This document shows, piece after piece, positions 1-43,751 of a stretch of 43,751 nucleotides of DNA. The notes beneath the pieces were generated by a model. It had not been told where the DNA came from, did not search any database, and saw only the letters and a list, made by a program, of their open reading frames with translations. A program made the translations under genes and the position numbers. Numbering within the stretch: the first letter of the stretch is position 1; each line of letters starts with the position of its first letter. The stretch is from a virus: the IMG/VR virus record IMGVR_UViG_3300036832_000251, positions 1 to 43,751 of that record; one strand, written 5' to 3'.

Positions 1-132
1 CAGGCTGTCGCCGCGGTCGAGGCCGGGGCTGACCCTGCGGACGCGATGGTTGACATCGCAGGAGGCGAGGGCTACGGCTTCCCGTTGTACGGATTCCCCG
101 ATCCCTTCCCGATCCTGAGCGGTAACTTGTAG
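1..132 (+). CDS. C-terminal end of an upstream late gene (partial)
   Basis: An open frame runs from the first base of the window to TAG at 130-132 and encodes 43 residues ending in PFPILSGNL. The start lies left of the window. The TAG shares its last base with the GTG start of the next gene, as is usual in this operon. Its place just before a Mu gpG-like morphogenesis gene suggests a head, connector or neck protein. The visible piece has an Ala/Asp-rich start and an aromatic, Pro-rich end, and no family can be assigned. Confidence 0.75.
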   Translation, partial: QAVAAVEAGADPADAMVDIAGGEGYGFPLYGFPDPFPILSGNL

Positions 133-614
133 TGGCTCAGCAGTTCCTCAGGGTCAAGATATTCGGCGTTACCGAAGCCGAGCACATGTTCGAGAGAGGA
201 GCCATACGGGCTAGTCATATGCGGCCTGTGATGGAGGACATCGCTGATGATATGATGTCAGTCTTCGGCCGCGTGTTCGACTCTCAAGGTCGTCGCGGTG
301 GAGGCTCCTGGGCAGGACTAAAGCCCGACACGATCAGACAGAAGGTCAAGGCTCACGAGCCGCTATGGATTCTGATCCAGACGGGTGCGCTCCGAGCTTC
401 TGTAACCGAGCGCGACGCACCTTTCCAGATGTTGAGGGTTACAAATAACAGCATCAATATCGGCTCGTATCTCCCGTACGCTCGTGCCCATCAAGAGGGC
501 AATGAACATGTTCCTGCCAGGCCATACCTCAGGTTCACGCATTACGACGCGGAGCGGTGGGCAGGAATGTGCACCACTGCAATCGTTAGGGCGATGAAGA
601 TCGGAACACGTTGA
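132..614 (+). CDS. Phage virion morphogenesis protein (Mu gpG-like tail completion)
   Basis: This 160-residue protein resembles the phage virion morphogenesis family (Mu gpG and P2 gpS-type tail completion proteins), which act in neck and tail completion. Recognisable features are the N-terminal half with GRVFDSQG and SWAGLKPDTI, then LIQTGALRASV, the segment INIGSYLPYARAHQEG, and the C-terminal VPARPYLRF, all typical of the family. The start is GTG at 132, which overlaps the previous stop by one base. The stop at 612-614 overlaps the next start. Position before the possible terminator and the sheath fits a head-tail joining role. The assignment rests on motif and gene order and not on a search. 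Confidence 0.75.
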   Translation: MAQQFLRVKIFGVTEAEHMFERGAIRASHMRPVMEDIADDMMSVFGRVFDSQGRRGGGSWAGLKPDTIRQKVKAHEPLWILIQTGALRASVTERDAPFQMLRVTNNSINIGSYLPYARAHQEGNEHVPARPYLRFTHYDAERWAGMCTTAIVRAMKIGTR

Positions 615-1249
615 GCGCCACCGTAGACGAAAGTATCTTTGGGCCAATCTTCGACGGCAGCGTTCTCACTCGGGCCGCGCTCGTTACGCTGCGCACCTGG
701 TTCCCGATGGTCATCAACGAGATCGAGCTTCAGCGTGGTTATGAGCCGTGTATGATCCCGCCGCCTCGCACATACACGGAGCGTTGGCGATTCGACTCCT
801 ACCCGGATGATCAGATCCCGCTCGTGGTCGCCGTCTGTCCAGGGATGGCGGCGATTCCGGAGCACACTGGTGACGGAGTCTACGGCGGCTGGTGGGCGCT
901 AGGCATCGGGATCGTCGCCGCAGCGAACACCGAGGACAACTCTGAGCGCCTCGCCAAGATCTACGGCGCGGCTGCTCGTACGATCCTCGCTCAACGGCCC
1001 TATCTGGACGACAGCTGGGAGTTCAACGGGGTAGAACTCTTCGATGAGAGCTATGACGAGGTTCCTGATATGGAGCAGGCGCGAACGATGAGAGCGGTTC
1101 AAATCGTGACGCGCGTCAGAGTCGAGAACGTCGTCAGCATGTACGGCGGGCCAGCAGCCGACGCTACTCCGGAAGATTGTCGCCCGGACTTCAGCGTTTG
1201 GCCTACGGCCGATACGGTGGACGTCACAATCGAACAGAAGGAGGATTGA
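611..1249 (+). CDS. Hypothetical neck/tail protein, possible tail terminator
   Basis: The product is 212 residues, begins with TTG at 611 and overlaps the preceding TGA. I do not recognise its sequence with confidence. It is acidic and has a central GGWWALGIGIV segment followed by a helix-like ERLAKIYGAAARTILAQ stretch. The gene lies between the gpG-like protein and the sheath, where contractile phages often encode the tail terminator that caps the tail and joins it to the neck. That role is therefore an inference from gene order. Other possibilities are a second tail completion protein or a neck subunit. Confidence 0.6.
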   Translation: MSATVDESIFGPIFDGSVLTRAALVTLRTWFPMVINEIELQRGYEPCMIPPPRTYTERWRFDSYPDDQIPLVVAVCPGMAAIPEHTGDGVYGGWWALGIGIVAAANTEDNSERLAKIYGAAARTILAQRPYLDDSWEFNGVELFDESYDEVPDMEQARTMRAVQIVTRVRVENVVSMYGGPAADATPEDCRPDFSVWPTADTVDVTIEQKED

Positions 1250-1443
1250 TGGGCAGATACCGCTACGTCGGTGATCACCCCGAAACCTTGGAGCATGGTC
1301 AGCCCATCGAACCCGGTGAGTTCGTGGAACTGGACGACGTTTCAGGGACGCAGAACCGAATGCTCATCGATGATGGCAAGCTCGTCGCCATCGAAGAGGA
1401 GTCAGAGCCGAAGAAGGCAACCAAGAAGGAGGCCGAAGCGTGA
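1249..1443 (+). CDS. Small acidic/basic-tailed structural-region protein
   Basis: This 64-residue protein starts with ATG at 1249, overlapping the upstream TGA by one base (TGATG) and preceded by AAGGAGGA. A longer reading in the same frame from 1177 would cover much of the preceding gene and is unlikely. The N-terminus (GRYRYVGDHPE, then IEPGEFVELDD) looks like a small beta-rich fold, while the last 15 residues are alternating Glu/Lys/Ala. Its place directly before the sheath suggests a minor head-tail or tail protein. No family is recognised. Confidence 0.6.
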   Translation: MGRYRYVGDHPETLEHGQPIEPGEFVELDDVSGTQNRMLIDDGKLVAIEEESEPKKATKKEAEA

Positions 1444-2888
1444 GCACCGTTCTCGTTCGGCCGGGCGTCAACGTCAACCTGCGTACGCTTCCGCCTGTGC
1501 GGAGCGCGCCGACTGACATCGGCGTCTGGTTCGTTGTCGGAATGACCGATGCTGGGCCGATCACTCCGACTCTGATCACAAGCCTGACCCAGTTCGTCTC
1601 GGTGTTCGGACAGCGGGTGACCTACAGCCCGGTGTACGACGCGCTGGACGTGTACTTCCGCGAGGGCGGATCGACCGCATGGGTGACGCGAGTCGTCGGC
1701 CCATCAGCGATCACGGCGAGCCTGAATCTGATGGACAACGCCGCGGCCGTCTCTCTCATCGCGTCTGCTCTGGGGCCAGGGATCAGCGGCAACAGCATCA
1801 AGGTCGGCGTTAGGGCGGGGCAGACGGGCGGGAGTTTCGTCGTCTTCGTCCAGGACGCAACCAACACCGAGGTCGAGGCCAGCCCCGACTGCCTGAACCA
1901 GCAGTCAGCGGTCAACTGGGCCAAGTACTCAGCGTACATCAGGCTCACGCTCGGCGTTTCGACCTTGAACCCGGCCAACGTCGCGGCGACGGCGCTCGCG
2001 GGCGGGAACGACGACCGCGCCAACGTCACCGACGCACAGTGGCTGAACGCTCTCAACTCGATCACGACCGACCTCGGCCCAGGCCAGATCTCGGCTCCGG
2101 GGCGGACGACGGACATCGGCCACCAGCAGCTGGTCGATCACGCATTCAACCACAAGCGGGTCGCGATCCTCGACGCGCCTGACACCTCAACGGTTGCCAC
2201 CCTGCTCGCGAGCGCGACCGGCGCGCGGACGGGCAACCAGAAGTTCGCGGCGATGTTCTGGCCGTGGATCATCGTTCCGGGCGTCGTCTCCGGCACGACT
2301 CGTTCCATTCCTCCCTGTGCGTTGATCGCGGGCATCCTCTCCCGCAACGATGGCGGCGACTTCGGGCCGAACACCCCGGCTGCCGGCGACAACGGCGTCT
2401 CGATCTACGCGCAGGACTTGACACAGGCGTCGGTCTCCGACATCATCAGGGGCCAACTCAACACAGGCTGCGTCGATGTCGTCCGCCGAATGTTCGGCGG
2501 GATCCGCGTCTACGGTTGGCGCTCGCTCGTGGATCCGATCGCAGAGCAGGGCTGGGTCAACTTCGGTTGTGCCCGGCTCTACATGGCCATCGCCGCCGAT
2601 GCGAATGACGTCGCAGAGGGGTTCGTGTTCGACACCATCGACGGGGCGGGCCACACGATCTCCGCGTTCAACGGTGCGCTCGCCGGCATGCTCCAGGTCT
2701 ACTACAACACCGGTGACCTCTACGGCGCGTCGGCCACCGAAGCGTTCTTCGTGGACACCGGCTCGCAGGTGAACACCCCGCAGACCATCGCCAACCACGA
2801 ACTGCATGCGGTCTGCTACGTCAAGATGAGCGAGTTCGCCGAGATGGTGCAGATCGAGGTCTATAAGAAGCCGATTCAGGAGGCATAG
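1440..2888 (+). CDS. Tail sheath protein
   Basis: This 482-residue protein is the contractile tail sheath that surrounds the tube and drives injection. The N-terminus has the usual sheath pattern: PGVNVNLR, then a short beta region with GVWFVVGMTDAGP and the TSLTQFVSVFGQR segment, followed by VYDALDVYFREGGSTAWVTRVVG. The C-terminal part (VRRMFGGIRVYGWRSL, then WVNFGCARLYMAI) matches the conserved sheath fold. GTG at 1440 overlaps the preceding TGA. The stop shares a base with the next gene. It defines the phage as a myovirus type. Residues about 100-230 probably form the exposed, variable domain. Confidence 0.93.
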   Translation: MSTVLVRPGVNVNLRTLPPVRSAPTDIGVWFVVGMTDAGPITPTLITSLTQFVSVFGQRVTYSPVYDALDVYFREGGSTAWVTRVVGPSAITASLNLMDNAAAVSLIASALGPGISGNSIKVGVRAGQTGGSFVVFVQDATNTEVEASPDCLNQQSAVNWAKYSAYIRLTLGVSTLNPANVAATALAGGNDDRANVTDAQWLNALNSITTDLGPGQISAPGRTTDIGHQQLVDHAFNHKRVAILDAPDTSTVATLLASATGARTGNQKFAAMFWPWIIVPGVVSGTTRSIPPCALIAGILSRNDGGDFGPNTPAAGDNGVSIYAQDLTQASVSDIIRGQLNTGCVDVVRRMFGGIRVYGWRSLVDPIAEQGWVNFGCARLYMAIAADANDVAEGFVFDTIDGAGHTISAFNGALAGMLQVYYNTGDLYGASATEAFFVDTGSQVNTPQTIANHELHAVCYVKMSEFAEMVQIEVYKKPIQEA

Positions 2889-3310
2889 TGCCTTCTGGAG
2901 AACATATGCGTCTACCTGAACACCGTGAACGGATGCGGGGAAATAAGTTCGCGGTTGGCACCGTTCGCGTAAGGCCGGATGTTCGTGATCGGCAGACAAC
3001 GCATGGAATGTCACGAAATCCGGTCACAAGAAGGTTGACGCCGACCTACCAAGCCTGGGCGAACATGCTTCAGCGTTGCACGAATCCGATGGCCGCCGGG
3101 TATCAGAACTATGGTGGTCGCGGGATCACAGTCTGCGCTCGTTGGTTTGACTTCGTCAACTTCTACCTCGATATGGGCGAGCGCCCGGAAGGGCTAACGC
3201 TCGACCGGATCAACAACGACGGAGATTACAAACCGTCGAACTGTCGCTGGGCGACAAGGAGTGAACAGCAGATGAACAGACGGCGACCGAAGCCGATCAC
3301 AGAGGCGTAG
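2888..3310 (+). CDS. HNH-like endonuclease inserted between sheath and tube genes
   Basis: This 140-residue protein has a pattern often seen in stand-alone phage endonucleases: a WANMLQRC segment, YQNYGGRGITVC, RWFDFVNFYLDMGERPEG, LDRINNDGDYKPSNCRWAT and a basic end with EQQMNRRR. The two N-terminal cysteines and the D-R-I-N-N-D/N-C pattern fit an HNH-like nuclease that is a member of the homing endonuclease pool. It starts at GTG 2888 and shares a base with the sheath stop. A 16-base gap with a strong AGGAGGAG site then leads into the tube gene. Sheath and tube genes are usually adjacent, so this is probably a later insertion by a mobile gene. Target and activity are not known. Confidence 0.72.
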   Translation: MPSGEHMRLPEHRERMRGNKFAVGTVRVRPDVRDRQTTHGMSRNPVTRRLTPTYQAWANMLQRCTNPMAAGYQNYGGRGITVCARWFDFVNFYLDMGERPEGLTLDRINNDGDYKPSNCRWATRSEQQMNRRRPKPITEA

Positions 3311-3326
3311 GAAGGAGGAGAGCTAG

Positions 3327-3782
3327 ATGACCACCATCAGAGCAACACGCCAGGACACCTGGCTGGTCAACCTGTGGGTCGAGCACCCGCACAATCCGGG
3401 CCACATGGTCGATTACACGGTCTGGGATACCAAGACCGGCGGCGAGATCGACTCAGAAGAGAACCTGTACTACCCTGGCGGGATGAAGCCGGCATACTCG
3501 CTCGGCGGTCGTGTCAACCCCGGCCAGCTGACGCTGTCGAGGAACTACCGACTGCAGCGAGACCACGACAACATCCAGCAGCTGATCGACGCCGCGGGCA
3601 AGTCGGCCGTCAAGATCAGCATGCGGCCGATGGACAAGTACAAGGTGGCGTACGGTAGCCCCATCATCTGGACGGGCACGCTGAAGACGGTGACGCTGCC
3701 GGAGCACAACTCGATGAGCACGACCGATCCCGCGATGATCGAACTCGTCTGCTCCATCGACGCACCGCCGACGAGCACGTAG
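3327..3782 (+). CDS. Tail tube protein
   Basis: This 151-residue protein is the likely tail tube subunit that forms the inner channel. Size and position fit: contractile tubes of this type are about 140-170 residues and follow the sheath gene. The sequence is beta-rich with conserved-looking GGRVNPGQLTLSRNYR and, near the C-terminus, WTGTLKTVTLPEHNSMSTTDPAMIELVC, which resembles tube proteins of the T4-like gp19 group. A strong site AAGGAGGAG precedes the ATG at 3327. It is followed by the tail assembly chaperone, the expected order. Confidence 0.85.
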   Translation: MTTIRATRQDTWLVNLWVEHPHNPGHMVDYTVWDTKTGGEIDSEENLYYPGGMKPAYSLGGRVNPGQLTLSRNYRLQRDHDNIQQLIDAAGKSAVKISMRPMDKYKVAYGSPIIWTGTLKTVTLPEHNSMSTTDPAMIELVCSIDAPPTST

Positions 3783-3801
3783 CACGAGAAGGAGGGAGCA
3801 A

Positions 3802-4365
3802 ATGGATCTTCCAGAGACGGAGGAACAACCGCTCGTGCACGAGATCACGAGCGACGAAGTCAACGCGGAGCGGTCGCTCGCGGATCAACTCCGCGAGCGC
3901 CGCGCTGAGATCGCCCAGGCCAAGGAGGTCTTCATTCCTCTGACCGGGTACGAGCAGTACAACGTCACGGTCAAGCATCGCCTGGTGGACAGGGTAGAGG
4001 TCGAGAGGATCGGCCGTAGGGTCATCGCCGAGACGAAGGATCGCGGGGAGCGCAACATGCGCATCCTCATCGACACGATCATTCATTCGACTCTCGGGTT
4101 CTACGTTCAGCCGGATGGAGTCGAGGAGCCGGAACTGATCGAGAATCCGGCGACACATGTCGGCATCCTGGGGTGGGACGAGTTCGCGCATTACCTCGGC
4201 TTGAGCAACGGAGATCCGAGTGAGGAGCCGAACATCCGGGGTGCGTTGTACTGGGTGTTCGGGAGTAACGAGTTCGCCGTCGGGCAATATGGGATCATCC
4301 TGAACCGCTGGATGGGTAACACCGGGCTCAAGGTGGACGAGGAGTTCCTGGGGGAAATGCTTTAG
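3802..4365 (+). CDS. Tail assembly chaperone, short form (G-like)
   Basis: This 187-residue acidic protein lies between tube and tape measure and is taken to be the G-type chaperone that coats the tape measure during tail assembly. The N-terminus is helix-rich and charged (SLADQLRERRAEIAQAKEVF), and the middle contains GYEQYNVTVKHRLVDRVEVERI. AAGGAGGGAG precedes ATG 3802. The -1 frame is open from 4320, after a TAA at 4317, through 4562, so the gene also makes a longer G-T product by frameshifting near 4350-4357. Unlike lambda, no T-only start with a good ribosome site is visible. Family assignment is from position and frame structure. Confidence 0.82.
   Translation: MDLPETEEQPLVHEITSDEVNAERSLADQLRERRAEIAQAKEVFIPLTGYEQYNVTVKHRLVDRVEVERIGRRVIAETKDRGERNMRILIDTIIHSTLGFYVQPDGVEEPELIENPATHVGILGWDEFAHYLGLSNGDPSEEPNIRGALYWVFGSNEFAVGQYGIILNRWMGNTGLKVDEEFLGEML
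4350..4357 (+). other. Probable -1 programmed ribosomal frameshift site
   Basis: The run GGGGGAAA lies six bases before the zero-frame TAG at 4363-4365. The zero frame reads CTG GGG GAA ATG CTT TAG. A -1 slip re-pairs GGG perfectly, while GAA moves to GGA, so the site is not a perfect X XXY YYZ heptamer. The shift must occur between 4320 and 4362, because the -1 frame is closed upstream by TAA at 4317, and this is the only homopolymer in that stretch. Confidence 0.7.
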
Positions 4366-4562
4366 AGGTTCCCGATGAGATCACAGCCGCAGCCGCAGTC
4401 GCTCTCTCCGGACAGGATCCGATCAAATTCCTGGAGGAAACCGATTCCGAGAGACGCATGCAAATGTCAGCGGTCGCGAATGAGTACCAGAAACTGCTGC
4501 TGCTCCTCAACGATGACCTCGCAGCCAAAGTGATCAACAATCTCTCCGAGGCTATGAAGTAG
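4356..4562 (+). CDS. Tail assembly chaperone, T-like extension by -1 frameshift
   Basis: This is the -1 frame extension of the chaperone, giving a G-T fusion of about 253 residues. The T part is 68 residues and starts at NALEVPDEI. It includes a small helical region with DPIKFLEETDSERRMQM, then YQKLLLLLNDDLAAKVINNL, and ends at AMK. The stop TAG at 4560-4562 overlaps the GTG start of the tape measure. In phages the longer form binds the tape measure and the tube protein while the short form coats it. The start and extent of the extension depend on the slip site, which has not been measured. Confidence 0.75.
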   Translation, partial: NALEVPDEITAAAAVALSGQDPIKFLEETDSERRMQMSAVANEYQKLLLLLNDDLAAKVINNLSEAMK

Positions 4563-6934
4563 TGGCATCGAACTACGCAGCTGCTACTCTTCAGATCTCG
4601 CTCCAGGGCGCGAGAGCCGCCAACGCCGGTCTCATGTCGACTGGCCGCGCTATCAAATACGTCGGCAGGCAGGCCTACGAAACCGCCGGGGAGATGGAGG
4701 TACTTCACAAGCGATCCTGGCTGATGAACCAGGCTCTGTTCACCCTGCGCCGGTACGCATATGCCGGGACGCTCGCGCTTACAGCGATGGGCGGGATCGC
4801 TCTCAAATGGGGCTTCAGTTTCAACCAGACGATGTCGAGCGCGTCTAGGGCGCTGATGCCTGTGATGCATAACACTCAGGCCGTTCACGCCGAACTGAGT
4901 GACCTCTTCCAGATGGCGAAGTACAGCCCGTTCAGATTCCAGGATCTGACGACGGGATTCCGCACGATGTACTTGGCGATGAGGCCGCTCGGGATCTCGG
5001 CTAAGACGGTCACCCAGACGATGCAGGCAATGGTCGATTCTCTCGCCGCGAGCGGCAAGACCAGTGAGTCGAATCTGCTCAGGGTCTCGACCGCGCTCCA
5101 GCATATGGCGTACCAGGGACGCCTAACCGGGTACACAGTCAACCAGCTAGCTCGCGACGGCGTTCCGATCTTCGCAGCACTTCATAAGGAACTGGGTCTC
5201 AGCGGCGATCAGATTCATAGGATCGCAACGCTCGGGATTCCGACCGCCGTTGTCCTCGCAGCCATCAACAAGTATGTCGAGTCTACTCCTGGATACATGC
5301 ATGCGGCGAGGAACCAGGCGAAGACTCTCGGCGGCGAGCTAACGACCCTCAAGGACAACATCTCGCAGACGATGGGCGCGTTGACGCTCGGAGGGTTCCA
5401 GAAGATCCAGGGAGGCATCCTTCCTAGCATCAACAATATGTTCGACAAGGTCGCTCTGGCCATCAAGAAGAACAGAACTGGAAAACTCACTCTGGGGCAG
5501 TTCTTCAACGTTGCTGAACAGGTCTATCCATGGCTGAAGCCGATTGAGATGCTCGTCAAGACTCTGTTCGACTTCGGCAAGGCTCTGCTCAGGTTTTTCT
5601 TGAAGGTCGTTTGGCCTCCTCTCAAGATGGTCATCATCCCTACTCTTTTCATCGTCGTCGGTCTACTCAAGGCGTTAACAGCGGCGATGAACTTCCTCTC
5701 CGACCACAAGACTGCTAGGATTCTTGCAACCTTCGTCGTCTTCTTCCTGACGATGGAGATTGGGTTCGCAATGATCATGGTTCAATTGTCCAAGCTTCGC
5801 GGTTTGATCGAGATCTTCAAGTTCGGGAAGACACTCATGACCGAAACTGAGATCGCGAATATGACTAAGTGGCAGAAGGTTGTAGAGAAGATGGGCATCA
5901 GATGGCGCTGGTGGGTAGGCGTCTATCGGGTGGGGGTGGCAAAGCTTGTCGCGACCAGATGGTGGCAGGTTCTGTCGCAAGGGTTCATTCTCAAGGATGG
6001 CAAGTTCGCGGCAATGACGCCATTTGAAAAGATTCTACTGCGGATGAGGTGGGCGGTACTCGGGACGGGCAGGTACGTCAGGGATCTCGGCAAGTCGGCC
6101 GGACGGATGTACGAGATTCTGCGGTATGGTAGCGTTCGCGGGGCGGGCGGTCGCTTCGTTACCTTGACCAACTTCGAGAAGGCCATTCGTCGTATCCGTA
6201 CGTTCATGAGGTACGGGCTCATTCCTACGATCATCGAGACCGCGACACAGGTCTGGATCCTCACCGCCGCTTACTACGCGCAGATGGTCGCAATGATCCG
6301 GCTGAAGGCCGCGACAATCGTCACGATGTTCGTGATGTCGAGGTTCATGACGCTGATGAGAAGGATCGCGGCGACCTCGGTGTATATGTGGCTCGCTGAG
6401 TTGGGGCCTGTCGGCTGGATCATCGCTGCGGTCATAACGCTCATCGGTGTTATGGTGATCCTCTACTTCAAGTGGAGATGGTTCCACAACGCCGTCAACG
6501 ATACCTTCAAGTTTATCAAGGATCACTGGAGGCTGCTCATCAGCATTCTGCTAGGCCCGTTTGTCCCGCTCGTTCCGATCACGATTGTGATCATGGATCA
6601 CATTAAGCAGATCATCAACTGGGTCAAGTCGCTCATCGGCTGGGTCAAGAATGCCATCGGATGGATTGCAAAGCTCCACCCCTGGCACTGGATTACTTCC
6701 GCAGCCGGATCGGTCGCGGGTGCAATCGGCCTCGGTGGCGGCGGCGGGACGACGGTTGGAACGTCTGGCACCGGCGGGCGCATCCCGGTCACGACACAAA
6801 ATCAGATCGCAGCCGCCGTCACAGGCAAGAATGCACCGCTGCATATCACGGTACACAATCATGTTCATATCGACGGTAAGAAGGTCGCAGAAAGCACCGC
6901 TAAGCACCGACTGAATGCGCAGGCGCGTAGATGA
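4562..6934 (+). CDS. Tape measure protein
   Basis: This 790-residue protein sets tail length and crosses into the cell during DNA entry. The N-terminal 250 residues show the usual tape measure domain (SFNQTMSSASRALMPVMHN, then FQMAKYSPFRFQDLTTGFR and LARDGVPIFAALHKELG). Central and C-terminal regions hold several hydrophobic segments, such as around residues 350-420 and 585-640, and a Gly-rich linker near residue 730. By the common 0.15 nm per residue rule, the length predicts a tail of about 120 nm. GTG at 4562 overlaps the chaperone stop. The gene order tube, chaperone pair, tape measure is the standard one. Confidence 0.92.
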   Translation: MASNYAAATLQISLQGARAANAGLMSTGRAIKYVGRQAYETAGEMEVLHKRSWLMNQALFTLRRYAYAGTLALTAMGGIALKWGFSFNQTMSSASRALMPVMHNTQAVHAELSDLFQMAKYSPFRFQDLTTGFRTMYLAMRPLGISAKTVTQTMQAMVDSLAASGKTSESNLLRVSTALQHMAYQGRLTGYTVNQLARDGVPIFAALHKELGLSGDQIHRIATLGIPTAVVLAAINKYVESTPGYMHAARNQAKTLGGELTTLKDNISQTMGALTLGGFQKIQGGILPSINNMFDKVALAIKKNRTGKLTLGQFFNVAEQVYPWLKPIEMLVKTLFDFGKALLRFFLKVVWPPLKMVIIPTLFIVVGLLKALTAAMNFLSDHKTARILATFVVFFLTMEIGFAMIMVQLSKLRGLIEIFKFGKTLMTETEIANMTKWQKVVEKMGIRWRWWVGVYRVGVAKLVATRWWQVLSQGFILKDGKFAAMTPFEKILLRMRWAVLGTGRYVRDLGKSAGRMYEILRYGSVRGAGGRFVTLTNFEKAIRRIRTFMRYGLIPTIIETATQVWILTAAYYAQMVAMIRLKAATIVTMFVMSRFMTLMRRIAATSVYMWLAELGPVGWIIAAVITLIGVMVILYFKWRWFHNAVNDTFKFIKDHWRLLISILLGPFVPLVPITIVIMDHIKQIINWVKSLIGWVKNAIGWIAKLHPWHWITSAAGSVAGAIGLGGGGGTTVGTSGTGGRIPVTTQNQIAAAVTGKNAPLHITVHNHVHIDGKKVAESTAKHRLNAQARR

Positions 6935-7563
6935 CGCTAGCACCGCAGCATTTCTATACCTTCAGATCCAGCCAAGGATCTCGAATCAAAGTCTTGCGCG
7001 GTATCGCCGCTCCGAAGATCACCAGTGGCGAGGGTGGATGGAACGTCGTGAGTCGTCCGCGACGTGTCGGTCTGACGCAATGGGATGGTCACGATCCGTA
7101 CCGGATGGACATCCCCATCATCTTTGACGGGTACCGTCTTGCCAGAAGCGTTGAGCAGGACATTCGTACCTTCAACGCTATGGCAATGGGTCGAGACTTT
7201 ACGCCTCCTCCGACGATACACGTCGATGGTGCTTTACCCGTCGGGGGAGCGACATGGGTGATAGAGAGCATCGACTGGGGCGATCTCGTCTACTGGGAGA
7301 AGTCGCCGCAGGGCCGCTACTTCCGGACGCGCCAAGATGCTGTCGCGCATATGCTTCAGTACGAGGCTGAGAAGACTCTCAAGATCACCATCGCCAAGCA
7401 GCTGCCGAATACGTACACGACGCATGGGAGTAAGGAGACTCTTCGCTCCATCGCCAAGAACATGTACGGAAACGCTACTCGCTGGAAGGACATTCAGAAG
7501 GCGAATCCGAAGATCAGAGACCCGAACAAGATCCCCGACAAGACCACATTGAGGATTCCGTAG
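6931..7563 (+). CDS. Baseplate protein with C-terminal LysM-like domain
   Basis: This 210-residue protein overlaps the tape measure stop by four bases (ATGA). The C-terminal 55 residues resemble a LysM module (SKETLRSIAKNMYGNATRWKDIQKANP followed by IPDKTTLRIP). The N-terminal 150 residues have a beta-rich look, with APKITSGEGGWNVVSRP and GGATWVIESIDWGD. Such LysM proteins, of the T4 gp53 or P2 gpX type, sit in the baseplate hub or wedge and are encoded next to the tape measure. The role is inferred from the motif and position. Confidence 0.8.
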   Translation: MTLAPQHFYTFRSSQGSRIKVLRGIAAPKITSGEGGWNVVSRPRRVGLTQWDGHDPYRMDIPIIFDGYRLARSVEQDIRTFNAMAMGRDFTPPPTIHVDGALPVGGATWVIESIDWGDLVYWEKSPQGRYFRTRQDAVAHMLQYEAEKTLKITIAKQLPNTYTTHGSKETLRSIAKNMYGNATRWKDIQKANPKIRDPNKIPDKTTLRIP

Positions 7564-10436
7564 TGCCCGCGAAGCCGAGAGCAATCACCGCTCGCCAGAA
7601 GCTGGAACTGTCGCAACTCGACAAGTCGGTCGTTCAGCGGGAGTTGATGGGCCTCGGTGGCGCTGATCTCGATCTGGAGAAGCTCGTCGTCTACCTCAAG
7701 AGCACGATCCTCTTCGACACGACCGACCGAGTGATTGACGTTCAGATCACCCGGTCTATCGACGGAGCGAGCACTGTTGACCTGACTGTGGACGATTGGG
7801 ATCATGCGATCCTCCGCTCTAAGGCGATCAACACCCACCTGGACATTCAGATCGACGGTCTTTGGTTCCGTCTCGTCAAGACTTCGCGGAGCGTCGGAGA
7901 CACGACGCTTCAGTTGACATTCGAGCAGCGCGAGATCGCTCTGCTGCGGACTTACCCGAAGGGCAACGCTCCGCACAACGGGGTTAAGTTCGCGCATCGC
8001 AGCCATACTACGCGCGCCGAGTTCATTCTCAACCTGATCCGTGAGGTCAAAGAGGTAAACATCCCCGTCGTGATCCCGTCTCTCCACAAGGTACAGCAGA
8101 TCCAGAAGTCGGTGGACAGCAGCACTACCTATGACTGGCAGGGACTCGCGAGCACAAATCCTGGACTATACAAGAGCATCAATAAAGATATGCAAGCCTC
8201 CGGGCTGGCCGACGCCGCCTCTGGGACGCAGAAGGATCAGAAGTTGATTCCCCAGAAGTACCTAACCGTCAAGGGCGTAGCGATAACAAACGAGCAGATG
8301 CGCAATGCGAACACCATCATCGGGGTCGGAGTTCAGATGGGCGCTCCCGTGAAGGTGATCGTCTGTGCCATTATGACGGCGACGACAGAATCGGTCATGA
8401 TCAACCTCACCGGCGGTAACGGTACCAGCGTCGGTCTCTTCCAGCAGATCGACACCGGCTGGGGAAGCTACTCCGACCGTCACGACCCACCCACAGCAGC
8501 GAGAATGTTCTACCAGCACACGATCAAGAACGACAAGGAATGGCCCAACCTCGGATATGGCGAACTCTGCCAGATGACGCAGGGCAGCAAGTACCCGGAC
8601 GCCTATCAGAAATGGTATGGCGAGTCGGTGCGTACGGTTACTGCGTATGGGATCCCGAACGCCGGGGGCAAGGAGACGAGTGCCGCTGACGCCAATAACA
8701 TGGCGAACAATACCTATGGTGGCACCGAAGACTTCGTGTTCTATCGCGGCACGCCGACCCAGAACGATAAGGTCTGGAAGCGCGAGGACAACTGGGCCTG
8801 TATCACGAGGCTCGCGGAGGAAGTAGGCTGGCGCGCTTTCTTCATCAGCGGCGTCTTCTACTATCTCACCGACGACGACCTCTACAAGATGCAGCCCATT
8901 GCGACGATCACAGAGAGCACAGACGGCGTTCTCGGCATCGGCTTCGACTTCGATGTCGGCAAGTACGGAGCTACGGTCGATCTTCAGGCTTTGGTCGGTC
9001 GATGGCTTGCTCCTCCCGGATCCGTGATCGTGCTACAGGAGATGGGGCCGCTCGATGGACGCTGGCTGGTCAACTCATTCTCGCGTAGTCTCTTCAATAC
9101 GCAGGCCGACATCAGCATGTCGAAGCGGCAGCCGAAGCTCCCCGAGCCCATCAGTGACGGGGTACAGACGCTTCCGAGTTGGGCGCAAGTCGCCTCTCCA
9201 ACTGGCAACCCTGGTGTCACCGATCCCAACCAGGCGCAGTTCGGCGGCGATCCGTCGCTGTTGACTGGATCGCGAGCGGCCGTCGTCGCGGTTGCTAGGA
9301 AGGCGATGGCAATCGAGCAGGGAACCGGCGGTAACAAGAAGTGGCACTATGCTTACTTGCAGAGTCGTCCCTATCCAGACACCCTCTGGAGTGCACAGGC
9401 ACACGCGGGGATTGACTGTTCGGCGTTCGCGACTCTCTGCTACAAGGAGGCTGGCTGCGCCGATCCGAACGGGAACGACTACAACGGTGAGGGATACACC
9501 GGGACTCTCGCGAAGCATGGCTCCCCCGTCGTCGTCCCGCAGCCGGGTGATCTGATCATCTACGGGAATCCGCCGGACTACGAGCACGTGATTGTCTACA
9601 TCGGTGGCGGTATAGGTATCGGGATCGGCGGCCAGGATGGTATCCACACATCTCAGTGGAACTACCGCGCTCCGTACCAAGCGTTCAGCTACCTCCAGTT
9701 CTCGGACGTTCCGACTCCTGGAACGTCAGCAGGGGGACAAAAGACACTGCCCACCGGCCCCAAGACGGACACATATACAAAGGCGATCATGGTCCAGGCA
9801 GGGCATACGATCCCTGCCGGCCAGACCGACGAGCCGTACGGTCACGAGGGACAAACTGGAGCGGTCGGAGAGCAAGCATTTACCGCTGCGGTCTCGCATG
9901 CCGCGATGCAGTCATTCCTGCCAGATACTCGGTTCAACGGTACAAATGGAACGGCTTGGGACGCGAGCGCGGGGGCGACCGCAGCTGCGTCCGATGACAT
10001 CGACTATAACGGGGATCTGTTCGTGTCTGTTCACTACAGCGTCGGGACTCCTGGGTCGGGATTCTTCTTTGGCTACACGCGAGGAGCCGCTGACGGACGT
10101 TCGGACACCCTGCTGTCTGGATCGGCGAAGCTCGCCAATAGCATTGGCAGTCGGATCTCGGCTATCGCTGGAGCGCCGCCACGCCTCGGGGATAACCAAG
10201 GCTTCGGCAATCCGTCCGGCGATCCGTCCGGCGCGAGCGGTTGGGGCTACTACGCCTGGGGTAGCTCGCAGCGGGCCTTCCCCAATAACGTCAACCATGT
10301 ACCCAACGCGAAGGCTGCGGTCATCGTGGAGTGTGGTCTCGATGACAACTCAGCTTGGCTCAACGCTCATCAGGCTGATATTGGTCGCGCGATCTACCTC
10401 GGCATCTGCGACTACTACGGGATGACTCCGAAATGA
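7563..10436 (+). CDS. Tail hub protein with three peptidoglycan hydrolase domains
   Basis: This 957-residue protein combines a tail hub with cell wall degradation. Residues 1-190 and about 385-530 look like the halves of a gpD-like hub. Between them, at about 245-365, is a lysozyme or transglycosylase-like domain with TATTES (candidate catalytic Glu 276) and [13 protein letters not shown]. Residues 575-715 form an NlpC/P60-type domain with DCSAF (Cys 619) and EHVIVYIG (His 675). Residues 735-957 form an Amidase_3-type zinc amidase with VQAGH (His 748), Glu 770, FVSVHYS (His 824) and IVECGLDDN (Glu 923). GTG at 7563 overlaps the previous stop. All three activities are predicted only. Confidence 0.88.
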
Positions 10437-13400
10437 GCCAGCTGATCCTCGATCTCCCGCAGCGCCCGAAGATCACGCAGATCTGGAAAGGTATTATCGT
10501 CACGCAGCCGTTGAATCCTGCCGGGTTCGTCGGTGTGTCGATCATCGACATGAATCCGGATCTTGTCTTCAACAACGTTCACTGGCAGGCGCGCGACAAC
10601 ATGTCGCTGCCCGAGGTTGGTGATGAGTGTCTTGTCATCTTCGACAACAATCGTGAGCCGTGGATCGTTACCTGGTGGCCAGCGACCCGCAACCCGACGA
10701 TCTCCTGGAGTCCATACGCGGATGGATTCCCGACGCTTCCGGTCGAAGGCGACATTTGGATCGCAGAGGATCCTGATAGCACCGGCAATCGTTGGATGTT
10801 CCAGTACGACGAGACCGACGCTAAATGGGAACAAATCGGCGGTACGGGCGGTGCTGGCGGGATGGCTACTCTTCAGTACGACTTCGAGACCGCGATAACC
10901 GTTCCGCCGAGTGCTAACGCGCTCCGGTTGAACAACGCTGCCGCGAGCGCGGCGACCGTCGTGTACATGAGTAAGACGACGAGTGGTGGAACGGATCCAA
11001 CTCTGATTGTCAATACCATCGGCAATCTGACGAAGATCGTTGTTCAGAATCAGGCCAACTCTGCCCAGTACGCTCGGTTCCATGCGACTGGCCCGGCTGT
11101 CGATCAGGGAACATATTGGCAGGTTCCGGTCGCCTATGAAGCAGGCCCAGGCGGGATCCCTAACAAGGAGACTTGTCTCATGGCCTTCGGGCAGGCGGCT
11201 GGCTCCGTAGGCCCAGCTGGGCCGCCAGGCCCGACCGGAGCTACCGGCCCCATTGGCCCGACCGGCGCGACTGGCGCACAGGGGCCACAAGGAACAAAAG
11301 GTGACACCGGCCTGACCGGGCCTCAAGGCCCGCAGGGCACAACCGGCCTAACCGGCCCGCAGGGGCCGCAGGGGACGACCGGCCCGCAAGGCCCGACTGG
11401 TAACACAGGCCCACAAGGCCCAACAGGCCCAACAGGCGCTACAGGTGCTGGAGTTCTTCCTGCCGATACGACTATTGTTGCTGGAACTCGAATCATCGCT
11501 AACAAGTTCCTCGCCAACGATGCACAGCCAGCCTGGCAAGTCATGGGTAGTGGTCAGTTCAACTGGGGGCCGGGTGGCGCGACAGTTCCCGACACAAATC
11601 TCTACCGCTCGGCGGCAGGCGTACTCAAGACAGACGGGAGCCTCGTCACAGGGCCGATAGTTCTGAGCGGCGCATGGGGAGGGCAAGGTGCTGGTGTTCG
11701 CTATCTCTCCGGGGCTGGGACTGCGACTAGCTGGTACATCAATGCGGCTACAGGCGGGAACATCTATGTCGCCAGCGGCGAGACGACGTCAGCGATCTTC
11801 GCCCCGAACGGCCTGACTCTCTATCAGAACCTCTACTTCGGCTCCGCGCAGGACACGAACCTCTACCGCTACGCGGCGAACCAGCTCGCAACTGGCGGTG
11901 ACTTCATCGCCCGCGCTGGAGCCAACAGTGTCACCATTGGAGCGATCGGGCCTGGATACGGGTTGCTGGTAGCGGGCGACACAAATCTCTACCGAGTCGG
12001 TGCGGCGACGCTCAAAACGGACAGCACCTTCTGTGTGGCAGGACAGATGTACACCGGCCACTCGGGCGGCAATGGGGGGATTTTCTTCGGTTCGGCGCAA
12101 GACACGAATCTCTATCGCAAAGCGGCGAGCCAGCTCAAGACAGATGGCAACTTCTACGCGGGCGGCGGGATTGTTGCTAGTGACGGGTTGGCGGGACAGA
12201 TCACCATGGCGGGCGGATACGTCTATTGGGGTTCCGCATCCGACTCATATATTCAACGTGTGTTTGCAGCCGGGCTTCTAACAAACTCCTGGCTTATCTC
12301 TCAGAGGCCAACTACTAGTGACGTTTCGTTTTCAACTCAAATTGCGGCAGATGCCTACGCAGAGTTTCGAATAGATGTATCGGGAAAGATGTATTGGGGG
12401 CCAGGTAATGTTGCCCTTGACACAAATCTCTACCGCAGCGCAGCGGGATTACTCCGGACAGATGGTTCTCTCAATGTCCAGGGTGATGTTCAGGGTGGTA
12501 GGAATGTCTATGTCGGCTATTCAACCGCCGGAGATTGCTACATCTTCCGAGTAGGAGGGAACGTTGTCGGTACGGTCGGCAGCTTCCAGTCGCAGGGCGC
12601 ACTCTCAGGATGGGGCTTCTCAACGCTTGCGACCGGAGACGCGCAATCACGTGTTTTCCTTCGTAATGATGCACAACTTTGGTTTGGGCCAGGCAACGCT
12701 GCGTTAGACTCAGTTCTATATCGCTATTCAGCGAACTTTATCGCGACTAATGGGAACTTCTGGGCTGGTTGGGGAACATCTCCAGGTAACGCTAGTTTGA
12801 CTATTGTCGCTTCTGGTGACGGTTGGCCGCGCGTCGGGATGTACAACGATAGTGCCATTCGTTTCGGGCCGGGAACAGCAGGCTATGACACGAATCTCTA
12901 TCGTGCAGCAGCAAATCTTCTCAAGACTGATTCTTCTTTCCAAATCAATTCTGGTGGAGTGCTCTTACTGAATAATGGTAATACTGATCAGATTCGTTTT
13001 GCATGGAGTGGTTCAGATAGACAATATCAACATCGAGTTGCTACGGTTCATAATGGTAGTACCGACTCCGGTAACACGATAGATTTTTATGTCTGGCAAA
13101 CTGCTGATGGAGCAAATGCTGTAGCATCTAGGAAAGTTCTAACGCTTAGTGGTGATAACTGGGTCACAATCGGTACCGGCGGAATCTTGAATATTCCCGG
13201 CACCGGAGGCTACAACGGGATGATTTTCCATAATGGCGGTAACGGCATCTTCATTCAAGGGACGCAGCCGACTGCCGGTAACTTGTACATGTCTTGGTCG
13301 CAAGGTTCTGGAGGCACCTATGTAGGGAATGGTGCCAGCACATATGGCGCGATCTACGCTTCGGCATTTGGAGTAGCTTCGGATATTCGAGGTAAGAGCG

Positions 13401-13654
13401 ACGTGCGCGATCTCGAATCATCTCTTGAGATGGTTAAGCAGCTTCGCGGCATTCGCTTTAAGTCCGAGCATTCGGGGACCGAGAAGATTGGTGTAATTGC
13501 CCAAGAAATCGAGCAACACTTGCCCGAACTTGTTGACGAGCATCTTCTTCCCGGAGAGAATGTGCCGAATAAAACCGTTGACTACATCGGGCTGATTCCG
13601 TTGTTGATTGAGGCAGTCAAAGAACTTTCGGCGAAAGTAGATGGGATGGTGTGA
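10433..13654 (+). CDS. Tail fibre/spike protein with collagen-like stretch and C-terminal S74 chaperone
   Basis: This 1073-residue protein starts at ATG 10433, overlapping the hub stop by four bases. Residues 1-135 look like a gpV/gp5-type OB domain ([15 protein letters not shown]). Residues 260-340 are collagen-like Gly-X-Y repeats. The body carries at least six copies of a DTNLYR-containing unit of the form AAxxLKTDGxF. The last 93 residues match the peptidase S74 intramolecular chaperone ([35 protein letters not shown]), with the Ser-Lys pair in place. The chaperone should trimerise the fibre and cut itself off. A low-GC patch (12961-13140, 41% by hand count) suggests a recombined part. 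Confidence 0.87.
11218..11449 (+). repeat. Collagen-like Gly-X-Y coding repeat
   Basis: The stretch encodes about 27 consecutive Gly-X-Y triplets rich in Gly-Pro and Gly-Thr within the fibre gene. At the DNA level it appears as repeated GGCCC and ACCGG words. It should form a triple helix between the OB-like domain and the shaft. Confidence 0.9.
11591..12935 (+). repeat. DTNLYR fibre-shaft repeats
   Basis: At least six units in the fibre contain the words DTNLYR and LKTDG (or close variants), beginning at about 11591, 11850, 11980, 12100, 12419 and 12888. Two more divergent units lie between them (DSYIQR and DSVLYR). The matching DNA word is gacac(a/g)aatctcta. Spacing varies, which fits a trimeric beta shaft with inserted variable parts. 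Confidence 0.85.
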
Positions 13655-13845
13655 TGGAATATAGACCGTATAAGTTTCTCGTCGTTGCTGTGATTCAAGA
13701 GATAGACGACGAAGGCATCGTTGTCCAAGAGCTTCAGGCACAGGAGCCGACAGCTGTGTTCGGGATCGACGGGCTCAGGAAGTTCGCGGACGAGTTCACA
13801 ATCGACGTGCCCCAGCAAGATGGAAGGGTAGTCCTGCCTCGATGA
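13654..13845 (+). CDS. Small hypothetical protein after the fibre gene
   Basis: This 63-residue acidic protein starts at ATG 13654, overlapping the fibre TGA (TGATG). A GTG codon at 13651 in the same frame is an alternative start. The sequence (KFLVVAVIQEIDDEGIVVQ) suggests a short beta-rich fold. No family is recognised. Its place between fibre and baseplate genes makes a virion or fibre-assembly role possible but unproven. Confidence 0.6.
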   Translation: MEYRPYKFLVVAVIQEIDDEGIVVQELQAQEPTAVFGIDGLRKFADEFTIDVPQQDGRVVLPR

Positions 13846-13855
13846 AAGGGGAAAG

Positions 13856-14074
13856 ATGAACGTCAATGTCCAGATCAGCACGAACCAGAACGAGACACTC
13901 ACGAAGACCGCATCCGAGATGGCCGAGAGCATTCTCGTGGCCGTCGGTGGTGACCCGCAGTATGACACTGTTACCGTGTCGGTTGCCGCTACGGCGGGGA
14001 ACTCTCCAGTGATCGCGCCCGGTATCCCCGGAGGCACAGCACCCGCGCCGCCCGCACCGAGAAGCATCGGGTAA
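13856..14074 (+). CDS. Small hypothetical protein with Pro/Ala-rich tail
   Basis: This 72-residue protein starts at ATG 13856 after AAAGGGGAAAG, a good ribosome site. The N-terminal half (NVQISTNQNETLTKTASEMAE) is followed by a beta-like segment YDTVTVSVAATAGNS and a tail rich in Pro, Gly and Ala (PPAPRSIG). It is not recognised as a known family. It lies between the fibre and the gp25-like gene, so it may be a minor tail protein. Confidence 0.6.
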   Translation: MNVNVQISTNQNETLTKTASEMAESILVAVGGDPQYDTVTVSVAATAGNSPVIAPGIPGGTAPAPPAPRSIG

Positions 14075-14077
14075 GAG

Positions 14078-14410
14078 ATGGCTAGTCCGGACACTCCTCA
14101 CTTCGACCTTCCCTTCAAGATGGGGAAATCTGGAACAGTCGTCCAGGAGCAGGACTCGATTGATGACATCGCCAATTGCGTCGTCGCAATCCTCATCACG
14201 CACTTCGCCTGGAGGGACGAAGCGCCGACCTTCGGGACGGTCGATCTCGCGATGCGCAAGATGCCCATCGGCTCTGACGAGATCATGACCTTGATCGGCA
14301 CGCAGGAGCCGCGAGCGATCCTCGTCGTTGAGGAGCATCCGGATCAGGTAGACTCCCTCGTAGCTCGGATCAACATCGGGGTATCCGTCTATACGAAAGG
14401 CATCACATGA
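14078..14410 (+). CDS. Baseplate wedge protein, gp25/gpW-like
   Basis: This 110-residue protein has the size and pattern of the T4 gp25/P2 gpW baseplate wedge family. It has an N-terminal LPFKMGKSGTVVQEQDSIDDIANCVVAILIT, where a short loop leads into a helix, followed by AWRDEAPTFG and a later TLIGTQEPRAILVVEEH strand region. The P2-like order W, J, I is continued by the next two genes. The ATG at 14078 follows AAGAG, and the last codons overlap the next start by four bases. It links the wedge to the sheath in the family. Confidence 0.8.
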   Translation: MASPDTPHFDLPFKMGKSGTVVQEQDSIDDIANCVVAILITHFAWRDEAPTFGTVDLAMRKMPIGSDEIMTLIGTQEPRAILVVEEHPDQVDSLVARINIGVSVYTKGIT

Positions 14411-15603
14411 GTTCGTCCGGATACGTCTCATACCCCATCGACTCCAACACCGTCGATCTTCTCGATGACGCCTACTCGCTAATCAAGAACAAGGTGCCGG
14501 CATGGGTCGAGAACGACGCCAACCTCGATACCTGGATCCTTCAAGTCGCCGCGGCTCAGGCGTCCGATCTTCGCGGGATTGCGCAGGACGTGCCCGATAC
14601 GATCTTCCAGTTCTTCGGCGCAACACTCATGGGCATCCCGCCGCTCGACGCGACTCCAGCGATGGTCGCCTCGACTTGGACGATGACGGATACTCTCGGG
14701 CACTTCATCCCCGCAGGCACGCAGGTCATGATCGCGGACGATGTAGGAGTCAATCACGCCTTCCAGACGACCGTGGACATCGCGATTCCTTCGGGTCAGA
14801 GCGCGACAGGCGTCGGCGAGATCACGCTGTCGTCGGTCGAGACCGGAGCGGCGCTATCGGGCCTCGGCGGAAACAACTACCAGGCGACTCTGCTCGACAC
14901 GCTCGCATTCATCCAGTCGGTCATTCTCACCGGCGAAACGTCCGGCGGACAGGACGCGGAGCTTTCGAGCGAGTACCTCGACCGACTCACCCGCAAGCTC
15001 CAACGGCTTTCCAACCGCCCGGTGCTCGCGTCCGACTTCTCTCTCGCAGCGCTCGACATTCCCGGCGTCTTTCGCTCGGTCACACTCGATGGATACAATC
15101 CGACGAATGTCACATACAACAACGAGCGTACGGTCGCAATCGCGGCGGTGGACGAGAACGGAGCGCCGATCATCGCCAGCGTTAAGACGCAGTTGCAGAC
15201 GTACCTCGACGGGCAGCGCGAGACGAACTTTGTCGTCAACGTCTTCGATCCGATCGTGACGCCAATCGACGTGACGTTCAACGTCAAGTGCATCGTCGGG
15301 TACACTCAGGCGTCGGTTCAAGCGGCTGCGGTTGCAGCCATTCAGACGTACCTCAATCCTGCGAACTGGGGACAGGATCCGGCGATCACCGACGCGAGCG
15401 CCGCGGTGCAGACATGGGTCAATACGCCCATCGTCTACTACAACAAGGTCATGAACGTTCTCGGTCAGGCGTCGGGGGTGGATCGCGTTCTCAGCATGAC
15501 GATGGCTCTCTCTGGTGGCGCGCTCGGGACTGCTGACCTGACGCTTCCCGGTACCGCTACTCTGACCTCGCCTGGAACGATCAACGGGACGGCGACTCCG
15601 TGA
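14407..15603 (+). CDS. Baseplate J-like protein
   Basis: This 398-residue protein fits the baseplate J family (P2 gpJ, Mu gp47, T4 gp6 related). Supporting parts are the N-terminal helix region AWVENDANLDTWILQVAAAQASDLRG, MGIPPLDATPA, SGGQDAELSSEYLDRLTRKL, the typical middle ALDIPGVFRSVTLDGYNP, and a C-terminal beta region. J-like proteins form the wedge ring that opens on infection. Start ATG 14407 shares ATGA with the gp25-like stop. The stop shares a base with the next gene. Confidence 0.88.
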   Translation: MSSSGYVSYPIDSNTVDLLDDAYSLIKNKVPAWVENDANLDTWILQVAAAQASDLRGIAQDVPDTIFQFFGATLMGIPPLDATPAMVASTWTMTDTLGHFIPAGTQVMIADDVGVNHAFQTTVDIAIPSGQSATGVGEITLSSVETGAALSGLGGNNYQATLLDTLAFIQSVILTGETSGGQDAELSSEYLDRLTRKLQRLSNRPVLASDFSLAALDIPGVFRSVTLDGYNPTNVTYNNERTVAIAAVDENGAPIIASVKTQLQTYLDGQRETNFVVNVFDPIVTPIDVTFNVKCIVGYTQASVQAAAVAAIQTYLNPANWGQDPAITDASAAVQTWVNTPIVYYNKVMNVLGQASGVDRVLSMTMALSGGALGTADLTLPGTATLTSPGTINGTATP

Positions 15604-16235
15604 CCGATACCGGCTGGCCAGTTGGGGACGTTACCCAGCGGATGTACGACCAGCTGGAGCCGGTCGCTGGGCCGGATCCCGACATCGGCTGGCACCTGCT
15701 CGCGTACGTCAATGCGATCGGAGAGATGTTCCAGCAGGTAGCTGATCTCGCCGAAGACGGCGACAATGGTGAGCCTGGTTGGTCAATCATCGTAGACATC
15801 AACCGTATTCCCGACGAGGGCTTGCCTTACATCGCGCAGTTCATCGGTATGGCATTCGTCTCCGGGATCGACGCGCCGACGATGCGGCAGCAGATCCGTG
15901 ACCACACATCATGGCAGCGCGGTACTCCCGCGGCTCTGATGGCGGCTGTGCGCCTCTTCCTGACCGGGACGAAGACCGTCCAGATGCAGGAGCGCAATCC
16001 GGATGCCTACGCATTCCAGGTGATCATCTGGGCGAGCGAAGCTCCCGCCGATACCTCTTCGACCTCACCGCTGGTGCGGTACGTGAACCTGTACGCGAAG
16101 CCCGCGGGGCTCACCTGGACGATCACCGTCAACCCCGGCACCCCGCCGAGTACGACCTACACCGCCATCTACACGCGTGGCGATACCTACCTGTACGACT
16201 ACACGCAGTTCCAGACGTACGCGAACGTTCAATAA
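15600..16235 (+). CDS. Tail protein I-like (baseplate wedge)
   Basis: This 211-residue protein is in the place of P2 gpI, the baseplate wedge part that follows J. Start GTG 15600 overlaps the J stop. The sequence has the gpI-like run GLPYIAQFIGM, then IRDHTSWQRGTPAALMAAVRLFLTGTKTV and a C-terminal beta part with PAGLTWTITVNP. It is followed by a strong AAGGAGGGAC ribosome site for the next gene. The assignment is from order and these segments. Confidence 0.82.
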   Translation: MTDTGWPVGDVTQRMYDQLEPVAGPDPDIGWHLLAYVNAIGEMFQQVADLAEDGDNGEPGWSIIVDINRIPDEGLPYIAQFIGMAFVSGIDAPTMRQQIRDHTSWQRGTPAALMAAVRLFLTGTKTVQMQERNPDAYAFQVIIWASEAPADTSSTSPLVRYVNLYAKPAGLTWTITVNPGTPPSTTYTAIYTRGDTYLYDYTQFQTYANVQ

Positions 16236-16243
16236 GGAGGGAC

Positions 16244-16801
16244 ATGCTAGCAACGGCCAGGAGAGCGATTCAGTACCCGAACCCGGATCGTTCCGACCGG
16301 GCTGACATGGCTCTTCACATCGGCAATCTCGCGGCTCCGCTCGATCTCGATGTCATCTACAACCAGGGCACCGACGCGCAGCGGATCGCGGCAGCGCATC
16401 AGACGGGCGGCGGTCGCTTCTGGTGGGCGACGGATACGCTGCTGATGTGGTACGACGACGGAACGACTTGGCGCCAGGTTCAGACGCCGCAGCTTTCTCT
16501 TCCCAACACGCAAGTCGCGAACTACACGCTCGTGATCGCGGACTCGACCAAGACGGTCGAAATGAACGTCGCCAGTGCCAACACTCTGACGGTTCCGACG
16601 AACACCGCTGTCGGCTTCGCGGTTGGGACGACGATGAACATCGCTCAGGTCGGCGCGGGGCAGACGACCATCGCGCCGGCAGCGGGCGTTACGCTCCGCT
16701 CCTACCAGAACATGCTGCGGCTCGCTGGCACGTACGCGCTTTGCTCTTTGATCAAGCGCGGAACCGACGACTGGTGGGTCACCGGGAACTTGGTGCCCTG
16801 A
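16244..16801 (+). CDS. Small minor tail protein, fibre-like
   Basis: This 185-residue protein starts at ATG 16244 after AAGGAGGGAC. A longer reading from 15911 in the same frame would overlap the I-like gene and is rejected. The N-terminal half has MALHIGNLAAPLDLD and GRFWWATDTLLMWYDDGTTWRQ. The C-terminal half has the repeated-strand style LTVPTNTAVGFAVGTTMNIAQ and TTIAPAAGVTLRS, common at the ends of phage tail fibre proteins. It probably attaches a fibre or binds the receptor. The stop overlaps the next ATG by one base. Its exact role is unknown. Confidence 0.72.
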   Translation: MLATARRAIQYPNPDRSDRADMALHIGNLAAPLDLDVIYNQGTDAQRIAAAHQTGGGRFWWATDTLLMWYDDGTTWRQVQTPQLSLPNTQVANYTLVIADSTKTVEMNVASANTLTVPTNTAVGFAVGTTMNIAQVGAGQTTIAPAAGVTLRSYQNMLRLAGTYALCSLIKRGTDDWWVTGNLVP

Positions 16802-18945
16802 TGCCGTACCCGCCGCCGGGGATCATCGACAGCATCGATCAGATCGCGCCGACCGGCGCAATCACCAGCCCCGCACCGGGCAACGTCTCAGGGATCATTA
16901 CTGTCTCGGCTTCCGCGAGCGACTATGATCGGGTCGCCAGTGTACAGTTCCAGATTGACGGGACGAACATCGGCGGGCCGATCTCCGCTGCTCCCTACTC
17001 GGTGAGCTACGACACCCGCGCCCTGCTCAACGGGGCTCATACCTTCTCGGCGATCATCCGGGATCGGGTCGGCAATAGCTTCGTGACGTCACAGGCGGTA
17101 ACGTTCGCCAACGGGCCGGTAGTCTCGATCACAACACCGGGGAATGGCGCGAACGTCTCTGGAGCCATCGGCTGGGGCGCGCAGATTACGTCGTACGATG
17201 CTTCGGTGTCCTCGCAGTTCAAGGTGGACGGAGTCAACTTCGGATCTCCGGTCGCCGGCACCGGAGCGATTCAACAGGCGACCATCGACACCCGTAACTG
17301 GCTCAACGGAGTGCACACCTGGTCGGTTGTCTCGACGGACGGGCACGGGAACTCGACTACTGCGACCATAACTGTCACCCATGTGAACAACCCGTTGATC
17401 ACAATTACGAATCCGGGGAACGGAGTGACAGTCGGAGGCAACGTCGGCTTCACCGCCACCGTCACGTCGTACGACGCCTCGGTCTCAACTCAATTTAAGG
17501 TAGACGGCGGTAACTACGGAGCGCCGATCAGTGGCGCGGGTTCAATCGGTATCGGTAGCGTCGATACTCACCAGTGGCTGAACGGCGGACATACGATCTC
17601 CGCGACCGTGACCGATGGGCACGGGAATGCTGCGGCTGCGAGCATAACGGTGACGTTCGCGAACGCTCCCGTCGTCACCATTACCAGTCCGGGGAACGGA
17701 GCGACGCTCACCGGTGCCTTCAACTTCCTCGCAACCATCACTTCGTACGATGCCTCTGTCTCTACGCAGTTCAAAGTGGATGGTGCTCTCTATAGCTCGG
17801 CGCAGAGCGGAGCCGGGACGCTAGGTTACAACGGCATCGACTCGCGCAACTGGCTGAACGGAGCGCATACGCTCTCGGTGACTTCGACAGACGGTCACGG
17901 GAACACGACGACTGCGAGCATCTCGGTCACGAATCTGAACAACCCGGTTGTTCAGATCACGAGTCCGGGGAACGGCGCTACCATTAACGGCGTCATCAAC
18001 TTCACCGTGAGCGTTACGTCCTACGACGCAACGGTGTCGAGTCAGCTCAAGATCGACGGTGCGAACTTCGGAGCGGCGCAAAGCGGGGCAGGCAGCAAGA
18101 CGCTCTCTGTCGATACCCGGAGCTACCTGAACGGGAACCACACGTACGCGGTGACGACGACGGATGGGCACGGGAACGTCGCGAACGCGAGCCTCACCGT
18201 GAACCACGAGAATGCGCCGGTTGTGACGATCACGAGTCCCGGCAGCGGAGCGACCATCAACGGTAACTTCGCGCTGACCGCGACCGTCACGATGTACGAC
18301 GCCTCCTGTTCTACGCAGTTCAAGATCGACGGGAACAACTACGGCGCGGCGCAGGGTGGTGGTGGTGGTCTCGGGTTCGGGTCTATCGACTCGCACACCT
18401 TGGCTGGCGGCGGGCACACGATGAGTGTTACCTCGACCGATGGACACGGGAACACCGCGACGGCGAGCGTCAGCGTAACGGTCGGCAATGGCGTACCGGG
18501 CGGCGGGAAGATCACTCTGAACTCGATGATGCAGTGGGATGGGGATCAGTTCTATGTCGAGCGCATCAACGTATCTAGCTTTGATGATAGGTACAACACC
18601 GGTCATATGATCTGGCAGGCGACTGGCGACCTGACCACTCCGATCTACTTGCCAGGCAATCCCGACCCAACGCACTACCAGATGTACATCATCACGAACA
18701 CAGATTACACCGAAGTTGGTACCGACGGCAACGTCGTCTATCTCGATCTGATGCTTGACGGTGGCAGGTATCAGTACTGGCAGAACGGCCCGCTCTACGG
18801 CGACTCAGGATCAGTGATCGCGGTCGGCGGCGGAAATGCTGTCTTGTTCGAGTTGTATGCCTCGGTTCCTGGAGGCAACAACTGCTTCATCCAGGGGGTC
18901 GGCGTCCGCTACTGGTTCGGCCTCAAGTCGGGGTACCAGTCATAG
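16801..18945 (+). CDS. Ig-like repeat tail adhesin
   Basis: This 714-residue protein starts at ATG 16801 (TGATG overlap). A reading from further upstream would run through the previous gene and is rejected. After a short N-terminus there are six Ig-like units of about 92 residues. Each opens with a variant of APVVTITSPGNGAT, continues with TSYDASVSTQFKVDG and NWLNGAHTLSVTSTDGHGN, and ends with a beta strand before the next unit. The first unit is divergent. The C-terminal 155 residues, from GKITLNSMMQWDG, are a different domain with many aromatic residues that may bind the receptor. Such extended Ig-like proteins on tails or capsids are thought to bind surface glycans. It is probably a tail tip adhesin. 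Confidence 0.83.
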   Translation: MPYPPPGIIDSIDQIAPTGAITSPAPGNVSGIITVSASASDYDRVASVQFQIDGTNIGGPISAAPYSVSYDTRALLNGAHTFSAIIRDRVGNSFVTSQAVTFANGPVVSITTPGNGANVSGAIGWGAQITSYDASVSSQFKVDGVNFGSPVAGTGAIQQATIDTRNWLNGVHTWSVVSTDGHGNSTTATITVTHVNNPLITITNPGNGVTVGGNVGFTATVTSYDASVSTQFKVDGGNYGAPISGAGSIGIGSVDTHQWLNGGHTISATVTDGHGNAAAASITVTFANAPVVTITSPGNGATLTGAFNFLATITSYDASVSTQFKVDGALYSSAQSGAGTLGYNGIDSRNWLNGAHTLSVTSTDGHGNTTTASISVTNLNNPVVQITSPGNGATINGVINFTVSVTSYDATVSSQLKIDGANFGAAQSGAGSKTLSVDTRSYLNGNHTYAVTTTDGHGNVANASLTVNHENAPVVTITSPGSGATINGNFALTATVTMYDASCSTQFKIDGNNYGAAQGGGGGLGFGSIDSHTLAGGGHTMSVTSTDGHGNTATASVSVTVGNGVPGGGKITLNSMMQWDGDQFYVERINVSSFDDRYNTGHMIWQATGDLTTPIYLPGNPDPTHYQMYIITNTDYTEVGTDGNVVYLDLMLDGGRYQYWQNGPLYGDSGSVIAVGGGNAVLFELYASVPGGNNCFIQGVGVRYWFGLKSGYQS
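16840..18485 (+). repeat. Six tandem Ig-like domain repeats
   Basis: Tandem DNA units of about 275-280 bp encode Ig-like domains of the adhesin. Units begin near 16840 (divergent), 17115, 17390, 17665, 17940 and 18215. The word GGNGAY-type loop (SPGNGA or similar) and DGHGN recur once per unit. Unit 6 carries a Gly-rich insertion. Confidence 0.85.
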
Positions 18946-18949
18946 GAGG

Positions 18950-19144
18950 GTGCTTGTCCTCACACTCAACCCAGAGACTGTCACTGCAATTGCTGCATTC
19001 CTCTCTGGGGTCGGTACGGTGTTGACAGGATACCTGGCGATCCGTTACGAGCGTAGGCGCAGCCGACAGGAATGCGAGGATCGGATCGCGGCATTCTATG
19101 AGGGGATCAAGTTGGGTGAACATCTCGACAAAGATGACAGTTAA
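18950..19144 (+). CDS. Small single-membrane-span protein (possible holin)
   Basis: The frame ending at TAA 19142-19144 encodes about 64 residues with one likely membrane segment (VTAIAAFLSGVGTVLTGYLAI) followed by a basic patch (RYERRRSR) and an acidic end. The start is uncertain: GTG 18950 directly follows AGGAGG at 18944-18949, an unusually short spacing, and no ATG or TTG in frame follows soon after. It sits at the end of the late operon, where phage holins often occur, and is followed by a two-span protein. Holin function is inferred and unproven. Confidence 0.6.
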   Translation: MLVLTLNPETVTAIAAFLSGVGTVLTGYLAIRYERRRSRQECEDRIAAFYEGIKLGEHLDKDDS

Positions 19145-19147
19145 CTT

Positions 19148-19372
19148 GTGCACATCCCACACAACAAGTGGGTGCAGTGGGGTGCCGCCACTGTCATTAT
19201 TGGCAGTTGTCTCGCTGGCTTCGAGGTTCTCGTCAAATCGGGGAACAGCGCAGCCCTTGTCGGCCTGGGAGCTATCTTCGCAGGAATGGGAAGTTTGCTC
19301 AGCGGGATCGCGGCGCTCAGATCGTCACGCAGTCAAGGCAGAGAGGAGATAGAACATGCGGCTTCCGAGTAA
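19148..19372 (+). CDS. Small two-span membrane protein (possible holin)
   Basis: This 74-residue protein starts at GTG 19148 and has two hydrophobic segments (VQWGAATVIIGSCLAGFEVLV and ALVGLGAIFAGMGSLLSGIAAL) joined by a short loop, then a charged C-terminus. Size and layout fit class II holins, and the neighbours are also membrane proteins. There is no endolysin beside it; a candidate muralytic gene is far away at 22875. The start context is weak (AACTTGTG). The name holin is therefore an inference. Confidence 0.62.
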   Translation: MHIPHNKWVQWGAATVIIGSCLAGFEVLVKSGNSAALVGLGAIFAGMGSLLSGIAALRSSRSQGREEIEHAASE

Positions 19373-19655
19373 ACCAATACTGCTGATGTCTGCGAGTATC
19401 GCCTTAGCCGGTACTGCTGGGGCACTCGGCGCAGTAGCTATCGGGGCTGGGTCTGCTACCCCACCACCGACGAAGACAGTCACAGTCAACGTCGCTACAG
19501 GCCCCACCGGGCCTGCAGGGCCGACCGGCCCGGCAGGGCCACCAGGGCCAGCGGGAGGGGGAGCGTCAGACTGTCCTACCGGCTACGACTTCACAGATGT
19601 GATCTTCAATCACCCCGGAGGACAATTGACTATGGCCGTGTGCGTGAAGCAATGA
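19356..19655 (+). CDS. Small exported collagen-like protein
   Basis: This 99-residue protein starts at ATG 19356 after AGAGGAGAT, and overlaps the end of the previous gene by 17 bases. An N-terminal hydrophobic segment (residues 8-32, IALAGTAGALGAVAIGAG) is followed by a Pro/Thr linker, then collagen-like triplets ([20 protein letters not shown]) and a Cys-containing C-terminal domain of about 30 residues. It looks like a signal-anchor or secreted protein. No lipobox Cys is seen near the hydrophobic segment. Function is unknown. Confidence 0.62.
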   Translation: MRLPSKPILLMSASIALAGTAGALGAVAIGAGSATPPPTKTVTVNVATGPTGPAGPTGPAGPPGPAGGGASDCPTGYDFTDVIFNHPGGQLTMAVCVKQ

Positions 19656-19852
19656 GCAGTAACACTCTTGTCGCCTTCTGCGTCGGTTGCCTGTTCGTTC
19701 TCGCAGCAATCACCGTCGCGCTCTCGTTCTGGGAACGGCGCAACTTCTACCGCAACGAGGTCGTCTATGCTCCTTCTACGCCTTATGAGAAGGTCACGGA
19801 GAGACTACCTCCGAATCACGGCTGGCCACCGGCAGCCGAACCGCAGGACTAG
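19652..19852 (+). CDS. Small membrane protein at the end of the late operon
   Basis: The 66-residue protein starts at ATG 19652, overlapping the previous stop by four bases (ATGA); a GTG at 19640 is an alternative. The N-terminus has a membrane segment (LVAFCVGCLFVLAAITVALSF), then WERRNFYRNE and a Pro-rich soluble tail. It is the last + strand gene. Its stop is interleaved with that of the convergent gene at 19849. A spanin-like role is possible by position, but no coiled coil or lipobox is visible. Confidence 0.6.
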   Translation: MSSNTLVAFCVGCLFVLAAITVALSFWERRNFYRNEVVYAPSTPYEKVTERLPPNHGWPPAAEPQD

Positions 19853-20310
19853 TCCCTCATCGCGTATCGCATCCAGCGTAGCTCGTTCTCTAGCGCCACA
19901 ACCGCAGACCGTCCCCAGCGATGTTCGCCGTTCCGGATGGCCCAGGTCGCGAGGAGAACTAGCTCTGTGTTGATTTGTGCGATGTGCTCGATGTAGAACT
20001 GTTGCCAGTCTAGCTGCGCGCCCTTCTGGCGGTGAGCGTCGGTGATACGGATCGGCGTCTTGAGAACCGTCCAGGCGAGGATCGACTGTCGCAGCGCGTG
20101 ACCTACTCGCTTCGACCGCTTCTTGTCGATGGCGAGGTCGGCGCTCGATGCCTCGCCCCCGAGGCGGCGCGAGAGCGATCCCGCAGCGAACACGAGGGCC
20201 GCAGCGTTCACCAGCCGGTCGATCTCCCGCGCATCGAAGACTTCCACCGACGCGGGCCGCGGCATCTTCAATTCAGCGTCGAAGTACCGTTCCAAGAAAC
20301 CGGAAGTCAC
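19849..20310 (-). CDS. Hypothetical protein, last gene of the minus-strand block
   Basis: This frame encodes 153 residues from GTG 20310, which overlaps the HNH stop by four bases (GTGA). A longer reading from ATG 20373 would overlap the HNH gene by 67 bases and has no clear ribosome site. The sequence is helix-rich, with AREIDRLVNAAALVFAAGSLSRRLGG, LRQSILAWTVLKTPIRITDAHRQ and a terminal ALENELRWMRYAMRD. I recognise no family. It ends inside CTAG, so both converging stops share bases 19849-19852. Confidence 0.65.
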   Translation of the reverse strand: MTSGFLERYFDAELKMPRPASVEVFDAREIDRLVNAAALVFAAGSLSRRLGGEASSADLAIDKKRSKRVGHALRQSILAWTVLKTPIRITDAHRQKGAQLDWQQFYIEHIAQINTELVLLATWAIRNGEHRWGRSAVVALENELRWMRYAMRD

Positions 20311-20567
20311 CGACGATGTGAAAACAGTTTCGTCCAAGTCTCCTCCGATAGATGATGAAAGGTCGAGTGACATCCATAGTGAGTTGGAGCTAGGTTCTTT
20401 GGATCGTTGTTCCGGTGATCTCCGTCGATGTGATGAACAGCGAGGGAGTAAGCCTTACGTCCGTCGTTGATTAAAATCGCCCTACCGCAGAGCAAACAAG
20501 GCCACGGCGGTTTGGAGCCGAACTCTTTGTAGAAGACGGCGCGAATCTTGGTGAAGTCGCTGCTCAC
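20307..20567 (-). CDS. HNH endonuclease (small, stand-alone)
   Basis: This 86-residue protein starts at GTG 20567. It has the HNH pattern: a zinc-binding pair in CLLCGRAI, then SLAVHHIDGDHRNNDPKNLAPTHYGCHSTFHH, where HH, the Asn and the last His form the nuclease core. Proteins of this size are typical phage homing-type nucleases. It lies between the small zinc-ribbon gene and the last hypothetical gene, and overlaps the latter. The upstream gap 20568-20720 contains a palindrome but no promoter I can support. Confidence 0.82.
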   Translation of the reverse strand: MSSDFTKIRAVFYKEFGSKPPWPCLLCGRAILINDGRKAYSLAVHHIDGDHRNNDPKNLAPTHYGCHSTFHHLSEETWTKLFSHRR

Positions 20568-20720
20568 GTAGGTTCCGGTAGATTTACGAAGTTTTCTTCT
20601 GTTTCCATTCTACGAGCCTCTCTAAGCCTCTACCATGTTCGTGCAAGCCGAGACAGGTAGGAAGTCGTCTCGTCTCTATCTTCGCTTGTTGCACATGTGC
20701 ACAAGGCCGTATCTACACCG
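20568..20720. other. Intergenic gap with a palindrome
   Basis: No gene is seen. Around 20690-20703 lies the 12-base palindrome TGCACATGTGCA inside a wider imperfect inverted repeat (CTTG..., ...CAAG). It may be an operator for the HNH gene, or chance. I see no tRNA and no convincing promoter here. Confidence 0.4.
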
Positions 20721-20894
20721 CTAGGCTACGGGCCGGAAGCTCGGAATCCCGCGCCGGTCGATTGGTTTTCGTAGGATCAAGCCCGGAGTCTTACACATTG
20801 GGCATTCGTCTGTTCCGACGAACGTGGAGACGAAACAGTCCATGTTGGGGCAACACCAGAGAACGCGGCCCTCCGTCTTCTCGTGAAGATTCAT
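20721..20894 (-). CDS. Very small zinc-ribbon protein
   Basis: This 57-residue ORF starts at ATG 20894, overlapping the upstream stop by four bases (ATGA), and ends at TAG 20721. Two Cys pairs, CCPNMDC and CPMC, are 17-20 residues apart and look like a zinc ribbon. The C-terminus is basic (LRKPIDRRG). The coupling to the upstream gene and the preserved cysteines argue that it is real despite its size. A nucleic-acid or protein-binding role is likely, but its function is not known. Confidence 0.65.
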   Translation of the reverse strand: MNLHEKTEGRVLWCCPNMDCFVSTFVGTDECPMCKTPGLILRKPIDRRGIPSFRPVA

Positions 20895-21145
20895 AGGTTC
20901 TTGATCTTCCTTTCTCGCGCCAAGATGCGCTTCTGGACTTCACTGACCTTCGCCTTCAACTCTGCTCTCTCGTCGTTGGTGAGCCGCCGCGCTCGTAGCC
21001 GAGCAAACTCGTCCGCCCGGACTTCCTTGCGCAGCTGCTCTGGATCAACCATGGAGCAGAGCGCCCACCAGCGTCGGTTCCGTACATGGAACTTGAGTAC
21101 GTCCCAATCCTTGTACTCCTTACTTCGTCTCGCGAGTGATGGCAT
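20891..21145 (-). CDS. Small basic hypothetical protein
   Basis: This 84-residue basic protein starts at ATG 21145 after AGGAGCAAG, and overlaps the thyX end by 26 bases. It has RRSKEYKDWDVLKFHVRNRRWWALC and a C-terminal helix (LTNDERAELKAKVSEVQKRIL) that could form a coiled coil. No family is recognised. It is translationally coupled to the small zinc-ribbon gene that follows. Confidence 0.65.
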   Translation of the reverse strand: MPSLARRSKEYKDWDVLKFHVRNRRWWALCSMVDPEQLRKEVRADEFARLRARRLTNDERAELKAKVSEVQKRILARERKIKNL

Positions 21146-22076
21146 GATGCTTGCTCCTGAATGTCCGATTGCTTTCGCGGGCCCAGGGGAATGGGCATTG
21201 ACCCTCGACGCTTTCCCATCCCTGGAAGGTACAGGCGTGCGAATGCTTACCGTTCGCCAGTTGCGGGTCGTCGCGTTCGGCTTCGGTCATGTCGAGCGAG
21301 CCGGTCGTCTTCTCGCAGCTGATTTTGATGTAGGGATCGAGCCAGGGGTAGAGACCAACGAGGATGTCGCGGGCCATCCGCATAACGGTAACGATCTCCC
21401 AGGAGAACATCGCGCAGCCTCGGTAGGCATAGACATTGATGAACTCCCGGAGCGGATACTCCATCATGATGTAGTTCGTCGTGCCTTCCGGCAAGATGTA
21501 GCGGGCGTCCTGGTAGCTGATGTCTGCGGCGCAAGCAAGCTGGTACGCGCGCCGGCATGACTCGACAGCGGCGATCCAGGCCTCCTTGACTTCGTCGCTC
21601 GCGAGCCAGATCGCTTCGGGCCAGCGCTGCTCCGGCCCAGAGCCGTAGAAGCTCGCCCGCTGCGACTGTTGGTGATACGCCGCTTTGCGGGTACGGACGA
21701 TCTGATGAGTACAGGTACGACTAACGCCGCTCACTTCGAACACGATCACCTGGCTTTCGAGCGCCGTCTGCAATCCTCCTTGCAACATCTCTTCCCAGTC
21801 ACGTGAGTCCTCATCAGGGCCATACAGGTCGATACCGATGGTCGCTCTTTGCGCCTTGGACAGTACCTTCATGAACTCGGGGTTCAGCCCTTGAACGAGT
21901 TTAACGGTGATGCCGTCGTCGCCCACTTGGACAAGGTCATTGTCGGAAGGAGAGAGATGGTGACCATCGTTCATGCTGTGTCTGTTGAACGCTACGTCTC
22001 TGAGCAAGGACGATTCACGCTTGTCCGTCCAACCTCTTGACGCTTTGTACGGTTCCGGTACACGAGGGTCTAACAT
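21120..22076 (-). CDS. thyX: Flavin-dependent thymidylate synthase (ThyX)
   Basis: This 318-residue protein is a ThyX, which makes dTMP from dUMP using FAD, NADPH and methylene-tetrahydrofolate. The signature usually written RHRxxSxxxxSxR appears as RTRKAAYHQQSQR, so His is replaced by Thr and the first Ser by Ala, while both Arg and the last Ser are kept. The later conserved block has DARYILPEGTTNYIMMEYPLREFINVYAYRGCAMFSWEI. The C-terminus (about residues 245-318) is longer than in many ThyX proteins and holds two Cys (HACTFQGW, EGQCPF). A start at ATG 22076 follows AAGGGAGCG. The gene follows an HNH nuclease by one base. Confidence 0.88.
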   Translation of the reverse strand: MLDPRVPEPYKASRGWTDKRESSLLRDVAFNRHSMNDGHHLSPSDNDLVQVGDDGITVKLVQGLNPEFMKVLSKAQRATIGIDLYGPDEDSRDWEEMLQGGLQTALESQVIVFEVSGVSRTCTHQIVRTRKAAYHQQSQRASFYGSGPEQRWPEAIWLASDEVKEAWIAAVESCRRAYQLACAADISYQDARYILPEGTTNYIMMEYPLREFINVYAYRGCAMFSWEIVTVMRMARDILVGLYPWLDPYIKISCEKTTGSLDMTEAERDDPQLANGKHSHACTFQGWESVEGQCPFPWARESNRTFRSKHHAITRETK

Positions 22077-22077
22077 G

Positions 22078-22461
22078 CTACGCTCCCTTCGCGAATAGCT
22101 TTCGCATCCTGATGCTCATATGATGACTAGCATGGCACCCTCTGTGACATGCGCGAAGATTATCAGGATGGTCGTTCGCTTTGTTTTCATCTGAGTGATG
22201 AACTATCACTTCATCCTGTCGGACTCTTCGTAGACAGAAGCAGCAAGTGTATGGGCTACTATGTGTTGCGAAGAAGATCCCTCTTGTCATGCGTCCTTTG
22301 TGGCCAGAAGTGAGGCTGGGGATCGGGGGTCTACGGTTGTGTCCATTGACAAACCTAGTTTGTTCTCCTCTGACCCAGCCTTTCTTCGAGCTTCCTTGCC
22401 TAGCGACTGGTGTAGGCAACCCGCAGCCACATTCGCAGAGCTTCTGGGCTGCCATAGCCAT
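22078..22461 (-). CDS. HNH endonuclease between HU-like gene and thyX
   Basis: This 127-residue protein has an N-terminal Cys motif (LCECGCGLPTPV), FVNGHNRR, then CCFCLRRVRQDEVIVHHSDENKANDHPDNLRACHRGCHASHH, which is a clear HNH core with two zinc Cys pairs. The N-terminal motif occurs in several phage HNH proteins. Its ATG at 22461 overlaps the HU-like stop by one base (TAATG), and thyX begins one base after its stop. It looks like a homing endonuclease next to thyX, a gene that often has such insertions nearby. It could instead act in host takeover. Confidence 0.82.
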   Translation of the reverse strand: MAMAAQKLCECGCGLPTPVARQGSSKKGWVRGEQTRFVNGHNRRPPIPSLTSGHKGRMTRGIFFATHSSPYTCCFCLRRVRQDEVIVHHSDENKANDHPDNLRACHRGCHASHHMSIRMRKLFAKGA

Positions 22462-22856
22462 TACGCCGCCTTCGCCGCGGCGGAACGCGCTGCGATAGAC
22501 GCCTTGAACTTCGCTGCGACCTCCTTGCCGCCTTTCGACGCCAGGCTCGGGGCATACGCCTTTGCGAACGACGGGAGGACACGCGCTCGAATGCTTAGCT
22601 TCTCGGGCCGTGCCGTCGCGAGCGGCACCATCTGCCCGAGAGCCGGATTCATCACCATCGTACCCTTCTTCTTTGGAGCCGTGTAGGCGAACTTGAAGAT
22701 CGCGACCTTGCTGATCGCGACTTCGTTGCCCTCCTGGAGATACTCGCCAGCGTACTGGAAGAAGGTATCAACAACCGCCTTCACGTCCAGCCGACTCATC
22801 CCCAGTTCATCCGCGACTTCCTTCACAAGATCGGAAGTTGTGATCTTACCTTCCAT
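22461..22856 (-). CDS. HU/IHF-like DNA-binding protein
   Basis: This 131-residue protein has a full HU/IHF fold: ITTSDLVKEVADELGMSRLDVKAVVDTFFQYAGEYL, then NEVAISKVAIFKFAYTAPKKKGTMVMNPALGQMV, where the Pro-containing arm bends DNA, and a helix after it. The C-terminal 35 residues are Lys/Ala-rich (KFKASIAARSAAAKAA), like actinobacterial HU tails. It probably organises phage DNA or acts at the origin. The start ATG 22856 is preceded by GAGGGAGCG. It lies between the Rpf-like gene and an HNH gene. Confidence 0.88.
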   Translation of the reverse strand: MEGKITTSDLVKEVADELGMSRLDVKAVVDTFFQYAGEYLQEGNEVAISKVAIFKFAYTAPKKKGTMVMNPALGQMVPLATARPEKLSIRARVLPSFAKAYAPSLASKGGKEVAAKFKASIAARSAAAKAA

Positions 22857-22874
22857 CGCTCCCTCCTGTCGTTG

Positions 22875-23207
22875 TCATAACAATCCACACATACGAGCCG
22901 TGTTGGGCCAAGGGCTCCACCCCCGCGCCCGGTAGCCTCTGCTTCCGGCGTCCATCTGTGCCTGTATAGGCCAGTGATCTGCTGTACCCCACCGATTGTA
23001 GTAGCTCCGTCCGAACGCCATCATGAAGTTGACGTCCATCTGTAGCCCTCCATAGTACGGGCCGCCAGGATCGTTCCAAGCGCCCTCGTACCCGTGTATG
23101 CACAGCAACCCGCGCGTGACGTAGTCCGAAGACTGCGCCGCCATCGCGCTGACTGCCATGGTGAGCGCCACGCAAAGCGCGGCTAGGTGTCCGAGTACCC
23201 TTCTCAC
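22875..23207 (-). CDS. Secreted Rpf/transglycosylase-like muralytic protein
   Basis: The 110-residue protein has a signal peptide (MRRVLGHLAALCVALTMAVSAMA) and then a compact domain: CIHGYEGAWNDPGGPYYGGLQMDVNFM, WPIQAQMDAGSRGYRARGW and SPWPNTARMCGLL. This resembles Rpf/transglycosylase-like domains, with Glu in CIHGYE as the candidate catalytic residue. The WPNTAR end is one I associate with actinobacterial proteins. It may be the phage endolysin or a wall-loosening factor. Its place in the replication block, far from the holin candidates, is unusual. The start is GTG 23207, after GAGGGGTGC. Confidence 0.72.
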   Translation of the reverse strand: MRRVLGHLAALCVALTMAVSAMAAQSSDYVTRGLLCIHGYEGAWNDPGGPYYGGLQMDVNFMMAFGRSYYNRWGTADHWPIQAQMDAGSRGYRARGWSPWPNTARMCGLL

Positions 23208-23231
23208 GCACCCCTCTCTGTGGACAATAAG

Positions 23232-26200
23232 TCACGGTGCCATCACCCACATGTCGGTCACATAGATCTCTCTCGCCGAACGCCATCCGGGCTTAACACC
23301 CCTCACGAGGAGCACATCCTCATGAAGCTTGATCTTCCAGAGCAGCTTTTTGAACGTTTGATACTTCCAGCGTGAGACCCGGAGACTCAGCAGGTCAGTG
23401 CCGTCATAACCTGCGATCAGCATCCATTCATTTAGCTCTGGATTGCGCACCGTCGCCGGATCTAGCTCCTCGCCGGTTCGGGCGCGGTTGACTTCAAAGA
23501 TGTCGCGGAGGTTACGGTGGACGGGAATCCCGATCCAGACAACCCCCAGATCTTCGCCGCGCTCGTATGGAACCTCGATGGCCTTATGTGTCGGCCGTGG
23601 TAGCCGGTTCCCGTCCGAGTCTTTCATTCCTCGCCTGATCCCTTTCTTACAGGACGCGATCATTCGATCCATCGTCTTGACTCCGAACGGATCTTCGGCG
23701 GTCGCGTGAGCTACGAGCTTGTCAATCGTCTTCGGCCCGATCCCCTTGACCTCGATTAGCGATGGCCAGTCGAGCCGCTGCATGCGAAATGTCTTCGCCT
23801 TCTCGTCCCGCCACTCGATGATCTTCTGCGCCATCGCGGGGCCAACGCCGTCGATCTGATCGAAGCCGGGACGTAGCTCGTAGCTGGTCTCGGCTTGCCA
23901 GGTCATTCCTGACATCTGTATGTCGTAGGGAAGGATCGTGAACCCGTGTCCGATCGCGTCCCGCAGCATGATCGTGTGTGGGTCGATCTGCGCCTTGCTG
24001 ATCGCACTCGCCTTCGCGTTGGCCCCGGATCCGCCGCCGCGACCGTCAGCGCGGTCGAGCATCGCGGCGTAGAAGATCTCCGGGTGGTGCTGCTTCCACC
24101 ACATAGTCCACCAGGCGATGTAGCCGTACGAGACCGAGTGTGCCGCGTTGAAGGCGTACGAGCCGCTGGTCGTAAGGTCGCCCCAGATCGAGCGGGCAAG
24201 CTCCTTGTCAATCTGCGGGAAGTCGGTTCGCTCATGGAGAGTGCTCGCGCCGTCCCAGAACCGCTCCCATTGCTTGTTGAACTCCGCGTCTCCGAGCTTC
24301 CGCGAGATGATCTTGCGAATGTAGGCGGCGTGCGTCCAGTCGAAGTTTCCGATCTCGCGGACAATCTGGAGGATCTGCTCCTGGTAGACTATTTGGAACT
24401 GGGTGAATCCGGTGATTCCTTCAAGTGCAGGGTGACGTAGATGGGGTTGCTTTTCCCCTCGCTTGATATCAACATAGTCTGCAACTGCTCCATTATGGAG
24501 AGGGCCTGGTCGGGCGAGGGCAGTGATATGGCAAACTTCATTGAAATCGTCCGGCCGTACCGCGCCACAGACCATCCGGCAGGCTCTACCCTCAAACTGG
24601 AAGATTCCGACGACATCGTTCTCCTTGAATCCCTGGATCGTAGGTTCGTCCTCAATGGGGATCTCATAGAGGAACGATGCCGGCTTATCCAGCTGACGAC
24701 ACATTTGTATGAGGGCGTCGAGCGCCGAGACACCGAGCAGGTCGATCTTGAGTACGCCGAGGTACTCCGCGTCATACTTGTCGATGGCGACGACCTGAAT
24801 CGTTCGCTTGTTGACCTCGCGCTCTAGGATGGCGGTGACCTCTGTGATCGGATCGTTAGAGATCGCCACCCCGGCTGCGTGAGTGCCGAAGCCTTTAACG
24901 TTGCCCTCTAGCTCGGTCGCGTCCAAGATGTTCGGATAGCGCTCGACTACGCCTGCTGCCTGCTCGAACTGCTCGATGGTATCGAGGATGGTCGCGCTCG
25001 CTCGCAGATCGCCCGACGACCGCTCCAGGAGCACGTCTTTGATCTGCTCTACTTCGTATTGCGGAATGCGGTGGACGCGTGCCACGTCGTCGAGGGCGAG
25101 CTTGGATTTGAAAGTTTGGAAGGTTCCAATTTGACTGACTTGCTCGCGTCCGTACTTCGACACCAGATAATCAACGACCTCTCCCCGCCGGGTTGATTCA
25201 AAGTCAAGATCAATGTCCGGTAGGTCAAACCGGGTAATGTCGATGAATCGCTCGAAAACGAGATGGGGGAACGCCATCGGGTTGACCTCTGTGATACGGA
25301 GTAGCCAACAGACCAGGCTCGCCGCAGCCGACCCGCGCGCAGGCCCAACTCCAATGTCGGAGTCTTTTGCGAATCGTACAGCGTCAGAGACAATGAGAAA
25401 GTAATCACTGAATGCCTTCTCCTCGATGATTGATCGCTCATGACGAAGTCGTTGCGCGTACTTCCGTCGTTCCGAAAGAGGTAGATCGTCACATCCTCTA
25501 AACTTCCATCCTTCCTTCAGCCAGTGCTCCCAGACTTCCAGTGAGGAGGCTGGCCTGGAGTCTTCGTCTGGCGCTTTGATTCCCCAGGGTCTCATGTCCT
25601 TGGCATTTCCGGGATAGCTCACCATCGGGAGCCGCGGAAGCTCGACCGTACAATCCTGCGCGATCTCTTCGGTCATGAGTATCGCGTTAATGGCCTCCTG
25701 TCTCGTCAGCCCGGTCGCGACTAGACGACGCAGCAGGTCACGGTCGTTCGCGGGCGGGCAAAGCTCCGCGGCGTAGCCCCAACTCTTCGCTAGATCCTCG
25801 GGTGTGCTCTTCCCGCCGCTACGGAGCGCATGGAGTACCTTCTGTAGCTCGCTGTCAGTCGGCAGCGTGTAGTGGCAATCTAGCGTGGCTACGAGCGGGA
25901 TCTTGAGTTCACTGGCGATTCTCGCAAGCTGAGGGTTAGCCTTGCGCGTACCTTCCAGTTCAGGGAAAGCCTGAACCTCGATGTAATAATCATCACCGAA
26001 CGTTCGACGGAACCTTTGTGCCACTCCAAGCGCACGACGGTAAGACGCAGCATCCGGTTCGATCCCTTTACCGCCCATGAGCGATGTATAGAGCAATGAT
26101 CCCGTGCATCCAGATAAGACAACGAGACCGGCCCGATGTTCCGCGAGCATCTTTCCACTGACGGTGGCCTCATAGTAGAACCCTTCCATGTAGGAGCGGG

Positions 26201-26657
26201 AGACGAGTTGAAGGATGTTCCGGTACCCGTCTTGGTTGCGCGCGAGGATTGTGAGGTGGTTCTTCAACTGCTGCCGCCGCTCGGGGTCGATCTCGCCGGT
26301 GTATAGCTCGATCCCGAAGATGGGCTTGATCCCGCCTCTCTTCGCCGCCTGCTCGAACTTCACGTGCGACATAACGTTCCCGTGCTCGGTTAGGGCGAGG
26401 GCCGATCCGTTGAGTTCGGTGATCCGACGTACATGTGCTTCTGGTAGCTGGAACCCGTCGAGGAACGAATACGTTGAATGGTGATGCAGAGAGACGAACC
26501 GCATTTGTCTCGTGAGCCGCGGATTACGATGAGTACGTCTTTCCTTCCGAACCATGGCAGGCGTATCCTCATGGTCGCACTCCTCCTTCTTTTTGCCGAA
26601 CGCGCCGAGCTTGATCCGGTCGAGACTTTTCTTGTCTTCATTCCAATGGCTGCTCAT
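23232..26657 (-). CDS. dnaE: DNA polymerase III alpha subunit, DnaE type
   Basis: This is a 1141-residue replicative polymerase. Start ATG 26657 overlaps the methyltransferase stop (ATGA); a longer frame would overlap that gene and is rejected. About 50 basic residues precede the PHP domain (MRFVSLHHHSTYSFLDG, LTEHGN, GIKPIFGIELYTG). The polymerase palm has GVGPARGSAAASLVCW and PDIDLDF at 480-486, then GVLKIDLLG, so the catalytic Asp residues are present. Helix-hairpin-helix motifs (DQIDGVGPAMAQKI, EVKGIGPKTIDKL) and an OB-like end follow. In PHP the usual TDHGN is TEHGN, so editing ability is unclear. Accessory clamp-binding sites cannot be judged by eye. Confidence 0.93.
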   Translation of the reverse strand: MSSHWNEDKKSLDRIKLGAFGKKKEECDHEDTPAMVRKERRTHRNPRLTRQMRFVSLHHHSTYSFLDGFQLPEAHVRRITELNGSALALTEHGNVMSHVKFEQAAKRGGIKPIFGIELYTGEIDPERRQQLKNHLTILARNQDGYRNILQLVSRSYMEGFYYEATVSGKMLAEHRAGLVVLSGCTGSLLYTSLMGGKGIEPDAASYRRALGVAQRFRRTFGDDYYIEVQAFPELEGTRKANPQLARIASELKIPLVATLDCHYTLPTDSELQKVLHALRSGGKSTPEDLAKSWGYAAELCPPANDRDLLRRLVATGLTRQEAINAILMTEEIAQDCTVELPRLPMVSYPGNAKDMRPWGIKAPDEDSRPASSLEVWEHWLKEGWKFRGCDDLPLSERRKYAQRLRHERSIIEEKAFSDYFLIVSDAVRFAKDSDIGVGPARGSAAASLVCWLLRITEVNPMAFPHLVFERFIDITRFDLPDIDLDFESTRRGEVVDYLVSKYGREQVSQIGTFQTFKSKLALDDVARVHRIPQYEVEQIKDVLLERSSGDLRASATILDTIEQFEQAAGVVERYPNILDATELEGNVKGFGTHAAGVAISNDPITEVTAILEREVNKRTIQVVAIDKYDAEYLGVLKIDLLGVSALDALIQMCRQLDKPASFLYEIPIEDEPTIQGFKENDVVGIFQFEGRACRMVCGAVRPDDFNEVCHITALARPGPLHNGAVADYVDIKRGEKQPHLRHPALEGITGFTQFQIVYQEQILQIVREIGNFDWTHAAYIRKIISRKLGDAEFNKQWERFWDGASTLHERTDFPQIDKELARSIWGDLTTSGSYAFNAAHSVSYGYIAWWTMWWKQHHPEIFYAAMLDRADGRGGGSGANAKASAISKAQIDPHTIMLRDAIGHGFTILPYDIQMSGMTWQAETSYELRPGFDQIDGVGPAMAQKIIEWRDEKAKTFRMQRLDWPSLIEVKGIGPKTIDKLVAHATAEDPFGVKTMDRMIASCKKGIRRGMKDSDGNRLPRPTHKAIEVPYERGEDLGVVWIGIPVHRNLRDIFEVNRARTGEELDPATVRNPELNEWMLIAGYDGTDLLSLRVSRWKYQTFKKLLWKIKLHEDVLLVRGVKPGWRSAREIYVTDMWVMAP

Positions 26658-27190
26658 GAACGACTCCATGGGGTCGGGTAGCGAAGTCCGCGCACTCGCT
26701 TCGCCAATTGGAGGAGAACGCAGAGATTCTGCCAGCGGGTACTCGCGACCATCATCCAGGTAATGTCCAGATCCCACTTGTGCCCATAGCCGCTGTCGTA
26801 GCCCGTCGAGTAGAACGTATCCTGCCAACCCTCTTCCGTCCAGTAGCTGCGGTGGTCAGGAGCTTGGAACGCGAGCGGACACATCGCATGCGGGACGGCG
26901 ATGTTCGCTACGCTGCCTGGCATCAGGACGCGCTCGATCTCCCGCAGCATTTCGTGTGCGTCCGAAGGGCTGAGATGTTCGATGAAGTGATAAGCGTGAA
27001 CGACGCTCACCGATTCGTCCTTGATGTCGAATAGGAATGGAGCTTCCCACTCGGGCCGGTCGAGGTTGATCGCTCCGTCGATGGGCGCTCGCCCCGATCC
27101 GAGGTTGAGGATCGGCCCTGGATGAAGCGGGTCGAGGAGATGACCAGGATCTCGCTTGATCGCGTTCGTGAATATCTCCGCGAAATCCAT
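26654..27190 (-). CDS. Class I SAM-dependent methyltransferase-like protein
   Basis: This 178-residue protein has the class I fold pattern: motif I ILNLGSG, the acidic strand AINLDRPEWEAP, SVVHAYHFIEHL, an ALREIERVLMPG-like segment (EMLREIERVLMPG) and VANIAVPH. It is like phage or sugar-cluster methyltransferases of about this size. Substrate is unknown; it could modify a small molecule, protein or nucleic acid. It starts with ATG 27190, overlapping the upstream TGA (TGATG), and its end overlaps the polymerase ATG. The cluster with FAD and HAD genes suggests a shared pathway. Confidence 0.75.
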   Translation of the reverse strand: MDFAEIFTNAIKRDPGHLLDPLHPGPILNLGSGRAPIDGAINLDRPEWEAPFLFDIKDESVSVVHAYHFIEHLSPSDAHEMLREIERVLMPGSVANIAVPHAMCPLAFQAPDHRSYWTEEGWQDTFYSTGYDSGYGHKWDLDITWMMVASTRWQNLCVLLQLAKRVRGLRYPTPWSRS

Positions 27191-27504
27191 CAGCCGCGCT
27201 GCCCTCTCTCGATCTGCTTAATGAAGAAGGCCGCGTAGTTAATGATGTCGAGCGCATCTTCAATCAACACTTCCCGCATGAAACCGTTCGGCTCCTGGAT
27301 GCTGAGTGTCGTATCCTCAGATATGATCTGTGGGTACCCGTTCTCCAACCGCGTGACCCTCTCGCGTAGTTCGCGGATCTTGTCTGATGGCGGGAACTCC
27401 AGCCACATCTGTCCGCGGATCGGCGATTTGTCGAGGAAGATCTGGTGTGCGCGGTTGAGAACCCGCGCGTGTTCGTCTTCAAAGCTGAGAGATGTCTGGC
27501 TCAT
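27190..27504 (-). CDS. Small hypothetical protein (possible nucleotide-modification-associated domain)
   Basis: The 104-residue protein has SIRGQMW-type and LRERVTRLENG segments, followed by a C-terminal EDALDIINYAAFFIKQIERG. That last segment resembles the D-x-x-N/G-Y helix of DUF1599/Nmad1-like or MazG-like proteins, but the match is weak. It overlaps the HAD gene by 26 bases and the methyltransferase start by one base. I treat the function as unknown. Confidence 0.6.
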   Translation of the reverse strand: MSQTSLSFEDEHARVLNRAHQIFLDKSPIRGQMWLEFPPSDKIRELRERVTRLENGYPQIISEDTTLSIQEPNGFMREVLIEDALDIINYAAFFIKQIERGQRG

Positions 27505-28153
27505 GTTGCTCCATCCATGAGTGGATTAGCTGTCCAATGTTCGCGACGAACCACTCCATATCGTGCTGATTGTACATCATGTGGATCGCGCGGTTGTAGT
27601 TATTCTTGATGAGGTAGACGCAGCGAAAGCCGATGGCCTTCTCCGCGGCCCAGAACATACCGAGCAGATCGTCTATGACGGCGACGATCCGCCCTGGGTC
27701 TACGCGCTCGACTAGCTGCGCGTACTTGTCCTCATCGAAGAGCATCCCGTCATACTCGATCTCGTGCCGGCGTAGCCACTCGACTGTATCCGGGACGATG
27801 TTGTCGAGCGAGAGGTATGGCCGCGTGGTCGTGACCCAAAGCTCAGCGCCGGTCGCCTTGATCTCGCGACAGAGAGACGCAGCCAGCGGGTAGATCGGCA
27901 TGGTTCGCTTCATACCACCCTGGCGGTAGGCGAGCTTCGCGTCATGCCAATCCTTCTCCGACCGCCCGAACATCTCACACCACCATGTCTTGAATGAGAC
28001 TGAGCCGTCGTAAGAGTAGTTGTTGTCGCTAGGGCCGATGTTGTGGTACTCCGCGGCGAAGCGGAGGAAGTGGCCGTGGTAGTCGCCCAGAGTGCCGTCG
28101 ATGTCTACGGCGACGACCGGCCTGATCGGATTACCGCAGTTGGAGCAGAGCAT
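27479..28153 (-). CDS. HAD-superfamily phosphatase-like protein
   Basis: This 224-residue protein begins at ATG 28153. A longer frame would cover most of the neighbouring oxidoreductase gene and is rejected. HAD motif I is VDIDGTLGD (Asp 17 nucleophile, Asp 19). ELWVTTTRPY provides motif II Thr, and later VAVIDDLLGMF gives a motif IV-like acidic pair. Proteins of this kind in phages include 5'(3')-nucleotidases and kinase-associated phosphatases. An N-terminal CSNCG pair could bind metal. Substrate is unknown, but the neighbours suggest nucleotide metabolism. It overlaps the upstream gene by 23 bases. Confidence 0.78.
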   Translation of the reverse strand: MLCSNCGNPIRPVVAVDIDGTLGDYHGHFLRFAAEYHNIGPSDNNYSYDGSVSFKTWWCEMFGRSEKDWHDAKLAYRQGGMKRTMPIYPLAASLCREIKATGAELWVTTTRPYLSLDNIVPDTVEWLRRHEIEYDGMLFDEDKYAQLVERVDPGRIVAVIDDLLGMFWAAEKAIGFRCVYLIKNNYNRAIHMMYNQHDMEWFVANIGQLIHSWMEQHEPDISQL

Positions 28154-28937
28154 CCTTGACCTGGTTGTAGGTGTGGTGGGTGAAGACGTGCTTGTCCCAG
28201 CGACCAAAGCGGCCGATGCGGACGATCTGTGGGAGACAGTCGCACGTAGTCGAGAGAGGTTTGGTACCCTTATCAACTCGCAATCCTTTCTCTTGCTCCC
28301 CGAACCCCCGCTGGATATAGCTGGGGACGTAGTACGGTGAGTATTCCCAGGACTGGTATCCGTTGATGAGCGAGTATCGGTACCACGGGTCGTATCCATC
28401 CTTGATCGGCAACCCATTGTAGTACATCATATTGACTGGTGATCGTCGCCCGACCTCGGCTCCGTGTAACACCCAGATGGGGATAGACTTGAATATGTGC
28501 CTGGGCTTCTTGCAGAGAACCGTCGCGGGCAACGAGGAGAACGTCATGTCGTGTTCTGCGGCGATCTCTTCGATCCATCGTCTTGTCAACAACCTGTGGT
28601 CGATCCGGTGGCCGTAGAGATTCCAGAGCCTCTCGTACGTCGCGCCGAGACTCCAACCGTACGTCGGCCCGGAGTCAAACTTGTCCCAGGAGACCGGCGC
28701 TTCTGCATCACCATAGACGTTCCTGGCGTACCCTTCGCGGGTGCCTAACTTAACGACCTGGATCTCCATCCTCTCTCCGGGGCAGATGCCAGGGATCGGC
28801 TCATGGAGGTACATCGCGCCGAACATGTGACTCTTCCTCTTCTCTGAGAAGATGGTGAAGTCGATGCCCTCCGTCGCAACGGCATGCGACGCGATTAGAC
28901 CGGCGGGGCCGCAACCGAGGATCGCGACTCGGGTCAA
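28131..28937 (-). CDS. FAD-dependent oxidoreductase-like protein
   Basis: This 268-residue protein opens with a dinucleotide-binding motif (VAILGCGPAGLIASHAV, GxGxxG with Ile/Phe strands and FTIF next to it). The rest has many aromatic residues, CPGERMEIQV, two Cys in TTCDCLPQIV, and ends with IGRFGRWDKHVFTHHTYNQV. It looks like a reduced FAD or NAD(P)-dependent enzyme. The sequence lacks other motifs I recognise. ATG 28937 overlaps the upstream stop by four bases. It may act with ThyX, HAD and methyltransferase genes in nucleotide or DNA modification, which is inference. Confidence 0.72.
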   Translation of the reverse strand: MTRVAILGCGPAGLIASHAVATEGIDFTIFSEKRKSHMFGAMYLHEPIPGICPGERMEIQVVKLGTREGYARNVYGDAEAPVSWDKFDSGPTYGWSLGATYERLWNLYGHRIDHRLLTRRWIEEIAAEHDMTFSSLPATVLCKKPRHIFKSIPIWVLHGAEVGRRSPVNMMYYNGLPIKDGYDPWYRYSLINGYQSWEYSPYYVPSYIQRGFGEQEKGLRVDKGTKPLSTTCDCLPQIVRIGRFGRWDKHVFTHHTYNQVKDALLQLR

Positions 28938-29215
28938 ACGAAGTCCACTTCCAGGGCGATGCCCTTGATGGTCATGATCTTCTGCTTGTCCATGCTCTGT
29001 AGCTGGAAGCTGATCGACTGGAGCGACCCGCTGCCGAGATCTCCAACCACGTCGGTAACGGAGATGATCTTCCAGCCGATGATCTCGATGTTACGCCCGG
29101 TCGAGCGGAGGATTGACTGCTCGATGTCCTGCGCGCCGCCGCCCCAGATCGACTGCGCCGGACTCTCGTCATCCTCGCCGCCCTCGAACCTGACCCTGCT
29201 CTTCTCGTCGTTCAC
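28934..29215 (-). CDS. Small hypothetical protein beside the primase-helicase
   Basis: This 93-residue acidic protein has RVRFEGGEDDES at the N-terminus and a beta-rich middle (ISVTDVVGDLGSGSLQSISFQL) that ends with TIKGIALEVDF. I do not recognise it. Start ATG 29215 overlaps the primase-helicase stop by four bases, and its own stop overlaps the oxidoreductase start. A small replication accessory protein is possible but unsupported. Confidence 0.62.
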   Translation of the reverse strand: MNDEKSRVRFEGGEDDESPAQSIWGGGAQDIEQSILRSTGRNIEIIGWKIISVTDVVGDLGSGSLQSISFQLQSMDKQKIMTIKGIALEVDFV

Positions 29216-31974
29216 CAGCGAACCTCCCTCAGTAGCTCGTGGAGCGTAGGCTCCACGATGTTGTCGCCCCCACCTTCCTTCCGTAGCATCCTCGCGCCGT
29301 AGAGCTTATTGATGATTGAGTTGGCTTCCTCGCGTGTCACGTTCATCACTTCTTCCAGATCTTGCCTCCGAAATCGGCTTGTGCTGCGCAGGAGCTTCGC
29401 CAGGCCGCGCCTCTCCAAGAGGAACCGCCTGACCTCGTCGCGGTGCTCGATAGCTTCCTCGACATCAAGCAGGCGCTCGCGGGAGCGCGCCGCGTAGCCG
29501 AGTGTTGGCATTTCGTAGAGGATGTCAATGAACCGTACGGCATCTTGTACGTGCTCCTTCTGAACGACGATGTTCTCAAAGTTCTGGTCGGTGCTGAATG
29601 TTCGGGCCGCGATAGATACTGCGAGGCGAGCGATCTTGATACGGGCGTTCGCCGCTTGAATGAGCGGCGGATCCTCAACGTACTTATCGCCCATTGCGTT
29701 CGCCTCGTCATAGACTGTGTTCTCCGCGCCCTGCTCCCAAATGATCTGCTCCGGCTGCCGAGTCCAGACCCACATCAGAAGCGTATGGCAGGCTTCGCTC
29801 GTGTACTTGAGGTCGCCTACGTCGATCCGTTTGTTGTACTCCTCGGGATCTACGTCCGACTTGGAGAGGGCCATCGCCAGGTCGAAGCGGGCGATGTCTT
29901 CGGGATTCCCGATCAACGGACGGATCGCATCTACGCCGTACGTGTACTGATCCATTCCGCCATGGCGAGGATTTCCGAGCCAAAGCAGCCGCGTCCGAGC
30001 GAACGTAACCTCCTGTTGGATCTTCGTTAGCCGGGCCATCCCCGACGACCGCACATCGGACATCTTTGAGATCTCCTCAGGGTGGAGGCCGGATAGCTCG
30101 TCGATGATGACGATACGTCGGTCGTTGAGAGGGATAACACCCCAAGTAACGGCCCAATCTCTTCCACCAATCTGTTGCAGGCCTCCAACCAGGCCAGCAA
30201 TAGTTGCCGCTTCTCCTCCGACGACCTCTCCTGCGCCATAGTGGCGTACAAGTCGTTCAGCAGCCTCAGACTTCCCCGTGCGAGTATCTCCAACGATGAG
30301 AGATTCGAGCCATCCTCTGTGGACAAGCTGACCTCCGAAGTTGAACGAGAGCGGCGAATGGAACGTCAGATCCATGACTGCGTGCATCTCAGGGCGTCCG
30401 ATGATCTTCGTCACGTGACTCGCTAACACGCGCTCGATCTCTCCGAGCTTCTTGAGCGGACTCTGGCGATGATGAGGCTGGAATCTCTTCATCAGCTTGA
30501 TTGCCTCGGCTGTCAAGTCAAACCAGTCTACGCTCGTCGTCTGTTGCTGAACGTCCCAGCCGAGAAACTCGTTGCGCTGATCTCGCGGTGAAGGGTAGAG
30601 CGCGCCGGTGACGACGACGGTACTGTTGGCGAGAGTATCGTGGCGACCGACCGACGTGATCTTGATTGTCGTGTAGTCGCGCGCCTTTGTCCCGTCGGCA
30701 TGGTCGATACTCGGGCGAGCGAACAGTTGCTCGACTGCCTGATGATCCTCGACTTCGATCTCAAGCTTGTTACACTTTTGCGCGCCGTACTCCAGACGCA
30801 GCATCTCGCGAATCTGTAGGTCGGACGAGTCGATCATGTCGAGGATCCTCGGGCTAGTCGGCAAGATCACCAGGTCACCTTTTCCTTCGACCGTATTCAT
30901 CGGACAGACCTGGCACTTTGCTCCGGCGTCCTGGGTACAGTTGAGCTTGACCTTCCACGGGATCGAGTAGCCCGGTTCTTTCTTGCCCTTGATCGTTACC
31001 TGGAGCTTGACGGGGTCTCCGACGCGATGCGCGTCGAACGAGTCGAGTACCGTGATGATCGTCGGCTCGCCCTCTGGCTGCTTCTGAAGCGTTTGCGCCT
31101 CGGCTAGAAGACGCTCAAACTCAACTGCGTCAAACTCCTGCCAGAAGTCGCTGAGATCCTTCCCGTGCTTGGGGACGACCTCATATGGCAGCTGGACGAT
31201 CCGAACGTCTGCGATCCTGCTGAGGGCGCGAGCAATCTTCCTCGCCCCCGATTGCCCTTCCTGGTCGCAGTCTTGGCATATGAAGACGAGCTTATCCTTG
31301 AACAACGGGTTCCAGCGATGGTGCCAAGTCTTTGCCCCCGATGTACGAGTGATCGCTGGGTAGCCGTTCTGGATGGTAACGAGCGCGTCCCACTCACCCT
31401 CGCAAATGATGAGGCGCTCGGCTTCCAGTTGGCGGATCGGGTAAAGCTCGGTCACTCTCATCCCCGTTACGGATCGGATCTTGGTATGGGCGTCGGGGTT
31501 CCTGTTGTACCGCCGGACGTTCCAGATCTCGTAGTCAGGGCCGCGGACGGGGATCGTGTAGACTCCGCGACCGCGATCCCAGCCTAGCTCGTAGTCGATG
31601 ATGGTCTTGGTATGGATTCCTCGCTCGTTGAGATAGTCGCTGACGGTCTCATCGTCCAGGAGAGCGGCATTCCACCCCTTGATCTTTCCTTCGGTGATGA
31701 CTTCGTTCGCTTCGCCCCGCCGAGGAGAGCCATTCAACACTGCTCTCCCCGGCGGAACCCAACTGCTCTTCTGGGCGATCAGATCCGTGATCCTTCCCCC
31801 GCCACAGCCAGCGTGACAGAACCACTCGCCGGTCAGAGTATTGACCGACGCCGAGCGGTTCGTATCCTCATGAAGCGGACAGAGCATGTCCCATTCTCCA
31901 TTCACCCTGGCTCGCCCTATCAGGTAGGGTTTGAGTAGGCGTAGGTGTCTCTTTGAGATCGCGGACGCGGCCAC
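29212..31974 (-). CDS. CHC2-TOPRIM primase fused to MCM-like AAA+ helicase
   Basis: This 920-residue protein joins two replication enzymes. The N-terminus has a CHC2 zinc finger (LCPLHEDTN, FCHAGCGGG; Cys 32, His 35, Cys 53, Cys 57) and a TOPRIM domain (IICEGEWDALV with Glu 192; ICQDCDQEG with Asp 235/237), as in DnaG. Residues 300-485 form an OB-like part with CX7CX2C (346/354/357). Residues 530-740 are MCM-like: GDTRTGKSE Walker A (562-570), AGLVGGLQQ, GVIPLNDRRIVIIDELSG (Walker B) and EDIARFDL, which matches the SRFD arginine finger. The C-terminus resembles a winged helix. The start is GTG 31974, twelve bases after the SSB-like gene. Confidence 0.85.
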   Translation of the reverse strand: MAASAISKRHLRLLKPYLIGRARVNGEWDMLCPLHEDTNRSASVNTLTGEWFCHAGCGGGRITDLIAQKSSWVPPGRAVLNGSPRRGEANEVITEGKIKGWNAALLDDETVSDYLNERGIHTKTIIDYELGWDRGRGVYTIPVRGPDYEIWNVRRYNRNPDAHTKIRSVTGMRVTELYPIRQLEAERLIICEGEWDALVTIQNGYPAITRTSGAKTWHHRWNPLFKDKLVFICQDCDQEGQSGARKIARALSRIADVRIVQLPYEVVPKHGKDLSDFWQEFDAVEFERLLAEAQTLQKQPEGEPTIITVLDSFDAHRVGDPVKLQVTIKGKKEPGYSIPWKVKLNCTQDAGAKCQVCPMNTVEGKGDLVILPTSPRILDMIDSSDLQIREMLRLEYGAQKCNKLEIEVEDHQAVEQLFARPSIDHADGTKARDYTTIKITSVGRHDTLANSTVVVTGALYPSPRDQRNEFLGWDVQQQTTSVDWFDLTAEAIKLMKRFQPHHRQSPLKKLGEIERVLASHVTKIIGRPEMHAVMDLTFHSPLSFNFGGQLVHRGWLESLIVGDTRTGKSEAAERLVRHYGAGEVVGGEAATIAGLVGGLQQIGGRDWAVTWGVIPLNDRRIVIIDELSGLHPEEISKMSDVRSSGMARLTKIQQEVTFARTRLLWLGNPRHGGMDQYTYGVDAIRPLIGNPEDIARFDLAMALSKSDVDPEEYNKRIDVGDLKYTSEACHTLLMWVWTRQPEQIIWEQGAENTVYDEANAMGDKYVEDPPLIQAANARIKIARLAVSIAARTFSTDQNFENIVVQKEHVQDAVRFIDILYEMPTLGYAARSRERLLDVEEAIEHRDEVRRFLLERRGLAKLLRSTSRFRRQDLEEVMNVTREEANSIINKLYGARMLRKEGGGDNIVEPTLHELLREVRW

Positions 31975-31986
31975 CGTACTCGCCCG

Positions 31987-33015
31987 CTAGAACGGATCTG
32001 CGACTTTGTCGTCCACCCGGAGGGCTTCGACCATCTTGGCCTTCGTCTTCCTCCCGCTGATCTTGATCTCAGCGCCCTGCTCCAGCCGGGTGTTGATCTC
32101 GTCCTGGAGATCGTTGTCGTCCCACTGGTCGTAGTCGTCCGGCTCGGACGCTTCGCCGTCGCCGTCGCCGCTGGCTTCGCCTGCGCCGTCCTGCCAGGCC
32201 TCTGCCGCCTTCGCGAGCGCGACGATGGCCTCGATGTACTTGGCCTTCGTCTTCCGGCCTTGGACGTTGCCGGCGGCTCCGATGTCGGCCGCGTAACTCG
32301 CCAGGTCATCGGTCTCCCAGTCGCTGTAGTACGCCGCGTCCGTCCGCAGGTCTTCCAGCAACTCCGGGTCGAGCGCGCTGAACCCGTTGGAGTCGGCTGC
32401 GCCCTCGCCCTCGTTGGCGTCGTCCGCGTCCACGGTTGAGTCCTGGTCGTCCAGGATCAGATCGATGGCCTTGCTCGCGGAGAAGCGACCGGAGATCGCG
32501 AGACCACGCGACTCCAACTCCTCCTTCAGATCGTCACTCGACCAGTCGGCCAACTCCTCGCGGGTGAGCGGCTCGTCATCGCCGCCGCTCTCGGGCAGGT
32601 CGTCACCGTCTTCCTCGATCTTGCCCGGCGGGAACAGGTTGCGTGCCCGGCCGCGGTACTCGCCGTCGAGGTTGGTGTCGGCGGTGACCTTGACATTGAC
32701 CGCCTTTCCGACCTGCTTGTTCGTGTCGATGCTGCCCTTCGGCGGGAGCTTGAGCGCGTCGGTCAACTCGCGCAGCTTCCAGCCGTGGGCGGCCTCGTTG
32801 TAGTTCGCGTCTGACGGCAACTTGACGTACGTCCAGAGCAGGGCGTACTCTTCGCCGACGCTAATGGTGATCTCCAGGTCGCTGACGGGATCGCCGCCGG
32901 ACTTCTTGTCCCGCAGCGTCATCGACTGGATCTTGCCCTTGTAGAGACCCGGCTGCGGCTGTTCTCCGCCACCGCCCGCCTCTACGTTGCTGACGTCGTA
33001 CTTGACAACTGCCAC
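31987..33015 (-). CDS. SSB-like OB-fold protein with three SAP-like motifs
   Basis: This 342-residue acidic protein starts at GTG 33015, overlapping the upstream TAG. Residues 1-135 look like an OB-fold DNA-binding domain as in phage SSB-like proteins (YKGKIQSMTLRDKKSGG, DLEITISVGEEY, YRGRARNLFPPGKI). Three SAP-like helix-turn segments follow at about 158-188, 233-266 and 298-333, all opening with Trp and Asp/Glu before LK or DL and ending with a Lys-rich helix such as GRKTKAKMVEAL. Long Asp/Glu/Gly linkers separate them. SAP motifs bind DNA in other proteins. It lies directly before the primase-helicase, so it probably covers single strands or tethers the replisome. Confidence 0.75.
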   Translation of the reverse strand: MAVVKYDVSNVEAGGGGEQPQPGLYKGKIQSMTLRDKKSGGDPVSDLEITISVGEEYALLWTYVKLPSDANYNEAAHGWKLRELTDALKLPPKGSIDTNKQVGKAVNVKVTADTNLDGEYRGRARNLFPPGKIEEDGDDLPESGGDDEPLTREELADWSSDDLKEELESRGLAISGRFSASKAIDLILDDQDSTVDADDANEGEGAADSNGFSALDPELLEDLRTDAAYYSDWETDDLASYAADIGAAGNVQGRKTKAKYIEAIVALAKAAEAWQDGAGEASGDGDGEASEPDDYDQWDDNDLQDEINTRLEQGAEIKISGRKTKAKMVEALRVDDKVADPF

Positions 33016-33824
33016 TATTGCTCCCTTCTCGTTCTGCGTCGCCTCGCCGTGCTGCTTGCTACACGGCCTTTATTGATCTCTGCCATCATACCTGGCAGAG
33101 TAGGATTGACGATCTCGCCGGTTGGGAAGATCGCGAGACCGTCGCGCTTGAACTGACATTTGGCATAGTAGTTCTCGCTCGCGTTGGTATGGAGTACGCG
33201 CACCTGCCGCGTTCTCCCGCCGCGCTCGACTGTCTTGAGGTCGCCGTAGCCGACGATATTCATCATTCCCGAGATCTTCGCGGGCATCATCTTGCCCTGA
33301 ACCCAGGGCCATACGCAGGATGATGTTACGCCGTCGGTCGGCTCCCAGAAGAACGAATGGGCCGTGATGCCGAGGTTAACGACGCCCGCGCCGACCATAT
33401 GGCGAACCCATTGCCCGAGCCGCCACATATTGACTCGGTACTCGCCGCGATCTGGGCCGAATGCTTCCCGCTCTTTACGAGCCTGAGACCCTTTCGGGCC
33501 TTTGCGGTCGAGCGTGTACTCATACACGTCGTCTAGTCCTATGTCTTGGAGCAATGAGATCGAGTCGAGCCAGATCCAGTCCCAGTTCTGTCCCTCGTGT
33601 TGCGCGTACTCCAATGACTCGAAGATCTCCTCCCAGGAGCGCACGACGATCTCTTGGACGCCGCTCCCTACGATGGGGTCAACATGATCGACCGGCGGAC
33701 GTATGAGGAGGATCTTGTAATCCTTCCCGCCCGTTCCGATGAACGTCGTCTTGCCCCATCCGATGTCGGAGTGTATGAGCATGTTGACCTTGCTCGACGC
33801 TCCGGCGGGTTGGATGTTAGGCAC
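33015..33824 (-). CDS. Sak4-like RecA-fold ATPase (recombinase)
   Basis: This 269-residue ATPase has Walker A SDIGWGKTTF near residue 20 and Walker B WIWLDSISLL, plus a glycine-rich region later (VNLGITAHSFFW). It resembles the AAA_24/Sak4 phage recombinases that anneal or recombine single-stranded DNA together with a cognate SSB, which here is the next gene. The C-terminus is basic (RRRRTRREQ). The start is GTG 33824 after GGAGGGAGC, and the stop overlaps the SSB-like start by one base. Confidence 0.8.
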   Translation of the reverse strand: MPNIQPAGASSKVNMLIHSDIGWGKTTFIGTGGKDYKILLIRPPVDHVDPIVGSGVQEIVVRSWEEIFESLEYAQHEGQNWDWIWLDSISLLQDIGLDDVYEYTLDRKGPKGSQARKEREAFGPDRGEYRVNMWRLGQWVRHMVGAGVVNLGITAHSFFWEPTDGVTSSCVWPWVQGKMMPAKISGMMNIVGYGDLKTVERGGRTRQVRVLHTNASENYYAKCQFKRDGLAIFPTGEIVNPTLPGMMAEINKGRVASSTARRRRTRREQ

Positions 33825-33838
33825 GCTCCCTCCTCATT

Positions 33839-34240
33839 TCAACCGTATTGTTCTACGAAATCACGCATATTTGTCCAACAGCCCTGTTGACGCTCGACCA
33901 TTCCCATTCGCCACTTGAAGTGGCGCCAGTCAATATCGCCCTCCTTTACGGCTAAGAGGAACTGGTCAATCGGAATCAGCGGATGACCCAAAGCGTCGAA
34001 CATCTGTAGTGCGCCGTCCCTCTCAAACCATTCTCCGCGAATGGCATAATCGCTTAGCAACTCGTGGATCTCCTGTTCGTGCCCGGCATGCCCGCTAATC
34101 GTCCCATGTAATACCAGATCAAAGGGGCAATATGTTTGGATCGCAGCCAGTCGAGCTTCTGGCGCTCCGCGTGTATGTCCGACCTTGATTGGCCCTTCGA
34201 CCAAGTGGCCTACGAAGTAGACATATCCCAGGAAACTCAT
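33839..34240 (-). CDS. MUG113/T5orf172 GIY-YIG nuclease-like protein
   Basis: This 133-residue protein begins with GYVYFVGHLVEGPIKVGHT, followed by EARLAAIQTY, and has later EIHELLSDYAIRGEWFER. The pattern fits the MUG113/T5orf172 branch of GIY-YIG proteins, which are often small phage nucleases. ATG 34240 overlaps the upstream stop by four bases (ATGA). It lies between the PD-(D/E)XK nuclease and the Sak4-like gene, so it may process DNA in recombination. It could also be a mobile homing enzyme. Activity has not been shown. Confidence 0.75.
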   Translation of the reverse strand: MSFLGYVYFVGHLVEGPIKVGHTRGAPEARLAAIQTYCPFDLVLHGTISGHAGHEQEIHELLSDYAIRGEWFERDGALQMFDALGHPLIPIDQFLLAVKEGDIDWRHFKWRMGMVERQQGCWTNMRDFVEQYG

Positions 34241-35382
34241 TTCGTCTCTCCGACGTAGACCTCATGGGCCTCGTACGGATCCCACGGCTTACTGATCAAG
34301 CCGCGCATTTCCTTCCAGTCTGCGCCGATCTCGTCTAGCTCGCAGAAGTCAAACGCCCAGCAGCCTGGGCAGGTGAACTGACCTTGATTTTTGTACGCGA
34401 CCGGCGGCGGCGATCCGTCTTCCTGCCGGCCGACCGCGCGAATGGCCTGCATGTCCGCGAACTCGGCCAAGACCTGTTCCCGCGCTCGCTCGCGCTCGTT
34501 GAAGTCGCGCCAGATCGGCGTCCGCAGGAAGTACGGTGACGGCTGCTTCTTGGAGACGGAGCCGTCTTTGTTGAGCGAGAATCCGTCGTTGTCCTTCGGT
34601 CTCTCGTCCGGGAACGCCTTACGCAGATGGTTATACATCATCCCGGCGGGCTTCTGGTTGGGCTTGAGCAGACCCTTCTCGTAGATCCAATCGAGTCCCC
34701 AAGTCCAGTAGCCGGTCGCCTGCGAGTCGAGTGAGAGGTATTGAACGTTGATCGCCTTCGCCGTCTTATGATCGACGATGTGGAGCTTCTTGGTGATCCG
34801 GTTCCGCCAGACTCCATCCATCGTCCCGACGTACCAGAACCAAGGCTCGGCGTTCTGCTGCGCCGCTGCGGGATGGTTCGGATCGACCGTCCACGGCTTA
34901 TAGACGAGTTGCTGGAACGTTTGCTCGGTGACGACGACCTCCCATTCGCTGTCGTCGCCGTAGTGCTTGATGTAATGGTTCAGCATCGCCTCGCCGAGAT
35001 CGCCCGCCTCAGCCCAGGTCTCGTCCTGTTCCAGATCATCTACGCGGAAGCCAAACTCGCCCTGCGCCTTGATCTCGGCTTCGTAGTGCTTGGCGAAGCT
35101 CTTAGCCGGATGCGGGCCGCGCTTGATCCCCGGTTTGTAGTAGTCCGCGAGTGCCATATGTACGAGCGTCCCGAACCGGAGAGGAGGCAGATCGTGCTTG
35201 GGGTGGAGAACCTCCTCAAACTCCATCCACCACTTCCAGCGACAGCGCTTAAACGTTCCGCGCTCGCTTGTCCGCAGCATTGGGAGACCGTCTACCGTTG
35301 AGGCACGCGGGTGGCTGGCGCGTCGGCCGACGGTCTCCCGATGCGCGGAGCGTTGTGCTCTCGTCTTGTTGCGAGTTACCAT
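34237..35382 (-). CDS. Fe-S PD-(D/E)XK nuclease (Cas4/RecB-like)
   Basis: This 381-residue protein is a PD-(D/E)XK nuclease. It has RFGTLVHMALADYY, GTMDGVW and HIVDHKTAK (motifs II and III with Asp and Lys), then SQATGYW. Cys 47 (KRCRWKWW) and Cys 338/341/347 (CPGCWAFDFC, C-x2-C-x5-C) fit the Cas4/AddB 4Fe-4S cluster. It probably processes DNA ends during replication or recombination, alongside the Sak4-like gene. The start ATG 35382 is preceded by TAGGAGGGAG. The basic N-terminus (about 30 residues) is an extension. It is the first gene after the non-coding region. Confidence 0.85.
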   Translation of the reverse strand: MVTRNKTRAQRSAHRETVGRRASHPRASTVDGLPMLRTSERGTFKRCRWKWWMEFEEVLHPKHDLPPLRFGTLVHMALADYYKPGIKRGPHPAKSFAKHYEAEIKAQGEFGFRVDDLEQDETWAEAGDLGEAMLNHYIKHYGDDSEWEVVVTEQTFQQLVYKPWTVDPNHPAAAQQNAEPWFWYVGTMDGVWRNRITKKLHIVDHKTAKAINVQYLSLDSQATGYWTWGLDWIYEKGLLKPNQKPAGMMYNHLRKAFPDERPKDNDGFSLNKDGSVSKKQPSPYFLRTPIWRDFNERERAREQVLAEFADMQAIRAVGRQEDGSPPPVAYKNQGQFTCPGCWAFDFCELDEIGADWKEMRGLISKPWDPYEAHEVYVGETK

Positions 35383-35480
35383 ACTCCCTCCTAATCCGCT
35401 CCGAGGAGAGAGCCACCCACCCCGGAACGAGCCGAAAGAGGGAGCCTACCGGATCTCAACTCCGGAGTAAAGACCTCAAC

Positions 35481-35507
35481 TAAAAGAAAAAAGCCGCTCC
35501 GAGCGGC
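35481..35507 (-). terminator. Intrinsic terminator for the right-hand minus-strand unit
   Basis: On the minus strand the stem GCCGCT-CGG-AGCGGC is followed directly by TTTTTTCTTTTA. This is a strong rho-independent terminator. It would end transcription coming from the genes at 35740-43743 before the nuclease gene at 35382. Confidence 0.85.
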
Positions 35508-35553
35508 CCGTTTTGGCCAATCCTGTAATGATTTGGTCGCTCCCCCGCGCGAA

Positions 35554-35677
35554 ATATACCCGCGCCCGCCCGCGAGGCCCGCCGAACGAAAAACGATTCC
35601 TCCCGCGAGCGCATGTACGCGCGTACGCGAGGAAACCATTTCTGCTCAGAGCGGGTCGCGGGCGAGCGCGGGTATAT
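35554..35677. repeat. Long inverted repeat with nested palindromes (candidate origin)
   Basis: Arms 35554-35574 and 35657-35677 are inverted copies over 21 bases with one mismatch (atatacccgcgc...). Between them lies the 12-base palindrome GTACGCGCGTAC (35615-35626), and a weaker GC-rich pair TCCT...AGGA around it. The region is GC-rich with short AT steps at both ends. The structure could be an origin, a protein-binding site or a regulatory hairpin; the data cannot separate these. Confidence 0.6.
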
Positions 35678-35696
35678 AGAGAGTTGGTCGGGCGGC

Positions 35697-35719
35697 GAGA
35701 GGGTACGTAGTACCCTCTC
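35697..35719. repeat. Perfect palindrome with the GAGGGTAC motif
   Basis: GAGAGGGTAC-GTA-GTACCCTCTC is a perfect 10-base inverted repeat with a three-base loop. Its half is the same GAGAGGGTACC word found as the ribosome-binding leader of several genes to the right. A third copy, on the minus strand at about 35731-35741, overlaps the stop of the 70-residue gene. Confidence 0.75.
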
Positions 35720-35739
35720 GGCTGTCCCTTGGTACCCTC

Positions 35740-35952
35740 TCACGGCGGGGGCAACTGGCGCTGCCGACGCCTTGCACTCGATGAGAACCACTTATCAAGG
35801 TCTTCGAGATCCTCTTCATGGATCACTTCGCCCTCGACGTATTCGGGTGCATCGAGTGGCGGGTGGTCTCTTTTCCAGTTGTTCCATCCTGATATCAGCC
35901 CGCAGATCGCTCCGAGCGCCGCCGCTATGTACTCAGCTACGTGGAGAGCCAC
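35740..35952 (-). CDS. Small membrane protein after the SNF2 helicase gene
   Basis: This 70-residue protein starts at GTG 35952, overlapping the helicase stop by 20 bases, after AAAGGCGTATC. A hydrophobic segment (AEYIAAALGAICGLISGW) is followed by an acidic region (EGEVIHEEDLEDLDKW) and a basic end (ARRRQRQLPPP). The layout is that of a small single-span membrane protein. It is the last gene before the terminator. Function is unknown. Confidence 0.6.
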   Translation of the reverse strand: MALHVAEYIAAALGAICGLISGWNNWKRDHPPLDAPEYVEGEVIHEEDLEDLDKWFSSSARRRQRQLPPP

Positions 35953-37723
35953 GATACGCCTTTGCGATCTGCCGTCTGAGATCCAGGATGTTCTTGTTGA
36001 TGTCGAACTTCTCGTCGTTGACCTTCTTGATGTACTGCTCGATGGTTCCGTTGCTGCGATAGACCAGCGCCGTCACCTGGTGGTGACGACTGATATCCAC
36101 CGCTCTGTCGGTCAACTGCGTCTGATCGTCTGGGTTCCAGGTCTCGTCCAGGATATGAACGTCGCTGGCCTTGCTGAGCGTGATTCCGACCCCGGCCGCA
36201 GCCGTCACCAGAACCGCAACTCGCACTTTTCCAGCCTGGAAATCAGCCTGAATCCTGTTGCGCTCCCGCTGATGAACCTTACCAGAGATGATCTCACACG
36301 GTATGCCGTACCGATTGAGATAAGCGTGGATCATCTCCGCGGTCTCGCGGAACTGGCTGGCGACAATCGCTTGGTCGTCGCCGTCAGGATCGTCTACGTC
36401 AATGCCCCGCTCTGCCAAGTTCTGGAGCAGATACGGGATCTTGCCGCATTCCTCAGTCGCCTTGACCTTCATGTTGATGTAGCCGGTCTCCTCGTCTACC
36501 GAGAGAACTTCAACTGTGCACATGTGGTTCGCGAACTGCTTGAGCCGCGTGTACTCAGCCAAGATCGAAGTCGCAGTGAGGTGGTATTCCTCGATGCGAA
36601 CCTCTGCCTGCTCATGGAACGTCCGGTACTGAACCGCTTGCTTATCGGTCATGTCGCACCAAACGTCGATCCACTGAGTATCAGGCATCTGCGGCACGAC
36701 CTCCGAGCGGAGGCGGCGCACCGCGTAAGGAGCAAGGGACTCATAGAAGTCATCCTCCCGTCCAGGGACGATGCTGCCGATGGCCTTATGATTGCCCCAG
36801 GTATTCTCGATGACCAACCACTGAGCCGCCCAACGCCACTTCGACGTGAACTTCTCAGGAGCCAGCCACTGAAGAGCACCAAAGAGCTTCACTGGCTTAC
36901 CGCCCATCGGCGTTCCGCTCAAGCCGAACTTACGCTGGGCCTTCACCTTCTTGGCTTCCTTCGGGAAGCTGTTGCCAGGAACCGGCAGACCAGTCTTGTG
37001 GAACTCGTCAATCGTGAAGCTGTTCCACTCCTTGAGCTGCGGGAACGAGCCGCGCCTGACCATGTTCGCAGTAGTCACGAACCAGAACGGCTTACCATCT
37101 CGCAGACAACGCTCGACGGTTCGCTCAGCCTCGGCTTTCTCCTCTGTTGAGAGGTCGCCCGAGTACGTGACTACGGTGTGGTCTGTCCATCTCTCGATCT
37201 CCATACGCCAGACTGTATCGAGCGTAGACTTGGGTGCCACCACCAGGTGCGGGCCGTCTTCGAGATCACACTCAAAGAGAGCACCGATCACTTCGGTGGT
37301 CTTGCCCAGCCTCGGCTCCAACAGGTTGAGGCAGGAAGTCGTAGACATGAACTTGACGTCGGCTCGCTGGTACGGCCGGAACCACTTGGCTAGCTTCGGG
37401 AGCTTCTTGCTGATCTTCAGTTCCTTGAGCGGCACATCATCGAGTACCGACAAGGTCTTCAGCTTGATCTCCCTCGCAACTTCCTTCCGACCCCAGGCCA
37501 CGAGCGCCGCGCCGAGTTCAAGATTGTTGCCAAACTCTTCCCTCAGACGACGCATGATCACAAGGTCGAGCGGAAGTACCCATAGCGGCCCACCGTTGTT
37601 AGGCCCAACGAACCTCGCCCCGAGAGGCTTGAGTCGGTTCATCGCCGCTACAGCATCTTCGCTGTAGCGGAAATGAACCTCGCAGCGGTCACCGCTTTCG
37701 GTAAGCTCGGCGAACGCCTGCAT
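35933..37723 (-). CDS. SNF2-type superfamily 2 helicase
   Basis: The 596-residue protein starts at ATG 37723 (or ATG 37726) after GAGGAG; a longer frame would overlap the next gene further. It has the SF2/SNF2 motifs: motif I NLLEPRLGKTTEVIG, motif Ia LVVAPKSTLDTVW, motif II FTIDEFHKTG, motif III GLSGTPMGGKP, and in the second domain AIVASQFRETAEMI, VLVTAAAGVGITL and QTQLTDRAVDISR. It translocates on DNA in the family; in phages such proteins take part in replication or recombination. The N-terminal 120 residues are helical and novel to me. A ten-base perfect hairpin lies in the gene just after the start. Confidence 0.88.
   Translation of the reverse strand: MQAFAELTESGDRCEVHFRYSEDAVAAMNRLKPLGARFVGPNNGGPLWVLPLDLVIMRRLREEFGNNLELGAALVAWGRKEVAREIKLKTLSVLDDVPLKELKISKKLPKLAKWFRPYQRADVKFMSTTSCLNLLEPRLGKTTEVIGALFECDLEDGPHLVVAPKSTLDTVWRMEIERWTDHTVVTYSGDLSTEEKAEAERTVERCLRDGKPFWFVTTANMVRRGSFPQLKEWNSFTIDEFHKTGLPVPGNSFPKEAKKVKAQRKFGLSGTPMGGKPVKLFGALQWLAPEKFTSKWRWAAQWLVIENTWGNHKAIGSIVPGREDDFYESLAPYAVRRLRSEVVPQMPDTQWIDVWCDMTDKQAVQYRTFHEQAEVRIEEYHLTATSILAEYTRLKQFANHMCTVEVLSVDEETGYINMKVKATEECGKIPYLLQNLAERGIDVDDPDGDDQAIVASQFRETAEMIHAYLNRYGIPCEIISGKVHQRERNRIQADFQAGKVRVAVLVTAAAGVGITLSKASDVHILDETWNPDDQTQLTDRAVDISRHHQVTALVYRSNGTIEQYIKKVNDEKFDINKNILDLRRQIAKAYRGSPRS
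37645..37670 (-). repeat. Perfect 10-bp hairpin within the helicase gene
   Basis: CCGCTACAGC and GCTGTAGCGG flank a six-base loop, about 17-26 codons after the start of the helicase gene. As an RNA hairpin it could slow translation or be a protein-binding site. It may also be chance within coding sequence. Confidence 0.45.
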
Positions 37724-38021
37724 CATTGCTCCTCGTAGTCGATGGCCTTGTTCCTCTGTAGACGCCGAAGACTTCGCAGCCACGGGCCGCAAACTCCCAG
37801 AAACGATCTGGGTATGGGATCACGACCTGTCGCCTGTGAAGGTTCGACTGTGTCTTGCTCGCCTGACCGGGTGTGTCACAGACTTCGATCAACGCCCACA
37901 CTCCTGGCTTCTTCAGCAGCGGCTGTAGATGGTTAGCCCAACTCATTCCACCGCGTAGATGATTCGGCCCAGGAATGTTGCCGACGAACTCGACACCTGT
38001 TCCTACGTGTTGCTTGGGCAT
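37689..38021 (-). CDS. Hypothetical protein upstream of the helicase
   Basis: The 110-residue protein starts at ATG 38021, which follows a strong AAGGAGGGG ribosome site. A longer frame upstream would run through the tRNA-like element and is rejected. It has VGTGVEFVGNIPGPNHLRGGMSW, KKPGVWALIEVCDTPGQASKTQ, then IPYPDRFWEFAARGCEVFGVYRG and a basic tail. It looks like a small single-domain protein with two or three strands. I do not recognise it. It overlaps the helicase gene by 35 bases. Confidence 0.65.
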   Translation of the reverse strand: MPKQHVGTGVEFVGNIPGPNHLRGGMSWANHLQPLLKKPGVWALIEVCDTPGQASKTQSNLHRRQVVIPYPDRFWEFAARGCEVFGVYRGTRPSTTRSNDAGVRRAYRKR

Positions 38022-38044
38022 TCTACCCCTCCTTTGGTACGGCA

Positions 38045-38084
38045 TGAGCACGCCGGGAATCGAACCCGGTACGCCACCGTGCTC
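38045..38084 (-). ncRNA. tRNA-like acceptor/T-arm minihelix
   Basis: On the minus strand, GAGCACG is followed by GTGGCGTA, the T-arm CCGGG-TTCGATT-CCCGG, then CGTGCTC and A. The T-loop TTCGATT is canonical and both stems pair perfectly, 7 bp and 5 bp. Anticodon and D arms are missing: only eight bases lie between stem and T-arm. It may be a degenerate tRNA with an internal deletion, a tRNA-like RNA, or a remnant of an attachment site. Confidence 0.5.
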
Positions 38085-38094
38085 TGATGTAGAT

Positions 38095-38133
38095 GGGGGA
38101 GTCGGGGAGGGTACCAACCGACCCGACTCCCCC
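38095..38133 (-). repeat. 12-bp perfect hairpin with GGTACC in the loop
   Basis: GGGGGAGTCGGG and CCCGACTCCCCC are perfect inverted arms around a 15-base loop holding GGTACC (the minus-strand loop is TCGGTTGGTACCCTC). It lies between the zinc-ribbon gene and the tRNA-like element. No run of U follows on either strand, so it is not a standard terminator. Confidence 0.7.
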
Positions 38134-38191
38134 TTCTCAGCGGCGCAGCGTTGAAGGAGCGCGGACAACGCGCGCCGCGAGCTTATCGAGT

Positions 38192-38464
38192 CTAGCCGAT
38201 CTCATCCCTGCGCGGGAGACGGCCGGACTTCGAACAATACGGGCATGTTCTTCCAACGATGATGGTCACTTGCGGAGACCGGACGCTTTGGACACGCCGC
38301 GGTCTTAACCATTCGGTACGACTGACCAAGAACGGCCGACCGGCCTTTGTCCCTGGACAGTCTTTACGCCCGCACATGACGATGAGGAACCCTGGAAACT
38401 GCTCGCTCCTCTTCACCTGGTACACTGGAAGCCTGCTCAGAAAACTTACTGATTCTTCAGGCAA
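38192..38464 (-). CDS. Zinc-ribbon-like small protein
   Basis: The 90-residue protein probably starts at TTG 38464, because the leader GAGAGGGGTACCAGA lies just before it, the same pattern as several neighbours. ATG 38377 in frame is an alternative but has no ribosome site. The cysteines CGRKDC and CPYC, 42 residues apart, form a possible zinc ribbon, separated by a basic segment (RTEWLRPRRVQSVRS). Such proteins often bind nucleic acid. No family is recognised. Confidence 0.55.
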   Translation of the reverse strand: MPEESVSFLSRLPVYQVKRSEQFPGFLIVMCGRKDCPGTKAGRPFLVSRTEWLRPRRVQSVRSPQVTIIVGRTCPYCSKSGRLPRRDEIG

Positions 38465-38467
38465 TCT

Positions 38468-38479
38468 GGTACCCCTCTC
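38468..38479 (-). promoter_or_regulatory. GAGAGGGGTACC ribosome-binding leader
   Basis: On the minus strand the leader GAGAGGGGTACC lies three bases before TTG 38464. It is one of four such sites (38468, 40634, 41653, 42927), and decides the start of this gene. Confidence 0.6.
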
Positions 38480-38491
38480 TGGTTGTGAACT

Positions 38492-38523
38492 GCCGCCCAC
38501 CCGACGCTACTCGGGTGAGCGGC
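38492..38523 (-). repeat. 13-bp hairpin with CGCTAC loop
   Basis: GCCGCCCACCCGA pairs with TCGGGTGAGCGGC with one mismatch, around the loop CGCTAC (GTAGCG on the minus strand). It lies in the gap just after the stop of the 38527 gene. A hairpin at 39465-39494 has the same loop. Confidence 0.75.
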
Positions 38524-38526
38524 AAA

Positions 38527-38769
38527 TCACCGACCTATTCGGCCAGGATCCCTGAACCTGATGTCTGCAGCGGCCAACGTGCGAGTCCCTCCAGGATCAG
38601 TGTACACCTTTATGAGAGATCTCTTGCGTTCGATCAGGTGATCATCTATCGTGTATCTTCCAGCTGGAAGGAACTTCTGGAAGAAGACGACTGTGTATGG
38701 CCCCGTGACAAATGGAGCCAGGTTCTCGAACGCCACGATGACCCAGATCCGGCGACCAGGGTGGAACAT
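38527..38769 (-). CDS. Small hypothetical protein
   Basis: The frame gives 80 residues from ATG 38769; a GTG at 38775 is equally possible. The ribosome site is modest (GAGGTGGAGAAG lies just before). A much longer frame through 39171 exists but its first part is antisense-like shadow of the DNA-binding gene. The sequence is beta-rich (GRRIWVIVAFENLAPFVTGPYTVVFFQKF) with a basic region later. I recognise no family and the start is uncertain. Confidence 0.5.
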   Translation of the reverse strand: MFHPGRRIWVIVAFENLAPFVTGPYTVVFFQKFLPAGRYTIDDHLIERKRSLIKVYTDPGGTRTLAAADIRFRDPGRIGR

Positions 38770-38819
38770 CTTCTCCACCTCAGTCTGGTCGCCGGTTCTG
38801 GTTGCTTCGATGACCGCCG

Positions 38820-39359
38820 CTAGGAAGGGTTGTTCCTCGCAGCGGCTCGGCGCTCCGCGAGCGTCCGAGACCTCTTGGTGCTGCTGGCCGACGCCGCAGC
38901 GGCCTTGCGACCGCCGGTGCTCCGGCCAGTGGCCTTCGCGGTGGACGCCTTTGGCTTGGACTCGCCGTTGCCGTTGCCGCCACCGCGGACAGCCGCGGCC
39001 CTGACCTCGTCCTCGTCGCCGTACAGGTTCTTGGCCTCCGTGACGCTGACCCCGGCGCGAGCCGCGATCAACTCCCAGCGGTTCCGATCCTTGTCCTTGG
39101 CGGCCTGGACGGACTTGGTGGTCGCCGGGATCTCGTCCCACTCGCCCACCTCGACCAGCACCTTGCACCACTCCAGCATCGAGATACTGGAGACGCTGAG
39201 GCCCAACTCGTTCGCAGCCTCGGTGTGGCTGAGGACGCCACGCTTCGCGAGCTTGACCAACTCGGCGTGCGACGCCGCACCGCCACGCTCACGGGCGTTC
39301 CCGTCGCGTGCGGTCGTGCTCTTGCCGCCTGTTGCTGCGGCAGCCCTTCTTCCGGGCAT
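38820..39359 (-). CDS. Helix-turn-helix protein with Ala/Lys-rich tail
   Basis: This 179-residue protein has a helix-turn-helix-like region (ELVKLAKRGVLSHTEAANELGLSVSSISMLEWCKVLV) at about 35-75, a second helix-rich segment (RWELIAARAGVSVTEAKNLYG), and a C-terminal 60-residue tail with Lys, Ala, Ser and Gly like histone H1 (SKPKASTAKATGRSTGGRKAAAAS). It probably binds DNA as a regulator or nucleoid protein. The start ATG 39359 follows GTAGGAGGGAGCG, and a promoter is visible at 39400-39428. Confidence 0.75.
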   Translation of the reverse strand: MPGRRAAAATGGKSTTARDGNARERGGAASHAELVKLAKRGVLSHTEAANELGLSVSSISMLEWCKVLVEVGEWDEIPATTKSVQAAKDKDRNRWELIAARAGVSVTEAKNLYGDEDEVRAAAVRGGGNGNGESKPKASTAKATGRSTGGRKAAAASASSTKRSRTLAERRAAARNNPS

Positions 39360-39399
39360 TTCGCTCCCTCCTACGGTTGGTTGGTTAGTACCATACGCA

Positions 39400-39428
39400 A
39401 GTATATCGCATGGCTCAGTGCACGTCTA
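39400..39428 (-). promoter_or_regulatory. Sigma-70-like promoter for the helix-turn-helix gene
   Basis: On the minus strand TAGACG (-35, 4/6 to TTGACA) is 17 bases before TATACT (-10, 5/6 to TATAAT). It lies about 40 bases before ATG 39359. The spacing is ideal. Confidence 0.65.
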
Positions 39429-39464
39429 CCCCTATTTTTCGGGGGAAACGGGAGGTGACTCCTC

Positions 39465-39494
39465 CGGGACATCCGGCGCTACCCGGATGACCCG
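39465..39494 (-). repeat. 11-12-bp hairpin with CGCTAC loop
   Basis: CGGGACATCCGG and CCGGATGACCCG are inverted arms with one mismatch around the loop CGCTAC. It lies just after the stop of the KTSC gene. The loop is the same as in the 38492 hairpin, so they may be related elements. Confidence 0.72.
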
Positions 39495-39502
39495 CAGTGA
39501 AG

Positions 39503-39787
39503 TCACCTGATTTTCACAGGCTTGTACTTCGTCTTGACGTTCGCGTGGAAGTAACGGCCGGTGCTCTTGGCGTTCGCCATAGCTACCGCCTTCTGTCGGG
39601 TGACGCCGAGATAGCCGTAGCGGCCACCATCGAGGAACTGGACGATCAACAGCGGCTCGCCGCTGACAGGCCATCCGATCCAGTCGATGTTACTCGACGC
39701 GACCCGACGAATGTGGAGCTTCACAGGTTGCCCGTCCTCAGAGATGAGGACATGCTCACCCTTCGGTTCCCAGTCACCGAGTGGCAT
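39503..39787 (-). CDS. KTSC-domain protein
   Basis: The 94-residue protein carries a KTSC domain: RRVASSNIDWIGWPV, then EPLLIVQFLDGGRYGYLGVTRQKAVAMANAKSTGRYFHANV. KTSC proteins are named for a motif in some ATPase and lysyl-tRNA-synthetase-linked proteins, and are common in phages and small nucleic-acid-linked proteins; function is unknown. The C-terminus is basic (KTKYKPVKIR). It overlaps the next gene (39774-40088) by 14 bases. The next gene towards lower coordinates is the helix-turn-helix protein. Confidence 0.8.
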   Translation of the reverse strand: MPLGDWEPKGEHVLISEDGQPVKLHIRRVASSNIDWIGWPVSGEPLLIVQFLDGGRYGYLGVTRQKAVAMANAKSTGRYFHANVKTKYKPVKIR

Positions 39788-40088
39788 TCTTCTCGACCTC
39801 CCAAGACGCTACGCTCCAAGTCTCGCCCTCGTCACCGGGGACATAGACCAGAGCGTACCAGTGTCCACGGGATCCGTACTGCTGGTTGAGTTCGTGCTGA
39901 GTCCATGCGTGTTCACCGAATGGATCCCAACTCTCAGCCAGCGTGTCCCAGACACAATGGACGACGACTCTCCTGTCCAACTCGCTCGTCTGAACTTCAG
40001 GGATGTTCTTGAGGATCAGCACATCCCCTTCAGCGGGCTTGACCAGGTTGTCTTTTGGATCGAACGGTTCCGGGCTGTCTTCGAACAT
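39774..40088 (-). CDS. Acidic small protein, paralogue of the 40699 gene
   Basis: This 104-residue acidic protein shares clear sequence with the gene at 40699-40959: EGDVLILK, VHCVWDTLAESWDPFGEHAWTQ, WYALVYVPGDEGETWSVASWEVE. No family is recognised. The pair surrounds the DUF6011 gene. ATG 40088 overlaps the DUF6011 stop by one base (TAATG). A small early host-takeover or regulator function is possible. Confidence 0.72.
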   Translation of the reverse strand: MFEDSPEPFDPKDNLVKPAEGDVLILKNIPEVQTSELDRRVVVHCVWDTLAESWDPFGEHAWTQHELNQQYGSRGHWYALVYVPGDEGETWSVASWEVEKNATR

Positions 40089-40633
40089 TACTCGTCACCC
40101 CGGCAGACCGGGCCGATGCCCAGTGCGCGGCTCCGCTCATCGGTGAGCGTCCGACCGCAGACATAGCAACGACCGATCTCCTGTCCGAAACGAGGCCCAG
40201 ACTCGGGATCGTCCGCGATGGCCTGCAAGATTCGCCGCTTTTCGGCGATGTTCTTGATCGGCCAGCGCGCGTCCGACGCCCACACATCGACAAACGTGTA
40301 ACTCGTTCCACGCTTGACGCTGTAGAACATCAGGGTGCCGTCTTCCTTGGGCACTGCGTAGCGCCCATTCGCGACACCATACTCGTCCGCGAGCTTATCG
40401 CCCTTCATCCAAGGCAGCAACTTGAGCTGCTCGATGACCGTGCTCATCCGGCCCTTCAGAAGCTCGCTCGGGAAGGTGTCGAAGTCAGCGTCCATCAACC
40501 AAGCGGTCTGCTCGGGTGTGAGGCTGCTCAGATCCTTACCATCGCGAAGTCCCCGCAGGTAGTTGAGCTGCGGCTCGGATGCGGTCTCGCCGGTGCTCCG
40601 AAGATGCTTCGGAACCTCCGTTCTCTTGACCAT
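40088..40633 (-). CDS. DUF6011-domain protein
   Basis: This 181-residue protein ends in GRCYVCGRTLTDERSRALGIGPVC, the DUF6011 zinc motif (C-x2-C, later C). The N-terminus has ASEPQLNYLRGLRDGKDLSSLTPEQTAWL and a middle with VANGRYAVPKEDGTLMFYSVKRG. DUF6011 proteins are common in phages and bind zinc; their function is unknown. Start ATG 40633 follows GAGAGGGTACC, so the longer frame to 40780 is rejected. It is coupled to the 39774 gene. Confidence 0.75.
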   Translation of the reverse strand: MVKRTEVPKHLRSTGETASEPQLNYLRGLRDGKDLSSLTPEQTAWLMDADFDTFPSELLKGRMSTVIEQLKLLPWMKGDKLADEYGVANGRYAVPKEDGTLMFYSVKRGTSYTFVDVWASDARWPIKNIAEKRRILQAIADDPESGPRFGQEIGRCYVCGRTLTDERSRALGIGPVCRGDE

Positions 40634-40644
40634 GGTACCCTCTC
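40634..40644 (-). promoter_or_regulatory. GAGAGGGTACC ribosome-binding leader
   Basis: GAGAGGGTACC directly precedes ATG 40633 on the minus strand. The leader also has a small hairpin at 40650-40664 (GGAGC...GCTCC). The motif matches those before 38464, 41650 and 42924. Confidence 0.65.
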
Positions 40645-40698
40645 TTTCTGGAGCGGTATGCTCCGGGCCACTCGTCTTACCGAGCGACCCGCAACTAC

Positions 40699-40959
40699 CT
40701 ACTCGATGCTTTCGACCTCGTACGATGCGACAGACCAGGTCTCGCCTTCGTCCTTCGGATTGTAGACGACCGCATACCATTCGCCGGTCTGTCCAGAGTA
40801 CTCATCGACGTCAGCTTGACTCCAGGCGTGCTCACCGTACGGATCCCAGCTTTCTGCGAGGTTGTCAAACACGCAGTGAACGGTAGCTAGCAGAGTTGGG
40901 AACTCGTCGTGATCGGTGCTCTTGAGGAGCAGAACATCGCCCTCTTTTGGCTTATCCAT
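40699..40959 (-). CDS. Acidic small protein, paralogue of the 39774 gene
   Basis: This 86-residue acidic protein starts at ATG 40959. A longer frame to 41067 would overlap the upstream gene and is rejected. It shares EGDVLLLK, VHCVFDNLAESWDPYGEHAWSQ, WYAVVYNPKDEGETWSVASYEVE with the 39774 gene. The pattern suggests a recent duplication on either side of the DUF6011 gene. The start is one base before the stop of the 40961 gene. Its function is not known. Confidence 0.72.
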   Translation of the reverse strand: MDKPKEGDVLLLKSTDHDEFPTLLATVHCVFDNLAESWDPYGEHAWSQADVDEYSGQTGEWYAVVYNPKDEGETWSVASYEVESIE

Positions 40960-40960
40960 G

Positions 40961-41137
40961 TCACATCTCGTAGGGCTTAACTGCGATGACGTCCGTGGCG
41001 CTTTCATCGAACTTGACGTCACCCCAGTCGGACTCGGAAGCAAGCTCGCCTTCCAGCTTGGCGTCATCCTCGTCTTCTGCTTCGACGATGAACGTCGCTG
41101 TGCCTGTCACCTGAATCGTGACTTCGTACTCGGGCAT
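40961..41137 (-). CDS. Very small acidic protein
   Basis: The 58-residue acidic protein starts at ATG 41137, overlapping the upstream stop (TGATG). It has a short beta strand (EYEVTIQVTGTATFIVEA) followed by EDEDDAKLEGELASESDWGDVKF and then VIAVKPYEM. An alternative longer start at 41158 is less likely. It is one of a run of tiny acidic genes that are probably early proteins. No family is recognised. Confidence 0.6.
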   Translation of the reverse strand: MPEYEVTIQVTGTATFIVEAEDEDDAKLEGELASESDWGDVKFDESATDVIAVKPYEM

Positions 41138-41325
41138 CAGAAGACCTCCATCTTGCACTCGATGATACCGTCGTTAAACTGGACGCGAGTGATGACGAGT
41201 TCGTGGATCTCGTCGGCATCTTCCAGATGAAACTCAATCGGAACTTTCTTGACTCCCTGCTCCGTCTGAGCCTCGATCTGATCGACCAACTCGTCGATCC
41301 AGTCTTGATGGATCATGTCAGCCAT
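41137..41325 (-). CDS. Very small acidic protein
   Basis: The 62-residue protein starts at ATG 41325 after GGAAGGGAC. A longer frame to 41502 would overlap the next gene and is rejected. The sequence MADMIHQDWIDELVDQIEAQTEQGVKK is helical, and the rest (VPIEFHLEDADEIHELVITRVQF) is beta-like. It is acidic, and its stop is coupled with the following gene. Function unknown. Confidence 0.6.
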   Translation of the reverse strand: MADMIHQDWIDELVDQIEAQTEQGVKKVPIEFHLEDADEIHELVITRVQFNDGIIECKMEVF

Positions 41326-41326
41326 G

Positions 41327-41650
41327 TCAGTCCCTTCCGAAGCCGAGCGGCAAGTCTGCGCCCTCAGCCTCATCGAGAATCGTCTCCACGTCTTGCCAGT
41401 TGTCGAGCGGATCGTTCGCAGCCGACTCGATGTCGAGATCGACCACGGTGTTGAGCTTCTCGCCGAGCGCGCTGTCCGCCAGGTTCTCGGGCAAGTTGTC
41501 ACGCCAGTCTTCGTACTCCGAGCGAATGTCGTTCAGTTCGCTGAGAGACGATGCGAGATCGTCAGCAGCCCCTCTGATTGTGTCGTAGTACATGCGACAT
41601 TGGGCTGTTGCCTCTTGCCAGCGAGCCGTGCGACTCTTCTGCTTCGCCAA
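41327..41650 (-). CDS. Small acidic helical protein
   Basis: This 107-residue protein uses TTG 41650 as start, supported by the leader GAGAGGAGGGTACCC just before it. It is helical and acidic (TARWQEATAQCRMYYDTIRGAADDLASSLSELNDIRSEYEDWR). No family is recognised. It lies in a run of small acidic early genes. A hairpin (41694-41712) is upstream. Confidence 0.65.
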   Translation of the reverse strand: MAKQKSRTARWQEATAQCRMYYDTIRGAADDLASSLSELNDIRSEYEDWRDNLPENLADSALGEKLNTVVDLDIESAANDPLDNWQDVETILDEAEGADLPLGFGRD

Positions 41651-41652
41651 TT

Positions 41653-41667
41653 GGGTACCCTCCTCTC
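41653..41667 (-). promoter_or_regulatory. GAGGAGGGTACCC ribosome-binding leader
   Basis: GAGAGGAGGGTACCC lies two bases before TTG 41650 on the minus strand. It supports this non-ATG start and is the same motif as at 38468, 40634 and 42927. Confidence 0.65.
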
Positions 41668-41693
41668 GGTTTTGGTGCTGGCTGCACCGGCAG

Positions 41694-41712
41694 ACGGCTC
41701 CACCAGAGCCGT
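41694..41712 (-). repeat. 7-bp perfect hairpin in a leader region
   Basis: ACGGCTC and GAGCCGT flank CACCA in the gap between the genes at 41650 and 41723. No U-run follows on either strand. The gap 41651-41722 otherwise holds only the leader motif. Confidence 0.5.
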
Positions 41713-41722
41713 TGCCGCTACG

Positions 41723-41953
41723 TCAGTACCAGTCACGCTTCGGAACATAGTTCCAGATGATCGCATCCAACTCGTTCTGGAGGCGATCTTTGTTCACAGG
41801 AACGTCGCTGACCCGCAGGATGAAGAGTACATCTCGGGTCAGCTGCGCTCTCGTCTTACCTGGAACATAGATATGATTCGGAGCGTTCCTTCCGATCTTG
41901 ACGTCCAGATGAGCGTCTGGAGTCAGTTCCAGCCTGTAAGTGATCTTAGCCAT
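41723..41953 (-). CDS. Small hypothetical protein
   Basis: The 76-residue protein starts at ATG 41953, overlapping the stop of the DUF2786 gene by one base (TAATG). It begins with ITYRLELTPDAHLDVKIGRNAP, then VPGKTRAQLTRDVLFILRV, which suggests alternating strands and a helix. No family is recognised. Likely an early protein linked to the DUF2786 gene. Confidence 0.6.
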   Translation of the reverse strand: MAKITYRLELTPDAHLDVKIGRNAPNHIYVPGKTRAQLTRDVLFILRVSDVPVNKDRLQNELDAIIWNYVPKRDWY

Positions 41954-42924
41954 TACTTATCTATGGCCTTCCTTCCCTTCAGGCCTGCAGACGGGTTGAC
42001 CTGAATGCTCGCTCTCGCCCCGGCTGCGTGGCCAGCGCCCTGGGCCGCAGCATCGTACTTCCGATGCTTGACCATCGCGCTGCTACCAGCCCGACCGCCG
42101 TTGTCCGGGAACTCTTCCGCCATGAACGCGCGGTTGATCTCGTTCTGCGAGCGCAGAACCAGATCCATTCCCGTGCCGCCCGATGAGGTCTCCTGAGACG
42201 ACGCCTTGCGCATCTCGCTCAGACGCACAGACACCTGGGACGCGAAGCCCGACGCGAAGTTGCGGCGGTACGTCTTCCAGTTGTTGTAGTTCTGCTCCAC
42301 ACCGCGCTTCTTGCACTCTGAGCGGTAGAAGCGGATCCACGTGTCGCGAGCCTTGGTGCGCTCCTCGTCGGCCCTGAAGCCAGCTGCCTGCATCGACTCT
42401 CCGGCCTCGTCCCAACCGATCCCAGCCTCGCGGAACATCTTGAGGTTAGTGAATACGTCTACGTTGGGGTCTGCCTTCGGGTGAGTCGCTTCGATCAGCT
42501 GTGACATCAAGGATGCGAACAGCAGGCTGAAGTAACCCAGATCGCTCTCGGTTCCGATCACCGGGACGACGTTGCCCTTGTACACCTTCGCCTCGCCGCT
42601 GTAGTGCTGCTTGTGGTACACGATCACGCAGTTCGCGTGCCGCGACAACGAGACGAAGAGAGCCCAGAGGGCATCGCAGATCTCCGGGAATGGCCCGCTA
42701 TCAAACGCGAAGCCATAATCGAAGTCCTTGACGATTGGGTCACGCTGCTGAATCCGTCCCGCCTCGCGCTGCTGGATCTCCCAGAGTTCGATGCGGTACT
42801 TGTTCATCAGGTTCTCGGCAGCGCGCATGAACGTCTCACGTTCTGCCTCAAACTCTGTGGACTCAGCCTTGGCCATGAGCTTCTGGATCTTATCCAGAAG
42901 ATCGTCCTTGGTCTTTTCGACCAT
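41953..42924 (-). CDS. DUF2786-domain protein
   Basis: This 323-residue protein has an N-terminal DUF2786 region: DLLDKIQKLMAKAESTEFEAERETFMRAAENLMNKYRIELWEI. The middle has CNVIVYHKQHYSGEAKVYKGNVVPVIG-like content and a helical part (MFREAGIGWDEAGESMQAAGF), and the end is Gly/Ala-rich and basic. DUF2786 proteins are common in actinobacteria and their phages; function is unknown. ATG 42924 follows AAGGAGGGTACC. It is a good early-gene candidate. Confidence 0.78.
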   Translation of the reverse strand: MVEKTKDDLLDKIQKLMAKAESTEFEAERETFMRAAENLMNKYRIELWEIQQREAGRIQQRDPIVKDFDYGFAFDSGPFPEICDALWALFVSLSRHANCVIVYHKQHYSGEAKVYKGNVVPVIGTESDLGYFSLLFASLMSQLIEATHPKADPNVDVFTNLKMFREAGIGWDEAGESMQAAGFRADEERTKARDTWIRFYRSECKKRGVEQNYNNWKTYRRNFASGFASQVSVRLSEMRKASSQETSSGGTGMDLVLRSQNEINRAFMAEEFPDNGGRAGSSAMVKHRKYDAAAQGAGHAAGARASIQVNPSAGLKGRKAIDK

Positions 42925-42926
42925 CT

Positions 42927-42938
42927 GGTACCCTCCTT
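42927..42938 (-). promoter_or_regulatory. AAGGAGGGTACC ribosome-binding leader
   Basis: The leader AAGGAGGGTACC precedes ATG 42924 by two bases. It shares GAGGGTACC with three other genes. The gap to 43005 holds a strong hairpin. Confidence 0.65.
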
Positions 42939-42963
42939 CGGTTCAACATTGTACCTTGTGCAC

Positions 42964-43006
42964 AATGTCTAAGCCGCGCACCACCTGTGTGCGCGACTTA
43001 GGCATT
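42964..43006 (-). repeat. Long hairpin after the stop of the 43005 gene
   Basis: AATGTCTAAG and CTTAGGCATT pair (with one wobble), then CC/GA, then GCGCAC pairs with GTGCGC around a seven-base loop. The hairpin starts at the TAA of the 43005 gene. No U-run follows, so it may be a processing or regulatory hairpin rather than a terminator. Confidence 0.65.
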
Positions 43007-43256
43007 ACGCCTTGGGCTTGAGAATGCGAGCCTCGATCAGCAGTGCCTCGTACTCAGCCAAGACCTTCTTCTTGGTACGGCTGGTCGTCGGATGACCAGC
43101 GCGCTCCATAATGATCTTGGCCTGCTTCATCGGCGCTTCGCGCCATCTCGGCCCGTCAGGATTCTCGGCTTCCAGCTTCAGCTTGTAATACACCTGAAGC
43201 ATAACGTATGCCGCCATCTGCTCGGACGTGTCGAGAACGACCGTCTTGTCAGTCAT
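43005..43256 (-). CDS. Small hypothetical protein
   Basis: This 83-residue protein starts at ATG 43256, inside the end of the upstream gene (8 bases overlap). It has a helical part (SEQMAAYVMLQVYYKLKLEAENP) and a basic helix (MKQAKIIMERAGHPTTSRTKKKVLAEYEALL). No family is recognised. It is followed by a strong hairpin. Confidence 0.6.
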   Translation of the reverse strand: MTDKTVVLDTSEQMAAYVMLQVYYKLKLEAENPDGPRWREAPMKQAKIIMERAGHPTTSRTKKKVLAEYEALLIEARILKPKA

Positions 43257-43743
43257 CGCTGTCAGGCTCCATGCCGTTCTCGCGGACGATCACGATGCCG
43301 TCGGTGCGCATGATGTTCTCGTGATTCGCGCCTGGGCCGTTCGTCGGCCAGAACTTGATCCACTGCACCTTCTGCTCGTCCATGAACACCTCAGCGCCGT
43401 CCGCGTACAGCACCGTCTCCATCGCGGAGAAGTACACGCGGATCTTGTAGTCCAGCTGAATGTTGCCGGTGTCGAGCGGCAGGTTCATCTCGCCCGTCAT
43501 CTTTGCCAGTTCCGCCATCGTGATGACGGCGAACTGCATGCTCGGAGCGTCGGCCGGGATCCCACCGGGCAACAAGCTTGGCCAAATGTCCGTCTCGTTG
43601 TCCATCAGGAACGTGACCTGCTCGACGATCATCTTGACTTCGTCCAGCACCGTGCTGAGCGTACAATCGCCCGAGATCCATGTGCTGGCGAGCATCTGTG
43701 CGATGATCGTCGGAAGCGAGTAACTCCCATCACAGAGTTCCAT
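43249..43743 (-). CDS. Hypothetical protein, possibly extending beyond the window
   Basis: The frame encodes 164 residues from ATG 43743, but it remains open to the window end at 43751 and no ribosome site can be seen in the eight bases upstream. A start further right is therefore possible. The sequence has helical parts (LSTVLDEVKMIVEQVTFLMDNET) and a beta-rich C-terminus with acidic residues. No family is recognised. It is overlapped by the following gene. Confidence 0.6.
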   Translation of the reverse strand: MELCDGSYSLPTIIAQMLASTWISGDCTLSTVLDEVKMIVEQVTFLMDNETDIWPSLLPGGIPADAPSMQFAVITMAELAKMTGEMNLPLDTGNIQLDYKIRVYFSAMETVLYADGAEVFMDEQKVQWIKFWPTNGPGANHENIMRTDGIVIVRENGMEPDSDD

Positions 43744-43751
43744 GATCAGGA

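Follow-up and report, generated by a model that had tools for sequence, protein, structure and literature searches.

A phage-encoded protein joining a DnaG-type TOPRIM primase to an MCM-like helicase

The gene at positions 29212..31974 on the minus strand of the window (by which we mean the whole 43,751-base virus record analysed here) encodes, in one chain of 920 amino acids, a DnaG-type CHC2/TOPRIM primase followed by an MCM-like helicase. Evidence from sequence profiles and their alignment with other profiles, from residue conservation, from predicted structures and from phylogeny supports this combination, which was put forward in a first-pass annotation. The usual pairing puts DnaG-type primases with RecA-fold 5'-3' helicases, and MCM helicases with primases of the AEP type; the family described here breaks this textbook rule within a single chain, and it occurs commonly in laboratory-cultivable phages of actinobacteria and Bacillota. 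The frame starts with GTG and runs without interruption through its 920 codons, the plus strand of the same interval carries stop codons throughout, and homologues of the same length and in the same frame are found in 60+ virus contigs. The fused frame proposed by the first-pass annotation held, with its strand corrected to minus, as did its placement of the ATPase at residues 530-740 and the residues and motifs it had quoted for the CHC2, TOPRIM and ATPase parts, all of which are present, their key residues being strongly conserved in an alignment of 61 relatives sharing 35-80% identity. We consider it likely that the protein is a self-contained replicative primase-helicase with which the phage replaces host DnaB and DnaG at its own forks, a proposal in which the hexamer, the 3'-5' polarity, primer synthesis, the position of the primase and the independence from DnaB are all inferred.

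Profiles, conservation and structure prediction identify residues 1-295 as a DnaG-type CHC2/TOPRIM primase, for which primer synthesis is inferred. The CHC2-type zinc-binding domain (residues 8-67; 31774..31953, minus strand) is assigned from conservation and from the strands that AlphaFold predicts at residues 27-61, and its ligands are kept in most of the aligned relatives (C32 and C53 in 61/61, H35 in 56/61 and C57 in 51/61). The Pfam CHC2 model matches the window protein alone only weakly and below its cut-off (0.013), and passes the cut-off in four relatives (L015-L018). Behind it lies an RNA-polymerase core of the DnaG type (residues 95-295; 31090..31692, minus strand) with E192, D235, D237 and D273, the TOPRIM domain proper occupying residues 187-295; both D235 and D237 are found in all 61 relatives and E192 in 55 of them. 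Here the Pfam Toprim_2 model scores above its cut-off (3.4e-6) and, when the profile of the 61 relatives is compared with PDB chains, the N-terminal half matches only DnaG and T7-primase chains, one chance-level match aside, with Aquifex DnaG scoring 7.8e-17 and T7 gp4 recovered through its primase part. Modelled alone (pLDDT 88), the primase superposes through residues 85-307 on DnaG 2au3 (Z 21.4, 215 aligned residues, 5.0 A) and on T7 gp4 with a Z of 18.8 over 198 residues. The C-terminal domain through which cellular DnaG contacts DnaB is absent, and since TOPRIM leads straight into the MCM N-terminal domain, we class this half as DnaG-type and not as a DnaG orthologue. The zinc domain, in turn, is not essential across the wider family, since some relatives carry another residue in place of C57 and the second cysteine pair has been lost from a related subgroup (L106, L107, L110 and L285).

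The remainder of the chain, residues 303-920, has the architecture of a whole MCM-like helicase, with an OB/zinc N-terminal domain, an AAA+ motor bearing an arginine finger, and a winged helix; that it forms a hexamer and unwinds in the 3'-5' direction is inferred. The full-length AlphaFold model (pLDDT 87.4) matches archaeal and eukaryotic MCMs across model residues 303-829, SsoMCM best of all (VIA Z 30.1, 453 aligned, rmsd 5.2 A), all listed rows being MCM, and this extent implies that the OB/zinc N-terminal domain (residues 303-480; 30535..31068, minus strand) is present. The match was taken from the full-length model and the domain was not folded separately, but the assignment is accompanied by a conserved cysteine cluster (C346, C354 and C357 in 61/61 relatives, C401 in 59/61) and by a profile-profile alignment that starts at about residue 449. 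The AAA+ motor (residues 500-720; 29815..30477, minus strand) contains Walker A (GDTRTGKS, within GDTRTGKSE at 562-570), a helix-2-insert region, AGLVGG at 593-598, Walker B (IDEL, within IDELSG at 624-629), the presensor-1 hairpin lysine K651, the sensor 1 asparagine N668 and the arginine finger R696 (in ARFDL, 695-699). Five of its residues, K568, S569, E626, N668 and R696, are invariant in 61/61 relatives, and K651 is kept in 60/61. The lid follows at residues 721-830 (29485..29814, minus strand) with two candidate sensor-2 arginines, R778 (58/61) and R783 (60/61), and a C-terminal winged-helix-like domain is read from the H-H-H-E-E order of AlphaFold secondary structure at residues 845-917 (29224..29442, minus strand).

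PF00493 matches the window protein above its cut-off (2.6e-7), but the model is not MCM-specific, and because it also matches ComM/MoxR-type AAA+ genes of ordinary bacteria it is insufficient on its own; the assignment rests instead on the N-terminal OB/zinc domain and on the AAA+ tree. Comparison by hhalign with 24 archaeal MCMs gives a probability of 93.4%; its 235 columns begin at the end of the OB domain (TVVVTGALYPSPR) and reach the arginine finger (ARFDL over SRFDL). The C-terminal half of the family profile matches only MCM chains in the PDB, apart from the single chance-level match already mentioned. A rival reading, that a ComM or Mg-chelatase type of AAA+ protein has been mistaken for MCM, finds support in the broad reach of PF00493 and in an hhalign probability against ComM (93.5%) which is locally as strong as that for MCM. 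This similarity is nevertheless limited to a short Walker A-to-B stretch of 109 columns, whereas the MCM structure match covers the OB/zinc domain as well as the AAA+ motor; the window protein has no Mg_chelatase Pfam match, and in the AAA+ tree ComM forms a clade of its own (98/97), split from the MCM and phage rows with a support of 93/84 that is not starred. We therefore regard the ComM reading as very unlikely. A DnaB-type helicase was also considered and rejected: hhalign gives it 2.3%, no DnaB chain appears among the PDB profile matches and the window record has no PF03796 match. The first-pass annotation had named placement in DnaB, SF3 or another AAA+ family without an MCM signal as an outcome that would refute it, and this outcome did not materialize.

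The MCM-like module is, however, not a canonical cellular MCM. Its GDTRTGKS and IDELSGL do not meet the GDPGxxK[ST] signature seen in 13 archaeal MCMs or the canonical IDEFDKM, and on this account we file it under the phage MCM-like clade typified by BcMCM, the fusion of an AEP primase with MCM known from Bacillus prophages. TOPRIM-MCM and AEP-MCM sequences group together in the AAA+ tree (support 100/99), apart from both archaeal MCM and ComM. The helicase halves of the two types are colinear over some 620 residues and share a similar cysteine pattern in the N-terminal domain, as well as a primase placed N-terminal to MCM: the AEP-MCM proteins of Bacillus phage vB_BboS-125 (L013) and of Bacillus velezensis plasmid p3 (L097) align with residues 301-920 at 28-29% identity, and phrog_18685, the PHROG family that the BboS-125 protein matches end to end, matches residues 301-903 of the window protein (8.5e-77). 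Their primases, on the other hand, are of the archaeo-eukaryotic PriS type (PF01896) and not homologous to the TOPRIM primase. Since the helicases belong to a single clade, non-homologous primases have been placed on one phage MCM module and the primase type has changed at least once. The direction of the change is unresolved; a tree forcing all TOPRIM-type rows together is weakly disfavoured (AU p 0.028), and we claim no more than one change as a minimum because the base of the tree is unresolved and its branches are long. Primase and helicase modules have thus been exchanged as units between replication systems. Recent transfer from archaea is not supported, a long branch separating the phage clade from the sampled archaeal MCMs, which come from one archaeal phylum only; archaeal MCM and eukaryotic Mcm2-7 share with the window protein the OB/zinc domain, AAA+ insert hairpins, arginine finger and C-terminal winged helix, and differ from it in their Walker signatures, in lacking a fused primase and in clade. 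As a separate observation, an archaeal chromosome (L109) carries a third type, in which a PrimPol-domain primase accompanies an MCM-like AAA+ module.

The fusion could also be suspected of being an artefact in which a sequencing or assembly error has joined two genes, the second outcome that the first-pass annotation had named as refuting it. A relative with the two parts in separate frames (L103; 2679-4367 and 4977-6332) might be adduced in favour, but its break falls between the OB domain and the AAA+ motor, not between primase and helicase; no Rfam match to a group I or II intron was found between its frames. Against an artefact, many independent genomes show the same fusion: among 170 retrieved frames with the helicase module and without an AEP domain, 165 (88 non-redundant) also hold the TOPRIM primase. 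These lie in many contigs, and cultured phage genomes carry the fusion as well. Moreover, dN/dS at the junction (residues 271-330) is 0.08-0.38 in the pairs for which it could be computed, which indicates purifying selection. We hence take this explanation to be all but excluded. A further 38 retrieved frames (31 non-redundant) combine an AEP domain with the same MCM module, and none of the retrieved frames has both TOPRIM and AEP.

One scan of IMG/VR yielded 275 relatives, and 47 GenBank phage records are covered at >=80%, including Microbacterium phages (Krampusvirus, cluster EF), Arthrobacter phage Wollypog, the Bacillus BSTP phages, Weizmannia phage Youna2 and the Paenibacillus phages API480 and SV21. 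Members in metagenome-assembled genomes are associated with Melainabacteria, Deltaproteobacteria and Microbacteriaceae; these could represent prophages, or phage contigs that were binned with the host. The fusions of cultured phages are mostly annotated as 'DNA primase(/helicase)', and the paper describing cluster EF names the gene only 'a DNA Primase' without mentioning MCM (PMC7302621), so that a vague annotation can now be sharpened in at least 47 GenBank records. The claim that a DnaG-type primase on an MCM module would be a different arrangement is upheld with refinements: it is widespread in phages and not a one-off, and its helicase half comes from a known clade, the attached primase being what is new. 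Only AEP-MCM fusions are described in the open-access full text that was searched; an earlier mention of the TOPRIM type is not excluded. As far as that literature shows, the DnaG-type version and its spread are new, and the primase-MCM concept and the BcMCM-type phage clade were already known.

The genomic context is that of a replication block. The minus-strand gene run around the fused gene encodes replication and recombination functions, namely a C-family DNA polymerase of the DNA polymerase III alpha type (23232..26828; phrog_405 2.8e-284, Pfam DNA_pol3_alpha 1.5e-68), a Sak4-like RecA-fold annealing protein (33015..33824; phrog_124 1.3e-17), a PD-(D/E)XK exonuclease (34237..35382; phrog_1218 7.8e-68, and Pfam) and, from profile matches, an SNF2-type helicase/translocase (35933..37792), all on the minus strand. 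The block is syntenic with those of Hiddenleaf (Krampusvirus) and Wollypog, in the order helicase, exonuclease, RecA-like, unknown, primase/MCM and, further on, DnaE. Of 20 related virus records, seven of them cultured or complete (six with the TOPRIM fusion and one of the AEP type), not one gave a DnaB_C match, and all 20 gave the MCM match. That the protein loads and primes at the phage origin independently of host DnaB is still only inferred, in agreement with this absence.

A short linker joins the primase (1-295) to the helicase (303-920). In the mechanism that we propose, a hexameric ring would form and move 3'-5' along the leading-strand template, both properties being inferred from homology of the module to the BcMCM type; BcMCM itself has been reported to unwind DNA 3'-5', to act as primase and polymerase and to have an ATPase that ssDNA stimulates (PMC4538821). 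The displaced lagging strand would then be primed by the primases held, six to a ring, on the MCM N-terminal tier, and the primers would serve the C-family polymerase of the phage. No biochemistry was found for the TOPRIM version in the open-access literature searched, which limits this proposal, and two other roles deserve consideration. According to the first, the protein is an origin-recognising initiator or loader, the MCM part of which opens the phage origin and primes a single time, leaving elongation to host DnaB. The C-terminal winged helix of the model is in keeping with this role, as is the binding of specific origin repeats by related SCCmec helicases such as Cch2 (PMC7581432), and the lack of a phage DnaB means that elongation by the host enzyme is not excluded. 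Nonetheless, these phages encode a replicative polymerase and recombination functions of their own, a tethered DnaG-type primase would be more useful for every Okazaki fragment than once, and the full MCM architecture is typical of a processive helicase, so that we deem the initiator role unlikely. Cch and Cch2 resemble the window protein as MCM-like or related AAA+ helicases of bacterial mobile elements (PMC7581432) but no DnaG-type primase fusion has been described for them. According to the second alternative, the protein is a replication-restart or recombination enzyme, active in fork repair or branch migration together with Sak4, the exonuclease and SNF2, and not the main fork helicase. 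It shares its block with those genes, a special restart role has been proposed for BcMCM (PMC4538821) and the AAA+ module of the window protein is partly ComM-like; yet this protein is the sole primase-helicase in these genomes, where no DnaB-type helicase was detected, and its OB/zinc domain falls outside the ComM-like stretch. This role, too, seems improbable to us.

If the replicative primase-helicase reading is retained, the geometry of the fork can be postulated. In eukaryotes the leading edge of CMG is formed by the MCM N-tier, and primase is placed there, over the channel between zinc fingers from which the lagging-strand template exits (PMC10501992). Because the TOPRIM primase is tethered to an MCM N-terminal domain with a cysteine cluster of its own, a CMG-like geometry is the simplest prediction, in which the ring would hold the leading strand and the tethered primases would work on the excluded one. 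A bolder reading, made by analogy and for which we see as much reason to hesitate as to accept, is that the primase on the fork-facing N-tier of a 3'-5' ring would prime the excluded lagging strand in the manner of Pol alpha-primase (PMC10501992), in a strand topology opposite to that of T7 gp4 and of DnaB-DnaG, TOPRIM and AEP having been swapped with the geometry kept. T7 gp4 has the reverse of an arrangement with the ring on the leading strand and the primase on the excluded one. Like the window protein, T7 gp4 and Twinkle have a ring helicase preceded in the chain by a TOPRIM primase of the DnaG type, but the helicase of T7 gp4 is RecA-fold and DnaB-like, so that opposite polarity and the opposite strand within the ring would be expected of the AAA+ module. 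Bacterial DnaG and DnaB share the primase core (Aquifex DnaG), but they are two proteins, and DnaG bears its DnaB-binding domain where the window protein has MCM. The family offers a compact, one-polypeptide system in which to study how primase and helicase are coupled when the helicase encircles the other strand.

The record also encodes a tail sheath and a baseplate, and its source is accordingly a contractile-tailed phage; it is probably incomplete, since the window starts at neck genes. Positions 1-25000 of the window show no near-identical DNA in cultured phages, and the two stretches searched for origin-like iterons contain none, only short imperfect repeats. Immediately upstream of the fused frame, and stopping 12 bases short of it, lies a gene (31987..33015, minus strand) which possibly encodes an ssDNA-binding protein on the basis of a weak, sub-threshold DUF669/SAP match, and the position of which resembles that of the 'putative SSB'/DUF669 gene of BSTP12 and Youna2.

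Active-site and zinc-domain variants occur among relatives of the primase-helicase fusion. The TOPRIM-MCM proteins encoded on contigs associated with Deltaproteobacteria/Thermodesulfobacteriota (L106:3897-6905, L107:3948-6512, L110:3960-6971 and L285) retain TOPRIM, but their CHC2 zinc domain no longer has its second pair of cysteines. The Walker A motif of the fusion at L098:4014-6890 is degenerate, with GDTRTGKG in place of GKS. On an archaeal chromosome (Ca. Fermentimicrarchaeum, L109:3768-6734), a PrimPol domain (PF09250) is fused to an MCM-like AAA+ module, the Walker A of which reads GDTKCFKS; this genome also encodes an ordinary MCM at a separate place (L182).

In a Microbacteriaceae MAG (L103), a frame comprising the primase and OB/zinc parts (2679-4367) is separated by ~610 bases from the AAA+ frame (4977-6332). 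An Rfam intron was looked for in this gap and none was found; the protein may be split naturally, or the gap may hold an element that was inserted. Two differing copies of the fusion gene (L029 and L049) lie on a single 129,757-base contig (IMGVR_UViG_3300046533_000294), which could be a chimera of two phages or carry a true duplication.

In Bacillus phage BSTP12 and Weizmannia phage Youna2 (L015 and L017), 7-deazaguanine/queuosine-type genes (QueC, FolE and 6-carboxytetrahydropterin synthase) adjoin the fusion gene, suggesting that their DNA is modified. In the window, a 268-aa frame (28134-28937) matches phrog_8720 strongly (2e-53) and an FAD/NAD-binding Rossmann fold weakly; its product, of unknown function, is possibly the counterpart of the 'oxidoreductase' encoded close to the fusion in the genomes of Hiddenleaf and Wollypog.

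The sequence AGGGTACC occurs six times in the window (28263, 35731, 38108, 40634, 41654 and 42927) versus 0.52 expected, and is possibly a start-associated sequence resembling that of cluster EF phages. At least one copy (42927-42934) lies just upstream of the ATG at 42924, a start on the minus strand.

The DnaE polymerase occupies one frame in the window (23232-26828), whereas it is encoded in two frames in both Hiddenleaf (L012:19850-23201) and Wollypog (L014:15513-19389), with an HNH gene sitting between the two frames in the latter.

Follow-up and report, generated by a model that had tools for sequence, protein, structure and literature searches.

What does a viral SSB do with three small repeated modules strung between its OB domain and its C-terminal tip, and with which partner does it work? 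The question is raised by a gene in an IMG/VR virus record of 43,751 bases, the whole of which was analysed and is called the window here. A first-pass annotation, made from the letters alone, had described the product as SSB-like with three tandem SAP/HeH motifs on acidic linkers, and had placed its ORF correctly; the ORF is on the minus strand, with a GTG start and a product of 342 aa. Annotation of the window with Pfam and PHROG showed that the gene is enclosed by a minus-strand replication and recombination operon (Table 1). The stop codon of the upstream gene, which encodes a Sak4-type annealase, overlaps the SSB start codon by one base (TAGTG), and a purine-rich GAGAAGGGAG lies just ahead of the start codon. 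Downstream, the fusion of a bacterial-type primase (zinc ribbon/Toprim) with an MCM-type AAA+ domain is kept in most of the surveyed loci that carry a Sak4-SSB pair. The operon also includes a small flavoprotein gene; ORFs resembling it come after the primase-MCM gene in L002-L012 (L0xx being the labels of the surveyed loci), and genes annotated as 'oxidoreductase' lie nearby in the phages Wollypog (gp52), Yara (gp50) and Troll4 (gp61).

Table 1. Features of the window and of the SSB gene; residue numbers refer to the SSB protein.
Feature	Coordinates	Strand	Evidence or remark
SNF2-type helicase	35933-37792	-	same operon
PD-(D/E)XK (RecB/Cas4-like) exonuclease, recombination module	34237..35382	-	PF12705 3.2e-9, phrog_1218 7.8e-68
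GIY-YIG-like ORF (T5orf172/MUG113)		-	between exonuclease and Sak4 genes in operon order
Sak4-type annealase (RecA paralogue)	33015..33824	-	adjoins SSB upstream; phrog_124 1.3e-17, AAA_24 1.1e-8
Basic Sak4 C-tail, ARRRRTRREQ	33018-33056	-
SSB gene (DUF669 OB, acidic linkers, three SAP-type modules, SSB-type tip)	31987..33015	-	ORF, Pfam, AlphaFold2 model
DUF669-type OB-fold domain, residues 5-128	32632..33003	-	PF05037 and Foldseek
Acidic linker 1, residues 131-150	32566..32625	-	net charge -8; residues 134-146 pLDDT <50
SAP-type module 1, residues 154-191	32443..32556	-	predicted helices 160-169, 180-196
Disordered linker 2, residues 195-213	32377..32433	-	pLDDT <50
SAP-type module 2, residues 230-266	32185..32328	-	predicted helices 235-244, 257-277
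Disordered linker 3, residues 278-293	32137..32184	-	pLDDT <50
SAP-type module 3, residues 294-336	32008..32136	-	predicted helices 300-312, 325-339
SSB C-terminal tip, DDKVADPF	31990..32013	-	acidic..PF end conserved; equivalent to HK620 NDYPPF
Primase (zinc ribbon/Toprim) fused to MCM-type helicase	29212..31974	-	adjoins SSB downstream; Pfam MCM 2.6e-7, Toprim_2 3.4e-6
Small FAD-binding flavoprotein, replication operon	28131-28937	-	weak FAD_binding_3, 0.0038
Phage-encoded HU-like DNA-binding protein	22461-22856	-	PF00216 2.2e-9
ThyX-type thymidylate synthase	21120-22076	-	PF02511 1.1e-24
Structural protein with at least 4 tandem Big_7 Ig-like domains	16423-18945	+
Tail-fibre-like ORF, collagen-like GPx repeats and repeated 'DTNLYR' segments	10433-13654	+

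The OB-like character proposed for the N-terminus was borne out by PF05037 (DUF669) matches, by the AlphaFold2 model and by a Foldseek comparison. The window protein itself matched PF05037 at 15.8 bits, below the cut-off of 21, and a relative with 67% identity to it (L006) matched at 23.1 bits, above that cut-off; 17 of 48 syntenic SSBs matched at E ≤0.01, the best at 1.3e-10. Residues 23-128 follow the OB-type strand order in the model, and the closest solved fold was that of PrgE (2.6e-6), with RPA and SsbA/B ranking lower. No match to the bacterial SSB family PF00436 appeared at E ≤10 in a Pfam scan of the window protein. The third module is followed directly by an acidic tip, the PF end of which is kept in all seven of the seven close relatives. 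The first-pass annotation had set the modules against the short acidic tails of typical phage SSBs, as if one stood instead of the other; that contrast was wrong in part, because the classical acidic-PF tip is kept after module 3. Given the PF05037 match, the OB fold, the adjacency to sak4 and the acidic PF tip, membership of the window protein in DUF669, a family of Sak4-cognate SSB, is well supported. The conserved tip and the identity of the upstream neighbour as Sak4 are two features that go beyond what the annotation had noticed.

A 'methyltransferase' function, suggested by phrog_9460 (0.017), was considered and rejected, since the protein bearing the matching annotation, P1201 gp69, is itself DUF669-like and lies beside Sak4. 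P1201 gp69 (L009 4731-5351) scored 19.9 bits against the DUF669 cut-off of 21, and it is likely a misannotated SSB.

The repeat segments first placed at about residues 158-188, 233-266 and 298-333 coincide with the three modules, and the motif GRKTKAK said to be shared by two of them occurs at residues 253-259 (module 2) and 321-327 (module 3). When profiles of the modules were compared with each other (hhalign), every pair reached a probability of 92-95%, against 0.1-2% for an OB-domain control. Module 1 of the window matched PF02037 (SAP) at 6.4e-4 (19.7 bits, cut-off 23.9), and no window module passed a Pfam gathering cut-off on its own. Relatives gave stronger matches: module 1 of L011 matched Ish1 at 8.5e-8 (32.9 bits, above the cut-off of 26.6), and the more distant L012, which has the same gene order as the window, has two Pfam SAP domains (1e-16, 60.5 bits). 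To avoid circularity, we excluded the window's clade from a profile that was seeded with the two L012 SAP domains only and iterated on SSBs outside that clade. This left-out profile scored 25.2, 14.4 and 25.5 bits on window modules 1, 2 and 3, compared with a maximum of 9.1 bits on 5,000 shuffled window tails. Close relatives scored 15-36 bits at all three module positions (16.7-26.8 bits for module 2), and among 4,777 six-frame ORFs of all loci only SSBs exceeded 15 bits. Hydrophobic and Gly/Arg/Lys positions are kept in the modules across very diverged SSBs, whereas the linkers are not kept. The net charges of the window modules are -6, -2 and -5; over 95 modules the mean is -3.4, with -3.5 in helix 1 and +0.1 in the loop plus helix 2. 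These comparisons support the view that the three segments are mutually homologous and of SAP type, as far as sequence can tell.

In the AlphaFold2 model of the SSB, which was built on seven close sequences and has a pTM of 0.36, all three modules form helix pairs with a mean pLDDT of about 80-93, separated by disordered linkers; the segments are thus predicted to be neither disordered nor of an unrelated fold. Module 3 modelled alone with 81 sibling modules gave helices at 13-25 and 38-52 (mean pLDDT 82). With the isolated module, Foldseek alone gave nothing beyond weak rows for lysyl-tRNA synthetase (E 5-9), and these candidates were then ranked by VIA-align. The top row was the SAP domain 1h1j (Z 4.1, 2.7 Å, 44 of 44 residues), another SAP structure, 2kvu, was also among the top rows, and some unrelated lysyl-tRNA synthetase rows were nearly tied. 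The low Z of about 4 reflects the small size of the domain (about 45 residues). The predicted fold is supportive of a SAP assignment, not decisive. Profiles, relatives and predicted structure together support the original description of an SSB-like protein with three tandem SAP/HeH motifs.

Because the window SSB matched proteins of named phages only weakly (OB domain only, in Microbacterium phages, best E 0.5), we used Sak4 synteny to find relatives. Searching IMG/VR with an alignment of Sak4 proteins yielded 45 loci, and records of Krampus, TinyMiny, Wollypog, Yara, Hamlet, KatChan, MacGully, P1201, Troll4 and HK620 were added. In the IMG/VR loci the product of the gene after Sak4 is nearly always DUF669-like, with an OB domain and a strongly acidic tail. 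The survey was built on one degenerate Sak4 pattern and so falls short of an unbiased sample of all Sak4 phages; within it, one to four modules were found in 44 of the 50 SSBs of Sak4-SSB pairs, as counted with an in-sample profile and with Troll4 admitted on a 10.7-bit match. Six SSBs have no module, eight have one, 20 have two, 14 have three and two have four. The C-terminus lies 4-13 residues past the last module in 40 of the 44 module-bearing proteins, and 40/50 SSBs end in acidic-P-[F/V/L]. On 48 Sak4-adjacent SSBs, Pfam detected SAP in 25 (best 2.4e-23) and two profiles of the SAP-related group, Ish1 and Rho_N, in 14 and seven. The DUF669 SSB that is cognate to Sak4 and has a tandem SAP tail is thus more general than could be seen from a single locus.

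Among sister SSBs, those that have few modules or none bear Lys/Ala-rich, histone-H1-like tails instead or in addition (L052, L054, L056, L059, Hamlet, KatChan). In L052 (4740-5579), L059 (1602-2435), L054 and L056 the Lys/Ala/Pro-rich H1-like tail ends in ..FPF, and acidic residues mostly come after it. The H1-like tail is an apparent functional replacement of the SAP modules. The family profile matched no sequence in the PDB, and a scan of prokaryote genome contigs confirmed no relative. The open-licence literature that we searched contained no description of a SAP array on a phage SSB; the pairing of DUF669 with Sak4 is published, and in Firmicutes phages Sak4 genes usually adjoin SSB genes, those for DUF669 included (PMC8093625).

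The number of modules varies together with the C-tail of Sak4, both in the window and in the Sak4 genes of L020-L062. This tail, basic in the window, is Arg/Lys-rich in 41 of the 50 pairs (net charge of at least +4 over the final 25 residues), and its charge correlates with the number of modules on the SSB (rho 0.57, p 1.6e-5). The correlation held after independent contrasts on the Sak4 tree (r 0.68, reached in 0/1,000 permutations). Sak4 tail charge was correlated more weakly with SSB tail charge (rho -0.29) than with module number. This co-variation ties the modules to Sak4 function, whether or not the two are in contact, and makes Sak4 a better-supported partner of the SSB than the primase-MCM protein or DnaE.

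We favour, at roughly even odds, a model in which the protein is a Sak4-partner SSB whose tip recruits Sak4 and whose modules provide further contacts with DNA, weak and multivalent, close to where annealing takes place. The part of this model that is well supported comprises the DUF669 OB domain, the SAP tail on acidic linkers, the tip, the coupling to sak4 and the occurrence of zero to four modules in relatives. The first steps follow by homology from phage HK620, whose DUF669 protein is the SSB cognate to Sak4 and needs its final six residues (NDYPPF) both to bring Sak4 to the ssDNA that it has coated and to stimulate annealing (PMC5928155). The OB domain would coat ssDNA, and the PF tip would bring Sak4 onto the coated strand and stimulate annealing. 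The Gly-Arg/Lys-rich loops of the modules may then make weak, multivalent contacts with nearby ss or ds DNA; the SAP domain of SDE2 contacts DNA through its inter-helix loop, and the SAP domains of SDE2 and RAD18 bind DNA at about micromolar affinity and prefer ssDNA (PMC9399289). The conserved loop of the modules sits where known SAP domains touch DNA. The modules could thereby hold the complementary strand or freshly formed duplex nearby during strand pairing by Sak4, a protein that in HK620 is without the C-terminal DNA-binding domain of RecA; the basic Sak4 tail probably binds the acidic SSB tail or the same DNA.

That the modules bind DNA is plausible because the SAP domains of SDE2 and RAD18 do so and because H1-like tails occur in the module-poor or module-free sisters; binding of duplex DNA, raised by the first-pass annotation, is possible. 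The net acidity of the modules argues against strong binding, and the SAP fold can serve protein contacts too, which counts against our model. In a bolder version, which we consider improbable, Sak4 is a RecA core that has lost its DNA-binding C-terminal domain, and the SAP array makes up for this as a second site of DNA binding. The SSB tail and the basic Sak4 tail would then be halves of one annealing machine, split between two proteins that co-evolve, and module number would tune the capture of the complementary strand or duplex. If this were true, the SSB would actively promote pairing, beyond mere protection of ssDNA.

The most serious alternative is that the modules are docking domains for proteins and do not bind DNA: acidic modules and linkers would hold the basic C-tail of Sak4, and perhaps other replication proteins, and so raise the local amount of Sak4 on SSB-coated DNA. 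The net acidity of modules and linkers fits such docking, as do the near-universal adjacency of sak4 and ssb in the survey and the basic tails of 41 of 50 Sak4 proteins, whose charge rises with module number even when the tree is corrected for. Acidity alone, however, would need no folded modules with conserved Gly-Arg/Lys loops; the charge of the SSB tail should also not be a poorer correlate (rho -0.29) than the module count (0.57), and in HK620 the tip alone recruits Sak4 (PMC5928155). We regard docking as a tentative explanation, somewhat unlikely but deserving attention.

The other function initially suggested, in which the modules would tether primase-MCM or the DnaE polymerase to DNA coated with SSB, is not favoured and seems to us very unlikely. 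The primase-MCM gene does come directly after the SSB gene in the window, as it does in most relatives, but the presence of modules tracks neither partner across loci: one to four modules occur where no primase-MCM relative was detectable in limited downstream flanks (L033, L042, L047, Hamlet, KatChan, Yara), the SSBs of L052 and L059 stand beside primase-MCM and have none, and MacGully has DnaE and no module. We give equally little credence to a tail that acts as a spacer, whether passive or autoinhibitory: the modules would be relics that determine how long and how negatively charged it is and that compete with ssDNA for the OB domain, and nothing but the tip would matter. Acidic SSB tails do tune DNA binding, as the Enc34 SSB gains dsDNA binding when its acidic tail is removed (PMC5686142), and a module number that ranges from 0 to 4 would suit a spacer. 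Relics would hardly keep their hydrophobic and Gly/Arg/Lys positions across diverged SSBs in which the linkers are not kept, nor would the last module stay so close to the C-terminus.

Many phages have one to four SAP modules on the SSB tail together with a basic Sak4 tail. This combination offers an explanation, open to testing, of what makes a minimal RecA paralogue, a poor annealer alone, efficient, and the SAP-tail architecture may explain how Sak4 is held on DNA. Acidic Sak4-adjacent phage proteins labelled 'hypothetical', or even 'methyltransferase' as in P1201 gp69, thereby acquire a likely function. The findings could also help in choosing Sak4/SSB pairs for actinobacterial recombineering.

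The closest experimentally studied system is the SSB-Sak4 pair of HK620, the outgroup. Its SSB resembles that of the window in the published DUF669-type OB domain, in adjoining sak4 and in the acidic-PF tip (NDYPPF compared with VADPF). It differs in having 195 aa and no SAP modules, whereas the window protein is about 150 residues longer and carries three, and the HK620 Sak4, unlike that of the window, has no basic tail. That the HK620 pair works without modules counts against a module-based model. PrgE of plasmid pCF10 is the closest solved OB fold and lacks a SAP tail; it is an SSB of likely phage origin that binds ds and ss DNA equally and needs its N-terminal tail for much of this binding (PMC11137577). 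The SAP domains of 1h1j, 2kvu (MKL1), SDE2 and RAD18 share with the window modules the helix-extended loop-helix arrangement and the Gly-Lys/Arg loop. SAP domains, which usually bind DNA, mostly occur as one copy in larger eukaryotic proteins and are not known to be repeated on an SSB tail. The SAP domain of SDE2 acts at replication forks (PMC9399289).

Proteins built most like the window SSB are those of the mycobacteriophage Troll4 (gp60) and the actinophages Krampus (gp46), Wollypog (gp49), TinyMiny (gp50) and Yara (gp59). All have a DUF669-like OB domain, acidic linkers, SAP/Rho_N-like modules and an acidic-PF tip, and adjoin Sak4; they carry one or two modules, fewer than the window protein, and are annotated as 'hypothetical protein'. 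Troll4 gp60 has DUF669, one weak module and a GEDDPF end; M. smegmatis cells that over-express it form filaments and die, and the protein fused to GFP gathers in puncta (PMC7474061). This phenotype, the sole in vivo datum that we found for the architecture, is compatible with a DNA-associated protein. The protein gp45 of Serratia phage Serbin (L066 28821-29792) has an N-terminus that is DUF669-like by eye and position, two SAP/Rho_N-like modules that match the module profile (21.7 and 16.4 bits) and a neighbouring Sak4-like AAA_24 protein with a basic tail. It differs from the window SSB in its non-actinobacterial host, in having no Pfam DUF669 match and in a further small C-terminal domain that replaces the PF tip. 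With Serbin gp45, the SAP-tail architecture probably extends beyond actinophages.
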